Source of the DNA: Glaciimonas immobilis
Lineage (GTDB): Bacteria > Pseudomonadota > Gammaproteobacteria > Burkholderiales > Burkholderiaceae_D
Length of the DNA stretch: 64,000 bases
Reading direction: 5' to 3'
Assembly (NCBI RefSeq): GCF_011947285.1
Contig: NZ_JAAOZT010000006.1
Coordinates: 310,001 to 374,000, forward strand
Part shown: positions 1 through 64,000 of the stretch, one piece after another
Position numbering within the stretch: the first letter of the stretch is position 1
How the letters are laid out: every line of letters starts with the position of its first letter
Position numbers and translations under genes: made by a program
Notes under the pieces: generated by a model
Database searches by the model: none
Told to the model about the DNA's origin: nothing
The model's input: the letters and a program-made list of their open reading frames with translations, nothing else

Positions 1-545
1 GCACAAGAAAGCCAATGCGTTGTTCATGAATACCGTTTTAGAATATCCCAGACGTCTTGCAAAGCCCCTGAAATGCTTTGCTTTAACTGATCTGTTGAAG
101 TAGTTAAGGGGTGACAGAAAGAATACGGCGGATTAGTCCTCTTCCGACAAGTTTGCGGCCATGCTTGAAACGGCGATACCGAACGAGGCGGAGTGGGCGG
201 ATATTTTCGTGGCAAGAGTCTGTATGTGGGCATATTGTTGCCTGGCGGCAGGTATTCCGGCAAGCCAACGATACTGCCGCCGAACCTGAACGGATGCATG
301 CCGGACATATCCGTGAAGATTCGACGATGCTCATCAGGGATTGGAAAGCCGCTTTGAACCACTTTTGCTATATAGTTTGAAGAACGGATTTTTTAAGATT
401 GACCAAAATCGTTTGCACAAATTTCAGGACACCCTTCACGGGCGCTAAGTACTAGTAGCTAGTTGTGATGGCCGGTCAGGCGCTAATTTGCGGCGCCGAC
501 CGTTTCCTGATTACGAACATTTAAATTTTCCAACATCTCCCAACA
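1..545. other. Left edge, no gene supported
   Basis: Short open frames occur on both strands here, for example about 110 codons on the minus strand and 89 on the plus strand. None has a convincing ribosome-binding site, a recognisable domain or a sensible start. The stretch lies downstream of the stop of the leftmost transporter gene, so it probably holds that operon's end. I see no clear terminator with a T-run. Confidence 0.4.
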
Positions 546-1697
546 TCACCCGATCCTACGTTCCGACACCGGATCAAAAAATACCGCCTTCGACAAATCA
601 AAAGCCAGTTGCATCTCTTGTTTCGGCTTTGCCGCGGCGCGCGGATGCGTGCGGCAGGTGATACGTGCACCGTTGAATTGCGTGAAGACTAGTGTGTCGG
701 GGCCGGTTGGCTCGGTCAGTTCGATGGTGCACGATACTTCGCTTGGACGATAGCCCTGGTGAGCGCCATTAAGTTCCGAGCCTCTGGCGCTGAGCGCGTC
801 TGTGACGTGTTCCGGTCGGATGCCCAAGACAATATCGCTTCCAATCGATTCAGCAATTGCCGGGATATTTGCGTGGGTTGATGGCAAGGGCACCAAGGTC
901 GTTTGTCCGCCATGTTCCAGAGTAAATGCCGCGCCACCGTTGCTGCCATGCGCCACCAGTTTGCCGCTCAAAAAGTTCATCGAAGGAGAGCCGATGAAGC
1001 CTGCGACGAACAAGTTCTGGGGGTTGTCGTAGATGTCTTGCGGCGTACCGAACTGCTGGACGATGCCGTCTTTCATCACGGCGATCTTGTCGCCCAAGGT
1101 CATGGCCTCGATTTGGTCATGCGTGACGTAGACGATGGTGCTGCCAAGGCGTTGATGTAGCAGTTTGATTTCTGCGCGCATTTCGACGCGGAGTTTTGCA
1201 TCGAGATTAGATAGCGGTTCGTCAAATAAAAACAGCGAAGGATCGCGTGCAATCGCACGGCCCATCGCGACGCGCTGACGCTGGCCGCCGGATAATAGCG
1301 CTGGCTTGCTATCGAGCAGATGTGTGATTTGTAATGTCTGCGCTACACGGTCGACGATTTTTTTCTGTTCGGCTTTTGGGACTTTACGGATACCTAAGCC
1401 AAACGAAATATTTTCTCGTACAGTCATCGTTGGATACAAGGCGTACGACTGAAACACCATCGCGATATCGCGGGCTTTGGGTGCGATGTCATTGACGCGG
1501 CGCTCACCGATCATGATGTCGCCTTCGGAAACCGTCTCCAGACCGGCGATCATATTGAGCAATGTGGATTTCCCGCAGCCCGAACCACCGACCAAAATCA
1601 GGAATTCGCCATCCTCTATCTCCAGATTGATTCCTTTCAGAATCTCGTTGCCGTTAGGATAAACTTTGCGCACATTGCGAATTGATAAACTAGCCAT
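546..1697 (-). CDS. gtsD: Glucose-type sugar ABC transporter, ATP-binding subunit
   Basis: This is the cytoplasmic ATPase of a CUT1-type sugar importer (MalK/UgpC class), 383 aa. Walker A (GGSGCGKST) is at about residues 37-45, the Q-loop glutamine at 83, the signature LSGGQ at 135-139, Walker B (LFLFDEP) at 155-161 and the switch histidine at 193. After about residue 240 there is a MalK-like C-terminal regulatory (TOBE) region. I start at the ATG at 1697 because AGGAG and GGAG precede it; a longer frame upstream lacks this. It is the last gene of a minus-strand operon: binding protein, two permeases, ATPase. The neighbouring zwf, glucokinase, pgi, edd and eda genes make glucose the likely substrate, as for Pseudomonas gtsABCD. 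Specificity is inferred, not shown. Confidence 0.9.
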   Translation of the reverse strand: MASLSIRNVRKVYPNGNEILKGINLEIEDGEFLILVGGSGCGKSTLLNMIAGLETVSEGDIMIGERRVNDIAPKARDIAMVFQSYALYPTMTVRENISFGLGIRKVPKAEQKKIVDRVAQTLQITHLLDSKPALLSGGQRQRVAMGRAIARDPSLFLFDEPLSNLDAKLRVEMRAEIKLLHQRLGSTIVYVTHDQIEAMTLGDKIAVMKDGIVQQFGTPQDIYDNPQNLFVAGFIGSPSMNFLSGKLVAHGSNGGAAFTLEHGGQTTLVPLPSTHANIPAIAESIGSDIVLGIRPEHVTDALSARGSELNGAHQGYRPSEVSCTIELTEPTGPDTLVFTQFNGARITCRTHPRAAAKPKQEMQLAFDLSKAVFFDPVSERRIG

Positions 1698-1813
1698 CTC
1701 TACTCCATCTCCTGATCGTTCTCTACAGCCAACATCTTTATGTGGACTGTTAAGTAAAGGGAATCTCACCCCATTTTTGTGAGCCGTTAAGGCGGCGTAC
1801 TGCCGTAGGCTGA

Positions 1814-2713
1814 TTAGCCTTTTACAGCCCCGGCAGTTAGCCCGCGTACGAAATATTTTCCTGCCAGCAGATAGACAACCAACGTTGGCAATGCCGCGAT
1901 GATGGCCGCCGCCATGTTAACGTTATATTCGGTAACGCCGGTCGAAGTATTGACCAGATTATTCAATGCCACGGTGACCGGTTTGGCATCCGATCCGCCA
2001 AATACGACGCCGAACAAAAAGTCATTCCAGATTTGCGTGAACTGCCAGATAAAGCACACCATGAATATCGGGAGCGATAGCGGGAAGATGATTTTGCGAT
2101 AGGTCATGAAGAAACCCGCGCCATCAATCCTCGCTGCCTTGACCAGTTCTTCGGGCACGGTGATGTAGTAATTGCGGAAAAATAAAGTGGTAAACGCGAT
2201 GCCATAAACAATGTGAACAAACACAAGACCGCTGGTGCTGTTGGATAAATCGACCAGGCCTAGCAATCGTGCCATTGGCAGGATCACGACCTGAAACGGA
2301 ATGAAGCAGCCGACCATCAGCGCAGTAAATACGATTTCTGAACCGCGGAATCGCCAGTGTGCAAGGACATAACCGTTCAGCGAGCCGACCAGCGTTGAAA
2401 TCAGCACGGCCGGGATCGCCATTCTGAGCGAGTTCCAGAAGTAGGGCGCCAGCCCGTTGCAATCAACCCCGGTGCAAGCATGGCCCCAGGCTTTGCTCCA
2501 GGCCGCGCCGGTGAGCGAGTGCGGTAATGAGAGTAGATTACCCGTGCGAATTTCTTCCAGCGTCTTAACCGAGGTACTCAGCATCACATACAGCGGTATC
2601 AGATAATAAACCGCGACAAAAATAAGCAGGACATAGATGGCGATGCGGCCCGGCGTGAGTCGTGCGCCCGCGTGGTGAACGGTGCTGCCGTTGCTGTTGT
2701 GATTAGCGGCCAT
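1814..2713 (-). CDS. gtsC: Sugar ABC transporter permease (MalG-type)
   Basis: This 299-aa inner-membrane permease belongs to the CUT1 MalG/UgpE class. A first membrane helix lies around residues 25-45, and further hydrophobic segments follow. The EAA-type loop that docks the ATPase is visible as ELVKAARIDGAGFFMTYRKI at about residues 183-202, and the C-terminus is short (RGLTAGAVKG). Its ATG at 2713 overlaps the end of the preceding permease gene by 11 bases, which implies translational coupling. It pairs with that permease to form the channel of the putative glucose importer. Confidence 0.9.
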   Translation of the reverse strand: MAANHNSNGSTVHHAGARLTPGRIAIYVLLIFVAVYYLIPLYVMLSTSVKTLEEIRTGNLLSLPHSLTGAAWSKAWGHACTGVDCNGLAPYFWNSLRMAIPAVLISTLVGSLNGYVLAHWRFRGSEIVFTALMVGCFIPFQVVILPMARLLGLVDLSNSTSGLVFVHIVYGIAFTTLFFRNYYITVPEELVKAARIDGAGFFMTYRKIIFPLSLPIFMVCFIWQFTQIWNDFLFGVVFGGSDAKPVTVALNNLVNTSTGVTEYNVNMAAAIIAALPTLVVYLLAGKYFVRGLTAGAVKG

Positions 2714-3665
2714 TGCGCGCTCCTTTGGTTTCCAGATACATCAATGGCACCAGCACCGCCATCACAGTTGCCAGCATCATCATTGCCGACGCCGCACCAA
2801 GGCCTAGCTGACCGCGCGAAAATGAGTATTGATACATGAAGATCGCCGGTACGTCAGAGGACGTGCCGGGACCGCCAGCAGTCAGGGCCATCACCAGATC
2901 GAAGCTCTTGATAGCGATATGGGCCAAGATTAATAACGCGCTGAAAAATACTGGCCGCAGGGCGGGAATAACGATACGCCGGTAAATAGTGGGCAAACTT
3001 GCGCCGTCCACTTGCGCGGCTTTAATCACGCTATCGTCAATTCCGCGTAGTCCGGCCAGAAACAATGCCATGACAAAACCAGATGACTGCCACACACCGG
3101 CAATCACGACTGTATAAATTGAAAAATCAGAATTCACCAGCCAATCAAACGTGAAGTGCGTGAAGCCCCAGTCGTGCATCATTTTTTCTAGACCGAGTCC
3201 TGGATTCAGAATCCACTTCCATGCGGCACCAGTGACGATAAACGACAGGGCCATCGGATACAAATAAATGGCGCGCAAGGCACCTTCCGCACGAATTTTT
3301 TGATCCAGCAGGATCGCCATGAACAGGCCGATACCCAGACAAAATAGAATAAACAGGCTACCGAATATGCCGAGATTGCCTGCTGCGACCCACCAGCGGT
3401 CAAGGCCGAACAGGTCGGTGTATTGATGGAAACCAACGAGCGTGTAGTTGGGCATCATGCGCGAATCGGTGAGCGATAGCCAACCTGTCAGCGCTATAAA
3501 GCCGTAGACGAATACAAGAGAAATAATAATGGTCGGCGACAATACCAGTCGCGGTAACCAGTTATCCGCGATAGCAGATATGCGCCCTCGCGGTGCCAGA
3601 TTTTTTGACGGTTTGGATGTGCTCCCGACCGATACAGTTGTATAGGGGAGGATTTGATCGGACAT
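2703..3665 (-). CDS. gtsB: Sugar ABC transporter permease (MalF-type)
   Basis: This is the first permease of the putative glucose importer, 320 aa, CUT1 MalF/UgpA class. Several hydrophobic helices are evident, and the EAA-type loop around VIKAAQVDGASLPTIYRRIV marks the ATPase-docking segment. I use the ATG at 3665 because AGGAG sits 8 bases upstream; an earlier in-frame ATG would extend into the intergenic stem-loop region. It follows the binding-protein gene after a 276-base gap holding a 13-bp stem-loop and overlaps the next permease gene by 11 bases. Confidence 0.9.
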   Translation of the reverse strand: MSDQILPYTTVSVGSTSKPSKNLAPRGRISAIADNWLPRLVLSPTIIISLVFVYGFIALTGWLSLTDSRMMPNYTLVGFHQYTDLFGLDRWWVAAGNLGIFGSLFILFCLGIGLFMAILLDQKIRAEGALRAIYLYPMALSFIVTGAAWKWILNPGLGLEKMMHDWGFTHFTFDWLVNSDFSIYTVVIAGVWQSSGFVMALFLAGLRGIDDSVIKAAQVDGASLPTIYRRIVIPALRPVFFSALLILAHIAIKSFDLVMALTAGGPGTSSDVPAIFMYQYSFSRGQLGLGAASAMMMLATVMAVLVPLMYLETKGARNGR

Positions 3666-3760
3666 ACGTGTCTCCTGATGCAGGATCATAACCAAATCAT
3701 CGGTGCCCGTAATATTGCAAAATTGAAAACGCAATAGTTGCGGACGCCGAGATCGTGGCA

Positions 3761-3794
3761 GACATCGGCACCCTGTAGTAAGGGTGCCGATGTC
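3761..3794 (-). promoter_or_regulatory. 13-bp intercistronic stem-loop between gtsA and gtsB
   Basis: Bases 3761-3773 (GACATCGGCACCC) pair perfectly with 3782-3794 across an 8-base loop. The hairpin lies between the binding-protein gene and the permease genes. On the minus strand it is not followed by a clean T-run, so partial termination or protection of the upstream message end is more likely than full termination. Such elements often let binding protein be made in excess over membrane subunits; that role is inferred here. Confidence 0.75.
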
Positions 3795-3941
3795 AAGTTT
3801 TTATAACAAAATAGCTTACACGTTAATTTGTTGCATGTCGTTTCAACTACTCAGCCCGTTATTCTAAGGGCGGAGTGAGTGATGCGCGCTTAATCATGTG
3901 CAAGGTTTAATGGTAAATGAAGCTTATCAATAATCCGGGGA

Positions 3942-5207
3942 TTATCGGGTTTTTGCTGCTTTTGCCAATGCCTGCGCTGCCGCCTGCGATGTCATGGTCG
4001 AGTTCATGAACTTGGAAATCACGTCCAGCATCGCACCTTGTACGGCTGAACTGACTGCCATGCCGTGGGCCATACTTGGCTCCAGTGTGTTGGCTTTGCT
4101 GGCGGCAGCCATATCGTCCATTGATTCAATTGCGCAGCTGTCAAACTTGCTGCGTGGAACATCTGGACGGACAGGAATCGAACCTTTGTTCAGATTGAAA
4201 ATTTCCTGAAACTCAGGGCTCATGATCGCCGTTGCCAATACTAACTGCGCTTTTTGTTCTTCAGGACTTTTTACCTTGAACATCGCGATGGAGTCAATAT
4301 TATAGGTATAAGATTTAGCAGTGCCTGGTGCCGGGACGCACAGGAAGTCTTTGCCAGGCTGCTTGCCAGCAGCGGTAAACTCGCCTTTGGCCCAGTCACC
4401 CATGAATTGCATTCCGGCTTTGCCATTGATGACCATCGCGGTTGCCAGGTTCCAGTCGCGACCCGGTGAGTTTTTATCGATGTAAGTTTTGATTTTGCCG
4501 AGGGTGTCAAATGTCTTGATCATGGTCGGGCCGGTGAGGGTGGCCTGATCAAGTTTTACCAGCGCTTTATTGTAGAAGTCAGCACCGCCGACGCCTAAAG
4601 CGGTGGTTTCAAATACGGTAGCATCTTGCCAAGGCTGACCGCCGTGGGCGATTGCTATAAAACCAGCCTTTTGCATTTTGTCAGCGGCATCAAAGAATTC
4701 CGCCCATGTGGTTGGCGTTTTGGCGCCTGATTTCTTCAGGACTTCTGGATTGACCCACAGCCAGTTGACCCGATGGACATTGACTGGCGCCGCAACATAA
4801 TGGCCTTGGTACTTCATGGTGTTGGAGACAACCTTAGGCAGCAACGTGTCCCATTTTCCAGCAGTCGCAGCGGCATCAATATTAGCCAACACGCCTTCCT
4901 GGCCCCATTCCTGAATGGACGGTCCTTTGATCTGCGCTGCAGTCGGAGGGCTACCGGCGATGACACGTGCTTTTAGCGCAGTGGTCGCGTTTTCTCCGGC
5001 ACCGCCCGCTACCGCGAAGTCTTTCCAGGTGATGCCCTTGGATTCCATGATCTTTTTCAGTTCTGCGACTGATTTGGCTTCTCCGCCAGAGGTCCAGTAA
5101 TGCAACACTTCAACTTGCGCGGCATTGACTGCTGCAGATGCTGATAACAGTGCTGTTGCTGTGACCGTTGTGACCATTGTGGTTTTAATGAGTTGCTGCA
5201 GTTTCAT
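3942..5207 (-). CDS. gtsA: Periplasmic sugar (glucose-type) binding protein
   Basis: This 421-aa solute-binding protein (SBP family 1) captures sugar in the periplasm for the importer encoded downstream. A signal peptide is evident: a basic start, a hydrophobic stretch and AVNAA-type cleavage near residue 30. The mature start VEVLHYWTSGGEAKSVAELK and the segments APVNVHRVNWLW and GRDWNLATAM match, by memory, the glucose-binding proteins GtsA/GltB of Pseudomonas. I choose the ATG at 5207, preceded by AAGGAGA; the frame extends further upstream without a site. It is first in the minus-strand operon and transcribed away from zwf, with palindromic HexR-like sites in between. Confidence 0.92.
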   Translation of the reverse strand: MKLQQLIKTTMVTTVTATALLSASAAVNAAQVEVLHYWTSGGEAKSVAELKKIMESKGITWKDFAVAGGAGENATTALKARVIAGSPPTAAQIKGPSIQEWGQEGVLANIDAAATAGKWDTLLPKVVSNTMKYQGHYVAAPVNVHRVNWLWVNPEVLKKSGAKTPTTWAEFFDAADKMQKAGFIAIAHGGQPWQDATVFETTALGVGGADFYNKALVKLDQATLTGPTMIKTFDTLGKIKTYIDKNSPGRDWNLATAMVINGKAGMQFMGDWAKGEFTAAGKQPGKDFLCVPAPGTAKSYTYNIDSIAMFKVKSPEEQKAQLVLATAIMSPEFQEIFNLNKGSIPVRPDVPRSKFDSCAIESMDDMAAASKANTLEPSMAHGMAVSSAVQGAMLDVISKFMNSTMTSQAAAQALAKAAKTR

Positions 5208-5638
5208 ACTTGTCTCCTTATTAAAAACGCTAATTAAGATGTTTTCATTCCACGCTTGCCAATTCCCTGACGCTACACGGTCTGAAAAACATCTATCCAC
5301 TGATGGTGGGTTTGCGCCACACCATTTACTACTGTAGGACTTACAGGGACTTAGGCAAAATCGTCGCAGCGGCGTTGTGCTCTCTTTCCGCCGCCAAGGG
5401 GCGATGCATAGGTTCCTGCCGAAAAAATCAAAGCTTTCTGTTTAAATCGTGGCGCTCTTTAGGGGCGCCACTTGAATAACTTACTCTGCGAGTCCAACAA
5501 TCTTTTGCGATCCTGTTGTTGTTAGATTTTTGCATGCTAAGTTTTCCGTTCCGCCGACATTAACTGTTTCTGATAACGATGACAAGCTGCCACCATGCCT
5601 ACCAATCAGGTCCTCTTGCGAAAGGGCAGGCTAGATAA

Positions 5639-5655
5639 AGTTAGTAAAACTACAT
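5639..5655. promoter_or_regulatory. Candidate HexR operator between gtsA and zwf (site 1)
   Basis: The 17-mer AGTTAGTAAAACTACAT has the palindromic core AGT-AAA-ACT and one good outer arm. It resembles the gammaproteobacterial HexR consensus, a TTGTAATTAAATTACAA-like palindrome. It sits in the shared upstream region of the divergent transporter operon and zwf. Assignment rests on spacing and similarity to the other sites in the locus. Confidence 0.45.
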
Positions 5656-5710
5656 AAAAAGTCGAATTAAACTGACAATACTCAGCAAACATCTCTTTCG
5701 TCGCTTGTAA

Positions 5711-5727
5711 TTGTAGTAATGCTACAT
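5711..5727. promoter_or_regulatory. Candidate HexR operator in front of zwf (site 2)
   Basis: TTGTAGTAATGCTACAT is a near-perfect palindrome (TGTAG...CTACA) ending about 42 bases before the zwf start. Its position, overlapping or just downstream of a promoter, suits repression relieved by 2-keto-3-deoxy-6-phosphogluconate, as known for HexR. HexR-type proteins are encoded twice in this locus. A further CTGTA..TACAG palindrome at 5332-5346 has different spacing and is less certain. Confidence 0.55.
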
Positions 5728-5768
5728 TAATATTGCAATATAAGTTTTTTATTTATTACAAATTCACA

Positions 5769-7244
5769 ATGCAAAATCAACCCCCTTTTACCTTCACGCT
5801 GTTCGGCGGAACTGGCGATTTAGCGATGCGGAAGATTCTTCCGGCCCTTTTTATCGCGCATCGGGATGCCAAACTGCATGAAACCGGTCGCATTATTTGT
5901 GTCTCAAAGCAAGCTTTCAGCCGAGACGAATATCTGGATTGGGTAAGCAAAAATGCGGCTCCGCACGTGAAAGGAGGCGGCGCGTCCGTTGATATAGAGG
6001 ATGTTGCATGGCGGAGTTTTTTAGCGCGCATCGATTATCTGGCGCTGGATCTGGTCGAGCCTACCGGTTATCAGCGCCTGGCCGAGCTGCTGGCGCAAAG
6101 CAAAGTGGTATCGGTGTTTTATCTGGCGACTTCGCCGCTTTTATTTGAACGTATTTGCGCCAATCTTGCCACCAGTACCGTCGATTTATCTCAGGCCCGG
6201 GTCGTATTAGAAAAACCACTTGGTCATGATTTGCGCTCTTCACACGCTATTAATGATGCAGTAGCGCGGGTTTTTTCTGAGGACCAGATTTATCGGATTG
6301 ATCATTATCTAGGTAAAGAGTCGGTACAGAATCTGCTTGCGCTGCGCTTTGCCAACAGTTTATTCGAACCGCTCTGGCGGCGTGAATCGATCGCCCACGT
6401 CCAGTTAACGATAGCGGAACAGTTAGGCGTAGAAGGGCGCGGAGAGTTCTACGATGGGACCGGTGCGTTGCGCGATATGGTGCAAAACCACTTGCTGCAA
6501 CTGTTGTGCACAGTCGCGATGGAACCGCCGACCTCTTTCGATGCCAACGCTGTACGCGATGAAAAGGTCCGTGTATTGCGCGCACTGCGGCCATTTTCTG
6601 CAGAGGACCTGGAGTTGCGTGCGGTGCGGGGGCAATATGTCGCAGGTGCAGTCAATAGCCAGTCGGTACCGGGTTATCTGCAAGAACCCGGCATCGGTCC
6701 CCGTTCGCAGACTGAAACCTTTGTGGCATTACATGCCGAGATTAACAATTGGCGCTGGGCCGGCGTCCCATTTTTTCTGCGTACCGGAAAGCGCCTGGCG
6801 CATCGTGCAGCAGAGATTGTCATCACATTCAGGCCGGTACCACACGCTATCTTACCGATGCCTTTTGGTTCAGGGAGCGTGAGCAATAGGCTGGTGATTC
6901 GGCTACAACCGGACGAATCCATACAACTCCATTGTCTGGCAAAACAGCCGGGCGATGGCATGATCATGCAGCCCGTGGCGCTGGATTTATCATTCGATCA
7001 GGCTTTTAAACAACGCAGGGCAGAAGCCTATGAGCGGCTATTGCTTGATGCGATTCGTGGTAATTTGTCGTTGTTTGTTCGCAGGGACGAGCAAGAGGCT
7101 GCCTGGAAGTGGGTCGAACCTTTATTGCACCACTGGCAATCCACCGCCTCGCCGCCCAAACCTTATATGGCGGGCAGTTGGGGACCCACGGCGTCATTTG
7201 CGATGATGGCACGTGCGGGCGCACAATGGCCTGAAGACGGTTGA
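5769..7244 (+). CDS. zwf: Glucose-6-phosphate 1-dehydrogenase (first copy)
   Basis: It oxidises glucose 6-phosphate to 6-phosphogluconolactone with NAD(P)+ in the cytoplasm. The 491-aa length is normal for the family. The dinucleotide-binding motif GGTGDLAMRK is at 13-22, EKPLGHD at about 148-154, and the active-site block RIDHYLGKE at about 176-184. I take the ATG at 5769; a TTG twelve codons earlier is possible, and neither has a strong ribosome-binding site. It is transcribed divergently from the sugar transporter and followed by the glucokinase::HexR gene. A second zwf at 13.7-15.2 kb is clearly different in sequence, so this is not a recent duplication. Confidence 0.95.
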   Translation: MQNQPPFTFTLFGGTGDLAMRKILPALFIAHRDAKLHETGRIICVSKQAFSRDEYLDWVSKNAAPHVKGGGASVDIEDVAWRSFLARIDYLALDLVEPTGYQRLAELLAQSKVVSVFYLATSPLLFERICANLATSTVDLSQARVVLEKPLGHDLRSSHAINDAVARVFSEDQIYRIDHYLGKESVQNLLALRFANSLFEPLWRRESIAHVQLTIAEQLGVEGRGEFYDGTGALRDMVQNHLLQLLCTVAMEPPTSFDANAVRDEKVRVLRALRPFSAEDLELRAVRGQYVAGAVNSQSVPGYLQEPGIGPRSQTETFVALHAEINNWRWAGVPFFLRTGKRLAHRAAEIVITFRPVPHAILPMPFGSGSVSNRLVIRLQPDESIQLHCLAKQPGDGMIMQPVALDLSFDQAFKQRRAEAYERLLLDAIRGNLSLFVRRDEQEAAWKWVEPLLHHWQSTASPPKPYMAGSWGPTASFAMMARAGAQWPEDG

Positions 7245-7408
7245 AGATACCTGAAGTCAGAACGATGTTTGTCAGGCCGTCGCAGGCAACTATTGCTCGC
7301 TGGACTACAAATCAGTTCTCAAATTAATTGCAGTGTTTAATGTTTAAGATTAATTTTCAGTTATTTTTAAGTTATTAAATCTTACGTTTTAAATGAAAGT
7401 TTTTTGTC

Positions 7409-9397
7409 ATGGCTTCATCTACAGGCGTAAATGCTAGTTTTATACCAACCGATGGGTATCTGGACGGCCCGCGCTTATTAGCGGATGTGGGCGGAACCAA
7501 CGCCCGTTTCGCACTGGAGCGGGCACCCGGACAAATTGAGGCGATACAGACTTTGCGCTGTGCCGATTATGCTGAATTTGCGCAAGCGGTTGAGGCCTAT
7601 CTGGTCCACCATGCTGCCAATGAGCTTGCCCTCGGTGCCAATGCGCAGGTACGTCATGCTGCGATCGCCATTGCCAATCCGGTGCAAGGCGACGAAATCA
7701 AAATGACCAATCACCATTGGGCCTTTTCGATCGAAGCAACCCGGCGGCGTCTCAATCTGGACACGTTACTGGTCGTGAATGATTTCACAGCGCTGTCCAT
7801 GGCATTGCCACATTTGGAGCAGACACACTGCGTGCAAATCGGCGGCGGGCGACCGCTTGCCGGTGGCGTGGTCGGGTTGGTTGGTGCTGGCACCGGCCTG
7901 GGCGTGGGTGGTCTGATCCCATCCGAACGTCGCTGGATTGCGCTGGGCAGTGAAGGCGGTCACGTCAGGTTTGCGCCGGGAGATGCGCGCGAGGCGGCGA
8001 TTCTGGCCTATTGCTGGCGCACCTATTCTCATGTTTCAGCCGAACGCCTCGTATCCGGTCCAGGCATCGAAATGACCTATATGGCGCTGGCCGACATGCG
8101 CGGAATAATGAATCCTGAACCATTGCACACCGCACAAATTGTTGAACGTGCGTTGGCGGGAGGCGACGCGTTATGCCACGAAGTATTAGAGTGTTTTTGC
8201 GCGATGCTGGGCACGGTCGCTGCGGACGTGGCAGTGACGCTGGGGACGCTGGGCGGTATTTATATCGGCGGGGGCGTGGTACCGCGCCTGGGTGAGTATT
8301 TTGCTAGCTCGCCGTTTCGCGCCCGGTTTGAAAGCAAAGGCCGTTTCGAGGGTTATATGGCCAAAATTCCTACCTATGTCATCACCGCACCTTATCCTGC
8401 TTTTGTCGGGGTTGCTGCGATATTGGCCGAACATCTGGGTGGTGGTAATGCTGTCCCAATTCTGGAAAGAATCCGGAAAGCACGTCCACAATTCTCGCCA
8501 GCAGAACAAAAAGTAGCCAGTTTGATTTTGGCGCATCCGCGTGCGGTCATGAGCGAGCCGATTTCTGAAATTGCACGCCGTGCAGAAGTTAGTCAACCAA
8601 CTGTTATCCGATTTTGTCGCACGATGGGTTGTCAGGGACTGGCGGATTTTAAGCTAAAACTGGCATCCGGGGTCACCGGTACCGTACCGGTAGCGCACAG
8701 TCAGGTGCACGTGGGTGATTCATCCCTGGATGTGGGGGTGAAGGTAATCGATAACACCATTTCGGCAATGATGGAGGTGCGCGACAATCTTAACGCGGAC
8801 ACGTTGAGCAAGGTCATTGATATACTCAGTCAGGCTTCTCGCGTAGAGTTTTACGGCTTCGGTAGTTGCGGATTGGTGGCCGAAGACGCACAACAAAAAT
8901 TTTTCCGCCTGGGCATTCCTGCGTCGGCTTATACCGATCCGCAGTTGCAGGAAATCTCCGCTTCATTACTCAAAAGTACCGATGTCACCGTTATTATTTC
9001 TAACTCCGGTCGCCTGCGTCATCTGGCGCCTGCGGTAGAGATGGCAGTTAATTCCGGTGCGACTATTATTGCGCTGGCACCCAGTAACTCGCAATTGGCA
9101 AAGCGTGCCGATTACACATTAGCGGTAGAGCACGATGAAGGCAGCAACATGCATATTCCGATGGTTTCGCGAATTTTGTTGTTGTTGCTGATCGACGTCC
9201 TGGCAGTTGGTATCTCTATGAATCGTTCGAGTCCGTTTGCAGAACTTCAGCGCCAGGCCAAGCGCGGGATTCTGGCGCATACCGCTGCAACGCAGGGTGA
9301 TGTTGCCAGCGATAAAGTCACCGCTAAAGAAGAAGGGCCTTCCGCCTCAGGTGATAATAATCTGGTGACGCCAAACTTGATTTCGCACACCAAGTAA
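7409..9397 (+). CDS. glk: Bifunctional glucokinase / HexR-type (RpiR) regulator
   Basis: This 662-aa fusion joins a glucokinase (about residues 20-345) to an RpiR-family regulator (about 350-640). The kinase half shows DVGGTNARF at 26-34, the ND pair at 124-125, GAGTGLGVGG at 159-168 and GSEGGH at 180-185. The regulator half has a helix-turn-helix at about 385-410 (ISEIARRAEVSQPTVIRFCR) and a SIS sugar-phosphate-binding domain beginning near 478 (VEFYGFGSCG). Such fusions are known in Burkholderia. It would phosphorylate glucose and also sense a sugar-phosphate intermediate to control the locus. An ACTACAA half-site at 7304-7310 precedes it. A separate hexR at 12.8-13.7 kb gives a second copy of the regulator half. 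Confidence 0.93.
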   Translation: MASSTGVNASFIPTDGYLDGPRLLADVGGTNARFALERAPGQIEAIQTLRCADYAEFAQAVEAYLVHHAANELALGANAQVRHAAIAIANPVQGDEIKMTNHHWAFSIEATRRRLNLDTLLVVNDFTALSMALPHLEQTHCVQIGGGRPLAGGVVGLVGAGTGLGVGGLIPSERRWIALGSEGGHVRFAPGDAREAAILAYCWRTYSHVSAERLVSGPGIEMTYMALADMRGIMNPEPLHTAQIVERALAGGDALCHEVLECFCAMLGTVAADVAVTLGTLGGIYIGGGVVPRLGEYFASSPFRARFESKGRFEGYMAKIPTYVITAPYPAFVGVAAILAEHLGGGNAVPILERIRKARPQFSPAEQKVASLILAHPRAVMSEPISEIARRAEVSQPTVIRFCRTMGCQGLADFKLKLASGVTGTVPVAHSQVHVGDSSLDVGVKVIDNTISAMMEVRDNLNADTLSKVIDILSQASRVEFYGFGSCGLVAEDAQQKFFRLGIPASAYTDPQLQEISASLLKSTDVTVIISNSGRLRHLAPAVEMAVNSGATIIALAPSNSQLAKRADYTLAVEHDEGSNMHIPMVSRILLLLLIDVLAVGISMNRSSPFAELQRQAKRGILAHTAATQGDVASDKVTAKEEGPSASGDNNLVTPNLISHTK

Positions 9398-9683
9398 GTG
9401 ATATGCAATGCCTGGACCGGATGCCAGCGCGGGTCTGCTCTGGGCGGTTTGCCTGGCCAGCGCGATAGCGTGCCTGCCTCACACTAGAACAATTAACGAC
9501 CTATTGTGGGGTTGGGTTCTACAGATGGAGGCCAATACGGTAGCTGCACGTGCTGCGCTCTGATCCCGTTCCCATGCCTGCTAGTGCGTAATTAACTCCC
9601 CTGAAAATGCCGAAAGACCCACTTGCTTTTTGATTGACGCGGGGAGCGCAAACTAAGACATTCCATAGAAACGGCTCGCCCAT
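9398..9683. other. Intergenic spacer after glk::hexR
   Basis: The plus-strand fusion gene and the minus-strand porin gene converge here. Apart from the porin terminator just to the right I see no gene or repeat. Short minus-strand frames lack a start site and any recognisable content. Confidence 0.4.
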
Positions 9684-9712
9684 AAAAAATGCCCACTCAA
9701 ATCGAATGGGCA
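9684..9712 (-). terminator. Rho-independent terminator for the porin gene
   Basis: Read on the minus strand, TGCCCA pairs with TGGGCA across an 11-base loop and is followed by six T. It lies about 120 bases downstream of the porin stop codon. Confidence 0.75.
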
Positions 9713-9833
9713 GAATCTGGGGATACCCCAGGGACGTCTTGCTATTGCCACTAATCGGCAAATTTACAAGATAAAACCAACCAGCGCGCCGAGCTCAAGC
9801 GACGCGGTAGTCAGGATTACCCGGGTGTTGCTA

Positions 9834-10934
9834 TCAGAACGAGTGACTGACGCCAGTGTAAAACGCGTTTTGGTTTTGACCAGTCAAGCCGGTACCGCTA
9901 CCGGTTTCAACTTGAAAGTTTGTGTTTGAACCGTTGCGTACAGTACCAATGCTTGCGTATAACAGCGTGCGTTTAGACAAGCTGTAGTTGGTGCCCAGCA
10001 TGAATAAATTGGCGCTGCCGACATTTTGGTTCAACTTGACGTGATAAGCAGCAGCGATCAACGTGAGTGCAGGCGTCAATTGATAATTGGCACCAACCCA
10101 GAAATGGTTCGCTTTATCGGGACCAGCGACAGTTTGCGGTGCCGACAGGTTTTGGTAAGCTGCGTACAATTTCAATTTGTCGATGTTAACTGTACCGCCC
10201 AAAGTCAATTCTTTAGAATTGGTAAACAAGGTCGAAAATTGGCCCTTGTTGTCATTGGCAACGTCGTACATCGCAATTACTGAATAGCTTGGTTGTACGT
10301 AAGAAAGGGCAACGCCACTACTGCTAAGCGGTTTGGTTGCGCCTGCAACTTCACCGAACCCGTATGCCCCTTGTGCAGTAAAGCCGCCGAAACTTGGAGA
10401 AATGTATTGAACCTGATTGCTGGTTTGTGGCCAGTTGCGGCCTTTAACCAACGTGGCTGAACCCATATTTTGCTGACCAGTCGGGTCCAGGCTCCAGACG
10501 ATGTCGCTTGGCAGGGTCAGGTCGCGACCGAGTTTAACGGTACCGAAATCACCGACTAAACCGACATACGAGCGACGTGACCAAAGGGTAGAACCGCCAC
10601 CATTAGTTTGGCCGTTAGCAGCATTAAAACCGTTTTCCAAAGTAAAGATGGCTTTCAAACCGCCGCCAAGATCTTCAACACCTTTGAAACCGAACATGCT
10701 GGTACCCCAGCTATTGCCGCCCGAGCCCCATTTTGAACCGCGTTGACCATTTGCTGCGTTGTACTGATTGCTGTTGTAATCGATACCAGCATCTACGCGA
10801 CCATAGATGGTGACGTTAGTTTGTGCTTGTGCTTGGCCGGCGCAAGTGGCGGCTAAAATGATTGCTGCTGCTAATGGCTTTACCATTGGCAGGCATGAAG
10901 CCGTACGCAGACTTTTCAAAACAGTTTTGCTCAT
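9834..10934 (-). CDS. Outer-membrane general porin (porin_4 family)
   Basis: This 366-aa trimeric-type porin would let small solutes, probably sugars here, cross the outer membrane. A signal peptide ends around residue 38 (AGQAQAQ). The mature protein starts with the typical strand NVTIYGRVDAGIDY and ends with the C-terminal aromatic strand YTGVSHSF, whose terminal phenylalanine is the outer-membrane sorting signal. The RRSYVGLVGDFGTVKLGRD segment is characteristic of betaproteobacterial porins. AGGAG lies 5 bases before the ATG. Two HexR-like palindromes upstream suggest co-regulation with glucose catabolism. Substrate preference cannot be read from sequence. Confidence 0.93.
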   Translation of the reverse strand: MSKTVLKSLRTASCLPMVKPLAAAIILAATCAGQAQAQTNVTIYGRVDAGIDYNSNQYNAANGQRGSKWGSGGNSWGTSMFGFKGVEDLGGGLKAIFTLENGFNAANGQTNGGGSTLWSRRSYVGLVGDFGTVKLGRDLTLPSDIVWSLDPTGQQNMGSATLVKGRNWPQTSNQVQYISPSFGGFTAQGAYGFGEVAGATKPLSSSGVALSYVQPSYSVIAMYDVANDNKGQFSTLFTNSKELTLGGTVNIDKLKLYAAYQNLSAPQTVAGPDKANHFWVGANYQLTPALTLIAAAYHVKLNQNVGSANLFMLGTNYSLSKRTLLYASIGTVRNGSNTNFQVETGSGTGLTGQNQNAFYTGVSHSF

Positions 10935-11083
10935 TTCATCTCCTAGGTAAACATGTGGTGTGAACCACCGCTTTTCGAGTCTAATCGCCCGAAATTTTTA
11001 ATCTTTGCATACAAAAAATGGCAAAGCTTGTATCGCTTTGTTGGTGCTGATCTTAAACGGAAATGCCCTTTATTTGTTTATTT

Positions 11084-11100
11084 ATGTAGTTTTACTATAT
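11084..11100. promoter_or_regulatory. Candidate HexR operator upstream of the porin (site 1)
   Basis: ATGTAGTTTTACTATAT shares the AGT-N3-ACT core and spacing of the zwf and edd sites. It lies 150 bases upstream of the porin start. Confidence 0.4.
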
Positions 11101-11229
11101 TTTTGTTGCTAAAAAGCTGCACATTGGACCTTGTAAAAGAGCACGAATATCAATACTGTGATCGCACTAAGGCAAATAGTTATCGGTCTGGGAGAGTTAT
11201 TGATGTCGGATCTGGCAATGGCCCTTGAC

Positions 11230-11246
11230 ATGTATTTTTACTACAG
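11230..11246. promoter_or_regulatory. Candidate HexR operator upstream of the porin (site 2)
   Basis: ATGTATTTTTACTACAG has TGTA and TACA arms with the same 17-base layout as the other sites. It lies about 300 bases before the porin start, so looping with the nearer site is possible. Confidence 0.4.
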
Positions 11247-11438
11247 GTAGCTTTAATACATTTGGTGTGTTACCGAAGTTGAAGTTAACAGGAATTAGCT
11301 TTCGCCAATTGAAAGTAGTCGTTTGGAAAGTGCCCTGCCCGATAGGAAGCATCGCCCGGTAAATGGCGATAAATAAAGGTTGTTGGTTCAGATATCCACA
11401 AACATTACCGCGCGCGCTGTCAGCGCGACAAAGAGAGG

Positions 11439-11461
11439 AGCATAGCGGCGGGCGCTATGCT
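11439..11461 (-). terminator. Stem-loop after the epimerase gene
   Basis: AGCATAGCG pairs perfectly with CGCTATGCT across a 5-base loop, ten bases beyond the epimerase stop. On the minus strand it is followed by a pyrimidine-rich rather than pure T stretch, so termination strength is uncertain. Confidence 0.6.
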
Positions 11462-11470
11462 TAGTCTTGA

Positions 11471-12682
11471 TTAGGCCAGTTCGGATCCTAGGGCATAGAG
11501 TGATTCCAGATAGGCGCCCAGCGGATGATAGAAATCAGTTTTGCCATGGGGCGGCTTTTCCGGTCCATAGCGCTGGTTATTTCGATGCAAAATGCGATAC
11601 CAGCCACCGCGTTGCTGATCGATCAGATGATCGGCACTATATCGCCATAGCCTGTTGTACCAATCCCAATAAACCGGATTACCCGTTCTTTGTGCAAGCA
11701 ATGCAGCCGTCGCCAGAGACTCCGCCTGTACCCAAAAATATTTATCGTCATCGCAGGCCGTGCCATCCGGTGCCAAGCCATAAAACAGTCCACCGTGTTG
11801 CTTATCCCACGCCAGCGGCATGGTTACGTCGAATAACGCCTGTGCACGATCGACTAACCAATCGCCACCATGTTGCAATCGCGACTGGTATCGATCCAGC
11901 AATAGCAATAACTTGGACCATTCGGTCATGTGACCTGGCTGATAACCCCACGGCCTGAACATATTACTGCTATCGTTGCGGTTATATTCCCAGTCCACGC
12001 TCCAGTCGGTGTGATAGTGCTCCCATATCCATCCGTTCCCGAGCACTGCCTGGCGGATGGTGATGTTATGGGCCAGCAATTCTGCACGATGCAGATAGAC
12101 TGTCTCGCCTGTGGCTTCGAATGCAGCGATTAATGCCTCGCAGCTATGCATATTGGCGTTCTGACCGCGGTAGGATGACACCACGCCCTCCGGCGTTGCT
12201 TCGTCTGCGTAGAGGCCGTCGGCTTCCGACCAGAACAAACATTCCATTAACGCAAACGTGGCGCTGATTCCGGCGGCGGCGTCCGCTATGCCGATTTTTA
12301 GTGCGTGTGCGTGGGCTAACAATATGAACGCGAGACCATAGCAGTGCTGGGTGCGGTCAGCTGGGACGCCATTCTCCAGGACCCATGCGTAACCACCGTG
12401 GTCCGGCTGCTTATGCTTTTCTTCAATGAAGCGCAGACCATGACGGGCAGCTTCCCGGTATTCTTCTTTTCCGTCCAGCCGAAACGCCAGTGCATAGCAA
12501 AACACCATCCGTGCGCTGTTTACGAGATGCCGACTTTCGGCATTATAGATGCTGCCGTCGTCATTCAGATAATGAAAAAACCCACCCGCAGGATCAATTA
12601 CACGCGGATGAAAAAAAGCAATGTCGCGGCGCATTTGCGTGCGTAAGAAAGTCGGATCTTTAAATTCAGATGGTGTTGTCAT
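11471..12682 (-). CDS. AGE-family sugar epimerase/isomerase (mannose isomerase-like)
   Basis: This 403-aa protein belongs to the N-acylglucosamine 2-epimerase family, an (alpha/alpha)6 barrel. Family members interconvert N-acetylglucosamine/mannosamine, mannose/fructose or glucose/mannose. Visible family features include RHLVNSARMVFCYALA near residues 51-66, RGQNANMHSCEALIAAFEAT near 170-189 and GYQPGHMTEWSKLLLLLD near 245-262, which carry the conserved active-site arginines, glutamates and histidines. It is last in the pgi-zwf-hexR-epimerase order on the minus strand. That setting suggests it feeds mannose into the hexose-phosphate pool as fructose or glucose. The exact substrate is not determined. 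Confidence 0.85.
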   Translation of the reverse strand: MTTPSEFKDPTFLRTQMRRDIAFFHPRVIDPAGGFFHYLNDDGSIYNAESRHLVNSARMVFCYALAFRLDGKEEYREAARHGLRFIEEKHKQPDHGGYAWVLENGVPADRTQHCYGLAFILLAHAHALKIGIADAAAGISATFALMECLFWSEADGLYADEATPEGVVSSYRGQNANMHSCEALIAAFEATGETVYLHRAELLAHNITIRQAVLGNGWIWEHYHTDWSVDWEYNRNDSSNMFRPWGYQPGHMTEWSKLLLLLDRYQSRLQHGGDWLVDRAQALFDVTMPLAWDKQHGGLFYGLAPDGTACDDDKYFWVQAESLATAALLAQRTGNPVYWDWYNRLWRYSADHLIDQQRGGWYRILHRNNQRYGPEKPPHGKTDFYHPLGAYLESLYALGSELA

Positions 12683-12837
12683 TGCTTGTCTCTTTTAATT
12701 TATTTTGTGTTCTCTTACCTATTGGGGTCGTACTTGTCCTTACGCTACGTGAGGTCAAGGATACCTACTGCAGACCTTACGTGATAAGAAGCTGTTACCG
12801 ACAAAAAGTTCTGCAAGGCCTCTTCCGTCAGGATTAA

Positions 12838-13698
12838 TCAACGGAAGAACGAATCAAATTGCATGTCGAACTGTTGCAGGGCTTTTTGCGCGTTTTGCAT
12901 CTTCTTGCGGAATTCGGGACCCCGCTTGAGCGCCAGGCCGACCGCCAGAATATCAATCACGACCAGATGCGCTAAGCGGGCTGAGATGGGGGTATAGGGG
13001 TCAGTATTAAAACTCAGATCGATCGGAACCAGCACTGTCGCCAGTTCCGCCAGCGGTGTGCCACTAGGCCCCAGTACGATAACGTCGGCGCCGCCTTTTT
13101 TGGCCAGTTGAACGCTACGCAGCAATGCAGCATTGCCGCCACGTTGTGAGATGGCGACGACGGCATCGCCGGGCTGCAACAGCGACGCTGCAATGCTGTG
13201 GATATGCGGATCGGAATAGGCGACCGTCGGCACGCCAGAGCGGAAAAATTTATGTTGCGCATCGGCAGCAACAATACCGGAAGTTCCCTGACCGTAAAAT
13301 TCAATTTTGTTGGACTTTAGCAAAACATCCAGCGCACGTTGAATCGCATCGGGACTGAGATGATTGCGTAAGTCCAGCAGTGTATTAATGGAGCGACTGC
13401 AAATCTTGTTCACCAGATCGGCGGCGATATCATCTTGCGCCAGCATTTCGTTAGCGCCCGGCAGGGCGACCGCCAGACTCTGCGCTAACTTTAGCTTGAA
13501 ATCATGCCAGCCTTCGTAACCCACCGCCCGGCAGAAACGGACCACGGTCGGTTCCGAGACCAACGCATTTTTTGCCAGCGCAGTGATGTTCTCCGACAAC
13601 GCCAGTTGCGGGTTGTCGAGGATCGTCAGGGCGACTTTTTTCTCCGACTTGGAGAGTAAGTCAATTTGCGTGCGAATAGCGTCTAGTAGCATTGCCAA
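12838..13698 (-). CDS. hexR: HexR, RpiR-family transcriptional regulator
   Basis: This repressor of about 286 aa has an N-terminal helix-turn-helix (ITALAKNALVSEPTVVRFCR, about residues 40-60) and a C-terminal SIS domain (IEFYGQGTSGIVAADAQHKF). It is closely related to the C-terminal half of the glk fusion at 7.4-9.4 kb. In characterised proteobacteria HexR represses zwf, edd and glk genes and is released by keto-deoxy-phosphogluconate. I favour a TTG start at 13698, which lies 7 bases after AGGAG; an ATG two codons later is the alternative. The gene begins just beyond the end of the second zwf, so the two are probably co-transcribed. Confidence 0.9.
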   Translation of the reverse strand: MAMLLDAIRTQIDLLSKSEKKVALTILDNPQLALSENITALAKNALVSEPTVVRFCRAVGYEGWHDFKLKLAQSLAVALPGANEMLAQDDIAADLVNKICSRSINTLLDLRNHLSPDAIQRALDVLLKSNKIEFYGQGTSGIVAADAQHKFFRSGVPTVAYSDPHIHSIAASLLQPGDAVVAISQRGGNAALLRSVQLAKKGGADVIVLGPSGTPLAELATVLVPIDLSFNTDPYTPISARLAHLVVIDILAVGLALKRGPEFRKKMQNAQKALQQFDMQFDSFFR

Positions 13699-13708
13699 GG
13701 TGATGCTC

Positions 13709-15181
13709 CTACACTTCCGGTAACGCTTCTTCGCGCCATTGCAGTCCGTCGCGGCCAATTAATGCGCTGGCCGCAGCAGGTCCCCAGGTACCGGCGCTGT
13801 AGGGAATAGGCTCGTTTTCTTCCTGCTCCCAATAGTCCAGAATCGGCTCAACCCATTCCCATGCTGCCTCTAACTCATCGCTACGCATGAACAAAGTCAA
13901 TTGACCGCGCAGCACGTCGAGCAACAGTCGTTCGTAAGCTTCCATGCGCGGTGCTTTAAAGCTTTCGCGGAAGTTCAGTTCCAGTTCAACTGGCTTCAAA
14001 CGCATACCGTCGCCGGGCGTTTTAGCCATCAGGTTCAGGTGCAGGCCTTCGTCCGGTTGCAACCGTATCACCAGACAATTAGATTCAAAACTGCTATTGG
14101 GCTGAGTGAAAATGGAATGCGGAATTTTCTTAAATCTGATGACAATTTCGGCCAGAGAATCGGCCATGCGTTTGCCGGTGCGCAGATAAAATGGTACGCC
14201 TGCCCAGCGCCAGGTATCGACTTCAGTTTTAATCGCGACAAAGGTTTCTGTTCGTGAGTGCGGATCGGCGTCTTGTTCCTTGCGATAACCCGGTACTGCA
14301 ATACCGTTTACATGTCCGGCGCGATATTGACCTCGCACAACATTTTGGGCCAGACTGACTGGCGTAAAACGCTTTAGCGAGCGCAAAACTTTGAGCTTTT
14401 CATCGCGCACCGCATCGGAGGTGATCGACACCGGCGGCTCCATGGCGACGATGCAGAGTAATTGCAGCAAATGGTTTTGCAGCATGTCGCGCAGCGCGCC
14501 CGAGCTTTCGTAATAACCCATGCGATTGCCCACGCCCAGTTCTTCGGCAATGGTAATCTGCACGTCAGAAATCCATTCGCGACGCCATAATGGTTCAAAC
14601 AGCACGTTCCCAAAACGCAGGGCCAGCAGATTTTGAACGGTCTCTTTACCGAGATAATGATCGATCCGAAAAATCTGTGATTCAGAGAATATCTTCCCTA
14701 CTTCAGCATTGATTTGCTTGGCGCTCGCCAAGTCTCGTCCCAATGGCTTTTCTAGTACCACGCGCGAATTAGGCGTTGCCAGGCCGGAGCTTGACAGGTT
14801 GCGGCAAATTTTAGAAAACAACGCTGGAGGGGTCGCCAGATAAAATACATTAGTCACCGTTGGATCGGGGCGCATGGCGGCCACTAATGCCTTATACGAC
14901 TTGGCGTCTGTGGCATCCATGGCCACATATTGAATTCGCTTGCAAAGCCGCTCCCAGACGGCCGGCTCGAATATTTCCATCGAAATATGAGGGCGGGCGT
15001 CCTTGTCCAGTTGCTGAAGAAATGCGTCGTTCGACAGTTCATGGCGTCCAATACATAGAATGCGTGCGTTTGGGGGTAAGTCGTTGGCGCGATCGCGCGA
15101 GTACATCGCCGGTAGCAATTTACGCATCGAAAGATCGCCGGTGCCACCAAAGATTGCCAGATCAAATTCTGCTAATGCCAT
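13709..15181 (-). CDS. zwf: Glucose-6-phosphate 1-dehydrogenase (second copy)
   Basis: This is a second, full-length (490 aa) glucose-6-phosphate dehydrogenase. GGTGDLSMRK is at 12-21, EKPLG at 144-148 and RIDHYLGKE at 172-180, so all key blocks are intact. It has clear but incomplete similarity to the zwf at 5.8-7.2 kb, which suggests an old duplication or separate acquisition and perhaps different cofactor preference. It sits between pgi (66 bases upstream) and hexR (10 bases downstream) on the minus strand, forming a pgi-zwf-hexR unit that can cycle hexose phosphates into the Entner-Doudoroff or pentose-phosphate routes. Confidence 0.95.
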   Translation of the reverse strand: MALAEFDLAIFGGTGDLSMRKLLPAMYSRDRANDLPPNARILCIGRHELSNDAFLQQLDKDARPHISMEIFEPAVWERLCKRIQYVAMDATDAKSYKALVAAMRPDPTVTNVFYLATPPALFSKICRNLSSSGLATPNSRVVLEKPLGRDLASAKQINAEVGKIFSESQIFRIDHYLGKETVQNLLALRFGNVLFEPLWRREWISDVQITIAEELGVGNRMGYYESSGALRDMLQNHLLQLLCIVAMEPPVSITSDAVRDEKLKVLRSLKRFTPVSLAQNVVRGQYRAGHVNGIAVPGYRKEQDADPHSRTETFVAIKTEVDTWRWAGVPFYLRTGKRMADSLAEIVIRFKKIPHSIFTQPNSSFESNCLVIRLQPDEGLHLNLMAKTPGDGMRLKPVELELNFRESFKAPRMEAYERLLLDVLRGQLTLFMRSDELEAAWEWVEPILDYWEQEENEPIPYSAGTWGPAAASALIGRDGLQWREEALPEV

Positions 15182-15246
15182 AATTTTTGATTGTCCGTTT
15201 TACTTTAAGTCTGATTTAAAAAGTCTTCCTTGACGATGCTCCGACC

Positions 15247-16977
15247 CTACGCGGCGTCGCTTTTGGCGGCCATTAATACTGCACGAGCACGGTTTATTAA
15301 ACCATTGGTTGAACTATCGTGCTTGCCGACCGACGAATCGCAGGTTGCGTTGGTATTCAACTCATCGAGAATATGCGTGGCCATTACTTTTCCCAACTCT
15401 ACTCCCCATTGATCAAAACTATTGATGCCCCAGATCACGCCTTGCACGAATACCTTGTGCTCATACAGGGCGATTAAAGCGCCGAGCGCGGCGGGGGTCA
15501 GCTTTTGCATCAAGATGGTATTACTAGGACGATTACCAGGAAAAGTCCGATGCGGTAACAGCGCCGTTATCTGGTCTTCTGGCATGCCTTTGGTTTGCAT
15601 TTCTGCACGCACTTCGTCAGCGCTTTTGCCACGCATAAAGGCTTCTGACTGTGCAAAGCAGTTGGCCAGCAACGCCGCCTGATGGCCCGGCAGGCGATGC
15701 TCAGGCGCTAGCGCGGCAATGAAATCAACCGGCGTAATATCGGTGCCCTGATGCAAAAGCTGGAAGTAAGCATGCTGTCCGTTGGTACCTACGTTGCCCC
15801 AGATTACCGGACAAGTGTTAACCTCCACCGGGCTGCCATCGAGCGCCGTACGCTTACCGTTACTTTCCATTTCCAGTTGCTGCAAGTACGATGGAAAATT
15901 TCCTAAATCCTGATGGTAAGGCGCAATCGATAACGACGCGCTGCCGCAGAAATTGCGTTGCCAGACGCCGACCAGCGCAAGAATAGCGGGCATATTTTGT
16001 TCGAGCGGCGCGCTGCGGAAATGACTGTCCATCGCATGCGCGCCAGCCAGAAATTCGCTGAATCGCTCAAACCCGATTGCCAGCGCGACCGACAGGCCGA
16101 TTGACGACCAGACAGAGTAGCGCCCACCCACCCAATCCCAGAACGGGAACATGTTTTGGGGATCAATGCCGAACGCCTTGACGCCTTCGGTATTGGTAGA
16201 GACCGCCACAAAATGATGTGCCAGATCGGTTTCGGTAGCAGTTTCTGCCTGCGTCAGGAACCATTGCCGGGCACTATGCGCGTTCATCATGGTTTCCATC
16301 GTCGTGAAGGTCTTGGACGCGATCACGAACAGCGTAGTTGCAGGGTCTATTTTCGATAAGACGGCATCGATATCGTGCCCATCGACATTTGACACAAAAT
16401 GCATCGTCAAACGTGCATGCTGAAACGGTCGTAGCGCCTGACAAACCATTTTCGGTCCAAGATCTGAGCCGCCGATGCCGATGTTGACGATGTCGGTAAT
16501 TGGCTTGCCGTTGTAGCCCCGCCATTTTTCCGAACGTACCGATTCGGTGAATGTCGCGATTTGCTCCAGTACAGCGTGAACATCGGCATTGACCTGTTGC
16601 CCATCCACGACCAGTGCGGCAGCAGCAGAACTCGGCGGCCACGGCGTGCGCAGCGCAGTGTGCAATACGGCGCGGTGCTCGGTCGTATTGATTTTTTCCC
16701 CGACAAACATCGCTTCACGGCGGGCTTCAACATGGCGTTCACGGGCCAGATTAAAAAGCAGGGACATGGTTTCGCTGGTCAGCGTATTCTTGGCATAATC
16801 TAAAAACAGGCCTGCTGCTTCAACAGTGAAACTGGCGAAGCGGTCTGGATCGCCATCGAACAACGCGCGTAAGGGGATATTTTTTGTCGCAGCGTAGTGT
16901 TCCTGCAGCGCCAAAAAGGAAGGTGTATCGGCTTTTAGGCTGGAAATGTGTTGCGCAGAATAGGGTGTCGTGGACAT
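15247..16977 (-). CDS. pgi: Glucose-6-phosphate isomerase
   Basis: It interconverts glucose 6-phosphate and fructose 6-phosphate in the cytoplasm. The 576-aa length is usual. Substrate-binding motif GIGGSDLGP is at 167-175 and SKTFTTMET at 221-229. The catalytic glutamate is at 371 (MESNGKR), histidine at 402 (GTNGQHAYFQ) and lysine at 530 (GVELGK), by correspondence with the known enzyme. It heads the minus-strand operon. Two palindromic stretches just upstream may serve its promoter. In an organism relying on Entner-Doudoroff enzymes, Pgi would chiefly recycle fructose 6-phosphate or channel mannose-derived fructose. Confidence 0.96.
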   Translation of the reverse strand: MSTTPYSAQHISSLKADTPSFLALQEHYAATKNIPLRALFDGDPDRFASFTVEAAGLFLDYAKNTLTSETMSLLFNLARERHVEARREAMFVGEKINTTEHRAVLHTALRTPWPPSSAAAALVVDGQQVNADVHAVLEQIATFTESVRSEKWRGYNGKPITDIVNIGIGGSDLGPKMVCQALRPFQHARLTMHFVSNVDGHDIDAVLSKIDPATTLFVIASKTFTTMETMMNAHSARQWFLTQAETATETDLAHHFVAVSTNTEGVKAFGIDPQNMFPFWDWVGGRYSVWSSIGLSVALAIGFERFSEFLAGAHAMDSHFRSAPLEQNMPAILALVGVWQRNFCGSASLSIAPYHQDLGNFPSYLQQLEMESNGKRTALDGSPVEVNTCPVIWGNVGTNGQHAYFQLLHQGTDITPVDFIAALAPEHRLPGHQAALLANCFAQSEAFMRGKSADEVRAEMQTKGMPEDQITALLPHRTFPGNRPSNTILMQKLTPAALGALIALYEHKVFVQGVIWGINSFDQWGVELGKVMATHILDELNTNATCDSSVGKHDSSTNGLINRARAVLMAAKSDAA

Positions 16978-17002
16978 ATCTGAACTCTCATGGCGGCTGG
17001 AA

Positions 17003-17020
17003 TTGTATGTAACTATACAA
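17003..17020. promoter_or_regulatory. Palindromic candidate operator upstream of pgi
   Basis: TTGTATGTAACTATACAA is a near-perfect palindrome 26 bases before the pgi start. Its arms match the HexR TTGTA..TACAA arms, but the spacer is one base longer than at the zwf and edd sites. A second, looser TTTGT...ACAAA palindrome follows at 17024-17045. Confidence 0.45.
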
Positions 17021-17271
17021 CACTTTGTGGTAACTTCACTACAAAAAATTCTTGATTTAATCCTGTCAACTGTGGGACTTTACGTAATATTAGGGTGCTA
17101 CCGCCTTCTTTTAACGTTATATTTAATAGGTATGAAAGTTGTTTTAATCAAAAAAAGCACAATCAAAAACGATAATAATGCATAAATTTTGGTGTTTTCG
17201 CTATAGGATGGCAGTTTTTTAGCGACATTGATACGGGGATAAATACCTAATGATACCGCTGCCTACATTAT

Positions 17272-17288
17272 TTGTAGTAAAATTACGG
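17272..17288. promoter_or_regulatory. Candidate HexR operator upstream of edd
   Basis: TTGTAGTAAAATTACGG agrees with a TTGTAATTAAATTACAA-like HexR consensus in 14 of 17 positions. It lies about 130 bases before the edd start codon, in the region between the divergent pgi and edd genes. Confidence 0.55.
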
Positions 17289-17416
17289 ATTAATGAATTC
17301 AAGGTGGATTTACTTTGATTCAGGCTTATGCGGCGTTTATAGTGCGTTTTGCATTCGCGAGCTTCGTTCAGTGAAATTCCGTCTACATTTTTCAGTTTAT
17401 TTTCGAGGATTAAAAC

Positions 17417-19270
17417 ATGTCTGTTCTAGCCAGCGTTGCAGCAGTTACCGAGCGAATTATCGCGCGCAGCCAACCGTATCGTAGTGCCTATTTGCAGCGG
17501 ATTGAAATCGCACGGCGGCAAGACGTGCAGCGCGGGGCGTTATCCTGTACTAACCTGGCGCATGGGTTTGCAGCCTTTCCAGTGAATGATAAATTGCGAT
17601 TGAAACAAGATAAGGATCTTTCTGTTGCGATTGTTTCTTCCTATAACGATATGCTGTCGGCCCATCAGCCGTTTGAAAATTTTCCGCAAATTATCAAGGA
17701 TGCCGTACGCGCAGCAGGAGGTGTAGCGCAGTTTGCAGGTGGCACGCCAGCGATGTGCGACGGGGTTACGCAGGGACAGCCGGGCATGGAATTATCCTTG
17801 TTTTCGCGGGATGCGATTGCCATGGCGACCGCGATTGCACTCTCCCACAATATGTTTGATGCTGCATTGTATCTTGGCATTTGCGACAAAATCGTGCCAG
17901 GACTGCTGATTGGCGCGCTGCATTTTGGACATCTGCCGGCAATTTTTGTTCCGGGCGGTCCCATGACCAGCGGCATGAGCAATAAAGAAAAAGTCAAAAT
18001 TCGTCAACTGTACGCAGAAGGAAAAGTGGACCGCGCCGGACTACTGGAGGCTGAATCAGAGTCCTATCATAGCGCCGGAACCTGTACCTTTTATGGCACC
18101 GCCAACAGCAATCAAATGTTGATGGAAGCGCTCGGCTTGCATCTCCCGGGTTCAGCGTTCATCACACCTAACACTCCTTTACGCGACGCCTTGACCGCGG
18201 AAGCAGGACGTCAGGCGTTGAAAATCACCGACCATAGCGGCAACTATCGTCCGGTTGGGCACGTAGTGAGTGAAAAGAGTATCGTTAATGCCATCGTCAC
18301 GTTGCTGGCCACCGGCGGGTCGACCAACCACACCCTGCATCTGGTCGCGATTGCCAAGGCGGCGGGGATTATCATCGACTGGAATGATTTTGATGCGCTC
18401 TCTGCAGTAGTACCACTGGTGACGCGGATTTATCCGAATGGCGATGCGGACGTTAATCACTTTCACGCAGCTGGGGGCACGGGTTTTGTGATCCGCGAGT
18501 TGCTGGACGCTGGCTTGATGCATGAGGATGTAACGACAATTTTGGGTGACAGTTTGCGGGCGCATTGCGCTGAGCCGTTTTTGGAGGGCAATCAGGTTGT
18601 GTTTAAAGCCGCCCCCGAAAAAAGCGGCGACGATTCGGTCTTGCGTACTGCTAGCGCGCCGTTTGCGCCGGACGGCGGCCTACGCTTACTGACCGGTAAC
18701 CTTGGGCGCGCCGTGATCAAGATTTCAGCGGTCAAGAAAGAACACTGGATAGTGGAAGCCCCCGCGATAGTTTTCAAGTCGCAGGACGCCTTCATGAAGG
18801 CGTTCCGTGCCGGTGAACTGGATCGCGACTTTGTGGCTGTATTAAGCTTTCAGGGACCGCGTGCAAACGGCATGCCGGAATTACATGCATTGACACCTGC
18901 GCTCGGCTTATTGCAAGATAAAGGACGCCATGTTGCATTGGTGACGGACGGTCGCATGTCGGGCGCGTCGGGCAAGGTGCCGGCGGCAATTCATGTAACG
19001 CCGGAGGTATCTGCCGGCGGTCCGTTAGCGCTGGTGCGTACCGGCGACATGATCAAAATGGATGCGGAGCACGGCATACTTGAGGCTATCGTGCCAGCCC
19101 AGGAGTGGGCGCTGCGGCAATTGCAATCGACCAATCTGGATGCCAATCAGGTAGGGATGGGGCGCGAATTATTTGCCATGTTCCGCAATACGGTGAGCGC
19201 AGCAGAAGAGGGCGCAACCATCTTTGATCTGCCGCCTGTGATGAAACCGGTCGGCGCGATTGCTATATAG
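17417..19270 (+). CDS. edd: 6-Phosphogluconate dehydratase
   Basis: It dehydrates 6-phosphogluconate to 2-keto-3-deoxy-6-phosphogluconate, the first committed Entner-Doudoroff step. The 617-aa protein is of the IlvD/Edd Fe-S class. The iron-sulfur ligand cysteines are visible at 114 (AMCDGVTQG), 156 (GICDKI) and 223 ([13 protein letters not shown]), and [16 protein letters not shown] lies near the C-terminus. GAGG precedes the ATG. It is followed after 97 bases by eda, with a perfect palindrome between the two genes. Confidence 0.96.
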
Positions 19271-19282
19271 CATGCAGCACAC

Positions 19283-19302
19283 TGTATGCACTAATGCATA
19301 CA
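19283..19302. promoter_or_regulatory. Perfect 8-bp-arm palindrome between edd and eda
   Basis: TGTATGCACTAATGCATACA has two exact 8-base arms around CTAA. It begins 13 bases after the edd stop and ends 66 bases before eda. It could be an operator for a GntR-type repressor or an RNA hairpin; there is no following T-run, so termination is unlikely. Confidence 0.5.
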
Positions 19303-19367
19303 ATCTCTGGCCGGTGGATTTTCGGCCGACAAATTGAGCAGTTTTGACGAACATTAGAAAGCAATAA

Positions 19368-20018
19368 ATGACATCTTCCATGTATTTATATGACAACGAG
19401 GTGCTGGATATCATGCGCACCTCGGCGGTGATTCCTGTGATAGCCATTGATGATATCGCCCATGCCGTGCCACTCGCACAAGCGCTGGTTGCCGGTGGGA
19501 TACGCGTGCTAGAGGTGACGCTGCGCACTGTGCACGGTCTCGCAGCAATCCGGGCGATGGCGGAAGTACCAGGCGCGATTGTTGGTGTCGGTACCTTGAC
19601 CAAGCCGGAAGAGTTTGCTGCCGCGCGCGATGCCGGCGCAGTATTTGGCGTATCGCCCGGCTTAACCTCGGCGCTAGTCGCTGCCGCAAAATCGAGCGGT
19701 TTGCCGTTATTGCCCGGTGTAATGACGCCCTCGGAAGTGATGGCTGCACGGGAGGCTGGATTCCGCCAGCTGAAGCTATTCCCTGCGGTACCGGCAGGCG
19801 GTATCGGCATGCTGAACGCGCTTGCCGGACCCTTGGGTGACGTGATGTTTTGCCCGACGGGTGGCATATCGCAACAAACAGCGGCGCAGTTTCTGGCATG
19901 TAAAAACGTCGCTTGTGTCGGCGGATCATGGCTGACGCCAAAAGACGCACTGGACTCGGGTGACTGGGCGCGCATAACGGCATTGGCTGTAGCGGCCAGT
20001 CAGCTGCGCGCGGCCTGA
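19368..20018 (+). CDS. eda: KDPG aldolase (2-keto-3-deoxy-6-phosphogluconate aldolase)
   Basis: It cleaves keto-deoxy-phosphogluconate to pyruvate and glyceraldehyde 3-phosphate, completing the Entner-Doudoroff pathway. The 216-aa protein has the class I fold. Glutamate 49 lies in RVLEVTLRT and the Schiff-base lysine at 136 in GFRQLKLFPA. Phosphate-binding residues follow in FCPTGGIS. The ATG at 19368 gives the usual length; a second ATG lies four codons later. The gene follows edd in the same direction. Confidence 0.95.
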   Translation: MTSSMYLYDNEVLDIMRTSAVIPVIAIDDIAHAVPLAQALVAGGIRVLEVTLRTVHGLAAIRAMAEVPGAIVGVGTLTKPEEFAAARDAGAVFGVSPGLTSALVAAAKSSGLPLLPGVMTPSEVMAAREAGFRQLKLFPAVPAGGIGMLNALAGPLGDVMFCPTGGISQQTAAQFLACKNVACVGGSWLTPKDALDSGDWARITALAVAASQLRAA

Positions 20019-20027
20019 TTTTAAAGT

Positions 20028-20059
20028 GCCAACTGGGACCGCTTGAGGTCGCGGTTGGC
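20028..20059 (+). terminator. Stem-loop just after eda
   Basis: GCCAAC pairs with GTTGGC and an inner GACC pairs with GGTC around a 6-base loop, 9 bases beyond the eda stop. It lacks a T-run, so it may be a weak terminator or a message-stabilising hairpin. Confidence 0.4.
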
Positions 20060-20208
20060 GAGATTATTCCTGCTTGTCTTCCTTAAGTACCGGTGGTTAA
20101 CGCGGTATTTTTGCGCTCTCTTTCTTTTCTTCCCAATTTTTCGTCCGAAAAATTATCTATTCAATCATCATTAGACATTTCGGTAATAGCTTTCAGACGA
20201 ATCATTAC

Positions 20209-20237
20209 TAGACTTTATCAAGTAAAACCGCTATAAT
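20209..20237 (+). promoter_or_regulatory. Candidate sigma-70 promoter of the osmoprotectant operon
   Basis: TAGACT and a perfect TATAAT are separated by 17 bases. The predicted transcript would start near 20244 and carry a leader of about 275 bases before the first gene. The -35 element matches consensus in four of six positions. Confidence 0.5.
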
Positions 20238-20257
20238 TTTTCTTCTTTGAAATATTA

Positions 20258-20385
20258 TGCCGCCCCAAAACGGTGTAATCTAGCTTCATGACCTGCATCA
20301 GCGGGTCGTCTCATGCTCCGACTAATGTCAGAGTTTCAGCATACGTCGAGGTTTTCCTCGCACTCAGTGTGCCGCCCCAATGCGG
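20258..20385 (+). repeat. Leader region with a repeated TGCCGCCCCAA element
   Basis: TGCCGCCCCAAAACGG at 20258-20273 and TGCCGCCCCAATGCGG at 20370-20385 match in 14 of 16 positions, 112 bases apart. The second can form a GCCGC/GCGGC hairpin, and a GAGG-TTTT-CCTC hairpin lies between. I do not recognise a known riboswitch. Together with flanking sequence this is a 500-base gene-free stretch upstream of the transporter operon. Confidence 0.5.
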
Positions 20386-20520
20386 CAGTCGCCTCATTCT
20401 GAACAATCCTTTCGGGAGTCGGAGTGGGATAAATAAATTGACAGCTTGTTTGTCATGCTCGCGCATCTTGGCCCAGATTTTTCTGCGTCTTGAATTCGTC
20501 TGGCAGTAATGGAGTAAAAC

Positions 20521-21237
20521 ATGGCGAATCGCTATCGTAATGCCATCGTCGGCGCATCAGTCACCTTAATGGCTGTGGCGGGTATCGGCTGGACGGTCGG
20601 TATTGATGCAATCCAGCATTACCAGGGTGATTTGATCTATTACACAATGCGTCACATGCAACTGGTTGGCTGGTCAATGTTATTGGCCCTTGCTACCGGC
20701 TTGCCTGCAGGAATTTTGCTTAGCCGCCCGCTAGTGGCGCGCCACGCTGAAAAATTCATGCAGATATTTAATATCGGCAACACCATCCCCTCCATAGCGG
20801 TACTCGCGCTGGCGCTGGCAGTTTTTGGTATCGGCGACAAACCGTCAATCATTGCATTATGGCTGGCGTCGTTACTGCCCATCGTGCGCAATACCTACGA
20901 AGGGCTAAAACAGGTACCGCCTGCTCTGCGCGATGCGGCCAGAGGCGTTGGGATGAAGCCCTATCAAATTCTATTCCGGGTCGAATTACCTAATGCGATT
21001 CCGATCATCGTCGGCGGTATTCGTACTGCACTCGCTATCAACGTCGGCACCGCGCCATTATCAATTTTGATCGGTGGCGAAAGCCTCGGTAGCATTATTT
21101 TTCCCGGCATCTACCTGAACAATCAGGATCAGCTTCTGCTGGGTGCGACCGCAACGGCACTGTTGGCACTGATGCTTGATGCGGTGGTATCAATCGCCAG
21201 CAACGCCTATCTCACTAAGCGCGGTTTGTTACGTTAG
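20521..21237 (+). CDS. Osmoprotectant (glycine betaine/choline-type) ABC permease
   Basis: This 238-aa inner-membrane protein is an OpuBB/OsmW-type permease of the BPD_transp_1 family. It has an N-terminal hydrophobic helix (about residues 8-28), then several more, and a permease loop RDAARGVGMKPYQILFRVEL near 138-157. INVGTAPLSILIGGESLGSII is a typical conserved stretch of this family. GGAG lies 8 bases before the ATG. It is the first of four same-strand genes (permease, binding protein, permease, ATPase), resembling the OsmVWXY/Yeh systems. The ligand class is inferred from family. Confidence 0.88.
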   Translation: MANRYRNAIVGASVTLMAVAGIGWTVGIDAIQHYQGDLIYYTMRHMQLVGWSMLLALATGLPAGILLSRPLVARHAEKFMQIFNIGNTIPSIAVLALALAVFGIGDKPSIIALWLASLLPIVRNTYEGLKQVPPALRDAARGVGMKPYQILFRVELPNAIPIIVGGIRTALAINVGTAPLSILIGGESLGSIIFPGIYLNNQDQLLLGATATALLALMLDAVVSIASNAYLTKRGLLR

Positions 21238-21324
21238 CAATTTTGCAGGCATTGCAGAGTTGGCAGTAGTCGCTAAATGATTAATGCGGATACGATTTGT
21301 CGGCATCTATTAGAAGGAAAATTT

Positions 21325-22239
21325 ATGAAATTTTTACGCCTAAGGCACTTGTTAGTACTGACTTTGGGGTTATTGAGTCTGGCGCTGGTGACTCCCGCGA
21401 TTAGCGCGACTCTGGTGGTCGGCGGTAAAAACTTTACCGAACAGTTACTTTTATCATCTATGACGCAACAGTATTTGCAATCAAAAGGATACGACGTTGC
21501 GCTCAAAAATGGATTGGGATCGACCATCATGCGCCAGGCAATAGAGAGCGCTCAACTAGACATCGTGTGGGAATACACCGGTAGCTCGTTAATCGTTTTC
21601 AATAAAATCAACGAAAAGCTTGACGCCGAGCAGTCGTATGCACGGGTCAAGGAACTGGATGGTGCCAAGGGCCTGGTCTGGCTCAATGCGTCGGGGTTGA
21701 ATAACACCTACGCGTTAGCGGTGCCGACCAAGCGCGCTGAAGAAGACGGCTTAAAAACCATCGATGATCTCGCAAAAAAAATGGCCTCCGACAAAGTGAA
21801 AGATCCAGACGGACAACATTTATTCGGCGTAGATTTTGAATTCGCTTCACGCCCTGATGGTTTAAAGCCAATGTCCGCCCTCTACGGCATGTCTTTTGAT
21901 CGCAGTGAAATTAAGCAAATGGATCCGGGTCTGGTCTATACGGCGCTAAGAAATGATCAACTATATGTCGGCTTGACCTATGCTTCGGATGGACGAATTG
22001 AAGGTTTTAATCTGACACTGTTAGAAGATAGCCGGGGATTTTTTCCGTTTTACACAGCAGCGCCGATGGTGCGCAAAGACGTACTTGATGCTAATCCCAA
22101 GCTTGCCGAACAACTGAATGCCTTGTCTGCGGTAATTGACACCAAAAAAATGGCAGCGATGAACAAGCAAGTGGATATTGATCAAGAGCCGTTAGCGCAG
22201 GTTGCTGCGGATTTTTTACGTGCTCAGGGTTTAATGTGA
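21325..22239 (+). CDS. Osmoprotectant ABC transporter substrate-binding protein
   Basis: This 304-aa periplasmic protein is of the OpuAC/ProX-OsmF class. A signal peptide is visible up to about residue 28 (VTPAISA). The mature protein opens with TLVVGGKNFTEQLLLSSMTQ, the typical beginning of the family, followed by DIVWEYTGSSL. I take the ATG at 21325 because AAGGA precedes it; the frame opens earlier without such a site. It would deliver a quaternary-amine osmolyte to the two flanking permeases. Confidence 0.9.
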   Translation: MKFLRLRHLLVLTLGLLSLALVTPAISATLVVGGKNFTEQLLLSSMTQQYLQSKGYDVALKNGLGSTIMRQAIESAQLDIVWEYTGSSLIVFNKINEKLDAEQSYARVKELDGAKGLVWLNASGLNNTYALAVPTKRAEEDGLKTIDDLAKKMASDKVKDPDGQHLFGVDFEFASRPDGLKPMSALYGMSFDRSEIKQMDPGLVYTALRNDQLYVGLTYASDGRIEGFNLTLLEDSRGFFPFYTAAPMVRKDVLDANPKLAEQLNALSAVIDTKKMAAMNKQVDIDQEPLAQVAADFLRAQGLM

Positions 22240-22249
22240 GGGATACAAA

Positions 22250-22900
22250 ATGAATTTATTTAACTATCTTTCCGGCGCGTGGCCTGAGATTTTACATCTC
22301 ACTCTGCAACATTTGATGTTGGTCAGTATTGCCGTTGGATTGGCTATCGTAGTTGGGGTACCGCTCGGGATCGTAATGATTCGTCACCGAGGATTAGCCA
22401 GTCCGATGCTGGGTTTGGCGACTGTCATTTTGACGTTGCCATCAATCGCGTTATTCGGGCTAATGATTCCGGTGTTCTCACGTTTTGGTCAGGGACTAGG
22501 GCCTTTACCAGCTATCACAGCAGTATTTCTTTATTCCCTGTTGCCGATTATGCGTAATACCTATTTGGCGCTTGACGGTATCGAAGAGGGTGTCAAGGAA
22601 GCCGGCATCGGCATTGGGATGACCTTTTGGCAGCGCTTGCGTCTGGTCGATTTGCCGTTGGCGGTGCCGGTGATTCTGGGGGGCGTGCGCTCAGCCGTCG
22701 TGATGAATATCGGCGTGATGGCGGTTGCTGCCGTGATCGGTGCAGGCGGCTTAGGTGTGCTGATTTTGCACGCGATCAGTCAAAGTAATATGCAAAAACT
22801 CGTGGTTGGTGCGGTATTAATCAGTGTCTTGGCGATAGTCGCCGACGCCTTGTTGCAGTGGCTCCAGCGCGTACTAACACCGAAAGGAATGCAGAAATAA
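22250..22900 (+). CDS. Osmoprotectant ABC permease, second subunit
   Basis: This 216-aa permease is related to the first one in the operon and to OpuBD/OsmY. It shows about five hydrophobic segments and the ATPase-docking loop GVKEAGIGIGMTFWQRLRLV near residues 116-135. It starts 10 bases after the binding-protein stop, behind GAGGGATA. Its TAA stop shares a base with the ATG of the next gene (TAATG), implying translational coupling. Confidence 0.9.
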   Translation: MNLFNYLSGAWPEILHLTLQHLMLVSIAVGLAIVVGVPLGIVMIRHRGLASPMLGLATVILTLPSIALFGLMIPVFSRFGQGLGPLPAITAVFLYSLLPIMRNTYLALDGIEEGVKEAGIGIGMTFWQRLRLVDLPLAVPVILGGVRSAVVMNIGVMAVAAVIGAGGLGVLILHAISQSNMQKLVVGAVLISVLAIVADALLQWLQRVLTPKGMQK

Positions 22901-24021
22901 TGATTGAACTCGAAAAACTAAGTAAGGTTTTTATTCAAAAAGATGGCGTCAAAGTAAAGGCCGTTAATGAGGTAAGCCTGACCGTTGCCGAGGGTGAAAT
23001 ATGCGTGTTCCTCGGACCTTCCGGATGTGGCAAGAGCACGACACTCAAAATGATCAATCGCCTCATTAAACCAACCTCGGGTCGCGTATTGTTAAATGGC
23101 GAAGAAACCACCGATATTGATGAAGTCACCCTGCGCCGTCGTATTGGTTATGTGATTCAGCAGGTCGGTTTGTTTCCGAACATGACTATCGAAGAGAACA
23201 TTACCGTCGTGCCACGCTTGCTAGGGTGGGATAAAAAGCGTTGCCGCGAGCGCGCAACCGAATTGATGGCGATGGTAGCACTTGATCCAAAACTTTACTT
23301 AAAGCGCTACCCCCGCGAATTATCGGGCGGTCAGCAACAGCGCATAGGGGTCATTCGTGCATTAGCTGCCGATCCTCCGGTGTTGTTGATGGATGAACCG
23401 TTCGGTGCTGTGGATCCTATCAATCGTGAGTCGATCCAGAACGAGTTTTTCATGATGCAGCGGCAGCTCAACAAGACGGTAATCATGGTCAGTCATGACA
23501 TAGATGAAGCCATCAAATTGGGTGATAAAATTGCGATTTTCCGCGCCGGAAAATTGGTGCAGATTGATCATCCTGATACGCTTTTGGCGCGTCCGAAAGA
23601 CGAGTTTGTTGGTTCTTTTGTTGGGCAGGATGCGACATTAAAACGTCTGCTACTGGTGCGTGCCGGCGATGCGGCGACAACCTCCGCCACCGTGCGTGAC
23701 GATTCGACATTGGCGACCGCTTTTGGACTAATGGACGAAAACGATTATCGCTACGTCACGGTGACCGATGTGGATAACCACGCGATGGGTTTTGTGTCAC
23801 GTCGTGATGCACGGGGTGCGCAAGGTGCCTGTTCTGAAAAATTAAAACCATTTCCGGTCAGCGCAACACCAGACGAAAATCTGCGGGTGGTGCTTTCAAA
23901 AATGTATAAACATAGCACTAGCTGGATGCCGGTGATTGATCATGATAGTAGTTATTTAGGTGAGGTTACGCAGGATTCTATTGCGGATTATTTGAGTTCT
24001 GGGCGGACGCGGGTTAAATAG
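22900..24021 (+). CDS. Osmoprotectant ABC transporter ATPase with CBS domains
   Basis: This 373-aa protein powers the importer. Walker A (GPSGCGKST) lies near residues 35-43, the signature LSGGQQQRIGVIRAL near 136-150, Walker B (VLLMDEPFGAVDP) near 157-169 and the switch histidine near 191. The last 120 residues hold two CBS-type repeats (for example DENDYRYVTVTD and HSTSWMPVIDHDSSYLGEV), which in related OpuA proteins sense ionic strength. The start overlaps the previous stop. Regulation by osmotic signals is inferred from family. Confidence 0.92.
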   Translation: MIELEKLSKVFIQKDGVKVKAVNEVSLTVAEGEICVFLGPSGCGKSTTLKMINRLIKPTSGRVLLNGEETTDIDEVTLRRRIGYVIQQVGLFPNMTIEENITVVPRLLGWDKKRCRERATELMAMVALDPKLYLKRYPRELSGGQQQRIGVIRALAADPPVLLMDEPFGAVDPINRESIQNEFFMMQRQLNKTVIMVSHDIDEAIKLGDKIAIFRAGKLVQIDHPDTLLARPKDEFVGSFVGQDATLKRLLLVRAGDAATTSATVRDDSTLATAFGLMDENDYRYVTVTDVDNHAMGFVSRRDARGAQGACSEKLKPFPVSATPDENLRVVLSKMYKHSTSWMPVIDHDSSYLGEVTQDSIADYLSSGRTRVK

Positions 24022-24109
24022 AGTGGGGTTTTGGTTTGGCCACGATGGCGTTTTTTTCGACCATAATATGGCGGTCTAATACCGCGTTCGCTCAAGTTTT
24101 TACTTTTAA

Positions 24110-25065
24110 TTTTAACGACTACAGTCGTCCATATTTAAAACGGCTTGTGCTTCGTGGGTGCTGGTTGGGTGTGGCCGACAGTAGTCTATATTTTGCGTGA
24201 ACTTTAACGACAACGGTTGTCGTTATTCAAAACGGTTTTTCTCCGTGGGTACTGGTCGGGTGTGGCCCGACAGCCAGTTACTTTTTTTTTGCTTGGCTAG
24301 GCGCACCCCACCAAAAAAAGTAACCAAAAAAAGGCGACCGCAGAGGCGCTGTCCTCCCTTTGGTCGGGTCCCCGATTATTTCGACTATCAGTCGGGTCGA
24401 AATACCAACTCGCTAACGCTCAAACATATATTCTGACACTTCCCGACTGACAGTAGAAATAACCGGCATCGCCTATGACGGGGTACGTCAACGTCAATAA
24501 CCGCAGCCTTGGTATTGGGAGTTGCTGCTGTAAATCCTAAGGAGACTGGGCGGGGCAGGGACTTTTGATGTTGCTCTTGACGTTGCAGGCGCAGCCACCT
24601 TTGAAGTTGCTCTTGACGTTGCAGGCGCAGCCACCTTTGAAGTTGCTCTTGACGTTGCAGGCGCAGCCACCTTTGACGTTGCGGTTGTTTTTGAAGCGGT
24701 TGTTGAAGTACCCCGTCATTGGCGCTGCCGAATGTTTCAGTCGTCGGTCGGGAATTGTCGGAATACATGTTTGAGCCAAAGGCGAGTTGGTATTTCGACC
24801 CGACTGGCGGCTGAAACATTTGGGGACCCGAAGGGCGGCGTCGTTGCGGTCGCCTTCTTTTTGGTTACTTTTTCTTGGCGAAGCAAGAAACAAGTAACTG
24901 GCTGTCGGGCCACCCCCGACCAGCACCCACGGAGAAAAAACCGTTTTAAATAACGACGACCGTTGTCGTTAAAGTTCATGCAAAAAAATGGACTACCGTC
25001 GGGCCGTACCATCAGCACCCACGGAGCGCAAACTGTTTTAAATAGCTACGGCGCAGCAGTTAAAC
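24110..25065. repeat. Long inverted-repeat element in a 1.2-kb gene-free stretch
   Basis: Arms at about 24194-24491 and 24701-24982 are reverse complements of one another with many scattered differences, around a centre of about 210 bases. Partial extra copies of the outer unit (CTCCGTGGGTGCTGGTCGGG-like) flank both arms at 24110-24190 and 24995-25065. The arms contain AAGTAACCAAAAA and GGCGACCGCA stretches of a type seen in dispersed intergenic repeats of Burkholderiales. Open frames inside run on both strands, are low in complexity and lack ribosome-binding sites, so I do not call genes. Confidence 0.8.
24563..24685. repeat. 36-bp tandem repeats at the centre of the inverted repeat
   Basis: The unit CTTTGAAGTTGCTCTTGACG followed by TTGCAGGCGCAGCCAC occurs three times almost exactly, ending in a decayed fourth copy. 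Since 36 is a multiple of three, every frame stays open and would give a 12-residue repeat. It is more likely a replication-slippage array than a gene. Confidence 0.85.
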
Positions 25066-25167
25066 AAAGCAAAAAGCGACTGTTGTCGATCCATTCCGAC
25101 CCGTATGCACAAAACATAAATCGTATAAAAAACGGCGACCAAACGCTACGCTCCACCAAGTTTTCAA

Positions 25168-25206
25168 TAAAAAAACGGCCACCGAATTAAATCCGATGGC
25201 CGTTTC
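25168..25206 (-). terminator. Rho-independent terminator of the RNA helicase gene
   Basis: On the minus strand, AACGGCCA pairs with TGGCCGTT, with extra inner pairing, and is followed by a T-run. It lies about 60 bases beyond the helicase stop. Confidence 0.85.
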
Positions 25207-25267
25207 TCATTCGTATAGCGCAGCAATCAATATCCGATTGACCCACTAACCAATTGTAAATCTCAAA

Positions 25268-26686
25268 TTAACGATCGCCAAACGAGCGACGTGTGCTGCT
25301 GTCATTGGTACGGTTACCTTTGTAACCACCACCAGCACCACCACCTGCACCAGCGCCATCACGACGTGGAGCACCTGGCTTGCTGAATGTGCGGCCACCT
25401 GGCTTGCTTGGCGCGCTGCGGTTGTCACCTGGTTTCCAGCCACCTGGTTTTTGACCTGAACGTGGTGCGGACGCTGTTTTCTTTGGCTCAAAACCAACGA
25501 CGACATCGACCGGAATCAATTGCTTAGTGAAGCGCTCGATACGTTTTACGTTCATGCTCTCAGCGTGGTTGACCAATGACACGGCAACACCGTTACGGCC
25601 AGCGCGACCAGTACGACCGATACGGTGGACGTAGTCTTCCGGGAACTTAGGCAGATCGTAGTTGAATACGTGGGTGATCGCTGGAACGTCAATACCGCGA
25701 GCGGCGACGTCGGTTGCTACCAACACACGGACTTGACCGCGACGCAGGCTGTCCAGCGTGCGGTTACGCGCGCCCTGATGCATGTCACCATGCAATGCTG
25801 CAGCAGCGAAACCAGCGATGTTCAGACGGTCAGCGATGTTGTCGGCGTCACGCTTGGTAGCAGTAAATACGACTGCTTGATCCATAGTTTCGTCGCGCAG
25901 CAGGTGATCCAGCAAACGATTCTTGTGCGACAGATCGTCGACAAAGTGAACCTTTTGTTGAATGTTTTCATGCTTGGTTGCCGAACCAGCGATCTGAATG
26001 ATCATTGGGTTCTTGGTGATGCGTTTTGCCATGTTACCGACAACGCCATCAAGCGTAGCGGAGAACAGCATGGTTTGACGTGACTCAGGTGTAGCAGCGA
26101 CAATTTTTTCGATATCGTCGATGAAACCCATGTCCAGCATACGATCAGCTTCGTCGAGTACCAGAATTTGCAATTGTGAGAAATCGATCTTGCCGGATTC
26201 CATATGGTCGATCAGACGACCAGGTGTAGCGACCAGAATTTCTGGGTTTTTAGCCAGCAATTGCATTTGTTTCGGATATGGCATACCGCCAAGGATAGAA
26301 ATTGCTTTGATGCGTTTCATGTGTGAGCCGTACTTATCAGTAGCGCTCGTCACTTGCAATGCCAGTTCACGTGTTGGTGTTAATACCAGCATTTTTGGCT
26401 GTGCAGCTTTGAAACGTGGGCGGTCACCGCGTGAACGCGATGCCTGCATTTCTTGATTTGGGGTTTTGCCGGTTTGATCAACTACAGGCTCAGACGCGAA
26501 TTTATGCAGAGCTGGCAGCATGAAAGCTGCAGTTTTGCCGGAACCGGTTTGCGAGGATACCATCAGGTCGCGACCTTCGATAGCGGCTGGAACGGCTTGT
26601 TCCTGAACGCTAGTTGGTTTTGTGTAGCCGGCTTCAGTCAGTGCTTGGATAACGGACGCGTGTAAGCCTAGTGATTCAAATGTCAT
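25268..26686 (-). CDS. rhlE: DEAD-box ATP-dependent RNA helicase (RhlE-type)
   Basis: This 472-aa cytoplasmic helicase remodels RNA, for example in ribosome assembly or RNA decay at low temperature. The Q motif is near residues 22-30, QTGSGKT at 46-52, PTREL at 104-108, DEAD at 178-181, SAT at 209-211 and HRIGRTGRAGR near 360-370. About 25 residues rich in R, K and Q (66-96) sit between motifs I and Ia. The last 65 residues form a G/P/R/K-rich tail typical of RNA binding. It is monocistronic, with a terminator downstream. The symbol is a family-level call. Confidence 0.9.
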   Translation of the reverse strand: MTFESLGLHASVIQALTEAGYTKPTSVQEQAVPAAIEGRDLMVSSQTGSGKTAAFMLPALHKFASEPVVDQTGKTPNQEMQASRSRGDRPRFKAAQPKMLVLTPTRELALQVTSATDKYGSHMKRIKAISILGGMPYPKQMQLLAKNPEILVATPGRLIDHMESGKIDFSQLQILVLDEADRMLDMGFIDDIEKIVAATPESRQTMLFSATLDGVVGNMAKRITKNPMIIQIAGSATKHENIQQKVHFVDDLSHKNRLLDHLLRDETMDQAVVFTATKRDADNIADRLNIAGFAAAALHGDMHQGARNRTLDSLRRGQVRVLVATDVAARGIDVPAITHVFNYDLPKFPEDYVHRIGRTGRAGRNGVAVSLVNHAESMNVKRIERFTKQLIPVDVVVGFEPKKTASAPRSGQKPGGWKPGDNRSAPSKPGGRTFSKPGAPRRDGAGAGGGAGGGYKGNRTNDSSTRRSFGDR

Positions 26687-27104
26687 TTATTTTCTTTCGT
26701 AATGTTCAGCGCGATATTGCAAAGAGCCGCAAAAACGACAAATGCAACGAACGCAAAAAAGCAACGCCAACCAACGAAATGACTAAGAAATGACAAAGAA
26801 ATTTCGGCACAAAAGCTTTGCGCCGGGACGGTGTCAGTTAAACGACACACAAGGCGGGAGGGCTTTTACAATGCAATGTCCTAATTAAAGCAGAACATGC
26901 TTAGGCTTGCGCAGCTACTTGTTTTTGTTTTTTAACGATTAAATCTGCTTACTTAATCGTTGCATGCGTCCTATTGCAACGCAGCACATAATAATACAGT
27001 ACTTCCGGCACTATTACACGCCAATTGTTGCTAGTGCACATAAATAGGTATGGTTTTTGCACACCGGCTTGTTGCCAGCGCTAGCGGAAAAATTTTGCTC
27101 AAAG
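26687..27104. other. Leader/spacer between the helicase and fabI
   Basis: This 400-base gene-free stretch contains the upstream region of the helicase gene. A run rich in A and AAC-type repeats near 26720-26820 would form a long unstructured leader, as in some cold-induced helicase messages. No ORF or operator was recognised. Confidence 0.35.
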
Positions 27105-27133
27105 TAAAACGTCCGAGAATGTCGGACGTTTTG
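27105..27133 (-). terminator. Rho-independent terminator after fabI
   Basis: AAACGTCCGA pairs perfectly with TCGGACGTTT and is flanked by A/T runs on both sides, so it could act in both directions. It lies about 25 bases beyond the fabI stop. Confidence 0.85.
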
Positions 27134-27158
27134 TAATCAGCATGGCAAGCGATAGTAT

Positions 27159-27941
27159 TTACTCGGAAATACCGCCGACCACCTTAGAAAATCCGCCATC
27201 AACGTAAGTAATTTCACCAGTGATGCCACCGGCCAGATCGGACAGCAAAAAAGCTGATGCGTTACCGACGTCTTCGAGGGTGACGTTACGGCGCAAGGGT
27301 GCGTGATCCGCGACAAACCCTAAGATTTTACCAAAGCCTTTAATGCCGCTAGCTGCCAGAGTCTTGATTGGTCCCGCAGAAATGCCATTAACGCGCACGC
27401 CTTTTGGCCCCAATGATTCGGCAAGGTAACGTACGCTAGCTTCTAGTGACGCTTTAGCCAGGCCCATGGTGTTGTAGTTTGGTACTACGCGTTCGGCACC
27501 TAAGTACGTCAAGGTCAACAATGCCGAACTTGGACGCAGCATTGGCAACGCTGCTTTGGCCATCGCTGGAAAGCTATAAGAAGAAATATCATGGGCGATC
27601 TTGAAACCTTCGCGCGACAGGCCTTCCAGAAAGTCGCCAGCAATAGATTCTGCGGGTGCAAAGCCAATGGCATGCACCAAACCGTCAAGGTGATCCCACG
27701 ATTTGCCAAGATCAGCGAATAACGCGTTGATTTGCTCGTCGCTACCCACATCACAATTAAAAATTAGTGTGCTGTCAAATTCGGCGGCAAATTTGGTGAT
27801 GCGGTCCAGAAAGCGGTCACCGACATAAGTAAAGGCAAGTTCTGCGCCTTCACGCTTGCAGGCTTGTGCGATTCCATAGGCGATTGACCGATTTGATAAT
27901 ACACCGGTGATCAGAATTTTTTTTCCTTGCAGAAATGCCAT
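27159..27941 (-). CDS. fabI: Enoyl-[acyl-carrier-protein] reductase (NADH)
   Basis: It catalyses the last reduction of each fatty-acid elongation cycle. The 260-aa protein is a short-chain dehydrogenase of the FabI type. The cofactor-binding start [20 protein letters not shown] is at 6-25. The catalytic Tyr-X9-Tyr-X6-Lys pattern is complete with Y146, Y156 and K163. These residue numbers coincide with the E. coli enzyme. It stands alone between mltD and its own terminator. Confidence 0.96.
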
Positions 27942-28197
27942 GTTGACTCCAAATATGCGCGCTTCTAGGTTCGGCGGCGCGGTTGTGCGGTGCGGATTGT
28001 ATCTATCGTGCGATCGTAGTATGCAACGACTGCTCGATAATAATCACGGGCTAGTCTGCGCATATAACTGCACTTTGCGAAAGATGTTACGGTAACTGGG
28101 CCAGATTGTAGGGGTTCATCGCCCTCAGGGCAACAGGCCTCTGATGATTGTCTTCATGTACTCTGCTGATCGGGTAATGAGGTAGCAATCCTCGCGA

Positions 28198-29781
28198 TCA
28201 TTGTCTCCCGTTGCTTCTGTTTGAGGCTATTAGTTCAGTGCGAGCCTCTGCTGCTGAGGCCTTTTTGCTGGCGACGGCCGTGCTGCGCTGGGTATTAATG
28301 TTTTTTTTTACTGGGCCAGAAACTTTCACGATACGTTCCTGGCGCTGCCCGTGGCGATTCACCAGCACTGCTTTATGGTACTGCGTACCACCTGATGCGC
28401 GCTGGATGGTGTGGCCATTGCCACCGGCACGATTGGCGATGTTTAGTTGAAGACTCTGACCGCGGCTAACGGTGTCATGACGCAAATTGTTCCACGATTT
28501 GACCTGCATTGCGCTGACGTTATAACGTCTGGCGATTGAAGCCAGCGTATCCCGATTGCCGACTTTTACAAATATCCTACGTGTTTCCGGGGTGTCCGGG
28601 GCCACCGACATCGTGGCATTATCTGCGACCGCAGCGGTAATATCTCCAAAGTCGGTATCCGTCTTGGGAACAAGAATGGTTGATCCTGCCGTTAGCACCA
28701 TCCGCGGTGGAATGTGATTCACTTCACGCAAGATCGCTGGTGTGGTATCAAATCTGGCAGCAATGGCCTCAATCCGTTCACGCGCACTGCCGACCGTGTG
28801 CGAGGTCCAGGAGGAAAGCGAGTGGGTCCACTTGGCAATATTTTTCTTGAACTTTTCTGCATTGGATTGCGGCAGCAGGATCTTGGTGTCCGCACTGCCA
28901 ACTATGACCGGTCGGTTAAATTGGGGATTCAACGCCTTGAAGTCGTCAAGTGACAGTTCAGCCAATTGCGCTGCAACCTTGACATCTATGTCGCGGGTTT
29001 TGCCTATGGTGACAAAATACGGCTCGTTGTCGATCTTTGGTAGCGCAATGTTGTAGGCCTCTGGCGCTGCGATGATGTTTTTTACTGCTTGTAGTTTAGG
29101 CACGTAATTGCGCGTTTCCAGTGGCATTAACGGCGCAAGGCTTGCAAAATCGGTTGGTAGGCCGGCGGCCTGATTTTTGTCGATGGCTTTTTGTACCGAG
29201 CCTTGACCCCAATTGTATGCGGCCAAAGCCAGTTGCCAATCGCCAAACATGCCGAAGAGCGTTTGCAGATAGGTCAGGGCCGCGTCGGTCGATGCCAGGA
29301 CATCACGCCGGTCGTCTTTAAACATATCCTGTTTTAGATTGAAGTCTCGCCCTGTTGCTGGCATGAATTGCCAAAGACCTACTGCTTTAGCGCTCGAAAA
29401 AGCCTGCGGATTAAAGGACGACTCAATAAAAGGCAACAAAGCCAATTCTGTCGGCATGCCCCTTTTTTCAAGCTCCTGCACTACATGAAACAAATAGGGA
29501 GAGGCGCGTAACGTGGTACGTTCAAAAAAGTCGGGACGCGAACTGTAAAATTCGGTCTGAGAGGCGACTTGCGCGCTATCCAGATCGGGGATACTGAAAC
29601 CTTTTCGGATCCGGGACCAAACGTCAACCTGCGTCATGCCAATAACGCCAGCAGCAGGATTGGTAGCATCGATTAAACTAAACGTGGGGGCGTAAATGGA
29701 AATGTCGCTGGCCTGAGCCAACAGCGGACTGCCGAAAAAAGCGATAGCGGCAAGAGCAAGCGTCTTGAATTTAAATGGCAT
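28198..29781 (-). CDS. mltD: Membrane-bound lytic murein transglycosylase D
   Basis: It cleaves peptidoglycan between N-acetylmuramic acid and N-acetylglucosamine in the periplasm. The 527-aa protein has a signal peptide to about residue 24 with no lipobox cysteine. The SLT domain follows, with catalytic glutamate 120 in PFIESSFNPQA and GLWQFMPATGR at 135-145. Two LysM-type repeats lie in the C-terminal half, around 340-390 and 410-460. The ATG at 29781 is chosen because the signal peptide begins there. It opens the mltD-gloB-methyltransferase-rnhA block. Confidence 0.92.
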   Translation of the reverse strand: MPFKFKTLALAAIAFFGSPLLAQASDISIYAPTFSLIDATNPAAGVIGMTQVDVWSRIRKGFSIPDLDSAQVASQTEFYSSRPDFFERTTLRASPYLFHVVQELEKRGMPTELALLPFIESSFNPQAFSSAKAVGLWQFMPATGRDFNLKQDMFKDDRRDVLASTDAALTYLQTLFGMFGDWQLALAAYNWGQGSVQKAIDKNQAAGLPTDFASLAPLMPLETRNYVPKLQAVKNIIAAPEAYNIALPKIDNEPYFVTIGKTRDIDVKVAAQLAELSLDDFKALNPQFNRPVIVGSADTKILLPQSNAEKFKKNIAKWTHSLSSWTSHTVGSARERIEAIAARFDTTPAILREVNHIPPRMVLTAGSTILVPKTDTDFGDITAAVADNATMSVAPDTPETRRIFVKVGNRDTLASIARRYNVSAMQVKSWNNLRHDTVSRGQSLQLNIANRAGGNGHTIQRASGGTQYHKAVLVNRHGQRQERIVKVSGPVKKNINTQRSTAVASKKASAAEARTELIASNRSNGRQ

Positions 29782-30106
29782 GGGGTCTTTTGTGCGTGAC
29801 TGGCCACAATGCGACCAGTGATAGAAACGGTAGAGTGTAGTGTACGTAACCCGCTTTTGGTGCGTCAAGTAAAAATTACGCTATTAATGCGTCTTAAGTA
29901 TTTGATTTATAGCGTTTTAATAAATGTGCGACTTTCCAGCGTGTTCCGCGCCAGCTGCAATGCACCGCCTTCTGGCAGGCCGTGCGTGAGGCTGGCTGCG
30001 AAAATGTGAATGAGACGAGACAAAGCAGGGCTACAAACGGGTCAGAATACCGGATAAAGATTCATAGCCAATCCTGCAGTGGCACATGCGGGAGCTGAGG
30101 TGTCTA
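29782..30106. other. Spacer between gloB and mltD
   Basis: This 325-base stretch contains the presumed mltD promoter and the end of the gloB transcript. I see no gene, repeat or strong hairpin in it. Confidence 0.35.
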
Positions 30107-30910
30107 TCATTTATAGTTGTTTTTCCATAAACGCAGGGCCGCAAATGCCGCAACCGGATTGCCTTTGTCGTTTATTGCCAAGCGCTCTTCTTTAAGCAGG
30201 CTGGCAATAATTTCAGGTTTTTGATAACGCAAAAAAGGATTGGTGGCATTTTCTTCGGCTATGCTGGAGGGCACTGTCGGAATGTCTTGATCGCGCTTGG
30301 CCTGTTCGGTGGCGATTCGGCGCGTCAGGGCCATATTTCCCGGCTCGACCGCTTGCGCAAAACGTAAGTTGGACAGCGTATATTCATGGGCGCAAAATAC
30401 TTGGGTATCCGGCGGTAACGTGCTCAGCTTGGACAGCGATGTGATCATTTGGGCTGGCGTACCTTCAAACAGACGTCCACACCCTCCGGCGAACAAGGTA
30501 TCGCCACAGAATAACCACTTTTGTTGCTCGGCAACATAGGCAATATGACCGTTAGTATGGCCTGGTACGTCCAAAACGGATACCCTTAACGGCAGTTGCG
30601 GCACATCAACTACGTCGCCTTGTTTTAATAGTTTGGTAACATCTGCAATCACTTCGCGCGCGGGTGCGAAAACCGGGACGGAAGTATGCTCTAATAAAGT
30701 TTGCACTCCACCAACATGGTCAGCGTGATGATGTGTCAGTAAAATAGCGCTCAATTCGAGTCCGTAGGTCTTGAGCGCAGCAATAACTGGCGCTGCATCG
30801 CCGGGATCGACTACCGCCGCATAGCGCCCATCGTGTATGAGCCAAATGTAATTATCATTGAATGCCGGAATTGCCACTACACTCAACGCGTTACTTAACA
30901 AGGCAGTCAT
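30107..30910 (-). CDS. gloB: Hydroxyacylglutathione hydrolase (glyoxalase II)
   Basis: It hydrolyses S-lactoylglutathione to lactate and glutathione, the second step of methylglyoxal detoxification. The 267-aa metallo-beta-lactamase-fold protein carries the metal-binding motif THHHADH at 59-65, H118 (PGHTNGH), D137 ([17 protein letters not shown]) and H175 (AHEYT). The ATG at 30910 overlaps the ATG of the divergent methyltransferase gene within a single CATG, so the two genes have no space between their start codons. The gloB/methyltransferase divergence is conserved in E. coli and Pseudomonas. Confidence 0.94.
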
Positions 30911-31763
30911 GGAATATCCGTCTTCAAAAAACTCTATTATAGCGCTGGGTCCCTGGCTGCAAACGCCGATTGGCGCGTATATGCTGGCATGGGAGCAGGC
31001 GCATCTGGACGCCATGACAGCAGATATTTTCGGCTTTAACGCAATGCAAATCGGTCTGCCACAAATCGACGCTCTGCGCGCCAACCGCATGCGGCATAAA
31101 TGGTTGAGCGATAATGAGCTGGTCGATGATGGGAAATCAGCGATGGCCGGGCAGGGCAGCGATCAGCCTCAAGGCCACGATCAGCATCAGGGCAGGATCG
31201 AGACGCTTTCCAAAGGCCGGACTAAAATCGTTATAGCCCATGATTTCGCCGATTTGCCGTTTGCCTCTCAAAGTCTGGACCTGATTGTACTGCCGCATGT
31301 ACTGGAATTTGCCGCCGAGCCGCATCAGGTGTTGCGCGAGGTGGAACGCGTATTGATTCCTGAGGGGCAAGTCATTATTTGCGGTTTCAATCCGGCCAGT
31401 TTATGGGGAATTAAGCAATCGACCGGCCGCTTGTCGGGCGCGCATTTTTTGCCACAAAATGCTGAGTTCATCAGTTTGCTGCGCCTTAAAGACTGGCTGA
31501 AGTTACTGAATATGGAGGTCAACCGCGGTCGATTTGGGTGTTACGCGCCACCTTGTTCGACAACCAAATGGCTGAACCGGTTTTCATTTATGGAAAAGGC
31601 AGGTAACCGCTGGTGGCCCTATTTTGGCGCGACCTATATAGTGCAGGCGATTAAACGGGTTAAGGGAATGCACCTGATTGGCCCCGCTTTCAGCAAAAAA
31701 GCGATCAAAGCTGCTAACGGCATTCCTGCGACTAACAGAACGCATAAATCGGGCGAGCAATAA
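30909..31763 (+). CDS. SAM-dependent methyltransferase (YafS-like)
   Basis: This protein of about 284 aa has a class I methyltransferase core. The hydrophobic strand [20 protein letters not shown] near residues 118-137 and [19 protein letters not shown] near 138-156 match motif II/post-II of the Methyltransf_11 family. The glycine-rich motif I is weak. The substrate is unknown; the gene is conserved next to gloB and rnhA in many proteobacteria (E. coli yafS). The ATG at 30909 overlaps the gloB start; an alternative upstream start at 30858 would lie inside gloB. Confidence 0.82.
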
Positions 31764-31883
31764 TTTCAAAGTTTAGTCGCGCAGATGTTTGGCAAAAGAC
31801 CGCTACCGCACTCTGGTTACTTGAAGCATATTACTACCCAGTTTATTTTCATTCATTCCCACAACAGACGAACAGATATAAGC

Positions 31884-32318
31884 ATGGATAAAGTTGAAAT
31901 ATTCACAGACGGCGCCTGTAAAGGCAATCCTGGTACCGGCGGCTGGGGTGCGCTATTAATTTCTAACGGTAGCGAAAAGGAACTATTTGGCGGTGAACGT
32001 AATACCACCAATAACCGTATGGAATTGCTGGCCGTGATCGAAGCCCTGAAAGCACTGAACAAGCCGTGCGAGGTCACCGTCCACACCGATAGTCAGTACG
32101 TTCAAAAGGGTATAAGCGAGTGGATTCACGGCTGGAAAGCGCGCGGCTGGAAGACCGCTGCCAGAGCACCCGTAAAGAATGTCGATTTGTGGCAGGCTTT
32201 GGATGCAGCACAGGCGCAGCATCAGATGGATTGGCGATGGATCAAAGGGCATGCCGGGCATATCGGGAATGAACGCGCGGACCAACTGGCTAATCGCGGG
32301 GTTATCGCCGTCTCATAA
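31884..32318 (+). CDS. rnhA: Ribonuclease HI
   Basis: It cleaves the RNA strand of RNA-DNA hybrids, removing primers and R-loops. The 144-aa protein has the catalytic residues D9 ([13 protein letters not shown]), E47 (NNRMELLAV), D69 (HTDSQYV), H123 and D133 (NERADQLAN). I start at the ATG at 31884; an upstream extension of 33 codons is unlike the family. In Pseudomonas and E. coli dnaQ lies directly next to rnhA. Here it is 24.6 kb away. Confidence 0.96.
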
Positions 32319-32493
32319 CCCAGGCCCTTTTACACAACTCTCGCTTGCGCAACGTCCGATCTGTGATGACTTTAATTTGGCAATTTTTGCCGCTGCCGCC
32401 CTATTTTCCCGTTAACTCTTATCTTTCAGGTGACGCGCCGAAAATAGCACCAGTAGACTGATCAGCAACCGAATTCGCACAACCAAATCGTAA

Positions 32494-32649
32494 CCAAGCA
32501 CGCCTACACCGACGAGCGAGGATATTGAGTGGGCGATTTGCGGCAGCTTCGACTGCGAAGGGAAAGGGCGCCCGTGGTTCTATGTCTGGCGGGACTTAGG
32601 GCCAGCGATACATTACCCCAACATCCGCTACCAGCTCTACCGGGATTGA
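32494..32649 (+). pseudogene. Possible gene remnant with protein-like composition
   Basis: After a TAA at 32491 a 51-codon open stretch ends at TGA 32647-32649. Its translation contains EDIEWAICGSFDC and RPWFYVWRDLGPAIHYP, unusually rich in Trp, Tyr and Phe and reading like a real protein C-terminus. There is no ATG or GTG start. I do not recognise the family. It may mark a decayed gene at the left border of the exopolysaccharide insert. The rest of 32319-32868 shows no gene. Confidence 0.3.
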
Positions 32650-32868
32650 ATGCCGTGCTTAGTATCAGTGCACCGTGGCGGTTTTGTGGCGCGCAAAGGC
32701 GAGGGCGACCCAGGCGGGAAGGCGATTTGGAGGGGGGAATGACCGGTCGCTGAAGCGTTGCGCGAAATGAACTCGGCAAACGCTAAACCTGATTTATGTA
32801 CAAGGGCATGATCTAATCCCCCCCTTTGTTAATAGTCCCTCCTTACTCCCTGAAGAGGGCTTTTTGCT

Positions 32869-33579
32869 TCAATGGATGTACTTCGATAATCCATGAAAAA
32901 GCAGTCGGACGTCATAAAACATTAGGCAAATTTCAGTACCACAGATAAAAATAATAGCTTGAAAGGCGGCAGGGAAGCGTTGCGCCAACGCAGTACATTG
33001 ATCGTCATAAAGGCGAATGAACCGCATTTGGTTGCACAAAAATACAAATGCTGTACCCAAAAATGCACCAGCCAAGACATCAGTCGTGTAATGCAAACCC
33101 AAATAAATTCGCGGCAGCGCAATAAATAGCAAAACATAAAAATAAGCGTAAATACCCCAGCGTCTGGAAAGCAAAAAAATGCCTGTGGCTAATGCAAAAA
33201 ACAGCGCCGAATGATCGCTAGGAAATGAGTTCCATATATACAAATCCTGAGTTTCTGACTGTGGCAAACCCACATAGTTAAGATGCGGTAGCGCCTGATT
33301 GGCAATGGGACGCGGCTGAAATGGACCGAGATTGTTGACGCTTCGCGCAATACCTACAGCGATGATGCACCCGATAAGCGTCGCGATAATGGTGCGGCGT
33401 CCATTAGACTTTGAGTCAATATCACGGAACCAAAAGAACCAAATGACTCCCATAAAAGGAAATCCTTTTACCAGGTCCGAACCAGCGATGTAATGCAGGA
33501 TTTGATTAAAGGCTGCCGAGACGGTGGTGTATTGGCTAAGCCAGTTAAATACCGCCAAATTTAAAGAATTGTTCCACAT
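32869..33579 (-). CDS. PAP2-family membrane phosphatase (undecaprenyl-PP phosphatase-like)
   Basis: This 236-aa protein with about five or six membrane helices is a type 2 phosphatidic-acid phosphatase. Such enzymes recycle undecaprenyl diphosphate or act on lipid phosphates. Motif C2 reads PSDH at 120-123 and motif C3 R157-X5-H163-X3-D167 is complete. In motif C1 the usual lysine six residues before RP (90-91) is asparagine 83. PSDH rather than PSGH also occurs in BcrC-type enzymes. GGTGGG precedes the ATG at 33579. Being next to the polysaccharide cluster, it may recycle its lipid carrier, but transcription runs away from it. Confidence 0.82.
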   Translation of the reverse strand: MWNNSLNLAVFNWLSQYTTVSAAFNQILHYIAGSDLVKGFPFMGVIWFFWFRDIDSKSNGRRTIIATLIGCIIAVGIARSVNNLGPFQPRPIANQALPHLNYVGLPQSETQDLYIWNSFPSDHSALFFALATGIFLLSRRWGIYAYFYVLLFIALPRIYLGLHYTTDVLAGAFLGTAFVFLCNQMRFIRLYDDQCTALAQRFPAAFQAIIFICGTEICLMFYDVRLLFHGLSKYIH

Positions 33580-34860
33580 TTTTCCCACCTTTCCCTTAAA
33601 AAAGTTCAACAAATTTTTTGAAGTATTTACATTTTTTAATATTTTTAAAAAATACGAATAGCTGCAAAACGTCCCTGTCGTCTTGGTCTTCGCGTATGCA
33701 TATAAAAGAATTGCGAACTGCAATGCCTTTTTGAAATGTTCGAACAACCAGTCGATAAGCCTGACGCATCACTTTTTTATCCTAACGGCGTGGCATATTG
33801 CTACCCTAAATTACTATTCATAAACCAATGAATGGTATTTAAAAATCGTACTTTTAATGGGCTATCTTTAACATTAAATGCAATTTTTAAGGCAATTTGA
33901 TTATAAATATTCAATTGTAAAAGTGGTGTCGAGCATCTTTGTCCATTACATAGCATAAAGTAAGAATACGACAATTAGGAAAAATTTCCAAAAAAATAAT
34001 CAAATTGCATAGGGGAAAATATTGTTAGGCGTCAGCATTGTTGCCTAAATTTAATATATGAGAATTTCACATTACAAAAAAGTAAAAAAAAGTCCGAGTG
34101 GAAACATTATTTTCAGGTATTTGAATTATTAATTTTTTAAATTAGAAAAATTTCTTTTTATTAATGAAATATTGGTAACGCAATTTTGACGTCAAGACGT
34201 GCTATTTTCAAAATTTCTATAGAGTAACTTTAAATTGTTTTTTTATAAATTAAAAAAACCTTGTTATTTTACGAATTTTTTTATATTCTACTGACATTAG
34301 ATGTTTTTTTAGTAATTAAACTTTATTTATGTCAATGTTTATCTATGTCACTATTATTTCTGTCACACTTAAAAAATAATACATTGATTAATTCGCTGCT
34401 TGGCAGCAAGGGCCATTTTTTTCGTAAGGGGCGGCTTCAAATTGAACGTTTAGATTTAGACAGTAGTAAAATACTGTTTAAGATTTGTTTAATTAGTTGA
34501 TGCATATAAAATAATTGTATTCCAGCGAGAGCTGGAAATATTATAAGTAGATTAGAATATTGACGATTTTGATAAGTGTTGGGTTGTGCTTAAAAGGCAC
34601 TTATCGTCATGACTTATCATTCACACCTCTCCAAAAACAATTTATAAATAATATCAATTTAAATTGATTGGATTTCGTATTTTCTTAATTTTTAATGTCT
34701 GCTCTCTACTTTCACATGTCGCCAATAACATATGATTTCAATCGTTATTATTGCTATTACAGATACCTCATTACGATAGAGAGGGGTGTATAGAAATTAT
34801 TTGTTAGAGCTAATATCATGTTTTTTTTGATTTAATCCGCTGGATTACGAGGGTAAGAAA
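33580..34860. other. 1.3-kb AT-rich gene-free region upstream of the exopolysaccharide cluster
   Basis: Base composition here is clearly richer in A and T than its neighbours, with many runs of four to eight A or T. I find no open frame with a ribosome-binding site; one 79-codon TTG-started frame at 34261-34500 is unconvincing. It contains two hairpins (34520-34537 and 34561-34611) and must hold the promoters of the phosphatase gene and of epsL. AT-rich promoter regions of this kind are typical H-NS/MvaT-type silencer targets; that is an inference. Confidence 0.6.
34520..34537. promoter_or_regulatory. GAGA-tetraloop hairpin in the epsL upstream region
   Basis: TTCCAGC and GCTGGAA pair perfectly around a GAGA (GNRA-type) loop. 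A larger imperfect stem follows at 34561-34611, where TGACGA and GATAAGTG pair with CACTTATCGTCA. If the epsL transcript starts upstream, both would lie in its leader. Confidence 0.5.
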
Positions 34861-36147
34861 ATGAATAAATGTTTTAAACAAATACCCCGTGATAAAAGCG
34901 TGTCATGGAAATTTATTTTCATGATGCCGCTATATTCCTGTTTGACGGCGTCCGCAGCTACCAACGATCTGGTTCCGACAGACGTCATACCGCTATCCGA
35001 AGTTATAATTTTGCCGCCTGACGCCATTACACCGTATGTGGGTCTTGGCGCTACGTATGATAACAATGTGCTGCGCTTACGGAACAAGGCCGCCGGTCAG
35101 GCTATCGGAATAGGAACCGGTTTGTCAGACGTAACGCGGAGGGCGGAAGCCGGTGTGGCTCTCGACGAAAAAATCGGACAGCAGCGTATCAACGCCAATT
35201 TAAATTTGGTTAAAGTTGATTACAACAGATTCTCTACACTTAATCACGTCGATAAGAATGCCAGCGGCAATTTGAATTGGCATGCAGGTAGTCACGTTGA
35301 GGGTAATGTTGGTGCTAGCTATTCTGAAGGCCTCACACCTTTTATTGATTTCCATCAACTGGCACAAAATACCCGCAAGCAGGTCAATGAGCATGCAGAT
35401 GCAGCGTGGCTCTTCCACCCCAGCTGGCGAGTCAACGCCGGACTGGTGCATACCGATCTGTCTTACAATCTGGCATCGCAGAACGCGCTTAATAATACGC
35501 AGAACCAAGAACTTATTGGCATTGATTATTTAGCTGCAACTGGCAGTACCTTTGGTCTCCAGTTGGGGCATACACGCGCGAGTTTTCCGAATCCCCAGCA
35601 AAATGGAAATCTACTCCTTAACAATAGTTATGACCAGAATGAGGCGAAAGTAAAGATTGACTGGCTGGCTACCGGGATCACCCATATGCATTTTTTAGGG
35701 GGGTGGGTGCGCCGCAAACAGGATGCATTTTCAGTGCGCGATTTCAGCGGATTTAATTCCCGGCTCTCTGTTGACTGGTCGCCGACCTCTAAAGTTGATG
35801 TAAGTGTTTCGGCATGGCGCCAGATCGGTGCGGTGGACGACCTTACCTCCATCTATTCTCTGAACCGTGGTGCTGGTGCTGCCGCAAGTTGGCATTACTC
35901 CGAAAAAATCCGCCTCGTAGCGCAATATAAATACGAAAAAAGAGACTTTAGTCACTCGACCGCTTCGGGTGCACTAGGAGCGGATCAAAACGACGCGTTG
36001 CGCAATCTCGCCTTGACGTTGGTGTACCAGCCGACGCAACGTTGGGATGTGCAGTTATCTGCGAGTCGCAGCACCCAGACGGTGTCGAATTTTAACGGCG
36101 GATACTCAAGCAATGCCGTGATGTTCAACACGCGTTATATCTTCTAA
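34861..36147 (+). CDS. epsL: EpsL-type outer-membrane beta-barrel protein of an exopolysaccharide cluster
   Basis: This 428-aa protein has a signal peptide (to about residue 33) and then alternating amphipathic strands ending in ...NAVMFNTRYIF, with a C-terminal aromatic residue as in outer-membrane barrels. The segment PYVGLGATYDNNVLRLRN after the signal resembles EpsL proteins associated with Wzx/Wzy-type exopolysaccharide loci. It probably helps secretion at the outer membrane; its precise role is unknown even in the family. GAGGG precedes the ATG. It heads a run of plus-strand genes extending to 51.6 kb. Confidence 0.8.
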   Translation: MNKCFKQIPRDKSVSWKFIFMMPLYSCLTASAATNDLVPTDVIPLSEVIILPPDAITPYVGLGATYDNNVLRLRNKAAGQAIGIGTGLSDVTRRAEAGVALDEKIGQQRINANLNLVKVDYNRFSTLNHVDKNASGNLNWHAGSHVEGNVGASYSEGLTPFIDFHQLAQNTRKQVNEHADAAWLFHPSWRVNAGLVHTDLSYNLASQNALNNTQNQELIGIDYLAATGSTFGLQLGHTRASFPNPQQNGNLLLNNSYDQNEAKVKIDWLATGITHMHFLGGWVRRKQDAFSVRDFSGFNSRLSVDWSPTSKVDVSVSAWRQIGAVDDLTSIYSLNRGAGAAASWHYSEKIRLVAQYKYEKRDFSHSTASGALGADQNDALRNLALTLVYQPTQRWDVQLSASRSTQTVSNFNGGYSSNAVMFNTRYIF

Positions 36148-36159
36148 AGGGGAGGGAAA

Positions 36160-37542
36160 ATGACAGAGAATGACATTCCAATGGTTTCATTTTTCAAGCG
36201 CATGCTTGACCCGATGATCATTCTTGGTTTGTTGTATCTGATCATCGGCTTGAAAGGTGAGTTATTTACCGGGAGTTATCTACTGCTGTTGATTCTTGCC
36301 TTTTTTATATCTTCGTACACGTATGACCGGATTGATAATTATCGCACGCAACACCCAGGAGGGCGACGTGCTTATGCAGGCGATATTTTTCTGGGATGGG
36401 CAGTTATCGTCTTTATGTTGATGCTGATTGGGGAAGCTACCGAATTAAGGCATGAATTTTCTGCTAGTGTCATATTGATCTGGATTACGCTAACACCCTT
36501 CGCGCTATTACTCAGTCGGTTTGCTGCTTACGACTTGGTATTCAATACACGAAAAGAACATGCAATTCGGTCCGCCGTCATCATCGGTTCCAATGACCCG
36601 GGTTTTGATGTCCTCAGGCGACTACAGTCACCCAGAAATCCGGGTGTAGAGGTGCGCGGATATTTTGACGATCGTGATCAATCTGCGCGCCCAGCCGGAC
36701 TTAATTGCGCTTACCTTGGAGCGCTTGAGGATGTGGGGGCTTACGTCGGCTTGCACAAGATAAAGACAATTTTTATCTGTTTCCCCATGTCGCCTAATCC
36801 TCGCATTTTGACTCTTCTGGATGTGTTGCGTGATACGACGGCGTCGGTGTACTTTATTCCCGACACTTACACCTTCGATTTGATGGGAGCACGCTTAGCT
36901 CACGTAGGAGGAATCCCAGTAATTGGCGTGTGCGAAACGCCTTTTATGGGGGGGAACGGTTTGGTGAAACGCGGCAGCGATATTGTTCTGGCACTTCTAA
37001 TTCAGATCATGTTGCTACCGATCATGTTGTTCATTGCCATAGGTATCAAGTTAACTTCCGCAGGCCCCATCATTTTTGCGCAACGTCGTTATGGATTAAA
37101 TGGCGAAGAGATTGTTGTTTATAAATTTCGCTCTATGGCAGTGTGTGAGGATGGCCCGGTGATCGCACAGGCGAAAAAAAATGATGCAAGAGTCACCCGG
37201 TTAGGCGCTTTTTTACGGCGAACTTCGTTGGATGAGTTACCGCAGTTCATTAATGTTTTACAAGGTCGAATGAGTATTGTCGGTCCGCGCCCTCATGCAG
37301 TGGCTCACAATGAAATGTATCGCAAGCTGATTAAAGGCTACATGTTGCGACATAAGGTGAAGCCCGGTATCACTGGGTGGGCGCAAGTTAACGGCTTACG
37401 TGGAGAGACCGACACTATCGAAAAGATGCGTTTGCGTATTCAATTCGATTTGGAGTATCTGAAGAACTGGTCGCTTGCATTCGATCTGCTGATTATCGCC
37501 CGGACCGTAAAGGAAGTATTGAAAAAAGGTAGCGCATATTAA
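36160..37542 (+). CDS. epsB: Undecaprenyl-phosphate glucose-1-phosphate transferase (GumD/EpsB-like)
   Basis: It starts the repeating unit by moving glucose-1-phosphate (inferred) from UDP-glucose to undecaprenyl phosphate at the inner membrane. The 460-aa protein has four N-terminal helices (about residues 15-130), a central CoA-binding-like domain (140-250), another helix and the bacterial sugar-transferase domain. Conserved blocks are YKFRSM (about 328), [19 protein letters not shown] and VGPRPHA (about 360-385), and [17 protein letters not shown] (about 405-421). AGGGGAGG precedes the ATG. Confidence 0.9.
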
Positions 37543-37672
37543 CCGGCAGTATAGATGCACGGCATAGAGAATTCCGCTTTGGTACTGAATTACAGAATGT
37601 CAGAAATACGCCTGATTTTTTCCAAAGCTTCATCGCCATGATGTGATGTTGAAATATTTAAAGAGAAGAATT

Positions 37673-38005
37673 ATGAACAAATTCGTGTTGACAGCGTTTC
37701 TGGCACTCGCCGTGCAAGGTGGTAGCTTGCTGGCAGCGATACCTACTTTTCAAATGACGCACCGCCCCGTGGCATTGCCGCGTGTGCCGGGTATGGACAG
37801 CAATGTTGCGACGGGCGGCGCAGAAATTGCCGCTCGAACAATTCGTGTAGAAGCTAAAGCGTTAGTCGTTACAACCGCATCGGAAGGATCCTTTTTATCT
37901 GTTAAAGCAGCAGACCTTGTTGAAGAGGGAAAGTCTGCTTTTTCCGACAAGGCCGATAGATACCATGCACCTAATTTTTTTACGGTCCTGATCCGGTACC
38001 TTTAG
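37673..38005 (+). CDS. Small secreted protein of unknown function
   Basis: I do not recognise this 110-aa protein. It has a clear signal peptide (MNKFVLTAFLALAVQGGSLL, cleavage after about residue 22) and a mature part of about 88 residues without cysteines, membrane segments or a PEP-CTERM tail. The ATG at 37673 is preceded by AGAAGAA. It lies between the initiating glycosyl-phosphate transferase and the export gene, so a periplasmic accessory role in polysaccharide assembly is plausible but unproven. Confidence 0.65.
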   Translation: MNKFVLTAFLALAVQGGSLLAAIPTFQMTHRPVALPRVPGMDSNVATGGAEIAARTIRVEAKALVVTTASEGSFLSVKAADLVEEGKSAFSDKADRYHAPNFFTVLIRYL

Positions 38006-38054
38006 CCAAAAATATTTATGCGGAAATTACGTTTTGGAGCCGGTCGCTGCATGG

Positions 38055-38346
38055 TTTTTTTCAAGATATAAAAATGCGTCTCCGTTTGCATACTGAGCCT
38101 AAGGGTACTGACAATCGCTTTATTTAAAGGCATCGCAGGAAATTCTCCGTTGCGAAATCTTGAGAGCATCGCAAATAATATTAACAATGTGTGGTGGCTG
38201 AAGTTGATCTACCCAAGACAGCGTAACTGCTGTCCGGGAGACTTTTGTCGAAAAAATTGTCGTCGAAGAGCGATGACATGAACAATGCGACACAGAAGGT
38301 CGAGTATTAAAAATGGCACTATTCCAGATTTTTTTTCAAGATATAA
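38055..38346 (+). repeat. 17-bp direct repeat flanking a 258-base gene-free segment
   Basis: TTTTTTTCAAGATATAA occurs at 38055-38071 and again at 38330-38346. The second copy lies 19 bases before the epsE start. The segment between holds no convincing gene. It could be two copies of a regulatory site or the footprint of a deletion or insertion. Confidence 0.6.
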
Positions 38347-38364
38347 CTTAAGTGGACGAGGACA

Positions 38365-39156
38365 ATGATGAACCGATTTTACGTCGCGATGCTGGCCTTG
38401 TTGCTAGCAGTATTTTCCTTATCAGCTTCAGCGAACGATTTTCCGTTGGGCGCGGGTGATGCGCTGAAAATTTCAGTATTCGGCAACCCTGACTTAAGCC
38501 TGGATACCAAGGTAAGCGAAGCCGGAAATATTACATTTCCCTTGATTGGAGACGTCACTGTTGGTGGGCTGTCGACCGCGGAAGCCGAGAAGAAGATCTC
38601 CGGCTTGTTGACCACGGGTGGATTTTTGCGCAAGGCAGAAGTGAATATCATGGTCACGGAATTGCAGAGCCAACTGATCTCGGTACTGGGACAGGTACTG
38701 CGTCCAGGGCGATACCCGATTAACGGCAAACGCACCGTGACGGATATGTTGGCGGTGGCAGGCGGAGTCGGGCCAGAAGGTGGCGATACCGCCACCGTGA
38801 TACGTACACGTGAGGGAAAAACCAATAAGCAAGTGATTAATTTGGTTGAAATGATTCAGTCATCCGACATGAACAGCAATTTGGATTTGCTTAATGGCGA
38901 CATAGTGTATGTAGAACGCGCTCCCAAATTTTATATTTATGGAGAAGTGCAGCATCCGGGAGGCTATCGGCTTGAGCGCAATATGACCGTGACACAAGCG
39001 CTCTCCATTGGTGGCGGCCTAACCCCCCGTGGAACCGAACGAGGGTTACGCATCAAGCGACGGGATACGAGCGGTACTGTGAATATGATTGATGTCAAAA
39101 ACGGCATGGAACTTCAACCGGACGACGTCGTATACGTTAAAGAGAGCATGTTTTAA
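38365..39156 (+). CDS. epsE: Polysaccharide export protein (EpsE/GumB, Wza-related)
   Basis: This 263-aa protein forms or gates the export channel in the outer membrane. A signal peptide is followed by the Poly_export domain (NDFPLGAGDALKISVFGNPD, about residues 24-43) and SLBB-type repeats (VTELQSQLISVLGQVLRPG and IYGEVQHPGGYRLERNMTV). Unlike Wza there is no lipobox cysteine, as in several EpsE-type proteins. GAGGA precedes the ATG pair at 38365/38368. Confidence 0.9.
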   Translation: MMNRFYVAMLALLLAVFSLSASANDFPLGAGDALKISVFGNPDLSLDTKVSEAGNITFPLIGDVTVGGLSTAEAEKKISGLLTTGGFLRKAEVNIMVTELQSQLISVLGQVLRPGRYPINGKRTVTDMLAVAGGVGPEGGDTATVIRTREGKTNKQVINLVEMIQSSDMNSNLDLLNGDIVYVERAPKFYIYGEVQHPGGYRLERNMTVTQALSIGGGLTPRGTERGLRIKRRDTSGTVNMIDVKNGMELQPDDVVYVKESMF

Positions 39157-39297
39157 GCAATGCCGAAAATAGTGGAGATCCCACGTCTATCGTACCTTTC
39201 GGCAGCGGCGTTAAATGCAACGGCCACGATCATAACGCGCATAGCTACACGGCATGATCACCGTAAATTCTTGTAATTATGTATAAGAGGTAGTTTT

Positions 39298-40722
39298 ATG
39301 AATTTCTCTCAACTTTTATCTATTTTACGTGATCGCTACAAGCTCATTTTATTGACCTTGTTGATCACGGTGACTATCACGGTCGTAGTCAGTCTGCTCT
39401 TGCCTAAGACGTATAAGACCGCGACCACCCTGCTATTGAACTACAAAGGAACCGATCCAGTGTCAGGTCAGGTACTGCCGACCCAATTGGCGTCCGGCTA
39501 CATGGCCACCCAAGTAGACCTAATTACCAGCAGAACCGTAGCACTGAAAGTTGTCGACAATCTGGGATTGGCGAACAATCCCGCTATGTTACAGCGCTTC
39601 GAAAAAGCTAATTACGGGAATGGATCGATCCGCGAATATCTGGCAGATTCGTTATTAAAAGTGGTGGAGGTAACCCCAACCCGAGAAAGCAGTATGCTGG
39701 AAATCGTCGGCAAAGGGGGCGATCCTGCTTTCGTGGCTGCCGTTGCCAATGGCTTTGCTACCGCCTACCAGCAACTTAATCTCCAGATTAAAACCACCCC
39801 ATTGCAACAGGCATCACGATATTTTGCTGTTCAGGTCAAGAACTTGCGGACCGAACTGGAAGCCTCCCGCAATAAGCTTTCTCAATACCAGCAACAGCAT
39901 GGCTTGGTGAGTATCGATAATCATCTTGATGTTGAATCGAACCGACTCAATGAATTGTCGACACAATTAGTGCAGGCGCAGGCACAGGCAATTGAGGCCT
40001 CGTCGCGCGGCAACCAAGCCATGAGTGCCGGTGGCAGAGACTCCCCTGACGTGATCGGTAATTCGCTGATTCAAAACCTAAAGGCGGCCTTAGCGCAAGC
40101 ACAAGGAAAATTCGCGCTGTTATCACAAAATCTTGACCAAAATCATCCGCAATATCAGGCCGCCAAAGCGGAAGTGGACCGCCTTCGGTCAGAGCTTAAC
40201 GGTAACATCAGCGCGACAAATAATGGGACTGCAAACAACGGCCGAATTTTACGCCAACGGGAAGCGGAAGTGCGCGCCGCGTTGAGGTCGCAAACTAATA
40301 AAGTGTTGCAGCTCAATCGGACCCGCGACGAGATGGCGGTGCTGGTTAAGGATGTCGACAATGTACAGCGCGCCTATGACGCGGCAAATCTGCGGCTGAC
40401 CCAGACTGAACTTGAAGGTAAATCGAATCAATCCGATGTCACCGTACTTAATCCGGCGGTCGTCCCAGTACTTCCGGTGAGTCCTAATTTACCGCTAAAC
40501 ACCGTGTTAGCGGTTTTGATGGGAACCATGCTCGGGTTAGCACTGGCGATATTAGCGGAATTGTTCAATCGTCGTGTCAGAACTGCAGATGAGTTGTCCA
40601 ACTTGCTCAATGCACCAATGCTCGGAACCATAGTCGCAGAGAAACCAAGGCGCAGTTACGGTGACAACCACCTTGTATTTTTGCGCCGCTCACTTTTAGG
40701 CTGGAAAGGCGAATCGACATGA
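39298..40722 (+). CDS. epsF: Polysaccharide chain-length regulator (Wzz/GumC, EpsF)
   Basis: This 474-aa inner-membrane co-polymerase has a helix near residues 16-36, a long periplasmic coiled-coil region (about 170-370, for example VKNLRTELEASRNKLSQYQQ) and a second helix at about 400-425 preceded by a proline-rich stretch (NPAVVPVLPVSPNLPLN). It controls chain length and links the polymerase to the export channel. Its stop overlaps the start of the next gene as ATGA. Confidence 0.92.
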   Translation: MNFSQLLSILRDRYKLILLTLLITVTITVVVSLLLPKTYKTATTLLLNYKGTDPVSGQVLPTQLASGYMATQVDLITSRTVALKVVDNLGLANNPAMLQRFEKANYGNGSIREYLADSLLKVVEVTPTRESSMLEIVGKGGDPAFVAAVANGFATAYQQLNLQIKTTPLQQASRYFAVQVKNLRTELEASRNKLSQYQQQHGLVSIDNHLDVESNRLNELSTQLVQAQAQAIEASSRGNQAMSAGGRDSPDVIGNSLIQNLKAALAQAQGKFALLSQNLDQNHPQYQAAKAEVDRLRSELNGNISATNNGTANNGRILRQREAEVRAALRSQTNKVLQLNRTRDEMAVLVKDVDNVQRAYDAANLRLTQTELEGKSNQSDVTVLNPAVVPVLPVSPNLPLNTVLAVLMGTMLGLALAILAELFNRRVRTADELSNLLNAPMLGTIVAEKPRRSYGDNHLVFLRRSLLGWKGEST

Positions 40723-41594
40723 CCAATCCCGTAACTTCGATCATCGGCTCCGCAGCGCCGATTACAAAAGATGCAAATATTGGAAGCATGCTGGTAAAGC
40801 AAGGAAAAATTACCCATGAACAGGCTGAACGCGTACGCCATTTGCAAAATGAAGAGGGCCTGCGCTTCGGTGATGCGGCAATACGTCTCGGTCTGGTTTG
40901 CGCGTCCGACATTCAGCAGATTCGTGCACATCAACTTGATTACCCGTTTCATGCGGTGAATTCTGGGACCTATCCCCCTCCACTGACGGCTGCGTCTCAA
41001 CCATTTAGTGCAGAAGTCGAAATGTTGCGGAATCTACGCGACCAGCTGATGCAGCGATGGTTTGCCACTGGGCATAAGAAGCTGGCCATTGTCACCGTGA
41101 ACCCAGGAGACGGTACTAGTATGCTTGCAGCCAATCTCAGCGTGGTGTTCTCGCAATTAGGCAATCCCACGCTTCTGGTTGATGCCAATTTGCGGCATCC
41201 ACGTCAGCACAAAATATTTAGTCTCGATGGGAGACGCGGTTTAAGCGAGGCTCTGGCAGGGCACGCCGGACTTGACTTGCTGATCAGAGCTGAGACGTTT
41301 CTTGACCTTTCAATTTTGCCGGCGGGCTCAAGCGTGCCAAATCCGCAGCAACTTCTTAATCGATCGGCGTTTGGTGTATTGAATGAAAGATTATGCGATT
41401 GTTTTGACATTATTTTATATGACACGCCTGCATTTTTGAGCGCAACGGACTGTTTAACCATCGCATCACGTGCTGGCGGCGCGCTGCTGGTGGTGCGCAA
41501 AAATCACACTCGAGTTGCTGATCTTACCGTATTCAGCGGTCAGCTGCGGCGCAGCGGGACCGAGATTGTGGGATCGGTGATGGTAAGTTTTTGA
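40719..41594 (+). CDS. epsG: EpsG-like BY-kinase homologue with a degenerate P-loop
   Basis: This 291-aa cytoplasmic partner of the chain-length regulator has an N-terminal helical region (about 20-75) and a MinD-like ATPase fold from about 120. The Walker A segment reads NPGDGTSMLAANL (128-140): the invariant Lys/Arg is Thr133. Walker A' reads VDANLRHP instead of the usual DADLR-type sequence. Walker B is DIILYDTP. The C-terminus lacks a tyrosine cluster. Kinase activity is therefore doubtful and it may act as a structural partner. It is translationally coupled to epsF. Confidence 0.85.
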   Translation: MTNPVTSIIGSAAPITKDANIGSMLVKQGKITHEQAERVRHLQNEEGLRFGDAAIRLGLVCASDIQQIRAHQLDYPFHAVNSGTYPPPLTAASQPFSAEVEMLRNLRDQLMQRWFATGHKKLAIVTVNPGDGTSMLAANLSVVFSQLGNPTLLVDANLRHPRQHKIFSLDGRRGLSEALAGHAGLDLLIRAETFLDLSILPAGSSVPNPQQLLNRSAFGVLNERLCDCFDIILYDTPAFLSATDCLTIASRAGGALLVVRKNHTRVADLTVFSGQLRRSGTEIVGSVMVSF

Positions 41595-41731
41595 AGTGGT
41601 CCGGTTCAGTTCTGGCGTGGCCGTGATGAAGGTTTTAGTGCATGAAAAAATTTTAGCTGCTCCGGTTGTGCCGCCAACCGGTTGTGTTTCTCGTTTAACT
41701 ACTTGTTCAATGACGATAGGCTAGTAAGCGT

Positions 41732-43066
41732 ATGAACTCTTTTCTCGGAAACAGAAATCATTCTTCTCCACCGGCTGATTTGGAGTTGCCAGCAGGGCAA
41801 AGTCTGGTCTTTTGGATTTTGATCATTTCACTGACGTATCAGGCAACGCTATGTGCAATGCATACCAACGTTCATCCTATTTCAATGCTCGGCGTTGCGT
41901 TGACCGAAGCCGTGATTTACCTGGCTTGTCTGACGGTCTTGCTAAAGCGTATTCGGTTGGCATTTTTTGCGGTGGCCTTGCTGGTAGCAGCATATCTGTT
42001 TTTGATTGCAATTATCCGCAATCAGATTGATCCGAAGGGGTTTCGCGACGTAATGATTCCGATTCTTTTTTTTGGGTTGGGTCGCCAAATCGGTGACCTT
42101 AAATATGCTAATCGTGTGCTGAAAGTAATGGCGGTTCTGGTAATAGTTTTCGGTTTTTTTGAACTGTGGTTTCTGGAGGCATTCTCACGCATGTTTAATA
42201 TCTTTTCATATTACGTTAGTCAGGGTGGTTTGACGGCCGGGACCAATTGGGCGAAGGATAGCGTATTGGGGTTAAACGGCATTCGCCCTGAAGGAATAGG
42301 CAGGACTATTTTGCCGTCTTTGCTGGGAAATCACCGGGTTTCATCAATATTTTTAGAGCCAGTATCGCTAGGAAATTTCGCCGTCATCATCGCTGCATGG
42401 GGTTTGTCGAAACGACGTGATGAGGCTAAAGATATGTTTTTTTTCCTGGCAATGGCCGCGACGATGATTGCGTTGAGCGACTCGCGTTACGGCCTCATTA
42501 CTGTCGGAGCATTAGTTCTGATGCGCTGCTTGCCGTTCGACCGGACCAACGCCTGGATGATCTCTCTGCCATTACTTAGCATCATTATGCTGGTGGTGAT
42601 CGGGCTCTTTTTTAATACAAAATACGGTGACAACATTATTGGACGGTTATATGTAAGCGGACGGATGTTGCTAACATTTGATGTAAGAATGTTATTCGGC
42701 ATTGAGGGATTTAATATCGGTTTTGGAGACATGGGTTACTCGGCATTATTAACGCGACTGGGGGTGGTGCTGTGCCTCTTTTTGTGGATCACATTTTGGA
42801 TGCTCAAGATGGAGGATGAGAGAGGCAATAGATTTCGAGCCTACATCACACTCTATATGTCATTGATATTATGCGTGAGTGGTACCTCACTGTTTGCTTT
42901 GAAGACCGCTGGCATTTTATGGTTTCTGGTGGGCTGCTTCGTAGGGCGAAAAAACGAAGCTCCCAGGCAGTCTGAAACGTTAACATCGTCAGCAATATTT
43001 AGTCGTCGTAATAGCTATCCCTTAGCCTTCGCCGAAGCACGTAAGGAGTCGAAAAATGTCTATTAG
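41732..43066 (+). CDS. Putative polysaccharide polymerase (Wzy/GumE-like)
   Basis: This 444-aa protein has about ten to twelve hydrophobic helices and a larger loop around residues 150-205, the usual layout of Wzy-type polymerases and O-antigen ligases. Conservation is too low to name motifs. No other polymerase candidate exists in the cluster, which has a flippase and a chain-length regulator, so Wzy is the best assignment. It overlaps the start of the following glycosyltransferase gene by 11 bases. Confidence 0.7.
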   Translation: MNSFLGNRNHSSPPADLELPAGQSLVFWILIISLTYQATLCAMHTNVHPISMLGVALTEAVIYLACLTVLLKRIRLAFFAVALLVAAYLFLIAIIRNQIDPKGFRDVMIPILFFGLGRQIGDLKYANRVLKVMAVLVIVFGFFELWFLEAFSRMFNIFSYYVSQGGLTAGTNWAKDSVLGLNGIRPEGIGRTILPSLLGNHRVSSIFLEPVSLGNFAVIIAAWGLSKRRDEAKDMFFFLAMAATMIALSDSRYGLITVGALVLMRCLPFDRTNAWMISLPLLSIIMLVVIGLFFNTKYGDNIIGRLYVSGRMLLTFDVRMLFGIEGFNIGFGDMGYSALLTRLGVVLCLFLWITFWMLKMEDERGNRFRAYITLYMSLILCVSGTSLFALKTAGILWFLVGCFVGRKNEAPRQSETLTSSAIFSRRNSYPLAFAEARKESKNVY

Positions 43067-44198
43067 TGTCGTGCACATCGTGCGTCAATATTCGCCTTCC
43101 GTTGGTGGCATGGAAGACGTGGTGCAGAATATCTCCAGACAACAGCGTGACCACCACGACCAGCGCCCAAAGATTATTACGCTCAATCGACTATTCAAAA
43201 ATTCCACCGAATTGCTGCCTCGGGAGGCAGTAGTAAATGGGGTGGGCGTGGTCCGGTTACCGTTTCATGGTACCAGCAGATACCCGTTATGTCCTCAGGT
43301 CTTGCAGCATGTCGCGGATGCTGATGTGGTTCACGTCCACGGGATCGATTTCTTTTTCGACTATATGGCGTTCACCAAACTACTTCACCGCCGGCCTCTG
43401 GTTGCCTCTACTCACGGGGGATTCTTTCATACGTCATTTGCATCAACACTTAAAAAAATCTACTTTAACTCAATCACCCGAGCGTCCTCGATGATCTACG
43501 ACAAGATCGTTGCAACCAGCGAGAACGATGGCGAAATTTTTAAAAAGATTGTTAAGCCATCCGCGTTAACGGTAATTGAAAATGGCGTCAACGTCGAAAA
43601 ATACAGCAACCAGGCGTCGGCTACGCTGTCCCAAACCTTAATCTATTTCGGGCGGTGGTCGGTTAATAAAGGTTTGCTTGAAACGTTGGCGCTGTTCAAA
43701 GAGCTCGTTGCACGGCAGGCAGGCTGGAAGCTGATTATAGCTGGGCGAGAGTACGACCACACAGCAGCGGAGTTTCATCGCTGGGTGGCGCAGCATAACT
43801 TGGCCGGCTCAGTTCAGATAGTGCCGAATCCTTCTGATTTAAAACTGGCGGAATTGATAGGACAGTCGAGTTACTTTATTTGTACGTCGCGGCACGAAGG
43901 TTTTGGTATCGCCCCGGTCGAAGCGATGAGCGCTGGTTTGATACCGCTATTAAGCGATATTCCGCCGTTTCGCCATCTCGTTTCGCAGTCAAAAATTGGA
44001 CTGCTTGTTAATACGAAAAACATTAGAGATAGTGTCGAAGCACTGGTGAAAATGCATGCAGCTGGCCGTTCCGATTATGCTTTACGACGCAACCAGGCGC
44101 AGCAGTTCGCAGAGCGCTACAACTGGCGACAGATTGCCGATAAATATGCGGATATTTATACGCGCCTCGCGGGTCGGAAATTTCACTATTCACGATGA
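43056..44198 (+). CDS. gumH: GT4 mannosyltransferase (GumH/AceC-like)
   Basis: This 380-aa cytoplasmic transferase has a GT-B fold. HIVRQYSPSVGGMEDVVQNI opens the N-terminal domain, HVHGIDFFFDYMAF and STHGGFFHTSFAS follow, and the nucleotide-binding half has YFGRWSVNKGL and the EX7E motif EGFGIAPVEAMSAG. These blocks agree closely, by memory, with xanthan GumH, which adds alpha-1,3-mannose from GDP-mannose to lipid-linked cellobiose. AAGGAG precedes the ATG, which overlaps the end of the polymerase gene. Confidence 0.88.
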   Translation: MSISVVHIVRQYSPSVGGMEDVVQNISRQQRDHHDQRPKIITLNRLFKNSTELLPREAVVNGVGVVRLPFHGTSRYPLCPQVLQHVADADVVHVHGIDFFFDYMAFTKLLHRRPLVASTHGGFFHTSFASTLKKIYFNSITRASSMIYDKIVATSENDGEIFKKIVKPSALTVIENGVNVEKYSNQASATLSQTLIYFGRWSVNKGLLETLALFKELVARQAGWKLIIAGREYDHTAAEFHRWVAQHNLAGSVQIVPNPSDLKLAELIGQSSYFICTSRHEGFGIAPVEAMSAGLIPLLSDIPPFRHLVSQSKIGLLVNTKNIRDSVEALVKMHAAGRSDYALRRNQAQQFAERYNWRQIADKYADIYTRLAGRKFHYSR

Positions 44199-44367
44199 AG
44201 TGGAAAGGCGGCAACTAAGACATGCCACAAATCTTTATTCTAAAAAGCGCCATGTAAGGGTATAGGGCGTAATGCTAATGAGGAGGAAAAAGGCCGGCAG
44301 CGCATGCCGCCGTGGGACAGTCTCGTTCTAAATTTCTTTTTGCGAAGTTAACTTGGAAAATAATATT

Positions 44368-45849
44368 ATGGAGCAGGACAATAATCACGGCAACGTACTA
44401 TCTGGATCCACCTGGTCCATCTTGGATAATCTCGCCCAACAGGTTCTTTCGTTTATTATTTTTGCCATATTGGCGCGTTTTCTGGCACCCGATGCATTCG
44501 GTTTGTTGACAGTCGCCCACCTCTTTATTTTGTTCTCCCGATTAGTCATATTTGATGCCATTGCGATGCCTGTGGTTCGTTCCCTTCTCCCTGACGACAA
44601 GCTTTATTCCTGGGTGTTTACTTACTGCACAGTTACCGGTTTGATATTGGCTGGCTTAATGTTTGGTTCTGCGGGCACGGTTTCAACATTGTTTCGGGCG
44701 CCGGAACTCAAGCCAGTTTTGCAAGGTATGAGTATCTCAGTTTTTTTCTTCGGTTTGGTACGCGCCTACGAGGCGCGTCTGGTGCGCAACATGATGTTCC
44801 GTCAGTTAGCGATCCGATCAATTCTTTCCGTCACGCTCGGCGGTATCGTAGGTATCGCACTGGCGGTCAACGGCATGGGTGGCATGTCATTGGTAGTGCA
44901 ACAGGTAATTGCTTCAGGTCTGGCGCTGTTGCTGGTGGTGCTGCAAAGCCGATGGGTACCGCGTCTCGTTTTTGATGGCGGATTGATCCGTTTATTTTGG
45001 GCCGATTCGCGGCAGGTATCGATTGCAGGGCTTTTGGACTTTGTCAATGCTAATGGCGATTCCTTATTGGTTAGCGTCTTCTTGGGACCCTATGCGACCG
45101 GCCTTTACAATCTTGCAAAGCGGATGACCTCGTCAGTGTATCTGGTTATCTCAAGTTCGATGCACAAGGTAGCGCTACCCATATTTTCAGAAGCACAGTC
45201 GAATGAAGGCACGTTGCAACTTGGCTATTTAAAAATTCTCGGGATCACGCTAATTTGTGCGGCCCCTTTGCTTTGTTTTCAGGCCGAATTAGCAAAACCC
45301 CTGATAGTCGTTGTATTTGGTCCGAAGTGGTTGCCTGCCGCGCCCACAGTCAGCGCATTAGCCATTCTGTGTTTGGTCGCATCAGTTGTTGATTTAAATG
45401 AATATCTCTTATTTGCAATCGGAAGAAATTGTTTTCCGGTGGTGCTCGGTATCGCAAAATTAGCCCTTGCGGCCGGACTCTCTGCCATTTTCTATAAATT
45501 TGGCCTGCTTGGAATGAGTTTGTCGTTTTGCGCCGCCCACGTGCTGTTGTTTCCGATTTCGCAAATAGCGGTTAATCGCGCACTCGGCCTCAAAACACAT
45601 CAAACGTTATACGCATTTGCTCCGCCGTTGGTAGGGAGCATCATTTTGTATCTTGGCTTAAGCATTTATTTACTGCTTATATCAGATCGCTTAAACCATC
45701 CCACGTTGATAGTGGGGGCCGCTTTTCTTGCGAGTTTATTGTATCCGTTGATGGTTGCGATTACTGGATGGCGGATTAGAGCGGTCAATGGATCGTTACC
45801 TGAAATGTGGTTATCACCTATCCGATTATCCCGATTCTTCATGCGTTGA
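44368..45849 (+). CDS. Oligosaccharide flippase (Wzx/GumJ-type, MOP superfamily)
   Basis: This 493-aa protein with about twelve to fourteen membrane helices would flip the lipid-linked repeat unit across the inner membrane. The start SGSTWSILDNLAQQVLSFII and FAILARFLAPDAFGLLTVA is typical of the Polysacc_synt family. I use the ATG at 44368; a TTG five codons earlier is the alternative. It follows gumH after about 170 bases without other features. Confidence 0.88.
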   Translation: MEQDNNHGNVLSGSTWSILDNLAQQVLSFIIFAILARFLAPDAFGLLTVAHLFILFSRLVIFDAIAMPVVRSLLPDDKLYSWVFTYCTVTGLILAGLMFGSAGTVSTLFRAPELKPVLQGMSISVFFFGLVRAYEARLVRNMMFRQLAIRSILSVTLGGIVGIALAVNGMGGMSLVVQQVIASGLALLLVVLQSRWVPRLVFDGGLIRLFWADSRQVSIAGLLDFVNANGDSLLVSVFLGPYATGLYNLAKRMTSSVYLVISSSMHKVALPIFSEAQSNEGTLQLGYLKILGITLICAAPLLCFQAELAKPLIVVVFGPKWLPAAPTVSALAILCLVASVVDLNEYLLFAIGRNCFPVVLGIAKLALAAGLSAIFYKFGLLGMSLSFCAAHVLLFPISQIAVNRALGLKTHQTLYAFAPPLVGSIILYLGLSIYLLLISDRLNHPTLIVGAAFLASLLYPLMVAITGWRIRAVNGSLPEMWLSPIRLSRFFMR

Positions 45850-45949
45850 GAGTTGGAATTTTTATTCTTTTTTTAAGGGCAAAAGAGGTAGATGAAATTT
45901 CTCACCTTTTTTTTCGGTCAAAAAATTTTGCGGTTTAGAAAGTTGAGCC

Positions 45950-46687
45950 ATGAAACTAGAAAAAATGATTCCGATCGCTGGTTATCCGGTGTTGAAAACT
46001 AATTCGCCTGTATTGGCAGCAGTGCTGAGGCGAACCGTCAGAGTAAATAAAAAAATGACGCTTTTTTTTGCCAATACGAATTTTATCGTTCAGTGCCGCT
46101 ATCTTCTGGACCGGATGAGATCCGATTCTGTGATCATCGTGAACGATGGTGTTGGAATGGATATAGCAGCATTTTTATTCGCCCAGGAAAAGTTTGATGA
46201 AAATTTAAATGGCACCGACTTTATACCGTATTTTTTTTCCGGATCTAATCGATCACTGCGGGTGTTTATGATCGGAAGCAAACCTGAAGTTCTCGCCAAA
46301 GCCGCCCAACACGCGCGTGAGAACCTGGGACAAACAGTGGTGGGTACCTGCGATGGATATGCCGGGTTAAATAGAAATTTTGAGGATTTGATTGAGACCA
46401 TTAACGCTGCGCAGGCCGAGGTGGTACTTGTGGCACTAGGCAATCCAGTGCAGGAGGAGTGGATACTCGCCAGCCGCGATCTGCTCAATGCAAACCTGGT
46501 AATTGGGGTTGGCGCTTTGTTTGATTTCTGGAGCGGCGAAAAACTGCGTGCGCCTGCTTTTTTGCAACGTGTGCGGCTTGAATGGTTTTACCGGCTTTGT
46601 TTGGAGCCACGCCGTTTAGTGCGCCGTTACACCATTGACATTATGCGATTTATGTTGTTGTGCAGCAGGTATCGAAAAGATATTTGA
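45950..46687 (+). CDS. gumM: WecG/TagA/CpsF-family glycosyltransferase (GumM-like, GT26)
   Basis: This 245-aa transferase has the family blocks VNDGVGMDIAAFL (about residues 62-74, with the conserved aspartates), VFMIGSKPEVLAKAA, ALGNPVQEEWI and GVGALFDFWSGEKLRAPAF near 185-203. In xanthan the GT26 enzyme GumM adds the second, beta-1,4-linked glucose to give lipid-linked cellobiose. That role is assigned here by family and by the presence of GumD-, GumH- and GumK-like partners. Confidence 0.85.
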   Translation: MKLEKMIPIAGYPVLKTNSPVLAAVLRRTVRVNKKMTLFFANTNFIVQCRYLLDRMRSDSVIIVNDGVGMDIAAFLFAQEKFDENLNGTDFIPYFFSGSNRSLRVFMIGSKPEVLAKAAQHARENLGQTVVGTCDGYAGLNRNFEDLIETINAAQAEVVLVALGNPVQEEWILASRDLLNANLVIGVGALFDFWSGEKLRAPAFLQRVRLEWFYRLCLEPRRLVRRYTIDIMRFMLLCSRYRKDI

Positions 46688-46763
46688 GCGGACAAAAGGG
46701 CAATCGATATTTAGCTAGTGAAGCCTTCATGCCGTTTTCGGTCACCTTCAATTAGGAGCAAAA

Positions 46764-47987
46764 ATGAAAGCAATGATATTAGCAGCAGGCAAAGGCACTC
46801 GGGTTCGCCCACTTACCTACGATCTTCCAAAGCCGATGATCCCCATTTTGGGCAAGCCGGTGATGGCGTATCTGGTCGAGTTTCTGGCCAGTTACGGGGT
46901 ACACGACATTATGGTGAATGTCAGCTATTTGCATCAGAAAATTGAAGAGTATTTTGGTGACGGGACGCAGTTTGGTGTTCAGATCGGCTATTCCTTTGAA
47001 GGCTATACCGATGAGAGTGGACAAGTAATTCCGGTGCCGTTGGGATCGGCGGGCGGCATCAAAAAGATCCAGGAATTTGCAAACTTCTTCGACGATACGA
47101 CGATCGTGATTTGCGGGGACGCTTTAATCGATCTGGACCTTACTTCCGCATTGTTGGAGCATAAGCAAAAAGGTGCAATGGTCAGCGTTATCACCAAGGA
47201 AGTGCCTTGGGATAAAGTCGATAACTACGGCGTCGTAGTGACCGACCCCCAAGGACGGATCAAGTCGTTCCAGGAAAAGCCGACGCAGGAAGATGCGCTT
47301 TCGAATTTCGCTAGTACAGGCATTTATATCTTCGAACCCGCAGCCATCGAGTTGATACCGGTGGACAGGCCGTTCGACATTGGTTCAGATTTGTTTCCCC
47401 TTTTAGTGGAAAAAGGATTGCCGTTTTACGCCCAGCAGCGGTTTTTCAACTGGATCGATATAGGCACGGTCACCGATTATTGGAGCGTGCTACAAAGTGT
47501 TTTGTCAGGCGAAGTCGCGCAGTTGGAAGTGCCTGGAACGCAAGTCGTTGACGGCGTCTGGGTTGGCCTCAACACCCGCATCGACTGGCATGGTGCAACC
47601 ATTCAAGGACCTGTTTATATCGGGGCGGGTTGCCTGATTGAGTCGGGCTGCACCATCATCGGACCGACCTGGATAGGGCATGGCAGCCATATATGTTCTG
47701 GTGCAGAGGTGGTGCGAAGTGTTTTGTTTGAATATACCCGAATCTTACCTGATGCCTATCTGGAAGAAATGGTTGTGAGAAAGGAATTTAGCGTAAATCG
47801 TGCCGGGGAAATGTCGCGCTCTGCCGCGGCGACAAAGCATGCATGGTGTGATGCACGGCATCAGTTACAAGAAAAAAAGTTTCTTCCTGATGAAAAGGTC
47901 CTCCTGGAGAAGGGCGGGAATATAACCACTACAGAGAGTACGTTGTCCGCAGTCAGTCTGATCGACAATCGTGTGAGCAATGTATGA
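46764..47987 (+). CDS. NDP-sugar pyrophosphorylase with hexapeptide repeats (mannose-1-P guanylyltransferase-like)
   Basis: This 407-aa cytoplasmic enzyme has the nucleotidyltransferase signature MILAAGKGTRVRPLTYDLPKP at the N-terminus and a left-handed beta-helix from about 255 (GVWVGLNTR, GPVYIGAGCLIESGCTIIGP). The layout matches GMPPB-type GDP-mannose or similar UDP/dTDP-sugar synthases. A 55-residue low-complexity C-terminal tail is unusual. AGGAG precedes the ATG. Its stop overlaps the manC start (ATGA), so the two are coupled. Exact substrate is uncertain. Confidence 0.82.
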   Translation: MKAMILAAGKGTRVRPLTYDLPKPMIPILGKPVMAYLVEFLASYGVHDIMVNVSYLHQKIEEYFGDGTQFGVQIGYSFEGYTDESGQVIPVPLGSAGGIKKIQEFANFFDDTTIVICGDALIDLDLTSALLEHKQKGAMVSVITKEVPWDKVDNYGVVVTDPQGRIKSFQEKPTQEDALSNFASTGIYIFEPAAIELIPVDRPFDIGSDLFPLLVEKGLPFYAQQRFFNWIDIGTVTDYWSVLQSVLSGEVAQLEVPGTQVVDGVWVGLNTRIDWHGATIQGPVYIGAGCLIESGCTIIGPTWIGHGSHICSGAEVVRSVLFEYTRILPDAYLEEMVVRKEFSVNRAGEMSRSAAATKHAWCDARHQLQEKKFLPDEKVLLEKGGNITTTESTLSAVSLIDNRVSNV

Positions 47988-49402
47988 AAATTTATCCCGT
48001 GATTCTGGCTGGCGGTGCCGGCACCCGCTTGTGGCCGTTGTCGCGTGAAGCGTTGCCCAAGCAGTTGTTGCCGTTGTGCTCCAACCATACGATGCTGCAG
48101 GAGACTTTGCTGCGTGTGTCAGAATGGCCCGAATTGATGCCACCGTTGGTGGCCTGCGGCAACGAGCATCGGTTTTTGGTTGCGGAGCAATTACGCGCCA
48201 TTGACATTAAACCTTGCGGAATATTGCTTGAGCCCGAGGGGAGAAATACCGCACCGTCGGTCGCAGCAGCGGCGCATTTTTTGTTAAAGCGAGACCCGCA
48301 AGCCATCATGCTGGTACTGCCTGCCGACCATGTAATTGCCGATACGGCTGCTTTCCATGCTGCAGTGAAATGCGCATTACAACCAGTTCTGCAAGGCGCC
48401 CTAGCGACTTTCGGGATTGTGCCAACCGGACCTGAGACCGGCTATGGCTATATTCGTCGGGGAAGGTCGAGTGACATTGATACCGGCTGTTACACGGTGG
48501 AGCGCTTTATTGAAAAGCCGGATCGTACCACCGCTGAGAAGTTTGTTGCCGATCCCGCATACAGCTGGAACAGTGGCATGTTTTTATTTCAGGCTACCCG
48601 TTACCTCGCCGAATTACGCGTCTTTCGACCAGCGATTGCTGATAGCTGTGAGCAAGCGTTCCATGGCGCATACCACGATCTGGATTTTTGCCGCCTCGAT
48701 GAAGTCTCTTTTGCAGCCTGTCCATCGGAGTCAATCGACTATGCTGTCATGGAACATACGCAACATGCCGTGGTTGTGCCCGCAAACATTGGCTGGAATG
48801 ACGTTGGCTCGTGGACCGCACTGTGGTCCGTTCTGGAACCCGATACAGACGGCAACGTGCTGCGTGGAGATGTCTATACCGACACGGTCCGTAACGCGAT
48901 GGTACGCGCAGAAAGCCGTTTTGTTGCGCTCATTGGCGTCAAAGATCTGGTCATAGTAGAAACCAAGGACGCAGTACTGGTGGCACACAAAGATCACGTA
49001 CAGGACGTCAAGCAGATCGTGGAAGACCTTAAGAAACAAGGTCGCAGTGAATATATGCGCCATGCCAGCGTCTACCGGCCTTGGGGCAGCTACGAGGGCA
49101 TCGATATGGGAGACCGCTATCAGGTTAAGCGGATCACGGTCAACCCCGGCGGAAAACTTTCGCTACAAATGCATCATCATCGTGCCGAACATTGGGTGGT
49201 AGTGAGCGGTACCGCACGGATTATCTGCGGCGATGAGGAAAAACTTCTGACCGAAAATGAATCCACCTATATCCCGATTGGGGTAAAGCACAGGCTGGAA
49301 AATCCTGGAAAAATGCCATTACATTTGATCGAAGTCCAGTCTGGCGGCTATCTCGGCGAGGATGACATTGTGCGGTTTGAAGATATATACAAACGCCTTT
49401 GA
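47984..49402 (+). CDS. manC: Mannose-1-phosphate guanylyltransferase / mannose-6-phosphate isomerase
   Basis: It makes GDP-mannose, the donor for the GumH-like enzyme, and probably mannose 6-phosphate from fructose 6-phosphate. The 472-aa type II enzyme has the pyrophosphorylase signature LAGGAGTRLWPLSREALPKQ at 8-27, FIEKPD near 170, and a C-terminal cupin isomerase domain (RPWGSYEGID, QMHHHRAEHWVVVSGTA, PIGVKHRLENPG). It therefore links central hexose phosphates (Pgi, see the glucose locus) to exopolysaccharide. Confidence 0.94.
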   Translation: MKIYPVILAGGAGTRLWPLSREALPKQLLPLCSNHTMLQETLLRVSEWPELMPPLVACGNEHRFLVAEQLRAIDIKPCGILLEPEGRNTAPSVAAAAHFLLKRDPQAIMLVLPADHVIADTAAFHAAVKCALQPVLQGALATFGIVPTGPETGYGYIRRGRSSDIDTGCYTVERFIEKPDRTTAEKFVADPAYSWNSGMFLFQATRYLAELRVFRPAIADSCEQAFHGAYHDLDFCRLDEVSFAACPSESIDYAVMEHTQHAVVVPANIGWNDVGSWTALWSVLEPDTDGNVLRGDVYTDTVRNAMVRAESRFVALIGVKDLVIVETKDAVLVAHKDHVQDVKQIVEDLKKQGRSEYMRHASVYRPWGSYEGIDMGDRYQVKRITVNPGGKLSLQMHHHRAEHWVVVSGTARIICGDEEKLLTENESTYIPIGVKHRLENPGKMPLHLIEVQSGGYLGEDDIVRFEDIYKRL

Positions 49403-49538
49403 TGAAGTCTGAAAGTGATCGTTGATGTTGCCCGGCAGCATCAGACATTTAAACGTAAAAACGCAGGTGATTATTAAATTTTTTAACCGTAAAGAAGCAA
49501 ATGGTGAAGCGCATTGTTGACCTTACAGGAGATAAATT

Positions 49539-49583
49539 ATGTCATTAAATTCGAAACTTTCATTTAAAGATCTTTTTTTTTAA
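49539..49583 (+). pseudogene. 5' end of the VirK/YbjX-family gene, out of frame after a T9 run
   Basis: A strong AGGAG lies 7 bases before an ATG that opens a 14-codon frame (MSLNSKLSFKDLFF) ending at TAA just after nine T (49573-49581). Shifting by one base at the T run leads without a stop through ITRNIVKRRS and TVQTWRRG into the downstream VirK/YbjX frame. One extra T would restore a single gene from 49539 to 50509. It may be phase variation, programmed slippage, decay or a sequencing error. Confidence 0.6.
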
Positions 49584-49654
49584 CCACTTCAGTTATCACA
49601 AGAAATATCGTAAAAAGGAGATCTATTTTAACCGTACAAACCTGGCGAAGAGGT

Positions 49655-50509
49655 TTGTTCTTATTACTTAATATTAATCGGCACCTTAAACTTATAAATA
49701 CGCTTAGTCATCCTCAGACGGCCAAGCTGATTCTCGATATTCCGGAACTGTCTTACAAATACTTACGAGATTACATTTCCTTTGATATCTCAATGAAAAA
49801 TAGTCTTGCGATATTGACGGGGCATTATTTGTATTTGCAAAAACATTTTAAAATCAATTTTTTGGAAGATATTTATAATTTCCCGGTACCCTTATGGTCG
49901 CAACAAATCAACGATACTTTATGTGAAATAGTGATTGGCTTTCCACACACGATAGATTATGAAGGTGATTTATGCTTGATCTTTAAAATAAATGGAGTGT
50001 GTATCTATCGGATTATTTTTGTGATTTCTAATGGGACGCCTTTTTGCCTCAAAGATGAAAACGTTATATTTATTTCTAGCGTGCAGGGGATGCATGATTT
50101 TGACAATGTGAAACTGGCCACCAAAGTTTGCCATGATATTCAACCCGCTCAATTATTGATGGCGGCGATGAGCGGCGTGACGACCGCGCTTGGTTTTAAG
50201 ACGATGGTCGGTATTGGCAATAAAAATCAAATCTCACAGGGCAAGCGATTTTACTTTTCATATAACAATTTTTTCGAAAAATATGGCGTCCTTGTTTCAG
50301 GAACAAATTACTATGAAATCCCCGTTCCGTTCGCAGAAAAACCGCTGGCCATGATTGAAATGAAGCATCGGAAACGGACTCAAAAAAAACGTGCTTTTAA
50401 AAATAACATTAGTGAGAACGTGGCACTTGCAATGGAACGTTTTTTTGTAAAAGAAGCTGAACCAGCTGGGGTAATTGACGAGAAATCGCTACCCGTTTTA
50501 CAGAATTGA
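49655..50509 (+). CDS. VirK/YbjX family (DUF535) protein, main open frame
   Basis: This frame of 284 codons matches DUF535: FISSVQGMHDFDNVKLATK near residues 140-158, DIQPAQLLMAAM near 160-171 and ALGFKTMVGIGNKNQI. Family members (VirK, YbjX) are linked to outer-membrane integrity and resistance to antimicrobial peptides; molecular function is unknown. The TTG at 49655 has a poorly spaced ribosome-binding site and cuts into conserved-looking sequence. The natural start is probably the ATG at 49539, separated from this frame by the T9 run. An AAGGAG followed by ATT at 49625 is another possible start. The gene lies between manC and gumK and its base composition is more AT-rich than theirs. Confidence 0.75.
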   Translation: MFLLLNINRHLKLINTLSHPQTAKLILDIPELSYKYLRDYISFDISMKNSLAILTGHYLYLQKHFKINFLEDIYNFPVPLWSQQINDTLCEIVIGFPHTIDYEGDLCLIFKINGVCIYRIIFVISNGTPFCLKDENVIFISSVQGMHDFDNVKLATKVCHDIQPAQLLMAAMSGVTTALGFKTMVGIGNKNQISQGKRFYFSYNNFFEKYGVLVSGTNYYEIPVPFAEKPLAMIEMKHRKRTQKKRAFKNNISENVALAMERFFVKEAEPAGVIDEKSLPVLQN

Positions 50510-50528
50510 TTCAATAGGAGCCAATAGA

Positions 50529-51650
50529 ATGAGATCGTTAGTGATTACAGCGCATGATTACAGATCGCGGCGGAAGGTGAATATGCATTTCATCGCAGCC
50601 GAATTGGCGAAGTATGGTCCGACCAATTTTTTTTCGTGTCAATACAGTTTTCTTTCACAATTGAAATCGGACCCACGGAATTCGTTGAATGGTCTCGCCA
50701 ATAAAGTCGAGAGGCACGAAGGCGTTAATTGTTATCTTTGGAAGACCATTATCCATCCCATCAATATGCGTAAGAATATTTTTTACCCGATCGAAAAGAT
50801 GCTATTCGAACGTTACATTGCCCGTCCTAGTCCGGTCTTGGTGGAGTGGATAAAAAGTGTAGAAGTCGTGGTTTTTGAAAGCGGTATTGCACCGATTTTC
50901 TTTGACCTGGTGCAACAGCTCAATCCGCAAGCAAGGACGATTTATCTCGCCTCCGACGATCTTGATACCATCAATGTCGCATCCTATGTAAAGACTACTT
51001 TTGCTCGGGTCGGGCCGAAAATGGATGCGCTTTGCCTCACGTCGCGCTTGATGGCGGAAGGATTGGCAAGTAGGACGAACTGTTATCTGGTGCCGCACGG
51101 TTTTGATTATTCGGTCGAAGATCATGCTGATCCATCGCCGTATACCTCCGGTCTGCATGCGGTATCCGTTGGCTCGATGCTATTCGATCCCGGTTTTTTT
51201 GTGGTCGCATCGGCTATGTTCCCGGATGTCACATTTCATATCATCGGGTCAGGCAAAGGCGTCGAACCCGGCTATGGAAAAAATGTTGTGGTGCATGATG
51301 AAATGCCGCATCAGAGCACACTTCCTTACATTAAACATGCCACGATCGGTATTGCGCCGTACCGGTCACAGGATGTGCCGCGTTATTTATCGGACACGTC
51401 GATGAAGCTTATGCAATACGAATTTTTTACATTGCCAGCGGTATGCCCGGAGGCAATTGTGGGAGACTATGCATCGCGCTTTGGGTACGCTCCGGGTAAC
51501 GCCGACTCAATCGTCAGCGCCATGCGCGCAGCACTGGTTGCGCCGCGAATACCACCTAAAAGAACGCCGCTGCGTTGGTCGGAAGTAGTAGAGCGGTTGC
51601 TTCAACCAGACACATTCAATGACACGAAATTGTCCGACCTGGCTATGTAA
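50529..51650 (+). CDS. gumK: Glucuronosyltransferase (GumK-like, GT70)
   Basis: This 373-aa membrane-associated transferase would add beta-1,2-glucuronic acid from UDP-glucuronate to the mannose of the lipid-linked trisaccharide. VITAHDYRSRRKVNMHFIAA, VVVFESGIAPIFF, INVASYVKTTF, VSVGSMLFDPGFFVVAS, HIIGSGKGVEPGYGKNVVV and YIKHATIGIAPYRSQDVP follow the xanthan GumK sequence closely, by memory, including the catalytic aspartate region near the start. AGGAG precedes the ATG at 50529; the frame opens earlier, inside the VirK end. It is the last plus-strand gene of the cluster. Confidence 0.9.
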   Translation: MRSLVITAHDYRSRRKVNMHFIAAELAKYGPTNFFSCQYSFLSQLKSDPRNSLNGLANKVERHEGVNCYLWKTIIHPINMRKNIFYPIEKMLFERYIARPSPVLVEWIKSVEVVVFESGIAPIFFDLVQQLNPQARTIYLASDDLDTINVASYVKTTFARVGPKMDALCLTSRLMAEGLASRTNCYLVPHGFDYSVEDHADPSPYTSGLHAVSVGSMLFDPGFFVVASAMFPDVTFHIIGSGKGVEPGYGKNVVVHDEMPHQSTLPYIKHATIGIAPYRSQDVPRYLSDTSMKLMQYEFFTLPAVCPEAIVGDYASRFGYAPGNADSIVSAMRAALVAPRIPPKRTPLRWSEVVERLLQPDTFNDTKLSDLAM

Positions 51651-51868
51651 TGCATCGGTTGGTAATCGGGATCTGGAGCATTGATATAGTTACGCATCAA
51701 TGACCGACAACCATATCGGTATTTATGCGTAAGCGAAAAGCCAAACTTTCAGAAGACAGTACCACTCGATTTGCTAAACATCATTGCTCTATGGTCGTTT
51801 TACTGATGTGAGGCAGCCCACCCGCCAGGTTGCCGTAGGTGTTCCATCATATTCAGCCGGTACACGGT
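51651..51868. other. Spacer downstream of gumK
   Basis: The exopolysaccharide genes end here and minus-strand transcription arrives from the right. I see no strong terminator or repeat in these 218 bases. Confidence 0.35.
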
Positions 51869-52105
51869 TCATGGTGTGTCGAGATAGTTCCTATTTATCC
51901 ATGTACCAAATTCACGCAGCATGATATTGGAAAGCAATGGGAAAGTTACGCCCTTTTGCAGAACACCTTCACTCAAAGCCTGAAATAAATCACGGTTAAT
52001 ACAACCTGCTTTGACAAAATTCCGGGCAAATTGATTAACCGTTTGATAGCGGCTCAATCCAATAACCAACTGCGACTTAATCTGCGTTTGAGCTGGTGCC
52101 ACCAT
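51869..52105 (-). CDS. Possible small protein overlapping the end of the adenylation/carrier/thioesterase gene
   Basis: A 78-codon frame starts with ATG at 52105, inside the last 52 bases of the large gene, and runs past it. Its translation (for example QTVNQFARNFVKAGCINRDL and VTFPLLSNIMLREFGTWINR) looks protein-like, helical and without low complexity. The ribosome-binding site is weak. I do not recognise a family. It may be translationally coupled to the large gene or be a chance frame. Confidence 0.35.
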   Translation of the reverse strand: MVAPAQTQIKSQLVIGLSRYQTVNQFARNFVKAGCINRDLFQALSEGVLQKGVTFPLLSNIMLREFGTWINRNYLDTP

Positions 52106-55100
52106 CTCAGGTTTACGGACTCGCTAAAACTATACTTATTCGTTTCAATAAAACATAAATCTCCATTGAGCACGCGATCCAACGCTGCAGCCACGACCTG
52201 AACGTTCGGCTCGCTTAGCATATTATTATGGTCTCCCGGTACCTCTACAATCGCTAACCCACCCTGCGCAAGGTGGCGCAACCGGATTATGGGATTTCCC
52301 CACTCTTCTTGCCGTATTGCTGCGCGCAGGTAGACGACAATGCTTGCGTCATAAGGAGGCGTCTTATAAGCCTTCATGGCCGCCCACATTCCTTCGCGCA
52401 CGCGTCTTAGCGCCGGTGGCAACCCCATGGTAAAGGCATCGGTGCGTTGCGCCATGAGTCCGAAAGGCCGTGGCATCCGATCCATCAAATAAGAGAGAAT
52501 TTGAGATGCGGGTACCGTGTTCAGGGAATGATAGTGGCGTTTGATTGATTTGCCCAAATGTCGCAGGCGCGCACTCCGTGGCAGCCAATGTTTGTGCACA
52601 TAAGTATCAAGCAAACAGAGCAGTTCAATTTGCTCTCCACAGCGTTGCAGCTGTTGCGCAATCTCTAAGGCGATCAGGCCGCCGAACGAGTAACCGATAA
52701 GTGTGTAGGGGCCACTCGGTTGAACAATACGTATTTGTTCGATGTAGCTGGCCGCCATATCCTCCGCGCGAAGTTGCACTGGCTGTTCGCCATCAAGACC
52801 TTGCGCCAGCAGACCGTGCACCGGACGCTGAGTTTGAAGCGTACTAATCAATGTCCAGCATTCCATGATAGAGCCGCTCACGCTAGGTGCGAGAAACAGG
52901 GGGGTGCCACTACCAGAACGCATGAGCACTGGCACCGGCACAGTCAACGTCTGCGCTCTGTGGAAGATTGCCGCGCCTAATCCAGCGACGGTCGGTGCGT
53001 TGAGAAATGTTGGCAGCGCTATGACGTGACCGGTAGAGCGATTTATTTCTGCGAGCAATCGAACCGCTAATAACGAATGACCGCCCAGATCGAAGAAATT
53101 TTCTTCGCGTCCGATGGGCGCTATCGTCAAAACATTTTCCCACTGCGCGATCAAATGGCGTTCGAGCTGTTCGAGGCTGGTGCCGACTGGAGGCAATTTT
53201 CCCCCTGTCAAATGCAACGACGGATGATTTTGGATTGCCTTGAGACATTCCGGATTTCGCAATGCCGCTGCATTCACGACGGCCGAACCGTTGACGGCGT
53301 CACGTACAGCCTTATCTGACAGTTTGCCACTATGCGTGACCGGCAACGCATCAACTGCAATGATCTGGTCCGGAACGTGCGCCGACGAGGCACGCTGAGC
53401 GAGATCGCGGCGTATTTGAGTGGCCAGTGCACTGGTCAGTTTAACCCCAGATTGTAAGACTATCAGTAGCACCGTGCGCGCTTCAGGCCTGTCGGCATAG
53501 CCAGCCGATATTGTTGAACGTTGCTGTTGAACGACAATTGCCTCGCGGACAAAAGCAAGGTCATTCAAGATGCGGTAGATTTCCCCCGGGCCCACGTTCA
53601 CGCCGCGCACATTCAGCAGACCGTCAGAGCGGCCGTGCATTCGCGCTGCGCCTTCCTCAGAAAACTCGATAAAATCTCCGTGAGTCCAAACCCCTTGATT
53701 TTCGGCGAAATAGGCCGCATGAAACTGTGTGCCGTCGGCGTCGCCAAAAAATCCCAGCGGACGGGAGGGGAATGGGTTAGCACATATCAACTGACCTACC
53801 CCATCGCAGCGTTTACCCTCCTGCCAAGACTGCACATCGAGAGCAAGACTCTTGCATTGCGCCATACCTGTCACTACTGGCAGATCAGGGTTTCCTAGTA
53901 CAAAGCAGCCTAAAATGTCGGTCCCCCCAGAAATCGACTGCAACGGCAGCGGCTTGACGTGATCATGCACCCAGTCGAACTGGGCGTCATACAGTACCGA
54001 TCCAGTTGACAAAATTGCGCGTAATGCGCCGATCTCGAATTGCAGTCCTGGCGCAAGCCCTGCATATTGGCTCATCTTCAGATAAGCGGGGCTGGTCCCA
54101 AAGACGGTAACGTTCTCATCTGCGACGAGCTGCCATAAGGTATTGGCGGAGGAGATCGGTCCATCAAAGGTAAGGATTTCAACACCGGAAGCCAAAGCGG
54201 ATAACTGCCAATTCCACATCATCCAGGCACAACTGGTGTGGAAGAATAGTTTTTCACCTGGCCGCAAGTCACTGTGTAATCGATGCTCTTTGAGATGTTC
54301 GAGCAAAGTACCCCCGGCACCATGCACGATGCATTTTGGTTTGCCAGTGGTGCCCGACGAGAACATGATAAAAAGCGGTTGATTAAATGAAAAGCGCTGC
54401 CACTCGCAACGGCTAGCATCACCCATCTCGCACAACGATTCCAGCGAGTAGATCGCTTGAGCGATTGTGTTCGGTAAAATACCTTCGTCAAGTCGGACTA
54501 TGCTGTGCAATGACGGCATCGCGTTAGCCAGGGCGGTAACATTATCCGCCAGCGACACGCCGGTATCGCAGGCCCTGTTTGTAACGTGCGCAAATAATAC
54601 TCGCGGGTTTAGCGGCAGGAAGCGATCCAGGATCGTTTCGAAGCCCATTTCGGTTGCCGCTGTCGATAGCGTCGCACCAAGGGCAGTAATTGCCAGAGCC
54701 GCTACGACCGCTTGTTCATCATTGCGCATCAGGCCGACAACATGGTCCCCTTCTTGCACACCCAGTGCCGATAACGCTTGCGCCAGACGCGCGACCCTGT
54801 TGCGCAGTTCACCTCGGGTCAGCTGCACCCGGCGTCCATCCCAATGACATGCCGTCAATGCCGGAGCATCGGCTCCAGCCACTGTCAGATTGAGCAAGTT
54901 ATCTGCGTAATTCAGCCTGACCTGAGGAAAGAATTCAGCGTGCTCGCAGTCTTTTCCCACACATACCGGTGTCATACTGCCTGACCAGGCCAATCCTTTC
55001 GACCATCGCAAGAAGCACTCCCAGAAGGTTGCATACTCGCGTACAGAATAATCATGGAGGACCTGATAATTAGGAAAGATTTGACCGGTGTTTGCTTCAA

Positions 55101-55221
55101 GAAAATGCGTGAAGTCAGTCATCTGCGACGAAAGGCCGAGTGTCTGCCTAGCGTGATACGTGGTTGAGTACGGGCTGGTATCTAGGCCGTATTTCTCAAC
55201 TAAGAAGGCTGAACTTTCCAT
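52054..55221 (-). CDS. Adenylation-carrier-thioesterase (A-T-TE) enzyme with acetoacetyl-CoA-synthetase-like A domain
   Basis: This 1055-aa NRPS-like protein has three parts. The adenylating domain (about 1-650) resembles acetoacetyl-CoA synthetase, with an ACAS_N-like start, MFSSGTTGKPK at 286-296, the diagnostic CAWMMWNWQLSALASG near 331-346, GRSDGLLNVRGVNVGPGEIY at 530-549 and the A10 lysine K633 (THSGK). A carrier domain (about 685-755) has FDLGGHSLL with the phosphopantetheine serine S716. A type I thioesterase domain (about 770-1030) has GYSFGG with S845, a plausible D872 and a histidine in PGDHNNML. It would load a short keto or hydroxy acid on its carrier and release, cyclise or condense it. 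GGAG precedes the ATG. A PPTase gene lies upstream on the same strand. Confidence 0.85.
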   Translation of the reverse strand: MESSAFLVEKYGLDTSPYSTTYHARQTLGLSSQMTDFTHFLEANTGQIFPNYQVLHDYSVREYATFWECFLRWSKGLAWSGSMTPVCVGKDCEHAEFFPQVRLNYADNLLNLTVAGADAPALTACHWDGRRVQLTRGELRNRVARLAQALSALGVQEGDHVVGLMRNDEQAVVAALAITALGATLSTAATEMGFETILDRFLPLNPRVLFAHVTNRACDTGVSLADNVTALANAMPSLHSIVRLDEGILPNTIAQAIYSLESLCEMGDASRCEWQRFSFNQPLFIMFSSGTTGKPKCIVHGAGGTLLEHLKEHRLHSDLRPGEKLFFHTSCAWMMWNWQLSALASGVEILTFDGPISSANTLWQLVADENVTVFGTSPAYLKMSQYAGLAPGLQFEIGALRAILSTGSVLYDAQFDWVHDHVKPLPLQSISGGTDILGCFVLGNPDLPVVTGMAQCKSLALDVQSWQEGKRCDGVGQLICANPFPSRPLGFFGDADGTQFHAAYFAENQGVWTHGDFIEFSEEGAARMHGRSDGLLNVRGVNVGPGEIYRILNDLAFVREAIVVQQQRSTISAGYADRPEARTVLLIVLQSGVKLTSALATQIRRDLAQRASSAHVPDQIIAVDALPVTHSGKLSDKAVRDAVNGSAVVNAAALRNPECLKAIQNHPSLHLTGGKLPPVGTSLEQLERHLIAQWENVLTIAPIGREENFFDLGGHSLLAVRLLAEINRSTGHVIALPTFLNAPTVAGLGAAIFHRAQTLTVPVPVLMRSGSGTPLFLAPSVSGSIMECWTLISTLQTQRPVHGLLAQGLDGEQPVQLRAEDMAASYIEQIRIVQPSGPYTLIGYSFGGLIALEIAQQLQRCGEQIELLCLLDTYVHKHWLPRSARLRHLGKSIKRHYHSLNTVPASQILSYLMDRMPRPFGLMAQRTDAFTMGLPPALRRVREGMWAAMKAYKTPPYDASIVVYLRAAIRQEEWGNPIIRLRHLAQGGLAIVEVPGDHNNMLSEPNVQVVAAALDRVLNGDLCFIETNKYSFSESVNLRWWHQLKRRLSRSWLLD

Positions 55222-55577
55222 TTTGGCTCCAGGTATCGGGTGACGAATCTATATACTCGAACGAAAATTACTTCATTGTTGCTATAAATCAATATTTTCC
55301 TGCAGCGCGTAGCGATTCGCTCTTTACTCAAAGCCCGGGGACGGCAGTTCTCGTGCTCAGGATGTGGTTTAACGCAGACTACTGGTGGATCCCCTGACCG
55401 GTAAATCCCCATAGGGGATAGCAGCTTCTTACGTCGTAACCAGTGATATGGCTCAACGCAATATTGATAATATATTGACAATATTACGCTGAAGTTATTA
55501 AAAAAGAAATATTTATATTAATGTGATATTTTCCTTGTCGCCAGTTTTCTTCCCTTCAACTCAAGTCCGCTCGCCCA
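55222..55577. promoter_or_regulatory. Upstream region of the A-T-TE gene with an inverted repeat
   Basis: At 55460-55485 AATATTG and CAATATT flank a 12-base centre that repeats ATATTGA, giving an operator-like inverted repeat about 240 bases before the A-T-TE start. A smaller ATCCCC-ATA-GGGGAT hairpin is at 55405-55419. The region is AT-rich around the repeat and carries no convincing gene. Confidence 0.45.
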
Positions 55578-56342
55578 TCATTCTTTCAATGGCCTCGTCG
55601 CCGAAGCGAGCAGGATACCGGCATCGTGCCAGCAAGGCGTGAGGGTTGAACCAGCGTCGCGATGCATGTTTTGCACAGCGAGCGCAAGCACATATTCTCC
55701 ATAATCCGGCATCACGATAAATTTCCATCCGTGCGCGAACTGGTCGGGCAAATCCCCTTCGGGTGGGGCAAGTAGCGTGGGTTGCAATTGAGCGTCCAGA
55801 TTAAACGTTACCTTACGTGGATCGGTGGTAAGTCCAACTCCGATAGCCTTTAAGTAAGCTTCCTTGAGCGTCCAAAGAGAGAGAAGTCGTTTGACCCGTT
55901 GCTTGTGGGTGGGAAGCGATCTTATTTCTTTCGCTTCCAAAAGACTACACACCATCGGTATTAAAACTTCTGGGACAACCTCAGGCGCAAATCGTTCCAC
56001 GTCGACCCCCACTGCACCTCGTGCCAGAAGAGCGACAACCACAAGATCGCCGCTGTGAGCGATGCTGAAGGTCAGTGTTGTGAGATTAGGATCAAGTTTT
56101 GGTTTGCCGTTGCGCGTCAGCACGATGTTAACTTCCTGCGCCGGGCATCTAAGCTGGGAGGAGATAGCAAGCCGGGTCAAGGCGCGACCAACCATAAAAC
56201 GCTTTTGATCCGCGACCTGACGGAAACACAATCGGCGCGCTTTTTCAGCAGGGGTCAACAGTGCAAGCAGATGACGCGCATTTTCATCAATATGCTGGAG
56301 ATTGGCAATCCATATCACGGGAAATGTTGGAAGGCAGGGCAT
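55578..56342 (-). CDS. 4'-Phosphopantetheinyl transferase (Sfp-type)
   Basis: It attaches the phosphopantetheine arm from CoA to carrier proteins. The 254-aa length is typical of Sfp/Gsp enzymes. GVDVERF at 112-118 holds the metal ligands D114 and E116, and LWTLKEAYLKAIGVGL at 156-171 holds E161 and the conserved lysines. FSIAHSGDL (92-100) is the substrate-binding segment. It is upstream of the A-T-TE gene on the same strand, separated by 356 bases, so its likely partner is S716 of that enzyme. Confidence 0.92.
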   Translation of the reverse strand: MPCLPTFPVIWIANLQHIDENARHLLALLTPAEKARRLCFRQVADQKRFMVGRALTRLAISSQLRCPAQEVNIVLTRNGKPKLDPNLTTLTFSIAHSGDLVVVALLARGAVGVDVERFAPEVVPEVLIPMVCSLLEAKEIRSLPTHKQRVKRLLSLWTLKEAYLKAIGVGLTTDPRKVTFNLDAQLQPTLLAPPEGDLPDQFAHGWKFIVMPDYGEYVLALAVQNMHRDAGSTLTPCWHDAGILLASATRPLKE

Positions 56343-56905
56343 CCGATTTCTCCACTTTTTTATATTATTTCCTTGGCTTAATTTATGCCAAAGTATCGAT
56401 GCTACGCGTGCTAAGAATGAACCAAAGCGCTGGGCGAGGTGGAAGTAAGCGGTGAAAGACTCTTCTAACTTGCCCGGCGTTAAGTATCAACGGTAGGCCC
56501 GTCAGTTTCACTGACCTAAGCAAAATATTGAACGCTATTTGATTGCCACTGATTTTTTATTTAGCGGGCAGAGAGGCAGTGCAAATCTCTATTCGACGCT
56601 ACCTGAAGAACCAGTTTCATCATACATTTGTTATCAAAGTTTAAGGATGACGTTACGATCAGATGAATCAGATAGAAGCGCCCTGATCTCCGGAATGTTA
56701 CTGCTTTCCACACGTCGGTTCCCTGACGCCTCTTTGCCAAATAAGGTGGGCTTTGGCAATTAATTGTTCGCACGCGCTAATTGTATGGGTGATCCAATTT
56801 TATTGGATCATGGAAACGGCGGCGAGTTTAGGGGGTAGCCTTGTAGGTGGATAATGCCCTTTTTTTGCTACAATATAGCAATGAAATTTTTTTTGGGGGC
56901 GTTTA
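56343..56905. other. 563-base spacer at the right border of the exopolysaccharide insert
   Basis: It lies between the divergent PPTase and dnaQ genes and holds their promoters. I see no gene, insertion-sequence end or repeat shared with the left border at 32.3 kb. GGGGGCG just before 56906 serves dnaQ translation. Confidence 0.4.
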
Positions 56906-57652
56906 ATGGGGTTACAAAAAATAGGCAGCAGGTTGGTTGTTTTAGATACCGAAACCACGGGCCTCAATCCGCGTACGGGTGACCGGATCATCGAAATTGG
57001 CTGCGTTGAAATGATAGACCGGCGTTTGACAGGTAACAATTATCATCAATATATCAACCCTGAACGGGATTCTGAAGAGGGCGCATTGGCGGTCCACGGA
57101 TTGACTACCGAATTTTTAAGCGATAAGCCAAAATTTCGGCAGATTGCCGCTGAATTCAAAGAATACATTAGCGGCGCAGAGTTGATCATTCACAATGCAC
57201 CGTTCGATATGGGTTTTTTGGACGCTGAATTCAAGCGGCTCGATATGGCGGTATTGAGTGGTGAGATTGACGGGGTCATCGATACGCTGGTGCAGGCGAA
57301 AGAAATGTACCCAGGAAAACGTAATTCACTTGATGCATTATGCGATCGCTACGGTATTTCAAACGCGCATAGAACATTGCACGGTGCGTTGCTGGATTCC
57401 GAGTTGCTGGCAGAAGTCTACCTTGCGATGACGCGCGGTCAGAATAGCTTCAGTATCGACTTTGGTGATGATAGAAATGATACCGGCGAAAATGGCGCCC
57501 GCTTGCCGCTGGCTCCCCTCGAAGAAATTTTTGTGCGTCTCGCCAGCGTTGAAGAGATCTTGCTCCATGAGGATGTGCTTGTTTCCCTTAATAAAGAGGT
57601 CAGAGGCCTGTGCGTATGGCATAAGCTGCCTGCAGAGGTAGCGCAGGAATAG
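56906..57652 (+). CDS. dnaQ: DNA polymerase III epsilon subunit (3'-5' proofreading exonuclease)
   Basis: It proofreads chromosomal replication as part of the core polymerase. The 248-aa protein has ExoI VLDTETTGL (D14, E16), ExoII HNAPFD (D101) and ExoIII HGALLDSELL (H159, D164), close to the positions in E. coli. The C-terminal 65 residues would bind the alpha subunit. In related genomes it directly follows or adjoins rnhA; here the exopolysaccharide region intervenes. tRNA-Val follows 140 bases downstream. Confidence 0.96.
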   Translation: MGLQKIGSRLVVLDTETTGLNPRTGDRIIEIGCVEMIDRRLTGNNYHQYINPERDSEEGALAVHGLTTEFLSDKPKFRQIAAEFKEYISGAELIIHNAPFDMGFLDAEFKRLDMAVLSGEIDGVIDTLVQAKEMYPGKRNSLDALCDRYGISNAHRTLHGALLDSELLAEVYLAMTRGQNSFSIDFGDDRNDTGENGARLPLAPLEEIFVRLASVEEILLHEDVLVSLNKEVRGLCVWHKLPAEVAQE

Positions 57653-57792
57653 TTAAAATCCAAGCGGTGGTCGTCCTTGGACGAGGGCATGCGTTAGTTT
57701 TTGAAGCGCGGATTTCAGCGAGTTTTACATTAAGTTAAAAATAAGGTTGTACAGATGCGAAGGTTGTTGTATTATTTCGTCCTGTTGCAAAC

Positions 57793-57869
57793 GGGCGGTT
57801 AGTTCAGCTGGTTAGAATACTTGGTCGACATCCAAGGGGTCGCAGATTCGAATTCTGCACCGCCCACCA
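57793..57869 (+). tRNA. tRNA-Val (anticodon GAC)
   Basis: The 77-base sequence with encoded CCA folds fully: acceptor GGGCGGT/ACCGCCC, D-stem GTTC/GAAT, anticodon stem CTTGG/CCAAG, T-stem GCAGA/TCTGC, and T-loop TTCGAAT. The anticodon loop is TCGACAT, giving GAC at 57827-57829. Position 33 is C rather than the nearly universal U. The discriminator base is A. dnaQ followed by tRNA-Val is, as I recall, also found in Pseudomonas. Confidence 0.92.
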
Positions 57870-57875
57870 GAATAT

Positions 57876-57905
57876 AAAAGGTCTTTCTTCGGAAAGGCCT
57901 TTTTC
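57876..57905 (+). terminator. TTCG-tetraloop terminator after tRNA-Val
   Basis: AAAGGTCTTTC pairs with GAAAGGCCTTT around a TTCG loop, followed by further T. It starts 7 bases after the tRNA end. Confidence 0.88.
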
Positions 57906-58021
57906 ATTTTCAGGCCAATGAGCGCACAGCACCGCCATAATATGGTCGGCTGGAGTAGGGTATTGTTGGTTTTTATGCGCTCACGCATCTCACTCGGTAT
58001 TTCTCCTGCACTATCTCTTGT

Positions 58022-58063
58022 GCGGAGTCTCCCCCGCGGAGTCTCCCCCGCGGAGTGTCCCCC
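58022..58063. repeat. Three tandem 14-bp repeats upstream of a small gene
   Basis: GCGGAGTCTCCCCC is repeated three times; the third copy has one change. The array ends 33 bases before the start of the zinc-ribbon gene and is probably within its leader or promoter region. Confidence 0.8.
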
Positions 58064-58096
58064 GCAGTATCTCTCCTATAAAGATCAGGAACCATC

Positions 58097-58414
58097 ATGT
58101 TTTGTCAGCACTGTAAGGCCGATAATATCGCCGCCCATCTTCGGTGTATTCAATGCGGTAGCGAACTGTCCGGCCACGAGAGCGCGGAATTGGATTTGCA
58201 AAAAAAGCCGCTGGTTTCCAAATTTTACGGACAAATTGCATCCTGGGTGGTGATTGGTCTGTTTGTACTGCTGTATAAAGTAGTTTTGCCACCAATTATC
58301 GACACCACGCTGTGGGAAAATTCTACGGTTTTTGGGGTTGGTGTGGCCCTGTCTTGGATCGCCGGGCGCTTGATCGGCAAATTAATGACGAAGAGAAAAA
58401 CTGCGACGCATTGA
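58097..58414 (+). CDS. Small zinc-ribbon membrane protein
   Basis: This 105-aa protein begins with a four-cysteine zinc ribbon (C3, C6, C17, C20) and has one or two hydrophobic segments at about 46-68 and 75-92. Such proteins are common and mostly uncharacterised. AGGA lies 8 bases before the ATG. It is followed by another small gene in the same direction. Confidence 0.75.
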   Translation: MFCQHCKADNIAAHLRCIQCGSELSGHESAELDLQKKPLVSKFYGQIASWVVIGLFVLLYKVVLPPIIDTTLWENSTVFGVGVALSWIAGRLIGKLMTKRKTATH

Positions 58415-58499
58415 ACGGCCCTTGAACTACTATTAGCGTATGGCGTAAAGTGGGCTTGTTTTTTCCATGGTAGGATCGTGTAACAACGAGGAGATCAAG

Positions 58500-58745
58500 A
58501 TGCCATCAGAGACCCTAGGCCAGTACGAAATCGAATATTCAGGAGTGCTATTGCCCGATAGTGAGCATTGGGCGGCATATCTCACCGTCTTTGCACCGTC
58601 ACCCAACCCCATGCACCGCAATAACATTTTTCCGAATCAGCGGGTTTCTGTGGAGCACGTTTTTGCGACGCAGGACGAGGCGCAGCAAGAAGCGCACAAG
58701 GTCGGTACCGAGATGATCAATCAATGCAATTCCTCTAAATCCTGA
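58500..58745 (+). CDS. Hypothetical 81-aa protein
   Basis: I do not recognise this protein. It is soluble and has no signal peptide; YEIEYSGVLLPDSEHWAAYL is its most distinctive stretch. GAGGAG lies 6 bases before the ATG at 58500, which strongly supports translation. An upstream in-frame extension to 58467 has no site. Confidence 0.65.
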   Translation: MPSETLGQYEIEYSGVLLPDSEHWAAYLTVFAPSPNPMHRNNIFPNQRVSVEHVFATQDEAQQEAHKVGTEMINQCNSSKS

Positions 58746-59220
58746 ACCGATAGCGGTTACTATTGATTCAGTCCACGGCCCGAATCAATTCATTCGATTT
58801 AAGATACCATCAGATGCCTCAGCGCTATGATGGCGGGACTACCTGCACGATTAACATTTTCTTCCCGTCGGTGGCTACGCCGAAAACGCCCGGAAGGCTC
58901 TCGCACGTTAGGAAAATATTTTGATCGCCTACCGTCCGCTCTTAGATAGACCCCCCACCGGCCCGTCGGCCAGGTGATAGTGCAATGGGATGCCTACTTC
59001 GTAAACCTCTTAGTGCAAAAGCGATGGCACTGGCGACAGTTATGGTCTCTGCTGCGATCAGCTGAAGTGATAACTGTAACGTGAGTAAATAGAAGGCTAC
59101 AGGCGGCATCCTATAGTCCCCGCACTACCAATCACCGATACAGATTAGAATTGGCCTTTATTATCGTGGCCGGCGCATCGCGTTACGCCTGCCGCGCCCT
59201 CTCTAAACCACAATAAGACT
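58746..59220. other. 475-base spacer before the two-component system
   Basis: It contains a possible inverted pair around 59036-59080 (CAGTTAT...ATAACTG) but no convincing open frame. It presumably holds the promoter of the response-regulator operon. Confidence 0.35.
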
Positions 59221-59889
59221 ATGCACATTCTATTGGTAGAAGACGACTCAGTACTTGCAGATGGCATCCTGCGGATATTCAAGGGTCATGGAATGGTCGT
59301 CGATGTGGTGCAAAATGGCACAGACGCAGACGCGCTGCTTCAGCGCACAGAAATTTCCGTCGTCGTACTGGATATCGGGTTGCCGGGGATCGATGGCTTT
59401 GAAGTCGTGCGCCGCCTGCGGGCGCGCGGCAGTCACGTTCCCGTGTTGCTGTTGACGGCGCGTGATTCTGTCCAGGACCGGGTCTACGGTCTGGAGATCG
59501 GTGCGGACGACTATCTGGTAAAACCGTTTGCGACGCAAGAACTGGTAGCGCGAGTACGCGCACTATTACGCCGCAGCGCGCCGCAACCGCTGGAAATGCA
59601 TCTGGGTGGTTTGTCGTTAAATACCTCTTCTCGTCGTGCCAAAATAAATGGCAAGTCAATAGAACTGTCCGTGCGGGAGTGGGCCGTGCTCGAATATTTG
59701 CTGCAACAAGCCGCACGCGTGGTCTCGCGCCAGCAAATCATCGATGCGATTTTGCCTTGGGGTGCGGAGCTGACATTAAATGCGGTCGAAGTGTATATCT
59801 CACGCATTCGGCTGAAAATCGCAGACGCCGGTATCGAAATCCGTACCATCCGCGGGTTTGGCTACATGCTTGAAAAAGTCGATTCATGA
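59221..59889 (+). CDS. OmpR-family response regulator (QseB/TctD-like)
   Basis: This 222-aa regulator has a receiver domain with acidic residues E7, D8 and D9, phosphoacceptor D51 (VVLDIGLPGIDG) and the conserved lysine near 101 (YLVKPF). The C-terminal winged helix (about 128-220) ends with IRTIRGFGYML. Its stop overlaps the start of the histidine-kinase gene by four bases. An RND efflux system lies about 2.4 kb downstream and is a possible target. Confidence 0.93.
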   Translation: MHILLVEDDSVLADGILRIFKGHGMVVDVVQNGTDADALLQRTEISVVVLDIGLPGIDGFEVVRRLRARGSHVPVLLLTARDSVQDRVYGLEIGADDYLVKPFATQELVARVRALLRRSAPQPLEMHLGGLSLNTSSRRAKINGKSIELSVREWAVLEYLLQQAARVVSRQQIIDAILPWGAELTLNAVEVYISRIRLKIADAGIEIRTIRGFGYMLEKVDS

Positions 59890-61343
59890 ACAGTATCCGC
59901 ATCAAGTTGCTGATGTGGCTGATCGTGCCATTGCTGATCGTTAATTTTGTCGGGGCGAGCGTCAGTTATTGGCTGGCCTGGGTTCCGGCACAGATTGCTT
60001 TTGATCAAAGTCTGGCAGATGCGGGCTGGGCCATGATTCCGCGCTTGCGGGAGGTGAATGGGCAGGTGGAGATCAATTTGTCGCAACAAGCTGAGCAGGT
60101 GTTGCGGGTCGATCACTTTGACGCGATTTATCTGGTCGTACGCAGCGGTGATGGCAAGTTGCTGGCGGGCGATGCCGACTTTCCTGGTTTGCCGCAGCAG
60201 AAGGCGGTCAACGAGCCAGCGCCCTATGACGGTCAAATGCGTGGCGAACCGGTGCGCATCGTGGCACTACAGACGACGATCGGACAACAGCAGGTTTTCA
60301 TTGGCGTCGCCGAAACACTACGAAAACGCAAACATATCCGTTCTGTCATTTTTTTAACGCTATCGCTACTTGAGGCCTTCCTCGCGATCATGCTGGTTGC
60401 CACTATCTGGTTTGCTGTCAGCAAGGGTTTGTTGCCGCTAAAAAAAATGCAGCTTGATCTAAATCAGCGCAATCATGACGATCTATCGGCGCTGGATGAG
60501 GACAACGTGCCGCTGGAACTTGGGCCAGTGGTTAAGGCCGTCAACGGCTTGCTTAACAAGGTGCAAAACGGCGCGCAACGGCAGCAACACTTTTTGGCCA
60601 ATGTCGCCCATCAGTTGCGGACGCCGCTGGCAGGTTTCCGAACACAACTGGAATGGCTATTGATCAAGCATGCCAGTGAGCCGGAGACGGCGCATTCTGT
60701 CAAGCTTATGGCATTGTCAACCGAGCGGATGATACGCCAGACCAATCAGTTGTTAGCGCTGGCGCGGGCCGAGCCAACCAAGTTTGAGAAGGATCGTCTG
60801 GCAGTCGTGGAACTGAACAAGTTGGTAGAAGAATCAATACAGCATTTTGTCGAAGAGGCAGACAAAAAAGCTATCGATATTGGCTTCAACCTGCAAACCA
60901 CCAGAGTGATGGGCGAGCCGTTTCTGTTACGTGACCTGATCGATAATCTAATCGACAACGCTATCCGCTATTCGCCGGTTAAAGGTACCGTTACGGTCAG
61001 TACCATACAGGGCAAGGACGGCGGTGTATTTTCAGTAGAAGATTCGGGGCCAGGCATAGCTGCCTCGGAGCGGGAGTTGATTTTTACCCGCTTCTATCGC
61101 ATCGATGACAATATCGCCGGCAACGGGCTTGGCCTGGCGATCGTGCGGGACATTACTAAAGACCATGGCGCCAGAATTACGGTTGAGCCAGCTAATAACA
61201 ATGTCACCAACTATGGCATCAACGAAGACCCCGACATCGGCGCAAACGCATGCCCGACCACTGAAACAAGCACTGGCACAATTTTTTCAGTGCACTTTCC
61301 TTTCCCCATTCTGGGCACTATCTCCAGATTGCAGCCTTTGTGA
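59886..61343 (+). CDS. Sensor histidine kinase (QseC/TctE-like)
   Basis: This 485-aa inner-membrane kinase has helices at about 7-30 and 152-178 around a periplasmic sensor of about 120 residues. A HAMP-like segment follows, then the H-box VAHQLRTPLAGFRTQ with H242, the N-box DLIDNLIDNAIRYSP near 350 and the G1 box VEDSGPGIAASE near 386. The sensor part resembles the 2CSK_N domain. The last 60 residues after the G2 box are unusually long and of no recognised domain. It is coupled to the response regulator. Confidence 0.92.
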   Translation: MNSIRIKLLMWLIVPLLIVNFVGASVSYWLAWVPAQIAFDQSLADAGWAMIPRLREVNGQVEINLSQQAEQVLRVDHFDAIYLVVRSGDGKLLAGDADFPGLPQQKAVNEPAPYDGQMRGEPVRIVALQTTIGQQQVFIGVAETLRKRKHIRSVIFLTLSLLEAFLAIMLVATIWFAVSKGLLPLKKMQLDLNQRNHDDLSALDEDNVPLELGPVVKAVNGLLNKVQNGAQRQQHFLANVAHQLRTPLAGFRTQLEWLLIKHASEPETAHSVKLMALSTERMIRQTNQLLALARAEPTKFEKDRLAVVELNKLVEESIQHFVEEADKKAIDIGFNLQTTRVMGEPFLLRDLIDNLIDNAIRYSPVKGTVTVSTIQGKDGGVFSVEDSGPGIAASERELIFTRFYRIDDNIAGNGLGLAIVRDITKDHGARITVEPANNNVTNYGINEDPDIGANACPTTETSTGTIFSVHFPFPILGTISRLQPL

Positions 61344-61517
61344 AAAATAATACCGAACCGTGAGACTGGGCGTTTGTCAGGATTTTGTCAGGTTTCTTTC
61401 AGGTGATTGACAGGATCGGCAGGTATTGTAGCGTTGTCCCAAAAAGGATCGCATGAAATATTATCATTTAGATATTTTTTCTGCGTTATCAACCTCACTT
61501 CAGCCTGTTCTAATCAG

Positions 61518-62105
61518 ATGACTTATCGATATCTTCATTTCGTTTGCGCTTTCCTCGGCATAGTCTTGCTTCTGGCTGATGGGTCAGTCCTTTCTTCGGC
61601 ATATGCGCAAGAGGCAATGGTGCCTTGCCGCCGATTTTTACATCACATGGAATGCGTAACTGTGCCGTTAGCTAGCCAGACCGAGGACGCGCACGCCAAG
61701 CAGTTCGACGCGCCCACCGACGGTGCAGCACGAATCTACTTGATACGGCCTGGCACCATGGCGCCAAAACAGAAAACTGAGATTTTTTTTGATGGCAAAT
61801 TGGCCGGCATTCTGGCGCCGATGACCTATTTGATGATTGATACGCACGTCGGTGCGCACACTGTCGGCTTTAATTTGCAACCGGCTTCATGGACCTCGTT
61901 GAATGTGAAGGGCGACCAAAATACCTACATTCAGGAGCAAATAAGCCAATTTTTTAGCGCAGAAAAAATCGCTTTTGTGGTTCTTGATACACGCTCCGGA
62001 CAGTCCGATGTATTGAAGTCGTCGTTAATTAGCATGACTACTAACGTTAGTGCCGATCATCCGCCGATCAATAAAGTAAATGTAGAAAAGTCGGATTCTC
62101 CCTAA
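61518..62105 (+). CDS. DUF2846-type secreted protein
   Basis: This 195-aa protein has a signal peptide (about residues 1-31, cleaved near SSAYAQE). The stretch ARIYLIRPG...KTEIFFDGKLAG...MTYLMIDTHVGAHTVGF, interrupted here, is characteristic of DUF2846. Function is unknown; such proteins often sit in the periplasm or outer membrane near stress or efflux genes. The start at 61518 is chosen for the signal peptide; no strong ribosome-binding site precedes it. Confidence 0.7.
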   Translation: MTYRYLHFVCAFLGIVLLLADGSVLSSAYAQEAMVPCRRFLHHMECVTVPLASQTEDAHAKQFDAPTDGAARIYLIRPGTMAPKQKTEIFFDGKLAGILAPMTYLMIDTHVGAHTVGFNLQPASWTSLNVKGDQNTYIQEQISQFFSAEKIAFVVLDTRSGQSDVLKSSLISMTTNVSADHPPINKVNVEKSDSP

Positions 62106-62244
62106 TGAAATCCCCAAAACCGGGTTGGAGGATTCTCCACACATCGGCTCTCGCTCTTCGTTTGGATGGCATCAAGGCGGTAAAAAGCTGCTTTTGACCG
62201 CACACCCGTTGGACGGCACAACGATTTTTTAATTAAGCCCCATC

Positions 62245-63408
62245 ATGCAAAAGATTCTTTTACAACCAAAGAAACCATTGTTCGTACTCGCCGCCGTCGT
62301 TTTAGTCATCGCTAGCATCGGTTGGCTTACTCTTGGCAATAACGCGCAAGATGTCGCCCGCGCAGCCCAAATAGATGCGGCACCCACGCCCAATTTCGTT
62401 CGACTTGATGAGCAAATATTCGTGCCGTTTCATTCGCCTTTGCGTGATCGCATTGTAGTTCAACCGGTGTCAGCCATGGATACTGCGCATACAGTCGAGT
62501 TACCGGCGCAGGTAGAGGCTAATCCGGCGCAGACCATTAACATCGTGCCACCGGCAACCGGAAAGTTGCTGGAACTAAAGGTCGGGTTGGGCGATCACGT
62601 TAAAAAAGGACAGCTGCTGATGGTGATGACGTCTGGCGATTTTGCCCAGGCGACCTCGGATCAGCAGAAGGCACACGATACGTTGCAACTGACAAAAAAA
62701 GGCCTTGAACGGCAACGCGGCGTGCAAGACGCGGGAGCGGGCGCAGCCAAGGATTTTGAGCAGGCCGAAAGCGCCAATAGTCAGGCGCAGGCAGAGTTTA
62801 CCCGCGCTGATACGCGCCTAAAGTCATTGGGTACTATAAGCGCTGACAGCAATGGACGCAGACTCAATATCCTCGCACCGACCTCCGGTAGCGTCACTGC
62901 TCTGTCGGTCGGCGTTGGTCAAAGTCTCAACGATCCGAGCGCCGTGTTGATGACGATAGCAAATCTGGAGAACGTCTGGATTACCGCCAATGTCCCGGAG
63001 AATTTGCTGTCATCGGTGAGGACCGGACAATCGGTCACCATTCGTTTGCCCGCATATGCTGGCGCACAGCTCAACGGCAATGTCCAATTTGTCAGTGATG
63101 TTCTTCAGCCGGATACGCGCCGGGCGCTGGTACGCATCAGCATGCCCAATGTTGACGGAAAACTGAAGCCGAACATGTTTGCCACTGCGACCTTTGCCGT
63201 AGCGCAAACCGCCGCGCCGGTGGTGCCAACGTCGGCATTATTGATGAATAACGACGATACCACCGTTTTTGTCGAGACCGCGTCATGGACGTTCATCCGG
63301 CGTAAAGTTGAACTCGGGCGCGAAGGAAACGGCAGCGTCCGGATTCAAACAGGGTTGAGAGCGGGTGAGCGCGTTGTAATTCAGGGCGGAGTGCTACTTA
63401 ATGATTAA
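62245..63408 (+). CDS. RND efflux periplasmic adaptor (membrane fusion protein)
   Basis: This 387-aa HlyD/CusB-type adaptor links an inner-membrane pump to an outer-membrane channel. It has one N-terminal helix (about 12-30), the lipoyl half-motif TGKLLELKVGLGDHVKKGQ (about 109-127), a coiled-coil hairpin (about 135-195), the second half-motif APTSGSVTALSVGVGQSL and a beta-barrel domain. The next gene starts eight bases before its end, giving coupling. Confidence 0.92.
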   Translation: MQKILLQPKKPLFVLAAVVLVIASIGWLTLGNNAQDVARAAQIDAAPTPNFVRLDEQIFVPFHSPLRDRIVVQPVSAMDTAHTVELPAQVEANPAQTINIVPPATGKLLELKVGLGDHVKKGQLLMVMTSGDFAQATSDQQKAHDTLQLTKKGLERQRGVQDAGAGAAKDFEQAESANSQAQAEFTRADTRLKSLGTISADSNGRRLNILAPTSGSVTALSVGVGQSLNDPSAVLMTIANLENVWITANVPENLLSSVRTGQSVTIRLPAYAGAQLNGNVQFVSDVLQPDTRRALVRISMPNVDGKLKPNMFATATFAVAQTAAPVVPTSALLMNNDDTTVFVETASWTFIRRKVELGREGNGSVRIQTGLRAGERVVIQGGVLLND

Positions 63409-64000
63409 TAATGTCGTTCGCTATTGTCTGCAAAAGCGTTATGCAGTGATTCTGGTGACGATATTGGTGGCGCTGTTTGGCTATTATTCGTGGACGCGCA
63501 TGGCGGTGGAGGCTTACCCAGAACTAGCCGACGTCACGGCACAGGTCACCACCCAGGCGCCCGGTCTGGCCGCAGAAGAAATCGAACAGCAAATTACCAT
63601 CCCGCTGGAACGCCAATTAAGCGGCACGCCCGGCCTGGTCCATATGCGCTCATCCAGCACGTTCGGCCTGTCTCTGATTACACTGACCTTCAAGGACGGT
63701 GCGGAAGACTATTTCGAGCGTCAGCGCGTTACCGAGAGGATGACGCAGGCGACCCTTCCCAGCGGCATTACGCCAACCCTTGATTCGGTCAGTGGGCCTT
63801 CTGGAGAAATTTATCGCTATACGCTTGAGTCGGATAGCAAGAATCTGCAGGAATTATCGGAGATTCAGCGCTGGATAGTCATGCCGGAATTACGGCAGAT
63901 TCCCGGCATTGCCGATGTCGCTAATTTCGGCGGGCTGACCATGGAATATCAGCTGGAGGTAGATCAAAACCAGTTGCAGCGATTTGGTATCTCACTATCA
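63401..64000 (+). CDS. RND efflux pump (CzcA/CusA-type heavy-metal family), 5' part
   Basis: The first 200 codons of an RND transporter run off the right edge of the window with no stop. A first membrane helix (about residues 13-30) is followed by AVEAYPELADVTAQVTTQAP and GLAAEEIEQQITIPLERQLS, typical of the metal-efflux (HME) branch. The ATG at 63401 overlaps the adaptor gene end. It would export a metal cation or related solute using proton force. Full length is expected to exceed 1000 residues. Confidence 0.93.
   Translation, partial: MINNVVRYCLQKRYAVILVTILVALFGYYSWTRMAVEAYPELADVTAQVTTQAPGLAAEEIEQQITIPLERQLSGTPGLVHMRSSSTFGLSLITLTFKDGAEDYFERQRVTERMTQATLPSGITPTLDSVSGPSGEIYRYTLESDSKNLQELSEIQRWIVMPELRQIPGIADVANFGGLTMEYQLEVDQNQLQRFGISLS

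Follow-up and report, generated by a model that had tools for sequence, protein, structure and literature searches.

Acetoacetyl-CoA synthetase (AacS; TIGR01217, structure 4wd1) is one of the described systems closest to the enzyme analysed here. The two have in common the whole adenylation (A) domain, the WMMWN block, Lys633 and Arg531, and 4wd1 was the best solved match of our protein (E 5.4e-112). Unlike AacS, however, our enzyme is fused to a carrier (T) and a thioesterase (TE), lacks K/R220, R608 and R614, and is paired with a 4'-phosphopantetheinyl transferase (PPTase). RalA (ralfuranone) and the basidiomycete quinone synthetases likewise have the A-T-TE order in one enzyme; according to an excerpt of PMC10316625 they activate aromatic alpha-keto acids, whereas the A domain here is of the AacS type. 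The NRPS termination modules EntF and AB3403 have carrier and TE domains as in our protein, which differs from them in that Pfam found no condensation domain in it and in that its A domain is not of the amino-acid type. Finally, an exosortase-A-associated acyl-CoA ligase, a carrier protein and a GNAT relative lie close together in a polysaccharide cluster of Aureimonas plasmid pAU20a. This trio resembles the AacS-T-GNAT form that we describe below from Methylobacteriaceae, although its members are separate genes and its ligase is annotated as exosortase-associated.

Results

Architecture of the A-T-TE gene and its PPTase

The gene lies in a stretch of 64,000 nucleotides of Glaciimonas immobilis (the window). 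It is an intact open reading frame at 52054..55221 on the minus strand, as are its parts below, and encodes 1055 residues with an AacS-type A domain (residues 31-664, 53230..55131), a carrier (PP-binding) domain (residues 690-752, 52966..53154; PF00550, 43 bits, cut-off 20.8) and a type I thioesterase (residues 774-1003, 52213..52902; PF00975, 78.4 bits, cut-off 26.4), in this order. The Pfam domains thus bear out the A-T-TE architecture proposed in the earlier note. The catalytic positions are present in all three domains, namely Lys633 in the A domain, Ser716 within the PP-binding domain (53074-53076) and Ser845, Asp872 and His998 in the TE, and the last three are invariant in an alignment of 27 TE domains (the window, the same-genus locus L078 and 25 of the 56 TE-type relatives). 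The best solved matches of the TE were the NRPS thioesterases 4zxh, 7crn and EntF.

The PPTase gene (55578..56342, minus strand, 254 residues; PF01648 (ACPS) and PF22624 (AASDHPPT_N)) is located 356 bp upstream of the A-T-TE gene on the same strand. PF01648 scored 55.7 bits against a cut-off of 25, as fits a PPTase of the Sfp/HetI type, and the HetI equivalog scored 80.2 against a cut-off of 370, so the protein is not HetI itself. Compared with the same-genus orthologues, dN/dS was 0.15 for the A-T-TE gene and 0.23 for the PPTase, which indicates that both are kept by selection. Within the genus, a close PPTase orthologue (68% identical) was seen only in the other genome that bears an A-T-TE gene, and there it adjoins that gene. 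A PPTase adjoins the fused gene in 16 of the 62 related loci, compared to 0 of 79 control regions; the related loci are not independent, and the profile, started from the window PPTase, was built up on the very hit and control loci that it later scored. Both this count and the same-genus pairing agree with the earlier observation that a PPTase accompanies the A-T-TE enzyme.

The A domain belongs to the AacS family

The A domain passed TIGR01217, the NCBIfam model of acetoacetate--CoA ligase, over residues 31-664 (554.7 bits, cut-off 520.9), fell narrowly below the cut-off of PRK03584 (634.5, cut-off 639) and stayed far under that of TIGR01733, the model for amino-acid adenylation domains (79.2 bits, cut-off 317.4). 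In a tree of 46 A domains, the AacS clade comprised 40 solo and fused rows (support 99/99, stem 2.45), and the fused clade of 21 rows grouped inside it at 100/100; outside were two Acs/PrpE-like enzymes, three other acyl-CoA ligases and one NRPS A domain. The fused clade consisted of 20 fusions and L063, which is truncated by a contig end; 18 of its rows come from the 62 fused relatives, the other three being L063, L078 and the window. An ordinary NRPS placement had been named as the outcome that would speak against an AacS-type domain; the tree instead put the window within the AacS family, apart from the single NRPS domain included, and the AacS assignment of the earlier note was upheld.

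The WMMWNW block (residues 333-338, 54208..54225) agrees with this placement. Residue counts were made on 60 fused rows (58 of the 62 fused relatives, leaving out L043, L053, L054 and L055, with L078 and the window) and 19 solo AacS rows. Each residue of the block is present in 60/60 fused rows; in the solo rows W333, W336 and N337 are found in 19/19, M335 in 18/19, and M334 and W338 in 13/19. Amino-acid NRPS A domains have an Asp (position 235) that binds the alpha-amino group, and residues 328-346 of the window protein include no acidic residue. Judged by its sequence, the A domain is of the AacS type and not of the amino-acid type. The fused clade also has 15 clade-specific sites, including P378 and R487, and these would leave room for an acid other than acetoacetate. 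No solo AacS was seen in the window's assembly, where the other five matches had an identity of 23-26%, or of 29% along a short segment.

Basic residues near the expected CoA site

Three basic positions separate solo from fused enzymes: K/R at 220 (19/19 solo vs 6/60 fused), R/K at 608 (19/19 vs 0/60) and R at 614 (17/19 vs 0/60), with T220, A608 and A614 in the window protein. Position 608 presumably aligns with Arg584 of Acs, as counted back from the catalytic Lys, and position 220 falls in the loop of Acs Arg191; 614 is without such support from Acs. Position 542 had been considered as the equivalent of the CoA-binding Arg584 and was dropped, since counting back from the catalytic Lys gives 608. 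An excerpt of PMC10455477 names Arg191 and Arg584 as residues with which Salmonella Acs contacts the CoA phosphates, and reports that the matching Arg residues in a relative are important for using CoA. The loss of basic residues in the fused clade is as expected if the carrier replaced CoA. However, this argument is not clean, because Burkholderiaceae-type rows gain Arg at 605 (45/50), 609 (43/50) and 610 (50/50), and because Ala and Asp occupy position 608 in the Acs and PrpE-like enzymes of the window's genome.

Relatives and the GNAT-like form

The fusion is not a one-off. AacS-carrier fusions made up 62 of the 67 relatives found, of which 56 continue into a TE and six, all from Methylobacteriaceae, end in a GNAT-like domain. 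In the family of a Paraburkholderia relative, 62 of 398 sampled genomes had a match at E 1e-145, some of these matches being partial or broken-frame (e.g. G508, G668, G720, G780, G798, G804). At the strict threshold only the starting genome was matched in one alphaproteobacterial order (1/297 genomes) and in the phylum of a delta MAG (1/195). In both annotated plasmid records (two of the seven records with a fused relative) the gene is labelled plainly as acetoacetate-CoA ligase. The earlier note knew of no described system with this architecture, and our targeted literature searches likewise returned no description of an AacS-carrier-TE enzyme among the matches listed.

The Pfam GNAT cut-off was passed by one of five fused C-terminal domains and by two of four standalone GNAT-like relatives; the remaining domains scored below it or gave no match, as was the case for the other two standalone ones, so that by Pfam the GNAT assignment is weak. 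Fused and standalone domains share alignment blocks. NCBIfam gave no match on three GNAT-form C-termini, and a PDB profile search with the GNAT-like domain gave a single chance-level match. The domain was matched by 50 plasmid-search records, of which four plasmid regions were examined. Several glycosyltransferase or polysaccharide genes are near the standalone relative in three of the four; in the fourth there is only an annotated polysaccharide deacetylase, and this Sulfitobacter annotation is without Pfam confirmation. One of the regions also carries an acyl carrier protein and an AMP-forming acyl ligase. Compared with dimerisation, acyl transfer to a different molecule is the better fit to a TE exchanged for a GNAT-like domain.

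Genomic neighbourhood

An exopolysaccharide cluster on the plus strand (36160..51650) neighbours the gene. Its part at 43056-51650 was assigned by Pfam (glycosyltransferase, Polysacc_synt, WecG/TagA/CpsF, ManC-type, GumK_N, DUF535) and 36160-43066 was read by eye from ORF starts; the cluster is given as context and not as a demonstrated partner. Besides the PPTase, no conserved neighbour was found, either by eye across the loci (69 entries with the gene called, in which the window occurs twice and two are solo AacS; the gene was uncalled in four more) or by Pfam on 204 dereplicated neighbours from 48 of 53 hit regions, the five without a called A-T gene being left out. Families were judged on the first 25 of each list, and the commonest reached at most 4/102 or 2/102 dereplicated neighbours among the matches listed. 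The term "orphan" in the earlier note, in the sense of having no other conserved partner, therefore fits the surveys among the matches listed. A PADLOC search gave no match.

In order to count polysaccharide genes, we used a glycosyltransferase profile (20 hits) and 14 single proteins (nine from the window, GalE of L078 and four from the GNAT-bearing plasmids), several probe names having been assigned by eye. Such genes were near the fused enzyme in 12 of 55 loci compared to 3 of 79 controls (one-sided Fisher p=0.0014), although loci within one synteny cluster are not independent; counted by synteny cluster, the values were 6/30 and 3/79 (p=0.013). The 55 loci are those of the 62 fused loci with at least 14 kb of sequence, and the 79 controls are 80 regions less one that overlapped. 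The first 40 controls were on contigs that also bear a fused gene, and eight of the 40 further controls came from contigs that had turned up through glycosyltransferase hits, a bias against a polysaccharide link. A first count (13/56 vs 1/39) was set aside, as it counted the window, from which most probes came, together with two loci chosen because of their neighbours. Since 24 of the 30 synteny clusters are without a polysaccharide gene under the probe set used and no neighbour Pfam family is common, a glycan acceptor is only a tendency.

Discussion

An AacS-carrier-TE fusion probably makes its own small product of the acetoacetyl type. As to how, we tentatively favour, with somewhat less than even confidence, a carrier-dependent acyl activator that would load an acetoacetate-like acid and off-load it by acyl transfer to an external nucleophile. 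The computation shows what the domains are, that the A domain descends from AacS, that the catalytic residues are intact, that the gene is paired with a PPTase, that basic residues kept by solo AacS are lost, and that TE and GNAT-like domains are swapped; the following steps are proposed. The neighbouring PPTase would arm the carrier of the A-T-TE protein. The A domain would adenylate acetoacetate or another short beta-keto or beta-hydroxy acid that closely resembles it, for which the 3-hydroxybutyrate dehydrogenase that this genome encodes (above cut-off) is a candidate source of acetoacetate. The activated acid would then be passed to the phosphopantetheine of the enzyme's own carrier instead of CoA. 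The TE would most likely off-load the acyl group onto an external nucleophile, candidate acceptors being hydroxyl or amine groups on a small molecule or on a sugar of a surface glycan, to give an acetoacetylated product; in the Methylobacteriaceae form the GNAT-like acyltransferase would perform this last step. Three observations point to acyl transfer: the GNAT swap, the GNAT relatives near polysaccharide genes, and the finding that polysaccharide genes are modestly enriched around the fused enzymes.

The TE could hydrolyse or dimerise instead. As the homodimerising synthetase suggested by the earlier note's comparison with RalA, it would couple two acetoacetyl units, through Claisen condensation and lactonisation, to a pyrone or furanone, and two such units could give dehydroacetic acid. 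We consider this unlikely, but not negligible: the layout is the same as in RalA and the quinone synthetases, and a single enzyme may be enough, as the neighbourhood surveys gave no conserved partner enzyme. The excerpt of PMC10316625 has quinone synthetases dimerising keto acids with their A, T and TE domains, but the acids are aromatic alpha-keto acids, and the A domain here is of the AacS family. The Methylobacteriaceae clade, with its GNAT-like domain for the TE, fits transfer better, whereas having NRPS thioesterases as best solved matches speaks neither for nor against dimerisation.

It is rather improbable that the enzyme is still an AacS mainly making acetoacetyl-CoA, with carrier and TE as accessories for storage, proofreading or regulation. 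Passing TIGR01217, the retained AacS signature block, the lack of a solo AacS seen in the genome and the Arg residues that Burkholderiaceae-type rows have gained at 605, 609 and 610 would all suit such a role, but K/R220, R608 and R614 are lost, the carrier Ser and TE triad are intact under purifying selection, and the gene is paired with a PPTase. A free-standing loading module that feeds an acetoacetyl-carrier to an NRPS or PKS elsewhere appears very unlikely. At one locus (L017, Paraburkholderia piptadeniae) a convergent NRPS is about 0.6 kb away, but NRPS and PKS families are absent from the commonest neighbour families among the matches listed, the KR-domain match among neighbours comes with short-chain dehydrogenases, and the protein has a C-terminal TE, which normally ends a chain.

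It is possible, though doubtful, that these enzymes form a new class of carrier-dependent acetoacetyl transferases, in which an AacS on a single occasion exchanged CoA for a fused carrier, after which different lineages added a TE or a GNAT domain to acetoacetylate a glycan or other acceptor, so that a route of short-acid decoration would stand under the name acetoacetate--CoA ligase. A probable biosynthetic enzyme, matched in 62 of 398 sampled genomes of one family, carries a primary-metabolism name in both annotated plasmid records. Through the TE/GNAT swap, two natural modes of release can be compared on the same kind of loading module. If our reading is right, the fusion shows a CoA ligase turning into a carrier-loading enzyme, its product would be directly testable from a single gene, and it may connect the acetoacetate that arises when polyhydroxybutyrate is turned over with a product that is secreted or located at the surface.

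Domain organization and ancestry

The A-T-TE gene (52054-55221, minus strand) encodes a protein of 1055 aa, in which domain profiles recognize an acetoacetyl-CoA synthetase (AacS)-type adenylation domain, then a carrier and then a type I thioesterase (TE). Its TIGR01217 score is 554.7 bits (cut-off 520.9), and the checked sites are intact (A-domain Lys633, carrier Ser716, TE Ser845/Asp872/His998). The gene lies 356 bp downstream of a 4'-phosphopantetheinyl transferase (PPTase) gene (55578-56342, minus strand, 254 aa), and both are under purifying selection. The pairing of such an enzyme with a PPTase, as read in the earlier note, is borne out. The adenylation-domain phylogeny, including AacS, agrees with that note as well. 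An IQ-TREE phylogeny built from 46 adenylation domains nests the fused clade (21 rows, one truncated; support 100/100) in a larger AacS clade (40 rows; support 99/99, stem 2.45), apart from the one NRPS A domain tested. The Acs- and PrpE-like enzymes of the window's genome and three other acyl-CoA ligases also fall outside; the outgroups have long branches with an IQ-TREE warning on their joins, and their order is unsure. The AacS-carrier fusion probably had a single origin. Targeted literature searches, covering titles and abstract openings and, thinly, subscription journals, returned no description of an AacS-carrier-TE enzyme. In the accessible part of one report, an acetoacetyl-carrier is proposed as a polyketide synthase product, not from an AacS domain (PMC10127204).

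Distribution of the fusion

Scanning GTDB genomes recovered 67 relatives. As judged by matched range, 56 extend through the TE; six (Methylobacterium, Enterovirga) match over A and T and carry a different C-terminal domain, and the remaining five are one truncated at a contig end and four solo AacS. Pfam, applied to the window protein and 17 relatives, detected PP-binding in 15/18 and Thioesterase in 10/18. Within the window's own family the gene occurs in 2/392 genomes, both of the window's genus, where three of five genomes are without it; this patchy presence suggests horizontal gain. The PPTase orthologue mirrors the pattern (68% identity in the other A-T-TE genome; matches of only 27-33% identity in the three genomes without the gene). 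Among 398 genomes from the family to which a Paraburkholderia relative belongs, 62 match at E 1e-145, some of the matches being partial or broken, and several of the 62 have two copies. Genomes such as G551, G658 and G664 of that family carry two full-length copies that have diverged, being ~59% and 55-56% identical to the window protein. The occurrence of two diverged copies per genome suggests two substrates or roles. The gene is annotated in two of the seven plasmid records that carry a fused relative, each time as acetoacetate--CoA ligase.

Active site and expected CoA site

The WMMWNW block is present in 60/60 fused rows; in the 19 solo AacS rows, W333, W336 and N337 are found in all, M335 in 18, and M334 and W338 in 13. 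Residues 328-346 of the window protein, the region of the Asp in amino-acid A domains, contain no acidic residue. Fifteen sites, including P378 and R487, are strongly conserved yet differ between fused and solo rows, and on this basis the enzyme may act on a compound related to acetoacetate.

Near the expected CoA site, a basic residue is found at 220 in 19/19 solo versus 6/60 fused rows and at 608 in 19/19 versus 0/60, and Arg at 614 in 17/19 versus 0/60. For acetyl-CoA synthetase, the accessible part of one paper describes CoA-phosphate-contacting Arg residues as important for CoA binding and turnover (PMC10455477). By our own mapping, 608 and the 220 loop correspond to those residues, while 614 is without such support. 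A putative loss of CoA use in the fused clade is countered by Arg gained at 605, 609 and 610 in Burkholderiaceae-type rows, and by the Acs- and PrpE-like enzymes of the window's genome, which are without Arg at 608. Separately, the Arg of a conserved G-x-R (19/19 solo AacS) is Asn in 45/50 Burkholderiaceae-type fused rows, being N542 in the window protein (53596-53598).

Genomic neighbourhood

A PPTase gene adjoins 16/62 fused loci versus 0/79 control regions, as counted with a profile built from the same loci. No further partner was found, the top Pfam families accounting for just 4/102 and 2/102 of the dereplicated neighbours. Polysaccharide genes lie near 12/55 fused loci versus 3/79 controls (one-sided p=0.0014), or 6/30 versus 3/79 by synteny cluster (p=0.013). 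Since they are absent in 24/30 clusters, this modest enrichment is a hint and not a rule. The window's exopolysaccharide cluster (36160-51650; glycosyltransferase, flippase-type, WecG/TagA, ManC and GumK-like genes, and also a DUF535 gene, at 49655-50509) ends ~400 bp from the A-T-TE gene. At the Paraburkholderia piptadeniae locus, a convergent NRPS ORF of 1598 aa (L017:11588-16384) adjoins the A-T-TE gene and has, as judged by eye, its own C-terminal TE.

The GNAT form

In Methylobacterium and Enterovirga (loci L057, L058, L059, L062, L064 and L070), the C-terminal ~290 aa of the A-T gene are GNAT-like; the five such rows placed in the tree form one subclade (100/98). Support from Pfam is weak, with GNAT above cut-off in 1/5 fused C-terminal domains, and clear blocks are common to an alignment of seven GNAT-like domains. 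This C-terminal domain matches 50 plasmid records; the 15 matches listed have ~25-33% identity, and four of these 15 are annotated GNAT family N-acetyltransferase. Standalone relatives of Paludibaculum (22.1 bits) and Sulfitobacter (33.9 bits) exceed the Pfam cut-off of 20.7; those of Shinella and Aureimonas have no Pfam match. Genomic context was examined in four annotated regions out of the 50 records, and in three (Paludibaculum, Shinella, Aureimonas) several glycosyltransferase/polysaccharide genes lie near the GNAT relative. The sole such gene in the Sulfitobacter region is an annotated polysaccharide deacetylase adjoining the GNAT relative, an annotation not confirmed by Pfam. On plasmid pAU20a of Aureimonas sp. 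AU20 (L212:6759-10457), an acyl carrier protein, the GNAT relative and an exosortase-A-associated AMP-forming ligase are close together in a polysaccharide cluster. The kinds of parts are alike, although they are split genes here and a fusion in Methylobacteriaceae; the set is possibly a split version of the AacS-carrier-GNAT fusion.

Proposed function

No separate AacS was seen in the window's genome. The 3-hydroxybutyrate dehydrogenase present there (320.3 bits, cut-off 307.05) could be the acetoacetate source. The AacS-type A domain would convert acetoacetate and ATP to the adenylate, and the acyl group would pass to the carrier armed by the PPTase, a loading step expected because of family chemistry. 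By analogy with the A-T-TE quinone synthetases, which the accessible part of one paper presents as dimerising enzymes (PMC10316625), dimerisation of the activated acid is possible. In our reading, the A-T-TE enzyme is instead a self-contained acyl loader, whose TE would pass the acyl group to an acceptor; in the Methylobacteriaceae enzymes the GNAT-like domain would take the place of the TE in this release step, behind a common loader.
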